35,497 bases of DNA from Komagataeibacter sp. FXV3 (lineage in GTDB: Bacteria > Pseudomonadota > Alphaproteobacteria > Acetobacterales > Acetobacteraceae), in assembly GCF_015155755.1 (NCBI RefSeq), contig NZ_VWPI01000062.1, positions 1-35,497 on the forward strand. Reading direction: 5' to 3'. Below are positions 1 through 35,497 of the stretch, piece by piece; the stretch's first letter is position 1; the number at the start of each line of letters is the position of its first letter. A model generated the notes under the pieces. The model was not told the DNA's origin. It searched no databases and was given only the letters and a program-made list of their open reading frames with translations. Position numbers and translations under genes: made by a program.

Positions 1-1
1 G

Positions 2-22
2 AAGGCGGATGCCCATTCATGA
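2..22 (+). CDS. murC: UDP-N-acetylmuramate--L-alanine ligase, last codons only
   Basis: Only six sense codons (Lys-Ala-Asp-Ala-His-Ser) and a TGA stop are inside the window. The stop overlaps the murB start as ATGA, the same junction seen at the next three gene boundaries, so an upstream gene of the same operon must end here. The name murC rests only on the usual dcw order murG-murC-murB-ddl; the residues themselves identify nothing. It could be another gene if the order differs. Confidence 0.45.
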   Translation, partial: KADAHS

Positions 23-984
23 CCGCCACCGCCCCCCTGCCGCAATGGGCACAGGTTCTGGATACGGAGGGCTTTCGCCCGCGTGGCCGCCTGACGCCGC
101 AGGCCGCCCTGGGCCCGCGCACGTGGTTTCGCGTCGGCGGCGCTGCGGAACTGCTGTTCCAGCCCGCCAGCGCCGAGGACCTGGCGCAGACCCTGCGCCA
201 CCTGCCGCTGGAGGTTCCGGTCATGCCGCTGGGCGCGTGTTCGAACGTGATCGTGCGCGATGGCGGGATTGACGGGCTGGTCATCCGCCTTGCGCGTGGT
301 TTTTCCGCCATTATGCGCGATGGGGACGGGCTGGTGGCAGGGGCGGCATGCCTTGACATGACCGTTGCCGAACACGCGGCCGAAGCCGGGCTGTCGGGGC
401 TGGAATTCCTGGCGGGCATTCCCGGTTCGATCGGCGGCGCCGTGGCCATGAATGCCGGGGCATACGGGTCGGACATGGCGGCGGTGCTGGACTGGGTGGA
501 AGTGGTGACGCGCGACGGCAGGCTGCTGCGCCTGCCCGCCGCATCTCTGGATTTCGGCTATCGCCATGCCACCCTGCCGCCGCAGTCGGTCGTGGTCCGT
601 GCGCGGCTGAACGGGATGGCGGCGCCGCCCGCCATCATCCGCCAGCGGATTGATGAAATCCGCGCCGCGCGTGAGGCGGCGCAGCCGGTGCGCGCCCGCA
701 CGGGGGGATCGACCTTCCGCAATCCCGACCCAGACGAATCGCAGCGCAAGGCATGGGAACTGATTGACGCGGCGGGCTGTCGCGGGTTGCGGGTCGGTGG
801 GGCGCAGGTCAGTGAAAAACACTGCAATTTCATACTCAATACCGGCGACGCCACTGCAGCCGATCTGGAGGAACTGGGCGATACCGTAATCAGGCGCGTG
901 CATGACCACACCGCGGTCACATTGCGCTGGGAAATCAAGCGGATCGGCCGCCCCGCCACGCATGTTACGGGAGAAAGCGCATGA
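19..984 (+). CDS. murB: UDP-N-acetylenolpyruvoylglucosamine reductase (MurB)
   Basis: Reduces UDP-GlcNAc-enolpyruvate to UDP-MurNAc with NADPH and FAD, the second committed step of cytoplasmic peptidoglycan precursor synthesis. The 321 residues are a normal MurB length. The N-terminal part has the FAD-binding segment FRVGGAAELLF; the middle has GLEFLAGIPGSIGGAVAMN followed by NAGAYG, typical of MurB. The catalytic serine is probably Ser231 in GGSTFRNP. The C-terminal domain carries VSEKHCNFILN. The ATG overlaps the preceding stop by 4 bp, and the gene overlaps ddl by 4 bp, so translation is probably coupled along the operon. Nothing looks truncated. Identity is secure. Confidence 0.96.
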   Translation: MTATAPLPQWAQVLDTEGFRPRGRLTPQAALGPRTWFRVGGAAELLFQPASAEDLAQTLRHLPLEVPVMPLGACSNVIVRDGGIDGLVIRLARGFSAIMRDGDGLVAGAACLDMTVAEHAAEAGLSGLEFLAGIPGSIGGAVAMNAGAYGSDMAAVLDWVEVVTRDGRLLRLPAASLDFGYRHATLPPQSVVVRARLNGMAAPPAIIRQRIDEIRAAREAAQPVRARTGGSTFRNPDPDESQRKAWELIDAAGCRGLRVGGAQVSEKHCNFILNTGDATAADLEELGDTVIRRVHDHTAVTLRWEIKRIGRPATHVTGESA

Positions 985-1922
985 CGGCCCGCCGGGTCTG
1001 CATCCTGATGGGCGGCATGTCCGCCGAACGCGAGGTCAGCCTGGCCAGTGGCCGCAACGTGGCCGAGGCCCTGCGTGGCCGCGGGCATGACGTACACTGC
1101 ATTGACGCAGGTCCCGACCTGCTGGCCATCGTGTCCGACCTGCAGGCCCACCGCCCCGACGTGGTGTTCAACGCCATGCATGGCCGGTTTGGCGAGGACG
1201 GGTCGATCCAGGGTGTGCTGGACTGGATGGGAATCGCCTACACCCATTCCGGCGTGCGGGCATCCGCCACCGCCATGGACAAGGACGCGGCGCGGACCGT
1301 GTTCATGGCAGCCGGCCTGCCGGTCGCCATCGGGCAGGTGATGACGCCAGTACAGCTGGCACCGGCGGACCCGATGCCCGCCCCCTATGTGGTCAAGCCG
1401 CTGAACGAGGGATCATCCGTGGGGGTGGAAATCATCCTGCCCGGCAGCAACCGCCGCGCCACGGTGGCGGCGGAATGGACCTTTGGCGGCCAGATGCTGG
1501 TGGAAGAATACATCCCCGGCCGGGAACTGACGGTTGGCGTGCTGGAAGACCGCGCGCTGACGGTGACCGACATCACGCCGATGGGCAGCGGCCCCAGCTT
1601 TTATGACTATCAGGCCAAATACGCATCCGGCGGGTCGCGGCATGAGCTGCCCGCACGCATCCATCCCGACGCATTTGAACAGGCGCGCACGCTGGCGCTG
1701 GCCGCCCACCGCGCGCTGGGCTGCCGTGGGGCCAGCCGCACGGATTTCCGCTATGACGACAGCGCGGGGCCGGATACGCCCGGCCGCCTGGTCATTCTGG
1801 AAACCAACACCCAGCCGGGCATGACGCCGACCTCCCTTCTGCCCGAACAGGCGGCGGCCTGCGGCATGGACTACGCCACGCTGTGCCAGTGGATGATCGA
1901 CCACGCGACCTGCCGTACATGA
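981..1922 (+). CDS. ddl: D-alanine--D-alanine ligase
   Basis: ATP-grasp enzyme that joins two D-alanines for the UDP-MurNAc-pentapeptide terminus. The protein has 313 residues, the DdlB size. It opens with the family motif GGMSAEREVSLASG. It contains the ATP-grasp core (YVVKPLNEGSSVGVEI, then MLVEEYIPGRELTVGVL) and ends with the metal-binding segment FLETNTQPGMTPTSLLPEQA in slightly variant form (VILETNTQPGM). The start overlaps the murB stop as ATGA, and its own stop overlaps the chosen ftsQ start in the same way. The position between murB and ftsQ is the standard one for this gene. Confidence 0.96.
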   Translation: MTARRVCILMGGMSAEREVSLASGRNVAEALRGRGHDVHCIDAGPDLLAIVSDLQAHRPDVVFNAMHGRFGEDGSIQGVLDWMGIAYTHSGVRASATAMDKDAARTVFMAAGLPVAIGQVMTPVQLAPADPMPAPYVVKPLNEGSSVGVEIILPGSNRRATVAAEWTFGGQMLVEEYIPGRELTVGVLEDRALTVTDITPMGSGPSFYDYQAKYASGGSRHELPARIHPDAFEQARTLALAAHRALGCRGASRTDFRYDDSAGPDTPGRLVILETNTQPGMTPTSLLPEQAAACGMDYATLCQWMIDHATCRT

Positions 1923-2851
1923 GGCGACCGACCGACAGCAGCGACCGCCCCTCCCGGCTTTCGATCTTCCTGCGCCGCCAGAAACGCCTGCTGCGCCCGG
2001 CACTGCTGGTGCTGGTGCTGGTGGTGATCGGGGTGGGCTGCGTCACGACATTCCGGCATTTCGGGTCCGATCCGCGTTTCGCGCCGCTGCGCGGGCGGAT
2101 CATCAACATGCTGCCCCTGCGCATTACCGACATTGAGGTAACGGGCTGCGTGCTGACCAGCGAGACCGCGCTGCAAGAGGCGCTGGGCGCGCGCACGGGG
2201 GACTTCATCCTGGGCTTTTCCGTAGCAAGCGCGCGCGAACGCATCGACGCGCTGCCCTTTGTCGATCATTCCGTGGTGGAACGCCACCTGCCCGGCACCA
2301 TCATCATCCACCTGTTTGAACGCCGCCCCTTTGCCGTGTGGCAGAATCACGGACATTTCATGCTGATCGACCGCGAGGGCCACCAGGTGCGTGACAAGGG
2401 CATGACTGGCAAGGACGCCGAGGCCTTCATGCAGCTGCCGCTGGTGGTCGGTCCCGACGCCAACATCGCCGCCGCCGCCCTGATTGATGAACTGTCCGCC
2501 CAGCCGGAGGTACGCAGCCATGTCGTGGCCGCATCCCGCGTGGGCCAGCGGCGGTGGAACCTGACCCTGCGCAACGGCACGACCATCCTCCTGCCCGAAG
2601 GACAGGAAGTCGCGGCGCTGAAGCGTCTTGCACAATTGCAGGAAAACATAAAAATACTGGACCGGCCGGTGATCGCCATCGACATGCGCCTGCCTGACCG
2701 CCTGATCGTGCGTGAAAACCCCGTTGCCCCGAACGACAGTGACCGGGATCGGGACGACACGCCGCCACAGGCTGACCCCACCGGGGATCAGGCCCCTGCC
2801 GCGCCATGGCTTTCTTCCCCCGAAACCGGCCCAAGACGGAGGCGGGCATGA
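1919..2851 (+). CDS. ftsQ: cell division protein FtsQ
   Basis: Bitopic divisome protein linking early and late division proteins in the periplasm. I chose the ATG at 1919 (310 aa) because it makes the ATGA overlap with ddl used throughout this operon; an in-frame ATG at 1883 would add 12 residues inside ddl. A basic cytoplasmic tail (RRQKRLLRP) precedes one hydrophobic segment (about residues 25-43, LLVLVLVVIGVGC). A POTRA domain follows, with LRITDIEVTG and later LPFVDHSVVERHLPGTIII and ERRPFAVWQ, the usual FtsQ signatures. The C-terminal 40 residues are charged and proline-rich. It overlaps ftsA by 4 bp. Confidence 0.93.
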   Translation: MRRPTDSSDRPSRLSIFLRRQKRLLRPALLVLVLVVIGVGCVTTFRHFGSDPRFAPLRGRIINMLPLRITDIEVTGCVLTSETALQEALGARTGDFILGFSVASARERIDALPFVDHSVVERHLPGTIIIHLFERRPFAVWQNHGHFMLIDREGHQVRDKGMTGKDAEAFMQLPLVVGPDANIAAAALIDELSAQPEVRSHVVAASRVGQRRWNLTLRNGTTILLPEGQEVAALKRLAQLQENIKILDRPVIAIDMRLPDRLIVRENPVAPNDSDRDRDDTPPQADPTGDQAPAAPWLSSPETGPRRRRA

Positions 2852-4251
2852 CTTATCCAGTGCCGGGCGTGGTCAGGACGACCGTGCCCGCAACCAAGAC
2901 CACCACACCGGCCGCCCCGGTGCCCGCCATCCGTGGGGCCGGGACGCCAGCGCGCGTACCCCGCCCGCGACCTGCGACATCCCTTGTCCCCGCGGGTGAG
3001 CGCCTGCCCACGCGCAAGCTGCGCACGGGACCGTTCAGCGTGCTGGATATCGGGTCCACCAAGATCGTATGCCTGATCGGGCGTGGCGAGCCTGACAACA
3101 CCATCCGCATCCTTGGCCACGGGTGGCGGCGTTCGCATGGGGTGCGCTGTGGCGGGATCGTGGACCTGCGTGAGGCGGAAAGCGCCATCCGCGCTGCCGT
3201 GGCGCAGGCGGAGGACATGGCGACGGAACGCCGGGATTCGATTTTCGTCAACCTGTCCTGTGGCCACCCCGAAAGCCGCCACATCAACGCGCGCTGGTCC
3301 GTGGGCGGACGGGAAATCACGGATAACGACGTCAACCGGATCATAAGCGAGGGCCGGATGCGCGCCGTGTCCGAAGGGCGGTCGGCCATCCATACCCTGC
3401 CGCTGGATTACGCGGTGGATGACACGCAGGAAGTGCTGGACCCGCGCGGGCACCTGTGTGACCTGCTGTCCGCGCGCCTGCATGTGATCGACGCCAACAC
3501 GACCGCGCTGCGCAACCTGGAAGCCGTGCTGTCACGCGTGGAACTGAAGATCGAGGGGATGGTGTCCTCCCCCCTCGCCTCGGGGCTTGCGGTCATGAAC
3601 GAGGACGAGCGCAACCTCGGCGCCACCGTGGTGGACATGGGCGGGGGCACCACGTCGATCGGGGTGTTTGGCGAAGGGCGCCTGCTGCATACCGCCACGA
3701 TTCCCGTGGGCGGCCTGCACATCACGCGCGACATCGCGCACGGGCTGTCCACCTCCATCGACAATGCCGAGCGGCTGAAAACCATGCACGGTTCGGCCGA
3801 ACTGCTGGCGGGTGACGATCACGATCCCATTCTTGTGCAGTTGATTGGTGACAACGACCATCATTATGTCAGAATTCCACGCGCAAGGATTGTATCGATC
3901 ATACACCCCCGCGTGGAGGAAACCCTGGAGATGGTACGTGACAGGCTGGAAATGGCCGCGGTCGGCCCTGCATCCGACGGCCGCGTCATCCTGACTGGCG
4001 GCGGGTCGCTGCTGGAGGGAATCGGGCCGATGGCGGCGCGGATCCTGAACCGTCAGGTGCGCCTGGGCCGCCCGCGCCGCATTGTCGGCCTGCCTGAAAA
4101 CGCGGCGACGTGGCCGATGTTCTCCACATCCGCGGGGCTTCTGGCCTGGGCTGCGGGGGCGGCGGATGAAATGGGCGAACCCGACACCCGTGACACCCGT
4201 CCCGGCAGCCTTGTCAGACGTTTCGTGGATTTCATACGTGACAGGGTATAA
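2848..4251 (+). CDS. ftsA: cell division protein FtsA
   Basis: Actin-like ATPase that tethers FtsZ to the membrane. I chose the ATG at 2848 (467 aa) because GGAGG lies 7 nt upstream and it gives an ATGA overlap with ftsQ; an ATG at 2806 would add 14 residues without a clear ribosome site. The actin fold starts with FSVLDIGSTKIVCLIGRGE and has the phosphate loop VVDMGGGTTSIGVF and adenosine motif ILTGGGSLLEGI. The last residues (SLVRRFVDFIRDRV) form the amphipathic membrane-targeting helix expected of FtsA. A proline- and threonine-rich extension of roughly 60 residues precedes the fold, longer than in most FtsA proteins. Confidence 0.95.
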   Translation: MTYPVPGVVRTTVPATKTTTPAAPVPAIRGAGTPARVPRPRPATSLVPAGERLPTRKLRTGPFSVLDIGSTKIVCLIGRGEPDNTIRILGHGWRRSHGVRCGGIVDLREAESAIRAAVAQAEDMATERRDSIFVNLSCGHPESRHINARWSVGGREITDNDVNRIISEGRMRAVSEGRSAIHTLPLDYAVDDTQEVLDPRGHLCDLLSARLHVIDANTTALRNLEAVLSRVELKIEGMVSSPLASGLAVMNEDERNLGATVVDMGGGTTSIGVFGEGRLLHTATIPVGGLHITRDIAHGLSTSIDNAERLKTMHGSAELLAGDDHDPILVQLIGDNDHHYVRIPRARIVSIIHPRVEETLEMVRDRLEMAAVGPASDGRVILTGGGSLLEGIGPMAARILNRQVRLGRPRRIVGLPENAATWPMFSTSAGLLAWAAGAADEMGEPDTRDTRPGSLVRRFVDFIRDRV

Positions 4252-4252
4252 T
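4247..4252 (+). promoter_or_regulatory. candidate -10 box of an ftsZ promoter
   Basis: A perfect TATAAT lies over the ftsA stop codon, 77 bp before the ftsZ ATG. The ftsA-ftsZ gap is the first non-overlapping junction in the operon, and separate ftsZ promoters are common in bacteria. No good -35 hexamer sits 16-18 bp upstream (TTCGTG at 4222 is the nearest, with 19-bp spacing), so this is only a candidate. Confidence 0.35.
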
Positions 4253-4328
4253 CTTGCATGAAAACCCTTTATTGTACTTTTGCCGTTAGTATGCCAGCAC
4301 GCCTACCCCAATCCATCGGGAGCCAAGC

Positions 4329-5840
4329 ATGACCCTCAACCTGACCATCCCGCAACAGAATCATTCCGATTTCACGCCCCGCATCACAGTGATCGGGGTT
4401 GGCGGCGGTGGTACGAATGCGGTGGACAACATGATCCATTCGCAGTTGCAGGGCGTGGAATTCGTCGTTGCCAACACCGATGCCCAGCAGCTTTCCCACA
4501 GCAGCGCCGACCGCCGCATCCAGCTTGGCCCCCACCTGACGCAGGGGCTGGGCGCGGGCGCGAAGCCCGAAATCGGCCGCGCCGCGGCGGAAGAAGCCTG
4601 TGACGAACTGTCGCGCCACCTTGATGGCGCGCACATGGTCTTCATCACCGCGGGCATGGGCGGCGGCACCGGAACGGGGGCCGCACCCGTCATTGCCCGC
4701 ATGGCGCGCGAACGCGGCATCCTGACCGTGGGCGTGGTGACCAAGCCGTTCACGTTCGAAGGCCACCGCCGCGCGAAATCGGCGGAAGCGGGCATTGCCG
4801 AACTGCAGCAGTTTGTCGATACGCTGATCATCATCCCGAACCAGAACCTGTTCCGTCTGGCCAATGAACGCACAAGCTGGAAAGACGCGTTCAAGATGGC
4901 GGACAACGTCCTGTACATGGGCGTGCGTGGTGTCACCGACCTGATGATGGCGCCGGGTCTGGTCAACCTCGACTTTGCCGATATTCGCACCATCATGGCG
5001 GAAATGGGCAAGGCGATGATGGGCACGGGTGAGGCCGAGGGCGAAAACCGCGCCATCGCCGCGGCCGAGGACGCCATTTCCAACCCGCTGCTGGAAGATA
5101 CCTCGATGTCCGGCGCGCAGGGCCTGCTGATCAACATTACCGGTGGCGAGGACCTGACCCTGTTCGAAGTGGACCAGGCTGCAAACCGCATCCGTGAAGA
5201 AGTGGCTGAAGACGCCAATATCATCTTCGGGTCCGCCATCGATACCTCACTGAACGGGCGCATCCGCGTTTCCGTCGTGGCGACGGGCATCGACAACCCG
5301 CCCGGCGGCCATCCCGCCGCACGCCCGGCAGCGCCCCAGGCCGAAGCCGCCCCGGCGCAGCCCGCCCCGGCCGAGGCACCGCAGCAGGCGGCGCCGGTCG
5401 CCAGTGCCGCACCCCAGGGGGCACCTGCCGCGCCGCAGCAGCCGGCCGCCCCCATGGGCCAGCCCGCCGCCGGCATGCAGCCCCAGCGTCCCGCCGCGCC
5501 GCAGCCGCCGTCGCCCAACGCCGTACCGCCCCACATAGCCCAGGCGCAGCGCCCCGGTTCCCCGCGTTCGCCGCTGTTTACCGAAAGCGCCAAGCCACCC
5601 GCGCCGGAACCCCAGCCCGCGCCACGCAGCCTGTTCGGGATCGTGACCGGTGCGCTGCGCCGTCATTCCACCCCGCAGCAGCCTGAACCCGCCCGCCGGA
5701 CGGAACCCGCCATGCAGCCGCAGCAGCAGCAGCCACAGCAGCAGCCACAGCAGCCGCAGGGTCAGGACACGGGCGGCAACCCGACACCGGATGATGGCGG
5801 ACTGGATATCCCCGCCTTCCTGCGCCGCCGTTCACCCTGA
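4329..5840 (+). CDS. ftsZ: cell division protein FtsZ
   Basis: Tubulin-like GTPase that forms the cytokinetic Z ring. The 503 residues start with an acidic/neutral tail and then [14 protein letters not shown]. The tubulin signature [14 protein letters not shown] starts at Gly109, and the T7 loop is [11 protein letters not shown]. The GTPase and C-terminal domains end near residue 320 at [10 protein letters not shown] linker of about 165 residues follows, dominated by Ala, Pro and Gln, including a run of Gln broken by single Pro. The protein closes with [10 protein letters not shown], the conserved peptide that binds FtsA. GGGAGC lies just upstream of the ATG. The long linker is typical of alphaproteobacterial FtsZ in kind, but is rich in Gln. 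Confidence 0.97.
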
Positions 5841-5850
5841 TGACGGTCAT

Positions 5851-5888
5851 GATGCATGGCCTGCCCTCCTGTGGGCAGGCCATGCATC
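5851..5888 (+). terminator. strong hairpin after ftsZ, possible terminator
   Basis: A perfect 16-bp inverted repeat (5851-5866 against 5873-5888) with a 6-nt loop starts 11 bases after the ftsZ stop. It would form a very stable RNA hairpin between ftsZ and lpxC. There is no T-tract after it, so it may terminate poorly by itself and could instead stabilise the 3' end of ftsZ mRNA. Confidence 0.55.
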
Positions 5889-6010
5889 CCTCCTGCCGAA
5901 CAGGTAACAATAGGCAATAATCCTTGACTGTCCTGGAAAGAGACATGGCAGTAGCATGATATCACGCCAGTTACTGTGAATCTTCCACACTTGCGTCAAG
6001 GATACAGGCA

Positions 6011-6976
6011 ATGAACGGCATGCTGCCGCAAGCACCCGTCCCCTTCGGGACGGCGTCCCGACATGATGGACAGATGCAGCACACCATACGCCAGCCGATC
6101 AGCAGCATCGGCACCGGCCTTCATACCGGCAGGCGCATCAGCCTGAAGCTGTCCCCCGCCCCGGAAAATACCGGCATCGTCTTCCGTCGCAATGACATCA
6201 CCCTGCCGCCGCTTGCGGCACGGTATGACACGGTGGTGGATACGCGGCTGAGTACGGTACTGGGCTGCGATGACGGCGATGGTCACGCCGAACGCATCGC
6301 CACCATCGAACACCTGATGGCGGCGCTGGCGGGCTGTGGCGTCGATAACATCTTCATTGATGTGGATGGCCCCGAAATCCCGGTTTTTGACGGTTCCGCG
6401 GCGGAATTCGTGTTCCTGCTGGAATGTGCGGGCATCACGCCCCAGGCCGCCGCGCGCCAGCATATCCACATGGACCGGACCGTGCGGGTGGAAGATGGCG
6501 ATGCCTTTGCCGAACTGTCGCCCGCGACCCGGCCCGGCCTGACGATCGATATTTCCATTGATTTCCCGGCTGCCGCCATCGGTCAGCAGCATTATGTGAC
6601 ACTGGTGGAACCGGGGGCGTTCCGCCAGGATCTCAGCACCGCGCGGACATTCGTGCTGCAGCCTGAAATCGATTACCTGCATTCCGTGGGGCTGGCCCGT
6701 GGCGGATCGCTGGATAACGCCATCGTCGTCAACGGCGACAGCGTGGTAAACCCGTCCGGGCTACGCCACCCGGATGAATTCGTGCGCCACAAGGTACTGG
6801 ACGCGATCGGGGACATGTATCTGGCCGGTGGCATGATCAATGGCCATTTCCGTGGGCACAAATCGGGGCATACACTGAACAACCGCCTGTTGCGCAAGGT
6901 CTTTGCCGAACAGGCGAACTGGCATCGGGCCCCGCTTGGCACGTCCCTTTCCGCCCCGCAGCCGCAGGCCGCCTGA
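6011..6976 (+). CDS. lpxC: UDP-3-O-acyl-N-acetylglucosamine deacetylase (LpxC)
   Basis: Zinc amidase catalysing the committed step of lipid A synthesis. The protein has 321 residues with the two LpxC domains. Zinc ligands are readable as His101 in IEHLMAAL, and His260 and Asp264 in HKVLDAIGDMY. The catalytic histidine is probably His287 in GHKSGHTLNN. The conserved IPVFDGSAAEF segment is also present. The first 21 residues are not conserved in the family; the ATG at 6074 (MQHTIRQPISSIGTGLHTG) is a serious alternative start that fits typical LpxC N-termini. It follows ftsZ, a common alphaproteobacterial arrangement. Confidence 0.95.
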   Translation: MNGMLPQAPVPFGTASRHDGQMQHTIRQPISSIGTGLHTGRRISLKLSPAPENTGIVFRRNDITLPPLAARYDTVVDTRLSTVLGCDDGDGHAERIATIEHLMAALAGCGVDNIFIDVDGPEIPVFDGSAAEFVFLLECAGITPQAAARQHIHMDRTVRVEDGDAFAELSPATRPGLTIDISIDFPAAAIGQQHYVTLVEPGAFRQDLSTARTFVLQPEIDYLHSVGLARGGSLDNAIVVNGDSVVNPSGLRHPDEFVRHKVLDAIGDMYLAGGMINGHFRGHKSGHTLNNRLLRKVFAEQANWHRAPLGTSLSAPQPQAA

Positions 6977-7058
6977 TGCGGGGATGCGAAATCCGCACGT
7001 GGAGACTTCACCCGCCACCGGCACATGATATAAAGCTTCCATAACTGGAAGAGCCGGC

Positions 7059-7943
7059 ATGTTCGCACCCACATCACACCATATCCCGCAACCCCTGCCC
7101 GCCACGCGCCAGATGGTCCGCTGGCTGGCGCTGCTGCCACTTGCGGGCCTGCTGGCGGCATGTGGACAGAGTGCCAGCACCATCAATGAACGCGCGCCGC
7201 GCGTCGGCTCGGCGGAGACGTTGTACAACAACGGCGTGGACGCCCTGCGTTCGGACCGGTACCTGCTATCGGTCAACCAGTTCGATACATTGCAGCGCAA
7301 CTATCCCTATTCCCAGTACACCGCCAATGCGCAGCTGATGGAAGGGTATGCGAACTACCTGCTGAACAAGTATCCCGAAGCCGTGCAGCAGCTTGACCGC
7401 TTTCTGGAACTGCACCCCACCAGTACGGATGCGGCCTATGCCTTCTATCTGCGCGCCCTGTGCTATTATGAACAGGTGGCCGATGTGCAGCGTGACCAGC
7501 AGGGCACGATCGAGGCGATGGACGCGCTGGAAGAAGTCATCACCCGCTTTCCCCAAAGCCCCTATGCCCGTGACGCGCAGCTGAAAATCGACCTGTGCCG
7601 CGACCATCTGGCGGGCAAGGAAATGCTGGTGGGCCGGTGGTACCAGCAGCAGAACGACTATCTTGCCGCAGCCGGCCGCTACCAGCGCGTGGTGCAGGAT
7701 TTCCAGACCACCAACCATGTGCCCGAGGCACTGGAACGACTGGTGGAAGTATATCTGGACATGGGCCTGCTGGAACAGGCGCGCAAGACCGGCTCGGTCC
7801 TGGCCTACAACTACCCCAGCAGCAAATGGTACACGGATGCGTACGATCACCTGCGCGCGCATCACCTGATCAAGGGCGTGGAAAGCAAGGACCACAAGCA
7901 GGGACGGAACGTCTTTTCGCGGGCATGGCATTCGGTTTTCTGA
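7059..7943 (+). CDS. bamD: outer membrane protein assembly factor BamD (ComL)
   Basis: Outer-membrane lipoprotein of the BAM complex that inserts beta-barrel proteins. The N-terminus has a lipoprotein signal peptide with hydrophobic WLALLPLAGLLAAC, giving a lipobox LAAC and a lipidated Cys near residue 36. The mature part is made of TPR-like repeats beginning SAETLYNNGVDALRSDRYLLSVNQFDTLQ and continuing with NYPYSQYTANAQLMEGYANYL, characteristic of BamD. GGAAGAG is placed well before the ATG at 7059. The 294-residue length is slightly above the E. coli protein. The gene lies between lpxC and recN, the order seen in many alphaproteobacteria. Confidence 0.93.
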   Translation: MFAPTSHHIPQPLPATRQMVRWLALLPLAGLLAACGQSASTINERAPRVGSAETLYNNGVDALRSDRYLLSVNQFDTLQRNYPYSQYTANAQLMEGYANYLLNKYPEAVQQLDRFLELHPTSTDAAYAFYLRALCYYEQVADVQRDQQGTIEAMDALEEVITRFPQSPYARDAQLKIDLCRDHLAGKEMLVGRWYQQQNDYLAAAGRYQRVVQDFQTTNHVPEALERLVEVYLDMGLLEQARKTGSVLAYNYPSSKWYTDAYDHLRAHHLIKGVESKDHKQGRNVFSRAWHSVF

Positions 7944-7982
7944 TTTCCGCCAACGATTATCTGTGCTGAACGGGAAGCCTGC

Positions 7983-11853
<3,871 letters not shown>

Positions 11854-12008
11854 CGCAGGGGTGTGGGGCACGGACCGCGCGCCGGCCTTGCATGTCCCTG
11901 CCACGTAACGTTTACTGTACACAACGCAGTTACAGGAGCATCCGGACGGACCGACACGTTACCTGCCGCAAGGGGATACGGCATGGATTTTCAGGGGGAT
12001 AACATCTT

Positions 12009-13130
12009 ATGACAGTTTCAGGGCCGCGGGGGCGGCTGCTGACAACGCGCCGCGCACTGCTGGGCATGGCGGGGGCTGCGGGTTCGGGGCTGCTGCGGCC
12101 CGCCCGCGCAGCAGCCACGCCCGCATGGCGCAGGCCGCTGGCGGAAGCGGATGCCGTGATCGGCTTTGGCCATACCGGGCCGATTACCGATGGCGGGTGG
12201 TCCATGGTGCATGACCGGGGCGTGCAGGCCGTGCGCCGCGCATTCCCGAAAATCCGCACCATCTATGTCGAAAGCGTACCCTATTCCGCTGACGCCACGC
12301 GCATTTTCCGGCAGTTCGTGGCCGAAGGCGCGCAGATGGTGTTCGCGACCTCCGAATACGGTGATTTCATCAAGGACGTGTCGGACCGCGCGCCGGACGT
12401 GGCGTTCATGGAATGTGACGGCACCAACGTGACCGGCAACCTGGGCTGGTATTACGTGGCGCACTGGTATGCCAGCTATATCATCGGCATTGCGGCGGGC
12501 CTTATGACACGCACGGGCAAGATCGGGTTTCTGGGCGCGTTTCCCATCCCGTCGGTCTATGCCTCGGCCAACGCGACGCTTCTGGGCGCGCAGTCGGTCA
12601 ATCCGTCGGTTACTTTGCAAAGCATCACCATCAACGCATGGTTCGACCCGCAGGCCGCGACACAGGCGGCAACCGCGCTGGCGGATAACGGGTGTGACTT
12701 CCTGTGCGGTATCATGGATGAACCGGCCTATCTGCGCGTGGCGGTGCAGCGCGGGCTGAAGGCGGCGATGTGGAACACCGGCATGCTGGATTACGGGCCG
12801 GAAGCCTATGTCAGTTCGGTGGACCTTGATTTCAATGATTTCTATGTCTCGCAGGTGCGCGACCTGCTGGCGGGCACATGGCAGCCACAGGGCCGTTTCC
12901 TGACACTGGGGCACGGTGTGGACCGCGATGCATGGGGGCCAAGCGTGCCGCCCGCGGTCGCGCGCCAGGCCGACGCCATGCGCACGCGCCTGCTGGCGGG
13001 CTACAACCCGTTCCGTGGCCCGATCCATGACAACCATGGCCGCCTGCGCGTGCCCGATGGCGTCACGCTGAGCGATCTGGAAATCTATCATAGCGACTGG
13101 GCTGTCGCGGGAGTATCCGGCCTTGAATAA
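12009..13130 (+). CDS. BMP/PnrA-family ABC transporter substrate-binding protein
   Basis: Periplasmic binding protein of the basic-membrane-protein (BMP, PnrA-like) family, whose studied members bind nucleosides. The 373 residues start with a twin-arginine-type signal (LTTRRALLGMAG, cleavage likely near ARAAA). The mature part has the family's ligand-site start GFGHTGPITDGGWS and later FATSEYGDFIKDV, FMECDGTNVTGNLGWYY and GKIGFLGAFPIPSV. There is no lipobox, unlike many BMP proteins. AGGGGGA lies 9 nt before the ATG. It overlaps the ATPase gene by 8 bp and heads a four-gene import operon. The substrate is inferred from family only. Confidence 0.88.
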   Translation: MTVSGPRGRLLTTRRALLGMAGAAGSGLLRPARAAATPAWRRPLAEADAVIGFGHTGPITDGGWSMVHDRGVQAVRRAFPKIRTIYVESVPYSADATRIFRQFVAEGAQMVFATSEYGDFIKDVSDRAPDVAFMECDGTNVTGNLGWYYVAHWYASYIIGIAAGLMTRTGKIGFLGAFPIPSVYASANATLLGAQSVNPSVTLQSITINAWFDPQAATQAATALADNGCDFLCGIMDEPAYLRVAVQRGLKAAMWNTGMLDYGPEAYVSSVDLDFNDFYVSQVRDLLAGTWQPQGRFLTLGHGVDRDAWGPSVPPAVARQADAMRTRLLAGYNPFRGPIHDNHGRLRVPDGVTLSDLEIYHSDWAVAGVSGLE

Positions 13131-14709
13131 GCAGTCCGCCCCCCCCGGCGTCGCGCCGGGCACGCCGCCGGTCCTGCAGTTGCGCGGGATTGGCAAGTTC
13201 TTTCCCGGCGTGATCGCCAACAAGGACGTGGACCTTGATGTCTGGCCGGGTGAGATCCATGCCCTGCTGGGGGAAAACGGGGCAGGGAAATCCACGCTGA
13301 TGAACGTCGTCACCGGCATCTACCAGCCGGAGGAAGGCGAGATCATCCTTGATGGCTACGGCCAGACCTTTACCGCCCCGCAGGAGGCGATCCGCGCAGG
13401 CATCGGCATGGTGCACCAGCATTTCAAGCTGGTGCAGGCCTTTACGGTGGCGGAAAACATCCACCTTGGCTGGGATGAGGCGCCACGTATCGCCTCCCCC
13501 GCCGTGATGGAAGCCCGCACGCGTGAGATTTCCGAACGCTTTGGCTTTCCCGTCCGGCCCGATGCACGTGTGTGCGACCTGTCGGCGGGCGAGCAGCAGC
13601 GTGTCGAAATCCTGCGCGTGCTGGCGCGCAAGGCCCGCCTGCTGATCATGGATGAACCCACCGCCGTGCTGACGCCGGAGGAGACGGGCGAACTGTTCCG
13701 CGCGCTGAAGGCGTTCCGCGCGCAGGGCAACGCCGTCATCATCATCAGCCACAAGCTGGATGAGGTGATGGAGATTTCCGACCGCGTCAGCATCCTGCGT
13801 GGCGGGCGCAAGGTTGGCACGTTCAACACGGCGGACTGCAATCCGTCCATGCTGGCGGCGACCATGGTGGGGCGTGACATCGTCCGGCGCAACATGCGCG
13901 CCCGGCCCGAAGGGGCTGCCCCCATCGCACCCGACCCGGTCATGCAGCTGCGCAATGTCAGCGTGCGTGACGACCGGGGGGTGGAAACCCTGCGCGATGT
14001 CAGCCTTGACCTGCATGGTGGCGAAATCCTTGGTATTGCCGGGGTCGCGGGCAACGGGCAGCGGGAACTGACGCATGTGCTGACGGGGCTTATGGCCCGT
14101 ACGTCAGGCGAAATCCTGCTGGACGGCAGCCTTGTGGACCGCGCGGACCCGGCCCTGTTCGCGCGCGCGGGTGTCGGGCACATCCCCGAGGACCGGCTGC
14201 GCAGCGCGCTGGCGCCATCGCTGTCGGTCACCACCAACATGGCGCTGCGTGAATACCCCTACCCGCCCATCGGGACACATGGGCTGTATGATGCGCAGGC
14301 GGCGGGCGTGCTGGCGCGCGACATTGCGGAACTGGCGCAGGTCACCATTCCCGATTTCGCCATGCCCATCCGCAACCTGTCGGGCGGCAACCAGCAAAGG
14401 CTGGTGGCGCGGCGTGAAATCCGTATCGCCAGCCGGGTTCTGGTCGCGGCCTACCCCGCGCGCGGGCTGGATATCGGGGCGATCGCCACCATGCTGGGAT
14501 ATCTGACCGACCTGCGTGACCAGGGGGTGGCGGTGGTGTTCATATCCGAAGATCTGGAAGATCTGCTGAATGTATCGGACCGGATTGGTGTCATGTTCCA
14601 TGGGCGGCTCATGTCCGTAATCGATGCCGAGGCAGCCGACATGGCCACCATCGGCCTGCTGATGGGCGGCCGGGATGCCGCCGGTACCCAACCGGGAGCA
14701 ACACAGTAA
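13123..14709 (+). CDS. double ABC ATPase of BMP-type (nucleoside-like) importer
   Basis: Two fused ABC domains (528 aa) that energise the importer, similar to the sugar and nucleoside CUT2/BMP group. The first half is canonical: Walker A GENGAGKST, signature LSAGEQQR, Walker B LLIMDEPTAVL. The second half has a degenerate Walker A (GVAGNGQRELT, no GKS), signature LSGGNQQR and a weak Walker B (VLVAAYPARGLDIGA), which is usual in this family. The start is a TTG inside the end of the binding-protein gene, with GGGAG about 8 nt upstream. The stop overlaps the next gene as TAATG. Confidence 0.9.
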   Translation: MNKQSAPPGVAPGTPPVLQLRGIGKFFPGVIANKDVDLDVWPGEIHALLGENGAGKSTLMNVVTGIYQPEEGEIILDGYGQTFTAPQEAIRAGIGMVHQHFKLVQAFTVAENIHLGWDEAPRIASPAVMEARTREISERFGFPVRPDARVCDLSAGEQQRVEILRVLARKARLLIMDEPTAVLTPEETGELFRALKAFRAQGNAVIIISHKLDEVMEISDRVSILRGGRKVGTFNTADCNPSMLAATMVGRDIVRRNMRARPEGAAPIAPDPVMQLRNVSVRDDRGVETLRDVSLDLHGGEILGIAGVAGNGQRELTHVLTGLMARTSGEILLDGSLVDRADPALFARAGVGHIPEDRLRSALAPSLSVTTNMALREYPYPPIGTHGLYDAQAAGVLARDIAELAQVTIPDFAMPIRNLSGGNQQRLVARREIRIASRVLVAAYPARGLDIGAIATMLGYLTDLRDQGVAVVFISEDLEDLLNVSDRIGVMFHGRLMSVIDAEAADMATIGLLMGGRDAAGTQPGATQ

Positions 14710-15773
14710 TGGCCGCACGTGCATTCCAGCGCCTGCCCAGCGCACCGGCGGGGCGCATCCTTGTGCTGCGACTGGCGGCGATCGTGCTGTCGCTGTTCAT
14801 CATCGCGGGCGTGCTGGCGCTGTCGGGGCACAGCCCGGTCACGCTGGCGGAACTGATCCTGCGCTCCACCCTTGGTTCACGCTTCGGGCTGGAAGATCTG
14901 GCCCTGTTCATGTGCCCGCTGCTGCTGACCGGGGCGGCGGTGACGGTATGTGGCACGATCGGGCTATGGAATATCGGGGCGGAGGGCCAGTTCTATGCTG
15001 GCGCCATTGCCGCGACCGGTGTCGCCCTGGGGCTGCATGGCCCCGCCGTCGTGCTGCTGCCGATCATGACCATTGCCGGCATCCTGGGCGGCATGGCGTG
15101 GATTACGGTGCCGACGCTGGCACGCGCCTATGCCGGGGTGAATGAAATCATCACCACGCTGCTACTGAATTTCATCGCATCGCTGCTGACCTATTACCTG
15201 ACCACCGGGCCGTGGCGCGACCGGATCAGCGGGGCGCAGGTTTCAACCCAGCGCCTGCCGGTCGCCATTCCCGAAATGTGGGGCATCGTGCACTGGGGCT
15301 TTCCCGTGGCCATCGTGATCGTGGTGGGGCTGGCGCTTGTGCTGTCGCGCACGCGGTGGGGATATGAAATCCGCATTGGCGGCGCCAACCCCGAAGCCGC
15401 GCGCTATGCCGGGATTCCGGTTCGGCTGCGCATCATTTCGGTCATGCTGCTGTCGGGGGCGCTTGCCGGCCTTGCGGGCATGTTTGAAGTCGCGGGCACC
15501 GTCCACCGGCTGCAGGGCGGCATGGCCAACAATTTCGGTTACCTGGGGATCGTGGTCGCCGTTCTGGCGCGCGGGTCGTGCCTGAATGTCATTCCCGCCG
15601 CCCTGCTTATGGCGCTGATCCTTGATTCCGGCATTGTCATGCAGACACAGCAGCTTTCGGCGTCGGTTGTCCTGGCCATTACGGGACTGATCCTGTTCAT
15701 GATCGCCATTGGCGATGAACTGGCCCATTACCGGCCCGTGGCCAGTACCACGCCAAAGGGGAAAGCATCATGA
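14709..15773 (+). CDS. BMP-type ABC transporter permease 1
   Basis: Inner-membrane permease of the BPD_transp_2 (branched-chain amino acid/ribose-like) type, 354 aa with about ten hydrophobic segments. It has the typical LWNIGAEGQFYAGAIAA near residue 90 and the EAA-like cytoplasmic loop GANPEAARYAGIPVRLRI. Its start overlaps the ATPase stop by one base, and its stop overlaps the second permease by 4 bp (ATGA). It should pair with the next gene to form the heterodimeric channel. The substrate is not readable from the sequence; nucleosides are the family-based guess. Confidence 0.88.
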   Translation: MAARAFQRLPSAPAGRILVLRLAAIVLSLFIIAGVLALSGHSPVTLAELILRSTLGSRFGLEDLALFMCPLLLTGAAVTVCGTIGLWNIGAEGQFYAGAIAATGVALGLHGPAVVLLPIMTIAGILGGMAWITVPTLARAYAGVNEIITTLLLNFIASLLTYYLTTGPWRDRISGAQVSTQRLPVAIPEMWGIVHWGFPVAIVIVVGLALVLSRTRWGYEIRIGGANPEAARYAGIPVRLRIISVMLLSGALAGLAGMFEVAGTVHRLQGGMANNFGYLGIVVAVLARGSCLNVIPAALLMALILDSGIVMQTQQLSASVVLAITGLILFMIAIGDELAHYRPVASTTPKGKAS

Positions 15774-16708
15774 TCACGCTACTGACGGGCATGCTGGCCA
15801 CCGCCGTGCTGGCGGGCGGGGTGCTGGCGCTGGCCGCCCTTGGTGAAGTGCTGGCCGAACGGGTTGGCGTGACCAACCTTGGCGTAGAGGGGCTTATGGC
15901 GCTGGGGGCGGTGACGGCGGTCATGACCGTATCCTCCGTTTCCTCGCCATGGGTCGGACTGCTGGTGGCGGGGCTGGTCGGGGCTGCGGGCGGCATGGTG
16001 TTCGCCTTTGGCGCCGTGGTGATGCGGGCCAACCAGGTGCTGTGCGGGCTGGCGACAACCTTCATGGGGCTGGGCCTGTCCACGGCGCTGGGTCACAATT
16101 ATGCAGGCCAGCCGGTAACGACGACATTCGGCCATGTCTCCGTCCCGGTGCTGTCATCCATTCCGGTGATTGGCCCTGCCCTGTTCGGGCAGAATATCCT
16201 GATCGTGCCGATTTACGTGCTGCTGCCCGCACTGGTGCATTTTGTCATGTTCCGCACCCGCCATGGGCTGAACATGCGCGCGGTGGGGGAAAACCCGGCG
16301 GCGGCGGATGCGGCGGGCATTCCGGTCATGGCCATGCGGTTCTGGTATGTCACCCTTGGCGGTGCGATGGCGGGGCTGGCGGGGGGATACCTGACGCTGA
16401 CCTATGTACCCGTATGGTCGGAAGGCATGGTGGCAGGCCGCGGGTGGATTGCGCTGGCACTGGTGATCTTTGCCGGGTACCGCCCGGTTATCGTCACGCT
16501 GTCCGCGCTGCTGTTCGGGCTGGTCACCGCCCTGTCCTTTGTCGGGCAGGCGCATAACTGGCCGATTGACCCGGCATTCCTGAACATGCTGCCGTATCTG
16601 GGCACCATGGCCTTCATTATCGTGCCGGTCGTGGTCTGGCACCGCATGCGGCGGGTCATGGCGGCCCCTGCGGCACTGGCGCAGCCCTATTACCGCGACG
16701 TGCGCTAG
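15770..16708 (+). CDS. BMP-type ABC transporter permease 2
   Basis: Second permease subunit (312 aa), slightly shorter and very hydrophobic, of the same BPD_transp_2 family. Recognisable segments are AERVGVTNLGVEGLMALGAVTAV near the N-terminus and MRAVGENPAAADAAGIPVMAMRF in the cytoplasmic coupling loop, parallel to the loop in permease 1. The ATGA overlap with permease 1 points to coupled translation. It is the last gene of the operon. Its TAG stop overlaps the stop of the convergent unknown gene by 3 bp (CTAG), and no intrinsic terminator separates the two. Confidence 0.88.
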   Translation: MITLLTGMLATAVLAGGVLALAALGEVLAERVGVTNLGVEGLMALGAVTAVMTVSSVSSPWVGLLVAGLVGAAGGMVFAFGAVVMRANQVLCGLATTFMGLGLSTALGHNYAGQPVTTTFGHVSVPVLSSIPVIGPALFGQNILIVPIYVLLPALVHFVMFRTRHGLNMRAVGENPAAADAAGIPVMAMRFWYVTLGGAMAGLAGGYLTLTYVPVWSEGMVAGRGWIALALVIFAGYRPVIVTLSALLFGLVTALSFVGQAHNWPIDPAFLNMLPYLGTMAFIIVPVVVWHRMRRVMAAPAALAQPYYRDVR

Positions 16709-17190
16709 GCCGCACCACCAGACGGCGCGGACATGAAGACAGCATGGCCGCGCCAGCAGCGGGATGGGACAGGCAGGCGACTGTCCCGCATATCACGAAG
16801 AGCATTGCTGGCGGGACAGCCGAAACGCCTCTGGCAGCCGTTCAGTGCCCGGATGCCCTGGATATAATTACGTCCATCGCGCATGGTTGTCGTAATGCAC
16901 ACCCTGCCATTGCAGCCGCTTGATTTCGTTGCGTAATGATAATTCACGATAAACGTGTTGGCATTTTCCTGTGCAATATCGATCAGGCGTATGGGATCGG
17001 CCAGGCTGCCATAAAACCGGGTCATGTTTTCTGGCGCGAAGGCCGGCCGGGTGCGTTTTTCCGGCACGACCATGGCTGAGGCATTGCCCCCCTGCCCGTC
17101 CCCCAATGCGTCATAGAACGCGCGGATTGTCGTTGCCGCGGTTCCATACTCATCAATCAAAATCCATGGGCTTTTCCTGTGCGGGCGCAA
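16705..17190 (-). CDS. unknown protein, frame overlapping the DUF4431 gene
   Basis: I do not recognise a named family with confidence. The 161 residues contain a compact-looking domain (TTIRAFYDALGDGQGG, then SAMVVPEKRTR, NMTRFYGSLADPIRL, ANTFIVNYHY and NGRVCITTTMRDGRNYIQGIRALNGC) that reads like a real protein with paired cysteines, suggesting an exported domain. There is no signal peptide, and the frame begins inside the end of the upstream DUF4431 gene, in another frame. The last 40 residues are basic and low-quality and may lie beyond a lost stop. It may be the C-terminal part of an ancestral two-domain secreted protein separated by a frameshift. Start and status are uncertain. Confidence 0.5.
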   Translation of the reverse strand: MRPHRKSPWILIDEYGTAATTIRAFYDALGDGQGGNASAMVVPEKRTRPAFAPENMTRFYGSLADPIRLIDIAQENANTFIVNYHYATKSSGCNGRVCITTTMRDGRNYIQGIRALNGCQRRFGCPASNALRDMRDSRLPVPSRCWRGHAVFMSAPSGGAA

Positions 17191-17602
17191 TCGACGTGAC
17201 GGTTACAAGCAGTGGTTCATGGTAATGACCCGTTTCCGCCGCCATCGGATTCGTAACCTTTACTGCAACAATCTGGTGCAGAAGGTTACGAAACTGCTCG
17301 AATGCAGGTTGTTCCGCCGTTAACTGGACATCCTGAAAAATGTTCCCCGGATCAGCAAACCCATCCACATCATCTGCAATGCAGATGGGATCATGCAGTT
17401 TCAGGATATAGGATGGTTCAGGTGCATCGCCCTTCTGCACATCTTCATAATTGGGTGGCCCGGGAAACACGACATAATCCAGCGTTCCGGTCAGTTCCGA
17501 TGGTTCCTGATGCTGCAGATCATAGCAAGACCCGGCCCATGCGGCCGTCTGCCAGAAGCCGCATGCAATTGAAACCAGTGCAATCGAAAAATATTTTCTC
17601 AT
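17153..17602 (-). CDS. secreted DUF4431-domain protein
   Basis: Small exported protein (149 aa from the ATG at 17602). I chose this start because it directly precedes a good Sec signal peptide (MRKYFSIALVSIACGFWQTAAWA, Ala-x-Ala cleavage) and TTTGGA lies just upstream; the open frame extends 28 codons further without signal-like sequence. The mature part, with ELTGTLDYVVFPGPPNYEDV and SYILKLHDPICI, matches my memory of the DUF4431 pattern: a Gly-Thr-Leu strand, FPGPPNY and a late Cys. The function is unknown. GC content is lower than in the transporter operon beside it. It overlaps the following unknown frame by 38 bp. Confidence 0.7.
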   Translation of the reverse strand: MRKYFSIALVSIACGFWQTAAWAGSCYDLQHQEPSELTGTLDYVVFPGPPNYEDVQKGDAPEPSYILKLHDPICIADDVDGFADPGNIFQDVQLTAEQPAFEQFRNLLHQIVAVKVTNPMAAETGHYHEPLLVTVTSIAPAQEKPMDFD

Positions 17603-17821
17603 TCCAAAGAATCCAAAAATAATTCCCGGTAATATATTTTTATTTACTGTTCTTGTCCATGTGGTGTTCAGGAAACCATCCTGCACCCGTTAATAAAAAC
17701 CAGAAAAAACCATGGTCCGACCGGTTCCGACAGACGGGATGCCGGTCAGCACGTCGCCTGACCCGGATGGATACCGCGCCAGCACGAAAAGCCACTTTGC
17801 AGACACGTTTTGATATGTATT

Positions 17822-17840
17822 GCAAATGATTCTCAATTAC
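17822..17840 (+). promoter_or_regulatory. Fur box upstream of the siderophore receptor
   Basis: The 19 bases GCAAATGATTCTCAATTAC match the Fur consensus (GATAATGATAATCATTATC) at 12 positions, including the central ATGAT and TCA. The site lies 51 bp before the chosen start of a TonB-dependent receptor, between possible TTGCAA and TATACG promoter hexamers. Iron-replete Fur would be expected to repress the gene. Confidence 0.75.
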
Positions 17841-17891
17841 TATACGACCCCACTTCCACACGGCAGAAAAATGTCAGGAATGAGGTCAGGC

Positions 17892-20093
17892 ATGCAGCGC
17901 AGCAGGGTTTTTTATGTATTTCCTCTTTCACTTCTGGTGACAGGGCATGCCCTTGCGGCTGATCTGGTTGAAAAATCGGACCACACCCATCGTGCGCGGC
18001 CGTCGCGCGTGAAAAAAGCAGCCCCCCAGCCTGACGCGAACGCCGTGCAGGCGGAAAAGCTGGAAGTCCATGCCCGCAGGCCGGCGACAGTCGCGTCCTC
18101 GGCCACGAAATCCGATACGCCGCTGATCGAAACCGCCCAGTCGGTCACGGTTGTCAGCCGCAACGAAATGGACGTGCGCGGGGTACTCAGCCTTAATCAG
18201 GCCGTACGCTACACGGCGGGCATCACCCCCGACCTGCGTGGCGGTGGCGAGGGCACGCGCTATGACCAGTTCGCCCTGCGCGGCTTTACGGTCCCGACCT
18301 TTCTTGATGGGCTCAAGCTGCAGGACAGTCCCACGGGCTATGCCACGGCGCAGACCGATACGTCACGGCTGGAACGGGTCGAGATCCTGAAGGGGCCAGC
18401 ATCCGCGCTATATGGCCAGTCCAGCCCCGGCGGCCTTGTCGCCCTGTCCAGCAAGCTGCCAACCGACCAGAAATTCTATGGTGGCGTCAACACGACGGGC
18501 GGCATGTTCGACCTGTATCGCATGGATGCCGATGTTGGTGGTTACGCCACGAAGGACGGCATGGTGCGCTACCGGCTGTATGGCACGGTCAATGGCCAGC
18601 ACAGCCAGATGAGCCGGACGGGCAGCCGGCGCTTTTCCATCAGCCCGTCCTTTACATTCGGCGGTGATGGACCGACCACGCTGACCATTCTGGGCAACTA
18701 CCAGTACGATCCCGAAAATGGCACCTATGGCGGCGAACCGCTGGTGGGGTCGCTCAGGCCCGCATCATATGGCTACCTGCCCCGGGATTTTTATGACGGT
18801 GATGAATCGTTCGAGAAATTCAACCGCCGACAGGGCGGGATCACCTATATTTTCAACCACCGTTTCAACGATAACTGGAGCTTTACCAGCCGCGGGCGGT
18901 ACGATGACATCAAGACCATCTATCGCAGCGTGTACAACAACGGTTATTACACCAGTAATGACATGCTCAGCCGTTCCGCCTTTGGCACGAACGAACATAC
19001 GCACAATCTGGCATTCGACAGCCAGTTCAAGGGCCATGTCCGCACTGGTCCCCTGCGCCATACGATGATGTTCGGCTTTGACTACATGCAGCAGAGCGCA
19101 TCGGAAGAAGGGTTTTACGGTAGTGCGCCGGACCTGAATGTCCTGCACCCGGACTATAACATGGCCATTCCCGCCATGAGTCCGTATCTGCATTACCAGA
19201 CCAATTCACACCAGATCGGCATGTACGCGCAGGATGAAATGCGCTGGAAGGGTCTGGTCGTGACCGGTAGCCTGCGTAATGACTGGTATCGTTCGCAGCA
19301 GAACGAATACATGTACCATACATCATCGCATGAAAATCCCCGCCAGATTACATGGCGTGCTTCGGCCCTTTACCATTTCAATTTCGGCCTTTCGCCCTAT
19401 ATCAGCTACTCGACATCGTTCCAGCCGCAGTCGGGCACGGTTTCCAGCGATGGGGGGCACACGTTCCGCCAGGCCGATCCGTCCCTTGGCAAACAGCTTG
19501 AAGGGGGGCTGAAATACCAGCTTCCGGGCACGTCGCTGCTGTTTACGGCGGCGGGCTTCCATATTGAACAGACCAATGTTCTGGTTGCCGTTGGCAACCT
19601 GGGTTACAGCACGGAAAGCGGGAAAGTGCATTCGGACGGTTTCGAATTCGAAGCCCATGCCGAGCCTTACAGGAACCTGATGATCACGGCCGCGGTCAGC
19701 GTGCAGAAAGTCCATGATGATTCGACGGGCAAGCCCCTGATCCAGTCCGGGACGGGCAACGCATCGCTGTTTGCGTTCTACACCATGCCTTCGGGGCCAG
19801 CAAAAGGTCTCGGCTTTGGTGGTGGCATGCGGTATTCGAACAAATCCTATGGTGGCGAGGCCAGCTATGGCAGCGTCTGGGTGCCGCAATACGCCGTATT
19901 CGATGCGTCATTACGCTATGACCTGTCGAACCTTTCGCCCTCACTTCATGGCTGGACCGTCGCGGCCAGTGCCCGCAACCTGTTTGACAAGAATTACGTC
20001 GCGAACTGCCTGAGCTATGCCTCCTATAATCAGGAATGGTGCTATTATGGCGAGCGCCGGAACGCGCAGGCGAGCCTTGGGTTCACCTGGTAA
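17892..20093 (+). CDS. TonB-dependent siderophore receptor
   Basis: Outer-membrane gated barrel for ferric siderophore uptake, 733 aa from the ATG at 17892. I chose this start because GAGG sits 6 nt upstream and a signal peptide follows directly (RVFYVFPLSLLVTGHALAA); ATGs at 17871 and 17880 are possible, and anything earlier would overlap the Fur box. The plug domain shows TPLIETAQSVTVVSRNEM, YTAGITPDLRG, DQFALRGF and VEILKGPASALYGQSSPGG. The barrel ends with the aromatic C-terminus LGFTW needed for BAM recognition. A lysine-rich spacer precedes the plug; the TonB box is probably near EKLEVHA. The family resembles FhuA/FpvA-type receptors; the actual siderophore cannot be told. Confidence 0.92.
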   Translation: MQRSRVFYVFPLSLLVTGHALAADLVEKSDHTHRARPSRVKKAAPQPDANAVQAEKLEVHARRPATVASSATKSDTPLIETAQSVTVVSRNEMDVRGVLSLNQAVRYTAGITPDLRGGGEGTRYDQFALRGFTVPTFLDGLKLQDSPTGYATAQTDTSRLERVEILKGPASALYGQSSPGGLVALSSKLPTDQKFYGGVNTTGGMFDLYRMDADVGGYATKDGMVRYRLYGTVNGQHSQMSRTGSRRFSISPSFTFGGDGPTTLTILGNYQYDPENGTYGGEPLVGSLRPASYGYLPRDFYDGDESFEKFNRRQGGITYIFNHRFNDNWSFTSRGRYDDIKTIYRSVYNNGYYTSNDMLSRSAFGTNEHTHNLAFDSQFKGHVRTGPLRHTMMFGFDYMQQSASEEGFYGSAPDLNVLHPDYNMAIPAMSPYLHYQTNSHQIGMYAQDEMRWKGLVVTGSLRNDWYRSQQNEYMYHTSSHENPRQITWRASALYHFNFGLSPYISYSTSFQPQSGTVSSDGGHTFRQADPSLGKQLEGGLKYQLPGTSLLFTAAGFHIEQTNVLVAVGNLGYSTESGKVHSDGFEFEAHAEPYRNLMITAAVSVQKVHDDSTGKPLIQSGTGNASLFAFYTMPSGPAKGLGFGGGMRYSNKSYGGEASYGSVWVPQYAVFDASLRYDLSNLSPSLHGWTVAASARNLFDKNYVANCLSYASYNQEWCYYGERRNAQASLGFTW

Positions 20094-20145
20094 ATTCACC
20101 CGTCCCTATAATCCAACGCGCATCCGGCCTGAAAAAAATACGAGG

Positions 20146-20222
20146 AAGTTCCTGGTGAAGCTTTTTTCAAAAAGCTTCGTCAGAACCTTGCTTTTTTGAA
20201 AAAAGACGACACCCAAAAACTT
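20146..20222 (+). repeat. multi-hairpin intergenic element, copy A
   Basis: A 77-bp element between two convergent genes. The outer ends AAGTTCCTGGTG and CACCCAAAAACTT are imperfect inverted repeats. Inside are a 10-bp perfect stem (20157-20166 with 20169-20178, GAAGCTTTTT) and a second stem CTTTTTT/AAAAAAG (20191-20205). The reverse complement of 30686-30760 aligns with it from end to end, so it is a dispersed element rather than a simple terminator, although it could terminate both flanking genes. Confidence 0.8.
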
Positions 20223-20234
20223 TTAGTTCCCATA

Positions 20235-21338
20235 TCACCCCGACTGTCCTGCACCATGGCTGCCCCGTTGGCCATGGTGCAGGATATCGGCTGAAATGCT
20301 GCGGGCGTAACCAGCCGAATCAAGGCTGTCGGGAAAGATGCCCAGCAGCTTGAGTTCATCCACATACCGCGCGACCTGTATTTTCAGGTCATTGCCCACG
20401 GGGCTGACACCCAGCACTTCGTGGCGCATCATCTGCAAAATCGTGTCCTGATCCATGCCGTCCATCCGGCCATCAAGCAGGGCCGCGGCTTCCGCCATAT
20501 GTCCGGGCAGCCAGTGGGCAGCATGCGACAGCGCCAGCACAAGGGCCACGGCGGCACCCGGCGTCTGCGCCAGCAGGTCCGTCGAGACACCCAGCGCAAG
20601 ATTCGTGCGTTCCGCGTACAACCCCTTCACGCTATTGACCAGTTCCACCAGATCCAGCGCCCGGTTGTTCAGCAGCTGCCACGCCAGCGGGTCATGCAGG
20701 GCCACGGCGTCCACCGTGCCCGCCGCCAGGGCGTCATCAATCTGGTCGGGCGGCAGGATCACCCAGTCGGGCGCTGTATCCGGGTTCAGTCCTTTGCGGC
20801 GCAGGATGACGGAAAAGAACAGGCGGTCCGCCATATCCGCATTCAGCACCGCGATCCTGCGGCCCACCAGATCCTCGATCTTGGCAATCCGCAGCCGCTT
20901 GCGCACCAGCAGGCGAAATGTCCCCGCCTGCAATCCCATGACCAGCCGCGCGGGCAGGTCCGCATCCGCCTGATACGCCTGCAGCCACGACAGCACGGGG
21001 GCCACGGCCGCCATGCTGCGCCCCGCCCGCAGGTCGGCAATGGCGTCCCGCCCCGTTACAGCGCCGGAACGCAGGTGCACATCCAGCCGGTACTGGGAAA
21101 AGAAGTCCTGCCGCAGCGCCACATTGTACAGCGTCGATGCCTGGGCAAACGGCCATGACAGCGTCAGGTCATGCGCTTCGCCATCCAGCAGCGCATCATC
21201 ATGCCGTACGATACGGGCCTGCTGGCGGCTTTGCAGCCACTGCGCACCCACCACGGCACAACCTGCCCCAACCAGCAGCGGCATGACCGCACGCCGCAGC
21301 AGGCGTGGCGGCCGCCCTTCCCTGTTTTCATCGACCAT
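20235..21338 (-). CDS. orphan periplasmic-binding-type protein (SsuA/NrtA-like)
   Basis: A substrate-binding fold of the nitrate/sulfonate/thiamine-precursor type, 367 aa from the ATG at 21338 (a GTG at 21362 is possible). An N-terminal basic stretch RPPRLLRR precedes a hydrophobic segment (AVMPLLVGAGCAVVGAQW) that may be an uncleaved membrane anchor or a signal. Typical segments are DLRAGRSMAAVAPVLSWL, then IEDLVGRRIAVLNADMADRLFF, and DQIDDALAAGTVDAVALHDP, the last being the 'binding pocket to hinge' part of SsuA-like proteins. No permease or ATPase gene is near it. Ligand unknown; it might serve a transporter encoded elsewhere or a sensory role. Confidence 0.72.
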   Translation of the reverse strand: MVDENREGRPPRLLRRAVMPLLVGAGCAVVGAQWLQSRQQARIVRHDDALLDGEAHDLTLSWPFAQASTLYNVALRQDFFSQYRLDVHLRSGAVTGRDAIADLRAGRSMAAVAPVLSWLQAYQADADLPARLVMGLQAGTFRLLVRKRLRIAKIEDLVGRRIAVLNADMADRLFFSVILRRKGLNPDTAPDWVILPPDQIDDALAAGTVDAVALHDPLAWQLLNNRALDLVELVNSVKGLYAERTNLALGVSTDLLAQTPGAAVALVLALSHAAHWLPGHMAEAAALLDGRMDGMDQDTILQMMRHEVLGVSPVGNDLKIQVARYVDELKLLGIFPDSLDSAGYARSISADILHHGQRGSHGAGQSG

Positions 21339-21404
21339 TGGTGGGCATTTCTCCTGCAACACAAAGGCATTACCGTGCTTTCAGCCGGTCCGGTTTTCCA
21401 TTTT

Positions 21405-21449
21405 CCCCCTTTTTGAAAAAAAGTTCAAAAGGGGGGTTTACGCCCCCCC
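21405..21449. repeat. G/C-tract inverted repeats between the binding-protein gene and tRNA-Asn
   Basis: Two overlapping dyads are visible: CCCCCTTTTTGAA (21405-21417) against TTCAAAAGGGGG (21424-21435), with one bulged T, and GGGGGG (21431-21436) against CCCCCC (21443-21448). They are mutually exclusive foldings sharing the G run. The style (poly-T stem) recalls the intergenic elements elsewhere in the window, but the sequence is not the same. Confidence 0.6.
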
Positions 21450-21466
21450 ACCAGTGTGGCTATAAG
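21437..21466 (+). promoter_or_regulatory. candidate tRNA-Asn promoter
   Basis: TTTACG (21437-21442) and TATAAG (21461-21466) are separated by 18 bp, and the tRNA 5' end lies 14 bp after the -10 box, a sensible distance for a stable RNA promoter. The -35 matches 4 of 6 and the -10 matches 5 of 6 consensus bases. Confidence 0.45.
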
Positions 21467-21480
21467 CTGCTCAACGCTGA

Positions 21481-21556
21481 TCCCGAATAGCTCAGTTGGT
21501 AGAGCAAGCGACTGTTAATCGCTGGGTCGTAGGTTCGAGTCCTACTTCGGGAGCCA
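21481..21556 (+). tRNA. tRNA-Asn (anticodon GTT)
   Basis: A full 76-nt cloverleaf can be folded by eye. The acceptor stem is TCCCGAA with TTCGGGA, and the D-arm is GCTC...GAGC. The anticodon arm GCGAC-TGTTAAT-CGC has anticodon GTT. The T-arm contains GGTTCGAGTCC. Discriminator G is followed by an encoded CCA (21554-21556). Confidence 0.96.
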
Positions 21557-21559
21557 TCT

Positions 21560-21900
21560 TTCCTTAAAAATTAGTGTTAAATCAGCAAGGCTGGATTTCC
21601 TTAATCCGACTGTCTGTTCCATGCCATGGTAGACACGGTCATCGGACAGATGCAGCCGCACTTCAGGCGGTTGGTGATGTTATCCGCCGATATTCCCTAT
21701 TCTTTAAATAAATGCGTCCGATCCTGCTTCTGGGCCGGAATAATCAGTCCAGTACCAGCATACCCATTGCGCGGCCATGGAATTGTCGAAAGCCCTGCAG
21801 TGGAAGCGACAACTGGCGTCCACCGCATTGCAATGCAGTCTGACATACTGCCCTGTTTCAGAACATGTGAAAATTTTACCATGTGTGCGGAAACATCCAC
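21560..21900 (-). pseudogene. decayed LysR-family regulator
   Basis: Pieces of a LysR-type regulator can be read on the minus strand in more than one frame. The start resembles the LysR helix-turn-helix (HVLKQGSMSDCIAMRWTPVVAS, compare the usual GSFSAAARAL..TPSAVS). Further on, GTGLIIPAQ..DRTHLFKE stands where the effector domain begins, and after a stop and frame change EVRLHLSDDRVYHG and GLRKSSLADL match the next effector-domain segments (usual form VRLELSLSDRVVDL). The linker between HTH and effector domain and all of the C-terminal half are missing. The relic runs up to the 3' end of tRNA-Asn. This is a by-eye profile match, not a search result. Confidence 0.5.
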
Positions 21901-21981
21901 CCCGCCAGCAATGACGGCAGAATATGAAAACCCGGCCGAGACATCACATCAGGGCCGGGTCAGGTCAGGTCGGATCAGGGA

Positions 21982-22938
21982 TTACAGGCCAAGCGTACGC
22001 TTCAGCCCTGCGCAGTAGGCATCCATGAACCGGCGCGACAGTTCCGCATCCGGCACGAACATGTCGAACACATGGTATGCGCCCGGCACGACCATGACCT
22101 CGGTCGGGATACCTGCGGCCATCAGGCGGCGGGCATAGTCCAGATCCTCGCACAGAAACAGGTCCATCGACCCCACCCCGATAAAGGTGGGCGGCAGGCC
22201 GGACAGGTCCTTCGCCCGCGCGGCAGATGCATAGGCCGGCGTGTCATCGCCCCCTGCCTTCGCCCCCAGATACGCTTCCCATGCATATTTGTTGGCCGAA
22301 CGGGTCCAGACATATTCACCAAAATCGGGCGCGGGATCGACCTTGGTCGCCGTACGGTCATCCAGCATGGGATAGATCAGCAGCTGGTAGGCAAGCCTGT
22401 ATTCCTTGCGGTCGCGCGCCATCAGCGCCAGGGCCGCACTCAGCCCACCACCCGCACTTTCACCTGCCACGGCCACCTTGTCGCGATTGATGCCCAGTCC
22501 GGCTGCGTTGTCATGTACCCATTTCAGGACGGCGTAACAGTCCTCGATCGCGCCGGGATATTTGACCTCTGGCGCCAGCCGGTAATCGACAGAGACAATG
22601 ACAAACCCCATCTTGCTGGCCAGCACCTGGCATTTCGGGTCGTCCACTTCCGGATGTCCCGAAACCAGTCCACCGCCATGGATATAGACAATGGCCGGGG
22701 CATTGGGCCGCCGCACGCGGGGGCGATAGATCAGGACACGCACGTCAGGCGCACCGGCGGGACCGGGAACATATTCTTCCTGCGTTTCCACATCCGGCAG
22801 GGGACGCCCTTCGATCAGCCGCACCGACGTCATGAATATCTCACGCACTTCCGGCAGCGACCGTCCGGACAGGCCATCAAATGACGGCATTTTTTCCAGA
22901 ATCGGCAGGAATTCGGGATTTACGACATTTTTGGGCAT
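21982..22938 (-). CDS. alpha/beta hydrolase, HSL-family esterase/lipase
   Basis: A serine carboxylester hydrolase of the hormone-sensitive-lipase family (family IV), 318 aa. The oxyanion-hole motif HGGG begins at His87. The nucleophile elbow GESAGGG has Ser161. The late acid and base are probably the Asp in SMDLFLCEDLD and the His in GAYHVFD. There is no signal peptide, so it is probably cytoplasmic. I chose the ATG at 22938; AGAGGA is 11 nt upstream, while a TTG at 22959 would lie inside that site. The gene is followed by a decayed LysR gene and preceded by an AT-rich gap. The natural substrate cannot be read. Confidence 0.88.
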   Translation of the reverse strand: MPKNVVNPEFLPILEKMPSFDGLSGRSLPEVREIFMTSVRLIEGRPLPDVETQEEYVPGPAGAPDVRVLIYRPRVRRPNAPAIVYIHGGGLVSGHPEVDDPKCQVLASKMGFVIVSVDYRLAPEVKYPGAIEDCYAVLKWVHDNAAGLGINRDKVAVAGESAGGGLSAALALMARDRKEYRLAYQLLIYPMLDDRTATKVDPAPDFGEYVWTRSANKYAWEAYLGAKAGGDDTPAYASAARAKDLSGLPPTFIGVGSMDLFLCEDLDYARRLMAAGIPTEVMVVPGAYHVFDMFVPDAELSRRFMDAYCAGLKRTLGL

Positions 22939-23470
22939 GGTGAAGCAGGTCCTCTTCAATCAGAAGCCGCCCATGGGGGCGCCTTCGCTGCCTGTAACCG
23001 TCACGCACACAAGCGTGATCAACCATGACCGACATCAAATAATTTTCTCTATATATGCATATAAAATATAAAATTATGGGTTTTTCTTATCTGTTATATT
23101 TGGAAATCAATTCATTTCATCAATTTATATATTGTATTTTCCATTCGAATATAAAATATACTTCGCATGCCGTAATGAAATCATCGCACGCCATGCCATG
23201 ATGCCAGCAAGGTGATGCATCCGGCCTGCCGCGCCATCAAACCGCCAGACCATACCGGCGTTTCCATATACTTGCGCTGTATCGTGGCGGGCTTCCGGCC
23301 GTCGCGACAAGAACTGTTGCCTTTTTACAGGCATAGTCAGGCACGGAATGACAAAACAGGATTGCCCTGACCAGCAGGGCATATATTTCCGGACATTAAG
23401 AAAAATAAAAGTTCCAATTTTAATTTTTTACATATAACCTATTCATATTATATATGGGAAAGGTTTGAGA
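22939..23470. other. intergenic gap, strongly AT-rich in part
   Basis: A 532-bp gap between the divergent esterase and antiporter genes. Bases 23035-23160 and 23395-23460 are far richer in A and T than the rest of the window and contain small palindromes such as TATATGCATATA (23052-23063) and ATTCGAAT (23143-23150). The middle (23160-23390) has ordinary composition; its only open frame has no convincing ribosome site or similarity. It probably holds promoters for both genes. Confidence 0.6.
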
Positions 23471-24688
23471 TTGTCGAACACTACGGCGCTTGTTCTTGAT
23501 GCTGCCCTGTTTGTTATTTTCCCATGGGCGGCATGGCGACTGGCACATAGGGCAATTCCGATTGTTGTCCTGCCAATCCTGCTCGGGATCGTGCTGGCGG
23601 TCATGCATGCGCCGGTGCATGAAATCGGCATCCCATCCGTTTATGGTGACAATATCGGCTGGCTGGCCGTGCTGGTGCTGGCCTTTACCGCCGGGCTGGA
23701 AATGTGGCAGCCCCCCGATGCCAATGCATCAGCCCATACCATTCCCCCGCCCCCTCTGGGTCGCCTGCTGGGTGGTGCGCTGGTGGCGCTGGGGGGACCG
23801 TTCGTCATCGGCTCCTTTCTGGTCTATTATTTTTTCCTGCCCCTGCATGGATGGCATCCGCCGCATGTCGGCCGGCTGATCGGGTCACTGGCCATCGGTC
23901 TGTGCATTGCGGTCAGCGCCCTGCCGGTGCTGATCGGCATCGTGCGTGAACTGCCACCGCTGCAGCGATCGATCGGGCAGCTTGCACTCAAGCTGGCGGT
24001 GGTGGATGACGCGGCGCTGTGGATCGGGCTGGTCATCCTGCAGTTCGCGGCCCGCGGGCCTGCGGCGCTGCATGGCTGGACCGGACTGGAGGGGGTGGCG
24101 GTTGTCCTGCTTGTAGCCCTGGCCATCATCAGCAACTGGGCGACACGCAACATGCCCAACCCGCCCCAGCTGGTGATCTGGGCGGCGGTGCCGGTCTATC
24201 TGGCGGCAGGATCATGGGCCAGCATGCATCTGGGCCTGCATGAACTGATCGGGGCGTATTTTGCCGGTGCGCTCATGCCGCCACGCTGGGTCGTGCGCCT
24301 GCCGGTGGAACAGGTCGGGCGGTTTTCCCTGATCTGGCTGGCGCCGATGTTCTTTGGCCATAGCGGGCTGCATATCAATGGTGATGCGCTGACGTGGCCC
24401 TCGGTCCTCGCGTCGCTGATGCTGGTGGTCATTTCGGTGCTGGCCAAGATGGGATCGGTCTATGCCTTTCCGCCCGCGCCCGGACTGACGCGGCGGCAGG
24501 CACTGGGGGTGGGCGCCCTGCTGCAATGCAAGGGACTGATGGAAATCGTGGCCGCAACCATCCTGCATGCGCAGGGCATGCTGTCGGATTTCGCCTTTGC
24601 GTCCCTCATGGTGCTGGCAGTCATTTCAACCGCGCTGACCGGCCCGTTGTTCCGGCTGTTTGCCCCACGCATCCGTCATGGCGCGTGA
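23471..24688 (+). CDS. cation/proton antiporter (CPA2, NapA/KefB-like)
   Basis: An inner-membrane protein of 405 aa with about twelve hydrophobic segments and the Na+/H+ exchanger fold. The ion-binding aspartate pair Asp179-Asp180 occurs in LKLAVVDDAALW, as in NapA-type CPA2 antiporters. Other family-like segments are WLAVLVLAFTAGLEM and HLGLHELIGAYFAGALMP. There is no C-terminal TrkA-N domain, so KefB-type gating is absent. No ATG occurs near the front; the start is TTG at 23471, 7 nt after GGAAAGG, or TTG at 23465. Very AT-rich DNA precedes it. It probably exchanges Na+ or K+ for H+; the ion is not determined. Confidence 0.85.
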   Translation: MSNTTALVLDAALFVIFPWAAWRLAHRAIPIVVLPILLGIVLAVMHAPVHEIGIPSVYGDNIGWLAVLVLAFTAGLEMWQPPDANASAHTIPPPPLGRLLGGALVALGGPFVIGSFLVYYFFLPLHGWHPPHVGRLIGSLAIGLCIAVSALPVLIGIVRELPPLQRSIGQLALKLAVVDDAALWIGLVILQFAARGPAALHGWTGLEGVAVVLLVALAIISNWATRNMPNPPQLVIWAAVPVYLAAGSWASMHLGLHELIGAYFAGALMPPRWVVRLPVEQVGRFSLIWLAPMFFGHSGLHINGDALTWPSVLASLMLVVISVLAKMGSVYAFPPAPGLTRRQALGVGALLQCKGLMEIVAATILHAQGMLSDFAFASLMVLAVISTALTGPLFRLFAPRIRHGA

Positions 24689-24856
24689 CTGTAATAATAA
24701 AGACACCCTTCCGGGCACTGCTCCATAGCCTTTCAGACAGTCCCCAAGGGACCGGATCGGGCGGGCATCCAGGTAAAGCAGGCCATATGACCATAACCCG
24801 CAACCTCCGTGCAAGAGATGAATACAAGGATTACAGGGTATTGTCCGGGATGCGGT

Positions 24857-25201
24857 TCAGCATAACTGCGTCATTACGCCCTCCCGGACATTCAAAAAAA
24901 ACGACCTGAATATTGTCAGCGCCAGATGAAAATTCCTGGTTAGCATTCTGGAATCATACAGATCTTCCAGAACAGGGATCATTTCGGGCTTTATCGTGCC
25001 GGAATATACTGTCCTGACATCGCAATCGTCATTTTCTTCGTACCCAGGCGTCAGCAGGCATATTTCCCGTTCGCGTCTCAACTGCAGACTGGATGACGTA
25101 TCCACATCATCCAGACCGACCATGCCGTCATATCTGCAGGCCGTGTTCAGAAGGTCCAGCAGGTCACCCGGCGAAGGGCGAAGGGGCTGCTGATTTCCCA
25201 T
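24857..25201 (-). CDS. small unknown protein
   Basis: 114 residues of no family I recognise. The N-terminal part is acidic (SPGDLLDLLNTACRYDGMVGLDDVDTSSS), followed by REREICLLTPGYEENDDCDVRTVYSG and a more hydrophobic C-terminal half (NFHLALTIFRSFFLNV). No signal peptide or membrane segment is evident. Support for a real gene is an excellent purine-rich ribosome site, GGGGGAGGG, 6 nt before the ATG, and location 53 bp after the MFS gene on the same strand, so the two could be co-transcribed. GC content is lower than in that gene. It could be strain-specific. Confidence 0.5.
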   Translation of the reverse strand: MGNQQPLRPSPGDLLDLLNTACRYDGMVGLDDVDTSSSLQLRREREICLLTPGYEENDDCDVRTVYSGTIKPEMIPVLEDLYDSRMLTRNFHLALTIFRSFFLNVREGVMTQLC

Positions 25202-25254
25202 GGCAGCCCTCCCCCTTTCCCTGCCAATACAGGATCATCGTCTTTTATCCCCGG

Positions 25255-26502
25255 TCATTCCGGCGTAATGTCATCCAGTCGGTCAAGACGCCACAGCCCG
25301 GGAAACATCCGTATCCACGCGATGGTAATGGCCAGCGTGCCGATCCCGCCCAGGGCGACCGAGCCAACCGGCCCGATCAGGCTGGCCACCATCCCGCTTT
25401 CGAATTCGCCCAACTGGTTGGATGACCCGATGAACAGCATGTTCACCGCCGAAACCCGCCCGCGCATGCTGTCGGGCGTGCGCAACTGCACCAGCGCGCC
25501 GCGCACCACCACGCTGACCACATCGGCCGCCCCCAGCACCGCCAGCGCGATGATGGATACCGCCATGGAACGCGACAGGGCAAAGACCACCGTCGCCACG
25601 CCAAAGATCGCCACGGACAGGAACATGCGTGCCCCCGCCCGGCGGTTGAGGGGCCGCCACACCAGTATGACGGAACACATCACCGCCCCGATCGCCGGCG
25701 CGGCCCGCAACAGCCCCAGCCCCAGCGGCCCGGCATGCAGGATATCACTGGCGAAAACCGGCAGCATGGCGGTCGCTCCCCCCAGCAGCACGGCGAACAG
25801 GTCCAGCGAGATCGCGCCCAGCATATCGGGCCGGGCGCGCATGAAGTGCGCGACCTCCACAAACGTGGCCAGCGAAAGCGGCACCCGTGGCCGGGGTGTG
25901 TAGACCAGGCGGATACATAACGTACCAACACACGCACAGGCGAAGCCAATGGCGCAGACAAGGTAGCACACCCCTGCCCCCGCGCCGTACAGCAGCCCGC
26001 CCACCGACGGCCCCGTCACCGCCGCCGCCTGAAACAGCGAGGACGACACCGCCGCGGCACGTGGAAACACATGCACGGGCACGAGCGACGGCAGGAAAGT
26101 CTGCTGGCATGGCATTTCGAACGCGCGGGCGGCGCCGAACACCATGACCATGGCATAGATCATCCACGGCGTGGTCCACCCGCCCAGTGCGCCGATGGCC
26201 ATAAGCAGGGCGGACAGGGCCTCGATACACTGGCACGTCACCACGATCATGCGACGGTCGAGGTGGTCCGCCGCATGCCCCGCCGGCAGCAGAAGTCCCG
26301 CCATGGGCAGGAACTGCGCCAGCCCCACCAGTGCCAGCGCCGTCGTGCTGTGGGTCAGGGCATAGATCTGCCACCCCACCGCGACGGCCTGCACGCAGGC
26401 GGAAAAGGACGAAGCCGTACGGGCGGCAAGGAACGCGGGCAGTCCGGGGTGACGGTGCAGGGGCACGGCGACCGGGGGCGGTGGAACGGGAGCGGAAGAC
26501 AT
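25255..26502 (-). CDS. MFS transporter (MFS_3/EntS-like exporter)
   Basis: Major facilitator with 415 residues and about twelve hydrophobic segments. The N-terminal half starts with HPGLPAFLAARTASSFSACVQAVAVGWQIYALTHST, which is typical of the MFS_3 group that includes the enterobactin exporter EntS. The first cytoplasmic loop has AGHAADHLDRRMIVV, a variant of the MFS motif GxxxDRxxRR. GVSAVNMLFIGSSNQLGEFESG near residue 340 is also characteristic of this group. The proline-rich first 15 residues are cytoplasmic. The substrate is unknown; export of a small metabolite or siderophore is the family-based guess. Confidence 0.85.
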   Translation of the reverse strand: MSSAPVPPPPVAVPLHRHPGLPAFLAARTASSFSACVQAVAVGWQIYALTHSTTALALVGLAQFLPMAGLLLPAGHAADHLDRRMIVVTCQCIEALSALLMAIGALGGWTTPWMIYAMVMVFGAARAFEMPCQQTFLPSLVPVHVFPRAAAVSSSLFQAAAVTGPSVGGLLYGAGAGVCYLVCAIGFACACVGTLCIRLVYTPRPRVPLSLATFVEVAHFMRARPDMLGAISLDLFAVLLGGATAMLPVFASDILHAGPLGLGLLRAAPAIGAVMCSVILVWRPLNRRAGARMFLSVAIFGVATVVFALSRSMAVSIIALAVLGAADVVSVVVRGALVQLRTPDSMRGRVSAVNMLFIGSSNQLGEFESGMVASLIGPVGSVALGGIGTLAITIAWIRMFPGLWRLDRLDDITPE

Positions 26503-26608
26503 GATGCCGTCACCCTAACAGCACCGCTGCGAAATATCCTACGTCCTGCCCCTAAAAATTACGTTCACCTGTTTGCAAATCGGCCCCGATACGGGCAAAA
26601 GCTGTTCC

Positions 26609-26980
26609 ATGACAGACCCTGTTGAGCATACAGCCGTGCCCGGCGCGGCGGGGGACGTACCGACCCGCGACTGGCTTGATATCCGGGCCGGGACGGTGGT
26701 GGATGCACACCCCGTGCGCGAAACGCCGCGGCACACCTTCCGGCTGACCATTGATTTCGGCCCCCATATCGGGATCCGGTCATCGGTGGTGCAGGTCAAC
26801 CACCGCTATGTCCCGGCCCGGCTGGTTGGCCGCCAGATCTGCGCGGTGATCAATGTCCCGCCCCGGCAGGTCGGTTCCCTGCGCAGCGAGGTGCTGACAC
26901 TGGGCATGCCCGACAGTAATGGAGAGGCCGTCCTGATCCGACCCGATGGCCGTGTCCCCGATGGAGGAAAACTTTTCTGA
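26609..26980 (+). CDS. csaA: CsaA-like tRNA-binding domain protein
   Basis: Single-domain OB-fold protein of the CsaA / EMAP-II tRNA-binding family, 123 aa from the ATG at 26609. The chain closely follows the CsaA pattern: LDIRAGTVVDAHPV, then LTIDFGPHIGIRSS, NHRYVPARLVGRQICAVINVPPRQVG, SEVLTLGMP and a C-terminal GGKLF. An N-terminal tail of about 20 residues is extra. CsaA was first described as a chaperone-like protein and binds tRNA; its cellular role is unsettled. The stop overlaps the gpt start as TGATG, so the two form an operon. A TTG at 26573 in the same frame is a weaker start. Confidence 0.87.
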   Translation: MTDPVEHTAVPGAAGDVPTRDWLDIRAGTVVDAHPVRETPRHTFRLTIDFGPHIGIRSSVVQVNHRYVPARLVGRQICAVINVPPRQVGSLRSEVLTLGMPDSNGEAVLIRPDGRVPDGGKLF

Positions 26981-27462
26981 TGGCTACAAGCTACGCAACC
27001 GTAACATGGGACCAGCTGCACCGCGATGCCCGCCAACTGGCCAGCACGCTGATGACCCGTGGCCCCTTCAGGGGAATCGTGGCCATCACGCGCGGCGGCA
27101 TGATCCCCGCCGCGATCATCGCCCGTGAACTGGACTGCCGCCTGATCGACACCATTTCCGTCGTGACCTATGACGAGGAAAAGATGGGCGAACCCTCCGT
27201 CGTCAAGAATGCCGACGCCGCGGGCGATGGCGAGGGCTTCCTGATCATTGACGACCTGGTGGATTCGGGGGTCACGGCGCAGCTTGTGCGCAAGATGCTG
27301 CCCAAGGCAGTGTTCGCCTGCCTGTACGCCAAGCCCGCCGGCCGCCCGATCACGGATATTTTCGTAGTCGAGGTCCCGCAGGACACATGGGTACTGTTCC
27401 CGTGGGATACGGCGCCGCTGTTCATTCCGCCGCTGGCCAGCAAATCGGTCGAAAAGGCCTGA
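26980..27462 (+). CDS. gpt: xanthine phosphoribosyltransferase
   Basis: Purine salvage enzyme converting xanthine, and usually guanine, with PRPP to the nucleotide. The 160 residues match the enterobacterial Gpt size. Recognisable parts are GIVAITRGGMIPAAIIAREL, SYD-like VVTYDEEKMGE, the PRPP-binding loop FLIIDDLVDSGVTA beginning at about residue 87, and a C-terminal VPQDTWVLFPWD that is diagnostic of Gpt. It is translated after csaA by a one-base overlap and is followed by an intrinsic terminator. With a BMP nucleoside-type importer in the same window, purine salvage is represented twice, but the loci are 10 kb apart. Confidence 0.93.
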   Translation: MATSYATVTWDQLHRDARQLASTLMTRGPFRGIVAITRGGMIPAAIIARELDCRLIDTISVVTYDEEKMGEPSVVKNADAAGDGEGFLIIDDLVDSGVTAQLVRKMLPKAVFACLYAKPAGRPITDIFVVEVPQDTWVLFPWDTAPLFIPPLASKSVEKA

Positions 27463-27500
27463 TCGGGGCACTTTCTGCCCATCACACGCCTTGTTGTTCG

Positions 27501-27553
27501 CCGCGCCCGTCCACACTGCTTGCCGCAGGGACGATGGGCGCGGTATTTTTTTT
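27501..27553 (+). terminator. intrinsic terminator of csaA-gpt
   Basis: Stem CCGCGCCC (27501-27508) pairs with GGGCGCGG (27536-27543), and GTCC pairs with GGAC inside it after a small bulge. Eight T residues (27546-27553) follow. This is a textbook rho-independent signal 38 bp after the gpt stop. Confidence 0.85.
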
Positions 27554-27565
27554 GCAAGAATGTGC

Positions 27566-27594
27566 TTGCCAGAACAGCAGTTGCCACATAGGTT
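27566..27594 (+). promoter_or_regulatory. weak candidate tRNA-Pro promoter
   Basis: TTGCCA (27566-27571) and TAGGTT (27589-27594) are spaced by 17 bp, and the tRNA starts 14 bp after the second box. The -35 is good (5 of 6), the -10 poor (3 of 6). Confidence 0.3.
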
Positions 27595-27608
27595 CCCGCT
27601 CGTGGTCG

Positions 27609-27685
27609 CGGGGCGTGGCGCAGCCTGGTAGCGCGCGTGTTTTGGGTACACGAGGCCCCCGGTTCGAGTCCGGGCGCCCCGACCA
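27609..27685 (+). tRNA. tRNA-Pro (anticodon TGG)
   Basis: A 77-nt cloverleaf. The acceptor stem is CGGGGCG with CGCCCCG. The anticodon arm CGTGT-TTTGGGT-ACACG has anticodon TGG. The T-arm contains GGTTCGAGTCC. Discriminator A and an encoded CCA (27683-27685) follow. The NDUFS4-like gene begins 22 bp later. Confidence 0.96.
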
Positions 27686-27707
27686 TATCCAGGGAGTACG
27701 GATCGTA

Positions 27708-28013
27708 ATGCGAGCCCGGATTTACAGGCAGTCAAAACCCTCTACCCAGTCAGGTCAGGCCGGAACCCATACATGGGTACTGGATTACGGGCAGAACCGC
27801 CCCCGTCATATCGATACCCTGATGGGCTGGACCGGCAGCGCCGATACCCCGTCGCAACTGCGCCTGCAGTTTCCCGATCAGGACAGCGCCGTAGCCTATG
27901 CCACGCGCGAAGGGATCGCCTTCGATATCGAAATCCCCACCCCGCGCATTCGTCGCCCCAAGGCCTATGCGGATAATTTCCGTTATGACCGGATCCAGAA
28001 CTGGACGCACTAG
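27708..28013 (+). CDS. complex I accessory subunit, NDUFS4-like (ETC_C1_NDUFS4)
   Basis: A 101-residue homologue of the mitochondrial complex I 18-kDa subunit, found in alphaproteobacteria. It starts MRARIYRQSKPSTQSGQAGTHTWVL and contains LMGWTGSADTPSQLRLQF, the usual 'GWTSS.D...Q..L.F' core, then ATREGIAFDIEIP and the basic end RRPKAYADNFRYDRIQNWTH, which closely resembles the family C-terminus. It binds at the peripheral arm of NADH:quinone oxidoreductase in organisms where this was studied. The ATG at 27708 has AGGGAG 12 nt upstream. It lies between two tRNA genes and may share a transcript with tRNA-Pro. Confidence 0.9.
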   Translation: MRARIYRQSKPSTQSGQAGTHTWVLDYGQNRPRHIDTLMGWTGSADTPSQLRLQFPDQDSAVAYATREGIAFDIEIPTPRIRRPKAYADNFRYDRIQNWTH

Positions 28014-28040
28014 ACCTGATCTGGCACAAGTGCAGGCCAC

Positions 28041-28117
28041 GCGCCCTTAGCTCAGTTGGATAGAGCAACAGCCTTCTAAGCTGTGGGTCGCTGGTTCGAA
28101 TCCAGCAGGGCGCGCCA
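28041..28117 (+). tRNA. tRNA-Arg (anticodon TCT)
   Basis: A 77-nt cloverleaf. The acceptor stem is GCGCCCT with AGGGCGC. The anticodon arm ACAGC-CTTCTAA-GCTGT has anticodon TCT. The T-arm contains GGTTCGAATCC. Discriminator G and an encoded CCA (28115-28117) follow. Its 3' half is repeated at 29610-29643, so it is a likely integration target. Confidence 0.97.
28078..28111 (+). repeat. direct repeat in tRNA-Arg 3' half (attL-like)
   Basis: 34 bases running from the anticodon 3' stem through the T-arm into the acceptor stem recur at 29610-29643 with a single mismatch (the first 26 are identical). This is the part of a tRNA gene that tyrosine integrases of islands and phages normally use as attachment core, with the intact tRNA kept on one side. 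Confidence 0.75.
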
Positions 28118-28387
28118 CTTTTCAATGACTTAGCGGCTTTCATTTTTGCATCTTTTGCAGATATTTTGCAGTGCACTATGGCTCATTGCGGTTTCGCCCT
28201 ACCCCGGACGGCCCCGCGTAGCAGCGATGGAGACCACCTTGCTGGTCTCCCGCTCCTGATGCTGTTCCCACAATTGCATGCCCGCAATCGCGACCTCAGT
28301 GCGACGCGGCAAGTATGTGTCGATGATCCGTTGGCAATAATCGATCCCGTGGCCACTGATTGAGGCGATACACTTCAAGGCACATAG

Positions 28388-28850
28388 GACAATAGCGTCC
28401 CTGCTCAAAAAGGGGCTTTTCCCCACCATATCGGACGTACAAAAGACGGACTGAACTCAAAGCTGCATGCCGTGTGTGATGGTCAGGATCGGCCTGTCCG
28501 CCTGTATCTGACTGCTGGACAGGTCAGTGACTTCAAAGGGGCAGATGGTTCTTCTGGCAGACCTGCCGGAAGGAACAGAAGAGATCATCGGGGATCGGAG
28601 TTATGACAGCAACCGCATCAGACGATCTCTTGTCGAACGGAACACTACCGCCTGCATTCCACCGGTGAAGAACCGGAAATCAAAGCCATCGTGCAACTGG
28701 CACCTGTATAAAAAGCGCCACCTTATCGAAAACATGTTTGCAAAGCTGAAAGGCTGGCGACGTATTGCGACCCGATACGACCGGTGTGTTCATACGTTCA
28801 TGTCCGCAATCCAGATCGCAGCAAGCTTCCTCTTCTACATCAAGAAATGA
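28388..28850 (+). pseudogene. IS5-family transposase relic
   Basis: The C-terminal half of an IS5/IS427-type DDE transposase. One frame gives HHIGRTKDGLNSKLHAVCDG and RLYLTAGQVSDFKGAD. After an apparent one-base insertion (extra G near 28546) the next frame continues LLADLPEGTEEIIGDRSYD, with the catalytic Asp, and RHLIENMFAKLKGWRRIATRYDR, with the catalytic Glu. The N-terminal half, including the first Asp, is missing, and no terminal inverted repeats are visible, so it cannot be active. Some IS427 elements do use frameshifting, but at a slippery run, not here. It lies inside the tRNA-Arg-flanked segment. Confidence 0.85.
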
Positions 28851-28859
28851 ATCCTGAGC

Positions 28860-29567
28860 TTAGGATGCTTCCGCTTCAAACGCCTGAAGGAAGCCTTCGA
28901 TATCATCATTCATTAACAGCGGCAGGCGTTCCCTTACGATTTCATCAGGCCACTCCCACCACGCTACTGCCAGCAGGCGTTCAATCGTCTTCTCGGGGAA
29001 GCGGTATTTGAGAATTCGTGCGGGATTGCCACCGACGATGGCATAAGGTGGCACGTCCTTTGTCACGACGGACCCCGTGGCAATGATTGCGCCGGATCCA
29101 ATGGTCACGCCGGACATGACGTTGGCCCGAGCGCCGATCCATACATCGCTTCCGATGACGATATCTCCCTTCGTGGAGTGATCATCTGTCGCATCAGTCG
29201 CCTCGGGCCAGAAACTGGACAGGGCCTTAAAAGGATAAGTGGTAATCGTGTCGGGACGGTGATTGCCGAGAATCATGAGCACCTCACGCGCAATCGAACA
29301 GTATTTCCCGATTTTAAGGGTCGCATGTTCGGCTTCTATAACAATTGGAGATCCGGATGCACCATATGTATGTTCCCCGATCTCCCAGCCCCATTGTTCG
29401 ATTTCGCAGGCATGGGTGTAGCGGAGAAGCAGTGAGAAAACCTTCTTGCCCTGGTGCATAAACAGCGTCCTTCCTTTTCCACGTTTGGCCAGAATCCTCT
29501 TTTCATTGATAAATGCAAACGCCTCGCCCCGCACAAACGGATCGAGACGCATGCAGACAGCACACAT
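28860..29567 (-). CDS. CatB-related O-acetyltransferase (left-handed beta-helix)
   Basis: A hexapeptide-repeat acetyltransferase of the xenobiotic/CatB-VatD group, 235 aa. I chose the ATG at 29567 because AAGGA stands 9 nt upstream; a TTG at 29588 would be earlier. The N-terminal 50 residues are unusual. The core carries [22 protein letters not shown] with the catalytic His, and [46 protein letters not shown], the classical beta-helix ending. It uses acetyl-CoA; the acceptor could be a drug, a sugar or a cell-surface glycan. Lower GC than the core genes and placement between tRNA-Arg repeats point to horizontal gain. Confidence 0.85.
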
Positions 29568-29609
29568 GCAAAATATTCCTTTTTTCAAAAGGAAATACTG
29601 ATGCCTGCC

Positions 29610-29643
29610 AAGCTGTGGGTCGCTGGTTCGAATCCCGCAGGGC
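29610..29643 (+). repeat. truncated tRNA-Arg copy (attR-like)
   Basis: A second copy of the tRNA-Arg 3' half: 26 identical bases, one mismatch (C for A), then 7 identical bases. The acceptor stem and CCA are not restored after it (GGCCTGTGG follows), and there is no 5' half, so it is not a functional tRNA. It marks the far end of a segment of about 1.5 kb joined to tRNA-Arg. Confidence 0.8.
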
Positions 29644-29670
29644 CTGTGGTTTTATATATCCCGATGCAGC

Positions 29671-29713
29671 AGTCTTCCCCGAAGCTTTTTGAAAACAGCT
29701 TCACCAGAAACTT
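29671..29713 (-). repeat. multi-hairpin intergenic element, half copy C
   Basis: GAAGCTTTTT (29681-29690) and AAACAGCTTC (29693-29702) form the same stem as in copies A and B with one mismatch, followed by ACCAGAAACTT, the outer end. The short GTCTTC stretch before the stem matches copy B at 30722-30727. The other half (GCCGTCTTT stem and CACCCAAAAACTT end) is absent. Confidence 0.65.
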
Positions 29714-30065
29714 ATTCTGGATTTGCAGAATGTTTTATGGGCTGTCCTGAAAACACCCCCCGGCAAATGACACCTGCGTTTTTGACATGGTACGCAGCAG
29801 CATCCGGCCAGCAACCCGTCAGGCGGGGATGCGTTGCATATTCATGGTCACGGATGCGATCTGGGCAGATTATGGAAAGTTTCCATTAATACTGGTCACG
29901 ACAGATCGTTCGGATGATCGTTTATTTTTCCATCATGCCGGAATCCCATCCATATCGATCATTTCATTAATGAATACACAAACAATTCAACCATAAAATA
30001 CTGCCCATGAATGCAGTTCTTTATTCAAGACAGTGAAATGACATTGATCACATGACAGGAAGACC

Positions 30066-30632
30066 ATGAAAAAAACGATCCTGTGCCTGGGCATTCTGGC
30101 TGTTGCGGGATGCGCCAGCAGACCGGCCGAAATCAATGCGCAATATGTGAACCCGGAACCTTACATGCGGCAGAACTGCGCACAGCTTGCCCAACTGGAT
30201 GAGACGGACACCCAGGCCCTTGCCTCGGCCGATACGGGGCATATGGCGCGCACCCGATATATTCAGCCAAGCCAGTTGAAGGGTGAACTGGAAGCCGTCC
30301 ATACGGCCGAGCGCGGCAGGAACTGCGTGGGGCGCTATAACGCAACGGATTATGACAGCACTGGCGCGGTCTATCCCGACAGGATACTGCCCGACCGTCC
30401 TGCCCCGGCGGTAACGACCATGCCTGCCCGCGGCCATATCCAGGGCGGCATCAATCCGGGCACGGGCACGGGCAACATTACGGCGCATTCCTCTGTCGCC
30501 GAACAGAAACTGTCCAACCCGACCTATGTCGCACCGAACACCCACCCCTCCAGCTATCCAGCGCCCAGCATGCCGGTACCGGCGGCGGGCTATACGACGT
30601 CACCGTCCTATACCGCCAGCCCGTTCCAGTAA
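30066..30632 (+). CDS. small outer-envelope lipoprotein of unknown function
   Basis: A predicted lipoprotein of 188 aa. The signal peptide KKTILCLGILAVAGC gives the lipobox AVAGC with lipidated Cys16. The residue after Cys is Ala, so transport to the outer membrane is expected. The mature start AEINAQYVNPEPYMRQNCAQLAQL resembles small lipoproteins in proteobacteria that have 'YVSP..Y....C.QL', followed by an alpha-helical stretch. The C-terminal third is low-complexity, rich in Pro, Thr, Ser and Tyr (ends YTASPFQ). AGGAAG stands 5 nt before the ATG. Element B is just downstream and may end the transcript. The role is unknown. Confidence 0.8.
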   Translation: MKKTILCLGILAVAGCASRPAEINAQYVNPEPYMRQNCAQLAQLDETDTQALASADTGHMARTRYIQPSQLKGELEAVHTAERGRNCVGRYNATDYDSTGAVYPDRILPDRPAPAVTTMPARGHIQGGINPGTGTGNITAHSSVAEQKLSNPTYVAPNTHPSSYPAPSMPVPAAGYTTSPSYTASPFQ

Positions 30633-30685
30633 CCTGGCCTAAGACCCGTTTTCCAGATTCCACCAACAGGCTGATAAATAAATGG

Positions 30686-30760
30686 AAGTTTTTGGGTGCC
30701 GTCTTTTTTTTAAAGACGGCGGTCTTCGAAGCTTTTTGAAAAAAGCTTCACCAAAAACTT
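30686..30760 (-). repeat. multi-hairpin intergenic element, copy B
   Basis: A 75-bp element in reverse orientation to copy A. The outer ends are AAGTTTTTGGGTG (30686-30698) and CACCAAAAACTT (30749-30760), an imperfect inverted repeat. The inner stems are GCCGTCTTT (30698-30706) with AAAGACGGC (30712-30720), and GAAGCTTTTT (30728-30737) with AAAAAGCTTC (30740-30749). It lies between the convergent lipoprotein and SDR genes, the same kind of position as copy A. Confidence 0.8.
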
Positions 30761-30813
30761 CTTTATGATTTACGCGACAGCCACCACAATCGGGATAGAA
30801 AAGGCTACAGCCC

Positions 30814-31602
30814 TCAGATGGTGCTGAGCACCCCGCCATCGACACGCACCGACGCCCCGGTGGTGGCGGAAGCCTGTGGCGATGACAGATAGACCACCAT
30901 ATTCGCCACTTCCTCCACCGTTGCCGCACGGCGGATGATGGATGAAGGGCGGTGCGCCATGACGAATTCCGCCGCCACTTCTTCCAACGGCTTGCCTGTT
31001 TTTTCCTGTTCGGGCCTGAGCATGTCCGCCAGACCTTCGGATAGTGTGGGTCCCGGCAGCACGGAATTCACCGTAACCCCCGTTCCCGCCATCCGTTCCG
31101 CCAGACCGCGCGCCACCGAAAGCTGCGCTGTCTTGCTGAAACCGTAGTGGATCATCTCGACCGGGATATTCAGCGCGGATTCCGAAGATACGAAAACAAC
31201 CCGCCCCCAGTTCCGCTCCTTCATGCCCGGCAGGTAAGCACGCGACAGGCGCACGCCGGACATGACGTTGACCTCAAAAAAACGGCTCCAGTCCTCATCC
31301 GGCGTATCGAAAAAATCCTTTGGTTCAAAAATCCCCAGGTTATTGATCAGGATATCGCAGGAGGGATAGGCCGCCACCAGCGCCGCACACCCCGCTGCCG
31401 TGCCCAGGTCGCCGGTAAAGCCTTCCGCCTTTCCCGCTCCAAGGGCGGACAGGTCGCGCACCGCCCGGTCCACCGCAGGTGACTTGCGCCCGTTCACCAC
31501 CACCCGCGCCCCGCTGGTGACCAGTCCCTTTGCAATGGCCATCCCGATGCCGCCGGTTGATCCCGTTACAATGGCTGTGCGGCCTGTCAGGTCAATGTGC
31601 AT
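30814..31602 (-). CDS. SDR-family oxidoreductase
   Basis: A classical short-chain dehydrogenase of 262 aa. The NAD(P)-binding motif is TGSTGGIG (residues 13-20), the structural NNLG is in ILINNLGIF, and the catalytic pair is Tyr153 and Lys157 in YGFSK, preceded by SESALN, which provides the catalytic Ser. VNGRKS after the second strand, with Arg, suggests NADP preference. The ribosome site AGGAGGTG 7 nt before the ATG is the strongest in this window. It is transcribed divergently from the aldehyde dehydrogenase, with a 422-bp gap between them. The substrate is unknown. Confidence 0.9.
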   Translation of the reverse strand: MHIDLTGRTAIVTGSTGGIGMAIAKGLVTSGARVVVNGRKSPAVDRAVRDLSALGAGKAEGFTGDLGTAAGCAALVAAYPSCDILINNLGIFEPKDFFDTPDEDWSRFFEVNVMSGVRLSRAYLPGMKERNWGRVVFVSSESALNIPVEMIHYGFSKTAQLSVARGLAERMAGTGVTVNSVLPGPTLSEGLADMLRPEQEKTGKPLEEVAAEFVMAHRPSSIIRRAATVEEVANMVVYLSSPQASATTGASVRVDGGVLSTI

Positions 31603-32024
31603 GGTCTTTCACCTCCTGCGATATCTGAAAACGTGCGGCATCGTACACCAGACGGTACCGCGCACAACCGGCCCGGGGCCGTGATGGGACATGAACGGAC
31701 CGGCAGCGCATCCCGTACTGCCGGCAGGGCCACGTCCTGTTCAAACCCGCGTGATGACAGGCGGGCACCGCATCGGCCATATCGCCTTTCCCCGCCTTGG
31801 ATACGGGAGAAACCGTACCCTGCGCGGGTCCCTGGCCTGTCCCCGGCATGCATTGACAATATACGCAAGGATATAGTCACGATAGGGAGAGCGTTCCCGC
31901 AGCGGGTCGCGCCAGCCGGGATCATCCCATAGCCTGCCAACCCGTTTATGCGTTCAGACAACGCAAACCTTTGTCGGTTATGAAAACATGACCCGCAAGG
32001 CAGCCACATAAGGACACTGACGAC
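31603..32024. other. divergent intergenic region between SDR and ALDH genes
   Basis: 422 bp with no supported gene; the longest frame across it reads like non-coding sequence. It should hold two promoters. TTGACA (31853-31858) is a perfect -35 hexamer facing the dehydrogenase gene, but no -10 box lies at the normal distance (ATATAG follows after only 12 bp). I see no clear operator. Confidence 0.5.
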
Positions 32025-33398
32025 ATGACCAGTCCGTATCGCACCATCAATCCGGCCACCGGCAAGACGGAAAAGGTCTTTGACCTGCATGATGACAAGA
32101 CAATGCTGGCGAAGCTGTCCACCGCCCACACGTTGTGGGAAAGCGACTGGCGGCACCGTTCCATTGCACAGCGCAAGGCCGTCATGCTCAAGGCCGCGGA
32201 AATCCTGCGCCGGGACAAGGAAAAGCATGCCCGCCTGATTTCCATTGAAATGGGCAAGATCCTGCCCGAAGCCATTGGGGAAATCGCGCTTTCGGCCGAT
32301 ATCCTGGCCTATTACGCGCAAAAGGCGGAAACCTTCCTTGCACCACGTGAACTGCCGGTGTCGCAGGGCCATGCAACCGTCACCAGCGAACCGCTGGGCA
32401 TCATCTATTGCGTGGAACCGTGGAACTTCCCTTACTACCAGTTGGCCCGCGTCGCGGCCCCCAATCTGATGGCGGGCAATGTCGTGATGGTCAAGCACGC
32501 GCCAAGCGTGCCGCAATGCGCCGTCGCGTTCGAGGAACTGTTCCGCGAAGCGGGCGCGCCTGAAGGGGCCTATACCAACCTGTTCATTACCAATGACCAG
32601 TCGGAAAAGCTGATCGAACGCCCCGAAGTGCGCGGTGTCGCCCTGACCGGCAGCGAACGCGCCGGCAGCGCCGTGGCGTCGCAGGCCGGGCGCGCGCTGA
32701 AGAAGAGCACGATGGAACTGGGCGGGTCCGATGCCTTCATCGTGCTGGATGATGCCGATCTGGACAAGGCCGTGCCCATGGCGATCCGTGGGCGCATGTC
32801 CAATAACGGTCAGGTCTGCACCGCGGCCAAGCGGATGATCGTGCACAAGTCACTGGTTGAGGACTTCACGGCGCGCCTGAAGGTGGCGGTGAACGAATTC
32901 CAGTACGGCGACCCGATGGAACAGGGCGTCACCCACGGCCCGATGAGCAGCCAGGCCGCCATGGAACGCGCCGTGTCCCAGGTGGAAAAGGCCGTGTCCC
33001 ACGGGGCGGAACTGGTTACGGGTGGCAAGAAGATCGACCGCGAAGGCTTTTTCATGAAGGCCGCGATCCTGACCAGCGTTACCAAGGACAACCCCATTTT
33101 CTATGAGGAAATCTTTGGTCCCGTCGCCATCATCTATTCTGTCGGGAGCGATGATGAAGCCATCGCCATGGCCAATGATTCGCCATACGGCCTGGGTGGG
33201 TCGATCCAGACCAGTGATGTGGAACGCGGCCGCCGCGTTGCAGCCCGGATCGACACGGGCATGGTGTTCATCAACAACATTACCGGCACGGCGCCCGACC
33301 TGCCCTTTGGCGGGATCAAGAACTCCGGTTATGGCCGCGAGCTTTCGGAATTCGGCATCGAGGAATTCCTGAACCGCAAACTGGTCCATACCCCCTGA
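32025..33398 (+). CDS. NAD(P)-dependent succinate-semialdehyde dehydrogenase (Sad/YneI-like)
   Basis: Aldehyde dehydrogenase superfamily, 457 aa. The catalytic Cys265 is in NNGQVCTAAKR and the general base Glu231 in MELGGSD. The cofactor-site segments are CVEPWNFPYYQLARVAAPNLMAGNVVMVKHAPSV and ALTGSERAGS. The KHAP form and short N-terminus resemble E. coli Sad (YneI) more than GabD. It would oxidise succinate semialdehyde to succinate, which in acetic acid bacteria can replace the 2-oxoglutarate to succinyl-CoA step; that role is an inference. It is followed by a clear terminator, so it is monocistronic. Confidence 0.88.
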   Translation: MTSPYRTINPATGKTEKVFDLHDDKTMLAKLSTAHTLWESDWRHRSIAQRKAVMLKAAEILRRDKEKHARLISIEMGKILPEAIGEIALSADILAYYAQKAETFLAPRELPVSQGHATVTSEPLGIIYCVEPWNFPYYQLARVAAPNLMAGNVVMVKHAPSVPQCAVAFEELFREAGAPEGAYTNLFITNDQSEKLIERPEVRGVALTGSERAGSAVASQAGRALKKSTMELGGSDAFIVLDDADLDKAVPMAIRGRMSNNGQVCTAAKRMIVHKSLVEDFTARLKVAVNEFQYGDPMEQGVTHGPMSSQAAMERAVSQVEKAVSHGAELVTGGKKIDREGFFMKAAILTSVTKDNPIFYEEIFGPVAIIYSVGSDDEAIAMANDSPYGLGGSIQTSDVERGRRVAARIDTGMVFINNITGTAPDLPFGGIKNSGYGRELSEFGIEEFLNRKLVHTP

Positions 33399-33415
33399 TC
33401 CAGCCACACGGATCA

Positions 33416-33446
33416 CGCCCCCCGTCGCATGATGGGGGGCGTTTTT
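33416..33446 (+). terminator. intrinsic terminator of the aldehyde dehydrogenase gene
   Basis: CGCCCCCC (33416-33423) pairs with GGGGGGCG (33434-33441) around a 10-nt loop, followed by five T residues (33442-33446). It begins 17 bp after the stop codon. Confidence 0.9.
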
Positions 33447-33727
33447 ATATGCATCCCGCCCATCTGGCGTCATGATGACACCTAGCTTCCCCGGTATCAC
33501 ACACCTCCGGTCCGGCATTACGAATGCTGGAACATGTGACCTGCACAGAAAAGTTATGAAACAACCGGATTACACATATCCGTCATTAAAAAGCCATAAT
33601 ATATATAATAGACCATATAGTATCCGTTTGTAACGGAATAACATTTCCTGTTTCAATTCGGCCATAAATTGTGTCATCGATTATAAACTGCGTTATTTTT
33701 TTATTTTTGCGTGTCAAAATCATTTGC
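33447..33727. promoter_or_regulatory. AT-rich region with a dyad upstream of the glycosyltransferase
   Basis: Sequence from about 33540 is much richer in A and T than the flanks and contains no supported gene. TCCGTT (33623-33628) and AACGGA (33632-33637) form a perfect 6-bp dyad with a 3-base centre, about 90 bp before the glycosyltransferase ATG, a possible operator. Several TATA-like stretches (33598-33622) could be -10 boxes; none has an obvious partner. Confidence 0.4.
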
Positions 33728-34867
33728 ATGCGTATTGTCTACATCATCAACAGCCTGAATGGCGGCGGTGCCGAGCGTCCCCTGCCCGATATCGTGGCGC
33801 AAATGCGCAGACGCGGGCATGATGTCCATGTCCTCGCCCTGGCACGCAAGGCGGGCAATGCGGTGGCCTGGCTGAAAGACGCGGGGATTGTCCATGATGT
33901 CCTCTCCCCCCATCCTGACAAATTCGCATCTTTCCGCACGACGCTTGCCGCCGTGCGGCGGCATGCACCCGACCTGATCTGGACATCGCTGACACGCGCA
34001 ACCCTGTATGGGCAGATGGCAGGCATCATACTGCGCAGGCCCGTGATCAGCTGGCAGCACAATGCCTATCTGCGTCCATGGAACCGCCGGATCCTGCACG
34101 CCACGCACCGGCTGACGGATCTGTGGGTGGCGGATTCCCGCTTTGTCGCAAAATGCACGGCGCGGCAGCTGAATGTGCCGGAACGCGATGTCATTACATG
34201 GCCCCTGTTCACCGCGCAGGCCCACATGCCCCAGGCCGTGCCTTGGGCCGGACCGGGGAATGACGCCGTATTCCGCCTGGGCACGCTGGGCCGGCTGGAA
34301 GCCCAGAAAAATTACGGGCTGCTGATCCAGACCATGGCCTATCTGCGCGATCATGCGCCGCGATGCCGCATCCACCTGGATATCGGTGGCGAAGGCTCAC
34401 TTGCCCCGCAGTTACAGGCGCAGATCACGGCGCTTGGACTGGACAATGTAACACTGTCAGGTTTTCAGGCCGACCCGTTTACATATTGCGCCGGATTGCA
34501 TGGCTATGTACAGCCATCGCTGTTCGAAGGGCTGTGCATCGCCCTGCATGAAGCAATGCAGGCGGGCGTGCCATCCATCGTAACGCCCGTGGGCGCCATG
34601 GCTGATGTCGTAAGGGATGGCGAAACCGGCCTGTTCCTGTCCCCCCCGACCCCCGAACGCCTCGCCAGCCTGCTGCTGCGGTTGTACGACAACCCCACGC
34701 TTTGCACCCGGATGGGGGCGGCGGCGCGACAGCAGGTTTTATCGGCCTATGACCTGAACGCCATTACGGCGCAGGCCGATGTGGTCCTGGGGCGGGCGGA
34801 ACAACTGGTTGCCGCACGGGTCGGTAGCATGCGGGCCTGTGCCAGCCACCCGACCCCCATCCGGTAA
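33728..34867 (+). CDS. glycosyltransferase family 4
   Basis: A retaining GT-B glycosyltransferase of 379 aa. I chose the ATG at 33728 because MRIVYIINSLNGGGAERPL is the standard GT4 opening; the frame runs 19 codons further upstream through AT-rich sequence without domain similarity. The glycine-rich acceptor loop GGGAE is at residues 12-16. The C-terminal donor domain has LGTLGRLEAQKNYGLLI, then FQADPFTYCAGLHGYVQPSLFEGLCIALHEAMQAGVPSIVTPVG, which contains the E-x7-E motif. No ribosome site is clear. It stands alone rather than in a polysaccharide cluster; it may act on LPS or exopolysaccharide sugars. Confidence 0.88.
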   Translation: MRIVYIINSLNGGGAERPLPDIVAQMRRRGHDVHVLALARKAGNAVAWLKDAGIVHDVLSPHPDKFASFRTTLAAVRRHAPDLIWTSLTRATLYGQMAGIILRRPVISWQHNAYLRPWNRRILHATHRLTDLWVADSRFVAKCTARQLNVPERDVITWPLFTAQAHMPQAVPWAGPGNDAVFRLGTLGRLEAQKNYGLLIQTMAYLRDHAPRCRIHLDIGGEGSLAPQLQAQITALGLDNVTLSGFQADPFTYCAGLHGYVQPSLFEGLCIALHEAMQAGVPSIVTPVGAMADVVRDGETGLFLSPPTPERLASLLLRLYDNPTLCTRMGAAARQQVLSAYDLNAITAQADVVLGRAEQLVAARVGSMRACASHPTPIR

Positions 34868-34886
34868 TCCGGGGTTCACCTGTCCT

Positions 34887-35497
34887 TTACCCCTTCAGGT
34901 GAAAGATGACCGGCAGCGTGAGATGCGTGCCGTCCAGCGCGCCCCCGTCCGCCGTGCAGCGTACGTTTCGCGCGGCGGCAATGGCGGTGCGGTCCAGATC
35001 ATCATAACCGCTACTGCTGCGCAGGGTCGCCTGCACCACCTGCCCTTGGCTGCCAAGGACCAGATCCACCATCGCACCGCCTTCTTCATGCATGTGCCGG
35101 GCCATGGGGGGATAGCGCCATGCCGGTGGTGTGCAATGCACCGCGGATGCAGGCCGCGCGGGCATTGCGGCCTGTTGCGTATGTGCGGACGCCGCCGGGA
35201 TACTGGCGGCATCTGCCTGCCGCCCCGCAGGCGACGCAGCAGGAGGGGCAGCCACAGCATGCGGGGCCGTTGCATGGGCGGGTGCCCGGGCCGGTGAAAC
35301 GGGTGTGCTGGCGGGGGGATGGCGCACGACCTGCGTTTCCTGCCCATCCTGCACATGGGGTATGGCCGGGGCCTGTGGCTGTGGCTGTGGCTGTGGCTGT
35401 GGCTGTGGCTGTGGCTGTGGCTGTGGCTGTGGCTGTGGCTGTGGCTGTGGCTGTGGCTGTGGCTGTGGCTGTGGCTGTGGCTGTGGCTGTGGCTGTG
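34887..35497 (-). CDS. TonB-like energy-transducing protein, N-terminus outside window
   Basis: The C-terminal part (about 203 codons) of a TonB-family protein that would couple the proton motive force to outer-membrane receptors such as the one at 17892. The end of the chain is a TonB C-terminal domain: PPAWRYPPMARHMHEEGGAMVDLVLGSQGQVVQ, with SSSGYDDLDRTAIAAARNVRC and a final LPVIFHLKG. Before it stands a Pro/Ala-rich periplasm-spanning stretch that upstream turns into at least 20 Gln-Pro dipeptides and leaves the window. The membrane anchor is not visible. Internal GTG codons near 35354 are not the start. It lies 19 bp from the convergent glycosyltransferase. Confidence 0.8.
   Translation of the reverse strand, partial: QPQPQPQPQPQPQPQPQPQPQPQPQPQPQPQPQPQPQPQPQAPAIPHVQDGQETQVVRHPPASTPVSPARAPAHATAPHAVAAPPAASPAGRQADAASIPAASAHTQQAAMPARPASAVHCTPPAWRYPPMARHMHEEGGAMVDLVLGSQGQVVQATLRSSSGYDDLDRTAIAAARNVRCTADGGALDGTHLTLPVIFHLKG
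35374..35497 (-). repeat. hexanucleotide tandem repeat encoding (Gln-Pro)n
   Basis: TGTGGC on + is repeated without interruption for 124 bases, about 20.7 units, and continues beyond the window edge. On the coding minus strand it reads CAG CCA in frame, giving Gln-Pro repeats of the TonB-like periplasmic spacer. I see no point mutations within the visible array, which suggests recent expansion or homogenisation. Confidence 0.95.

Follow-up and report, generated by a model that had tools for sequence, protein, structure and literature searches.

A MITE-like palindromic repeat behind Komagataeibacter genes, a candidate mobile bidirectional terminator

Several described systems come close to the repeat that we discuss here. 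Bacterial MITEs of IS5-type transposons are short, have inverted ends and 3-bp direct repeats of the TNA type, occur in many copies and are carried by plasmids too, and our repeat is like them in all of this. The difference is that most of its places in the sample from its own genome have lost the ends, while a conserved three-way core near stop codons is kept. REP, BIME and REPIN sequences with their RAYT transposases are also numerous intergenic palindromes, with inverted pairs of hairpins, a preference for convergent gaps and a history as targets of insertion sequences (IS), as excerpts of PMC3733652 and PMC1525189 describe them. However, their units measure 20-40 bp and ours is a joined core of 77 nt; ours has inverted ends with target repeats, and the Y1 transposase had no match in the Komagataeibacter genomes searched (G000, G060). 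The IS elements that target REPs, IS1397, IS621, ISPpu9 and ISNm1106 (PMC1525189, in excerpt), resemble an IS with an IS5-type transposase that favours palindromic repeats here, but the host and the repeat are different and the junction is at a T-rich hairpin loop. Finally, several short hairpins close together after a stop codon have been proposed as clustered-hairpin terminators in 13 genomes (excerpt of PMC8355165). That proposal is about clusters generally, whereas here one conserved mobile repeat supplies the cluster. Among open-licence papers we found none that describes this kind of repeat in either Komagataeibacter or Gluconacetobacter.

The window is a stretch of 35,497 nucleotides from Komagataeibacter sp. 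FXV3. All of the 13 best relatives of a protein that it encodes are from Komagataeibacter, which agrees with the host group guessed in a sequence-only reading. This reading had claimed two full copies of a multi-hairpin element in opposite orientation, plus a half copy, and we find all three:

20141..20226, minus strand: copy A, full core with a decayed hairpin 1 (R1 model match of 82.0 bits, and alignment)
20146..20155, minus strand: right arm (element orientation) of the outer stem of copy A, plus strand AAGTTCCTGG (sequence, alignment)
20157..20178, minus strand: hairpin 2 of copy A, GAAGCTTTTT type, intact (0 mismatches to the pattern)
20187..20210, minus strand: hairpin 1 of copy A, stem base broken (sequence, alignment)
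20213..20222, minus strand: left arm (element orientation) of the outer stem of copy A, plus strand CCAAAAACTT (sequence)
29671..29713, plus strand: copy C, a half copy of hairpin 2 and the right foot only (sequence, hairpin pattern, site comparison)
30682..30765, plus strand: copy B, full core (R1 match of 98.6 bits; fold)
30686..30695, plus strand: left arm of the outer stem of copy B, AAGTTTTTGG (sequence)
30698..30720, plus strand: hairpin 1 of copy B, GCCGTC..GACGGC (sequence, fold)
30728..30749, plus strand: hairpin 2 of copy B, GAAGCTTTTTGAAAAAAGCTTC (0 mismatches to the pattern)
30751..30760, plus strand: right arm of the outer stem of copy B, CCAAAAACTT (sequence)

The hairpin of copy C (29681-29702) has 1 mismatch to the GAAGCTTTTT pattern, and K. 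europaeus has a half copy at the same site. This hairpin had been called almost invariant, and its pattern, at up to 3 mismatches, matches 3 times in the window and 0 times in 100 shuffles. The gene calls also bear out the convergent setting of both full copies: copy A lies between a TonB-receptor gene (ending at 20093, plus strand) and an NMT1-like gene (20235-21338, minus strand), copy B between a small gene (30066-30632, plus strand) and an SDR gene (30814-31602, minus strand). Copy C sits between divergent genes. One claim did not survive. The other hairpin of copy A was said to keep its pairing despite a changed sequence, but it reads GTCGTC...GCAAGG against the consensus GCCGCC...GGCGGC; pairing is lost at the G+C base of the stem and remains only in its T/A part. 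The best predicted fold of copy B is the three-way form (-37.9 kcal/mol, z -7.3), whereas that predicted for copy A is weaker (z -2.7) and is a single long hairpin. We set aside a known RNA family as the identity of the repeat: with E up to 1, scanning the window against Rfam found nothing at the repeats, and elsewhere three tRNAs and two matches below threshold.

The repeat is real, and as a family it is much larger than the window's three copies. Its own genome holds at least 150 full-length copies, so this is not a matter of a few; a first look gave 1616 candidates, and all of the 150 that were scored match. The 52 places found in 433,440 bases, merged by hand from 102 R1 matches, extrapolate to about 430 genome-wide. 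Every one of 19 Komagataeibacter genomes matches (53 to at least 150 matches each), as do 27 of 120 genomes of the Acetobacteraceae, the own genome included. Copies from other genera of the family have the same layout, with feet AAAAGTTTTTTG / CAAAAAACTTTT and two hairpins of varying sequence. The family occurrence is patchy, since 67 named loci of other acetic acid bacteria (Acetobacter, Gluconobacter and Asaia included) gave 1 borderline match. In 385 Alphaproteobacteria the R2 model matched the own genome alone, though weak matches beyond the family were perhaps missed because each genome had 12 candidates scored, the limit was E 1e-5 and the sample held few members of the family.

What the copies have in common is a core of 77 nt, in which an outer stem (AAGTTTTTGG / CCAAAAACTT) encloses two hairpins. 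In the consensus this stem is A-T-rich, and CUUUUAUU follows it on one side, CUUCUUUAU on the other. Inverted ends of 15 bp, GAGACTGTTTGAAAA, arms that measure about 20 to 45 bp and the core make up a full form of about 162 bp, flanked by 3-bp target repeats such as TTA, TAA, TCA and ATA. The ends occur with up to 3 mismatches in 21 end pairs. Among these, two share a left end, one comes from Gluconacetobacter liquefaciens and a few are probably paired by chance. Of the 21, 12 are flanked by an exact 3-bp direct repeat, against a mean of 3.3 for shuffled right-hand triplets, and 0 of 20,000 shuffles reach 12. A 13-base end motif (up to 1 mismatch) has 67 matches in the own genome, its backwards control 2. 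The MITE-like nature that had been suspected is supported. The ends are missing at 40 of the 52 places, and a recognisable left arm is present in 10 of 38 own copies, a right arm in 5 of 38; since so few keep arms, we infer decay from the full form for the remaining copies.

Comparison with sister strains, which the sequence-only reading had proposed, finds copies present or absent at the same sites. At our site 43 two relatives lack the element, with the two facing stop codons right next to each other, and four genomes carry it; the own copy there is collapsed. The site of copy B is without the element in K. europaeus, has the full-length form in K. swingsii and has a copy in opposite orientation in K. 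oboediens, and the site of copy A is without it in K. intermedius. A search for exact empty sites of the 21 full forms gave 3 spanning hits, of which 1 is plausible (K. nataicola against K. xylinus, with a diverged left flank). A conjugative plasmid of Novacetimonas hansenii carries a full-length copy. The precise IS that mobilises the element was not found. Two segments bounded by the related end GTGACTGTTTGAAAAGTC enclose IS5-type transposase genes and have, by eye, TTA and TGA direct repeats. They have TNA repeats and about the first 18 bases (GWGACTGTTTGAAAAGTC) in common with the element, and the remainder differs. An IS5-type reading frame adjoining a full-form end (L138) looked like a mobiliser and in fact belongs to a separate IS, which has an end of its own, GGGGTCTGTTGGGAATT, and has inserted into the full form.

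Could the hairpins, at least those of the other genera, instead be REPs or BIMEs of the RAYT kind, which a Y1 tyrosine transposase moves single-stranded? Hairpin half units do form inverted pairs, and IS insertion into the element is as known for REPs (PMC1525189, in excerpt). A search of 25 genomes, 18 R1-positive and 7 R1-negative, matched the Y1 transposase in 5 of the 18, all weak carriers (G019, G062, G076, G096, G110), and in 0 of the 7; a weak R2 match stands at 2 of 6 loci around the Y1 genes (L092, L091; best E 3e-4). Against this, Y1 is without a match in G000, G060 and G073, which leaves the REP half of the earlier reading unsupported for Komagataeibacter, and in G020, G119, G111, G055 and 6 other R1-positive genomes searched. 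In Komagataeibacter the full form also has 3-bp direct repeats at its inverted ends, a structure that transposition of single strands is not known to make. CGTC REPs are reported missing from the Acetobacteraceae (excerpt of PMC3733652). As for tags beside the hairpin, by eye neither GTAG nor CGTC is in the 31-copy consensus, but some copies have CGTC in the linker. We disfavour this origin for Komagataeibacter because the own genome has no Y1 match, and we consider it very improbable overall.

The copies lie close behind genes. The median distance to the nearest facing stop is 12 nt in the own genome (n=52) and 10 nt in 7 relatives (n=78); 42 of 52 and 67 of 78 are within 50 nt of a stop codon, and none of either set has its midpoint more than 30 nt inside a gene as called by our simple custom script alone. 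Genes are not always spared, since the match overlaps an annotated gene in 2 of 7 plasmid records and at least one place in other genera is inside a called gene (L183:16310). The enrichment between convergent genes that we were led to look for is there: the element occupies 36 of 65 convergent, 12 of 245 tandem and 3 of 62 divergent gaps in the own genome, and 38 of 120, 33 of 459 and 2 of 114 in the relatives, which leaves 29 of the 65 convergent gaps in the own genome and 82 of the 120 in the relatives without it. Among own gaps of at least 80 nt the figures are 36 of 48 convergent against 12 of 105 tandem, though the tandem gaps hold 2.7 times as many bases; since a gap grows by the length of the element within it, the 80-nt limit is in part circular. 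The bias is less clear in two other genera (6 of 25 convergent, 6 of 90 tandem and 3 of 32 divergent gaps of at least 80 nt, full and half units together).

Much of this would also be expected of a purely selfish MITE with T/A-rich TNA insertion and no gain to the host, its fold serving transposition or being a by-product of the palindrome. Its copies would accumulate behind stops because selection removes insertions from genes and promoters. Such a selfish MITE, tolerated after stops, is a serious rival: the ends, target repeats and copy number suit it, and REPs are reported with a similar convergent and unidirectional bias (PMC3733652, in excerpt). The excess in convergent gaps over tandem ones speaks against it. 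So does the fact that the 40 of 52 own places without recognisable ends should not move in the same way, yet the core is more alike than its flanks. At shared sites identity is 0.872 in the core against 0.669 in the neighbouring 30 nt (19 comparisons), the core value being inflated because only copies above 60 bits were taken. Core identity is steady with species distance (hand-averaged, 0.874 for 12 pairs of close species and 0.869 for 6 distant pairs); the 20 core comparisons come from 10 sites and are mutually dependent.

The pairing evidence falls on both sides. Compensatory changes, another of the proposed checks, were not above shuffles in the first 31 copies but are so in larger sets, which does not suit a selfish MITE. 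In 24 copies from other genera there are 33 two-sided pairing cells against 11.3 when shuffled, and in 79 Komagataeibacter copies, in an alignment fitted to the structure, 18 against 7.3; in each case 0 of 500 shuffles reach the count. We dropped an arm-swap pairing test, in which hairpins are chosen by their own pairing, and used a fixed-register test and the two-sided count instead. Wobble pairs have no strand preference overall (83 G.U against 85 A.C) and count 44 against 29 on the sense strand of tandem gaps (p 0.10), so pairing specific to the RNA strand is unsupported, as the selfish MITE would have it. Also on its side, other terminators are not rarer beside the element: in a crude scan, gaps with it are no poorer in classical ones than gaps without it (7 of 36 against 2 of 19 in the own genome, 8 of 38 against 13 of 56 in the relatives). 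Taking both sides together, we judge the selfish MITE unlikely. Reuse as a bidirectional terminator, as first suggested, fits the positions, but classical terminators of other kinds are no rarer there. Judged from sequence, bidirectional termination is our best guess and the leading candidate for the role of the core, which may help to end or protect the messages of neighbouring genes.

The core might also be older than the ends. It could be a native 3'-end structure of the Acetobacteraceae, later given transposon ends in Komagataeibacter and so made a mobile terminator, most core-only copies never having had ends. The same layout in other genera, with no GAGACTG ends in the displayed flanks, the matches in 27 of 120 family genomes and the absence of the left arm from 28 of 38 own copies all point this way. 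The less clear positional bias in the two other genera does not, nor do the half units there, which also form feet-inside pairs as if mobile themselves, nor the patchiness in the family. We think this origin rather improbable.

We believe instead that the repeat is probably the core of a non-autonomous DNA transposon, a MITE with IS5-like features, kept as a 3'-end element after its ends decayed. The end structure, direct repeats, copy number, presence and absence at sites, position after stops and two-sided stem changes are the observations on which this explanation stands, and the steps between them may be pictured as follows. The full form would be moved in trans by a DDE transposase of the IS5 family. 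Because its TNA target resembles stop codons (TAA, TGA) and their complements, insertion beside a stop could spare both genes, most of all where two stops face each other. After insertion the ends would decay and the core would stay, since its folded transcript, with a U-rich stretch on either side, would end or protect both converging messages. Old copies would in this way survive as core-only 3'-end elements.

Another mobile element appears to use these places. We examined 52 copies of an IS with an IS5-type transposase, and 31 of them lie within or next to the element; the 52 were picked by hand from a longer list, leaving out one duplicate locus and three in which no IS start was found (L313, L319, L320). 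Palindromic repeats contain this IS more often than control windows do. Its junction is the T-rich loop of hairpins, and by eye it also follows two plain terminators (L342, L353). A wider proposal, which we hold tentatively and regard as somewhat doubtful, is that of a mobile bidirectional terminator: a 3'-end RNA spread by transposition would be the standard punctuation of convergent genes across the genus, with its fold kept over its sequence across genera of the family, and another IS would use these marks as safe landing sites.

Komagataeibacter are well known as makers of bacterial cellulose. If the proposal is true, a transposon family provides the 3' ends for a large share of their convergent genes, and ready-made terminators can be delivered by mobile DNA. 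It would account for the preferred landing sites of one IS in these genomes, and it would offer a source of natural bidirectional terminator parts for engineering.

The repeat is a real and abundant family of MITEs, or non-autonomous mini-transposons, with a structured core that has established itself at the ends of genes. That 77-nt core is an outer stem, with arms we call feet, around two hairpins; it occurs alone or inside a full form of about 162 bp with inverted ends. The sequence-only reading saw two full copies in opposite orientation plus a half copy in the window, and all three lie where it put them:

Copy A, 20141-20226, minus strand, full copy
Copy B, 30682-30765, plus strand, full copy
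Copy C, 29671-29713, plus strand, half copy

Our own simple gene caller agrees that copies A and B each sit between convergent genes; it places copy C between divergent ones. Beside copy C, the stretch 29606-29650 resembles by eye the 3' end of a tRNA gene (GGTTCGAATCCCGCAGGG) and is possibly an old integration scar. The predicted fold of copy B consists of the outer stem and both hairpins (-37.9 kcal/mol, z -7.3). The claim that the second hairpin is compensated between A and B is wrong, because alignment to other copies shows hairpin 1 of copy A to be decayed and its predicted fold is unlike that of B.

A BLAST search of the genome with copy B, in which 40 of 284 candidates were scored, gave 81 matches; the best 40 are near full length and the others are pieces of the same palindromes. 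A covariance model, the kind of check proposed, was built from 31 copies (R1). It finds at least 150 copies in the genome, all 150 scored candidates matching across the whole model; this is a lower bound, with 1616 candidates at first look. The window and 20 other stretches of the genome (433,440 bases) hold 52 places, merged from 102 R1 matches at E <= 0.1 since the palindromic element is often matched on both strands. Scaled to 3.61 Mb, this gives about 430 places.

R1 matches all 19 Komagataeibacter genomes examined, with 53 to at least 150 matches each. Among 80 named loci (1,482,965 bases) it matches 10 of 13 from Komagataeibacter and one of 67 others, a borderline hit in Gluconacetobacter entanii (E 0.0014). 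Seven plasmid records match, six of them from Komagataeibacter, and in two of the seven the match lies under an annotated gene. The 13 best relatives of a protein from the window are all Komagataeibacter, the closest being K. europaeus LMG 18890.

An alignment of 57 copies from the genome shows a conserved core with little shared outside it, and a minority have longer common flanks that terminate in GACTGTTTGAAAA. This end occurs 67 times in the genome at no more than one mismatch, against 2 for the same sequence written backwards. Among the 21 end pairs in the sequences fetched up to that point, 12 carry an exact 3-bp direct repeat (TTA, TAA, TCA or ATA), and the clearest span 160-163 bp; when the right-hand triplets are shuffled, 3.3 pairs match on average and none of 20,000 trials reached 12. 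It is these inverted ends and target repeats that make the element a MITE. At most places the ends are missing: both ends are present at 4 of the 52 places, one at 8 and none at 40. Among 38 of the better copies, 10 have a recognisable left arm and 5 a right arm; none of 300 control stretches taken behind stop codons has either. In two collapsed copies (L100:3147-3200 and L096:11539-11592) the opening half of hairpin 1 runs straight into the closing half of hairpin 2, leaving a single hairpin on the outer stem. Our search of open-licence papers found no description of this family.

Comparison with relatives, also proposed at the outset, shows sites with and without the element. The site of copy B, which holds the core in the window, lacks the element in K. 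europaeus, has the full-length form with both ends in K. swingsii and a copy in opposite orientation in K. oboediens. The site of copy A is empty in K. intermedius. At a further site, number 43, the stop codons are adjacent without the element in two relatives and four genomes have it, our own copy being collapsed. A conjugative plasmid of Novacetimonas hansenii carries a full form that is 95.7% identical across 163 bp, with TAA on both sides; this copy (NZ_CP094849.1:86646-86808) lies directly behind an annotated IS630-family transposase gene. Looking for exact empty sites for the 21 full forms gave three spanning hits, one of them plausible.

No transposon that mobilises the full form was found in the sequences examined. 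Two loci from other Komagataeibacter genomes, L326 (G060:C1:1467500-1472500) and L325 (G130:C2:66000-72000), contain segments of 2.7 and 3.6 kb, each with GTGACTGTTTGAAAAGTC at its ends and, by eye, flanked by TGA and TTA direct repeats; they carry IS5-type transposase genes (DUF4096, DDE_Tnp_1) plus other genes. They are possible cargo-carrying relatives and mobilisers, a link we treat as a lead because their likeness to the full form is confined to about the first 18 bases. The L326 segment includes a gene for a bacterial PH-domain protein.

As a REP, the other half of the REP/MITE-like reading, the element does not qualify in Komagataeibacter. In a family sample, 27 of 120 genomes match R1, our own included. 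The weaker carriers we viewed have the feet and hairpin plan in common with different hairpin sequences; several hold nothing but half units, and no GAGACTG ends are present in the flanks viewed. Stretches of two such genomes hold half units also singly and in feet-inside pairs; at L179, L180, L182 and L188 (genome G055) and L169 (G020) these pairs flank a short palindrome, opposite to the normal arrangement. Occupancy in the stretches of these two genomes is 6 of 25 for convergent gaps, 6 of 90 for tandem and 3 of 32 for divergent, a weak convergent bias, and at least one place is within a called gene. A model (R2) of this other-genera form, which may be homologous to the Komagataeibacter element or convergent with it, matches our genome's copies at up to 64 bits; in 385 Alphaproteobacteria, few of them family members, it matched our genome only (12 candidates scored per genome, E <= 1e-5). 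The Y1 transposase, of the RAYT kind tied to REP elements, turned up in 5 of the 18 genomes tested that match R1, each a weak carrier, and in none of 7 others. Two of six Y1 loci (L091 in genome G110, L092 in G096) have a weak R2 match about 1 kb or less from the transposase gene. A REP-like origin is thus disfavoured for the Komagataeibacter element and may hold for the other genera.

The element is itself a target. One IS, about 820 bp long with GGGGTCTGTTGGGAATT at its ends, encodes a two-frame IS5-type transposase (DUF4096, DDE_Tnp_1); in 31 of 52 copies examined this IS is inserted in or beside the element, counting as element any upstream 91 bases scoring above 8 bits.

Loci L310, L318, L321, L324 and L332-L371: IS copies, sequence upstream of the IS start

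Among random windows 67 of 4000 pass the same test, and among those with TTTTT at the end 446 of 1881 do; thus a taste for T runs explains part of the targeting and not all of it. The usual junction is the T-rich hairpin loop, and by eye two further IS copies lie behind plain terminators (L342, L353). REP-targeting IS elements, the IS5 family among them, are described (PMC1525189), and the IS5-type element here likewise lands in a palindromic repeat.

Enrichment between convergent genes, another proposed check, was counted with our simple gene caller. In our genome the element occupies 36 of 65 convergent gaps, 12 of 245 tandem and 3 of 62 divergent; in stretches of seven relatives the figures are 38 of 120, 33 of 459 and 2 of 114. 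No element has its midpoint deeper than 30 nt within a called gene (0 of 52 in our genome, 0 of 78 in relatives), and the nearest facing stop is at a median of 12 nt and 10 nt, respectively.

Copies at the same site in another species were compared 20 times, over 10 sites and with copies scoring above 60 bits. Orientation is the same in 19 comparisons, and for these mean identity is 0.872 in the core, 0.669 in the neighbouring 30 nt and 91.2% in the flanking genes; copies at different sites of our genome average 0.838 in the core. Core identity, averaged by hand, is 0.874 for 12 close-species pairs and 0.869 for 6 distant ones. Selection acting on the core would produce such a pattern, in which the core varies within limits and the sequence around it decays; the case is weakened by the score cut-off, the few pairs and the shared sites.

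Compensatory change, a further proposed check, does not exceed shuffles in the first 31 copies (4 two-sided changes against 2.5 shuffled; 111 of 500 shuffles reach 4) but does in two other samples. An alignment of 79 Komagataeibacter copies, fitted to the structure, has 18 two-sided changes against 7.3, and 10 pairs against 4.8 (0 of 500). The case is stronger in 24 other-genera copies, where 33 two-sided cells compare with 11.3 and a covariation score of 0.191 with 0.101 (0 of 500), in shuffles that ignore relatedness among same-genome copies; every slid version of the pairing scores lower. With the register held fixed, 19 of 24 distinct stretches pair at the first position behind the foot, against 9.6 shuffled (G-C 11, C-G 5, T-A 2, T-G 1), and 7 of the other 9 pairs are little or nothing above shuffles.

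Wobble pairs have no overall strand preference (83 against 85; in tandem gaps 44 against 29 for the sense strand, p 0.10), a result to be expected from use of both strands, or from a folded form that is DNA and not RNA. We see no sign that the element replaces terminators, since other classical terminators are equally rare with and without it (7 of 36 against 2 of 19 gaps in our genome, 8 of 38 against 13 of 56 in relatives). The most likely use of the element is a putative role as a bidirectional terminator or 3'-end shield, which we hold at about even odds.
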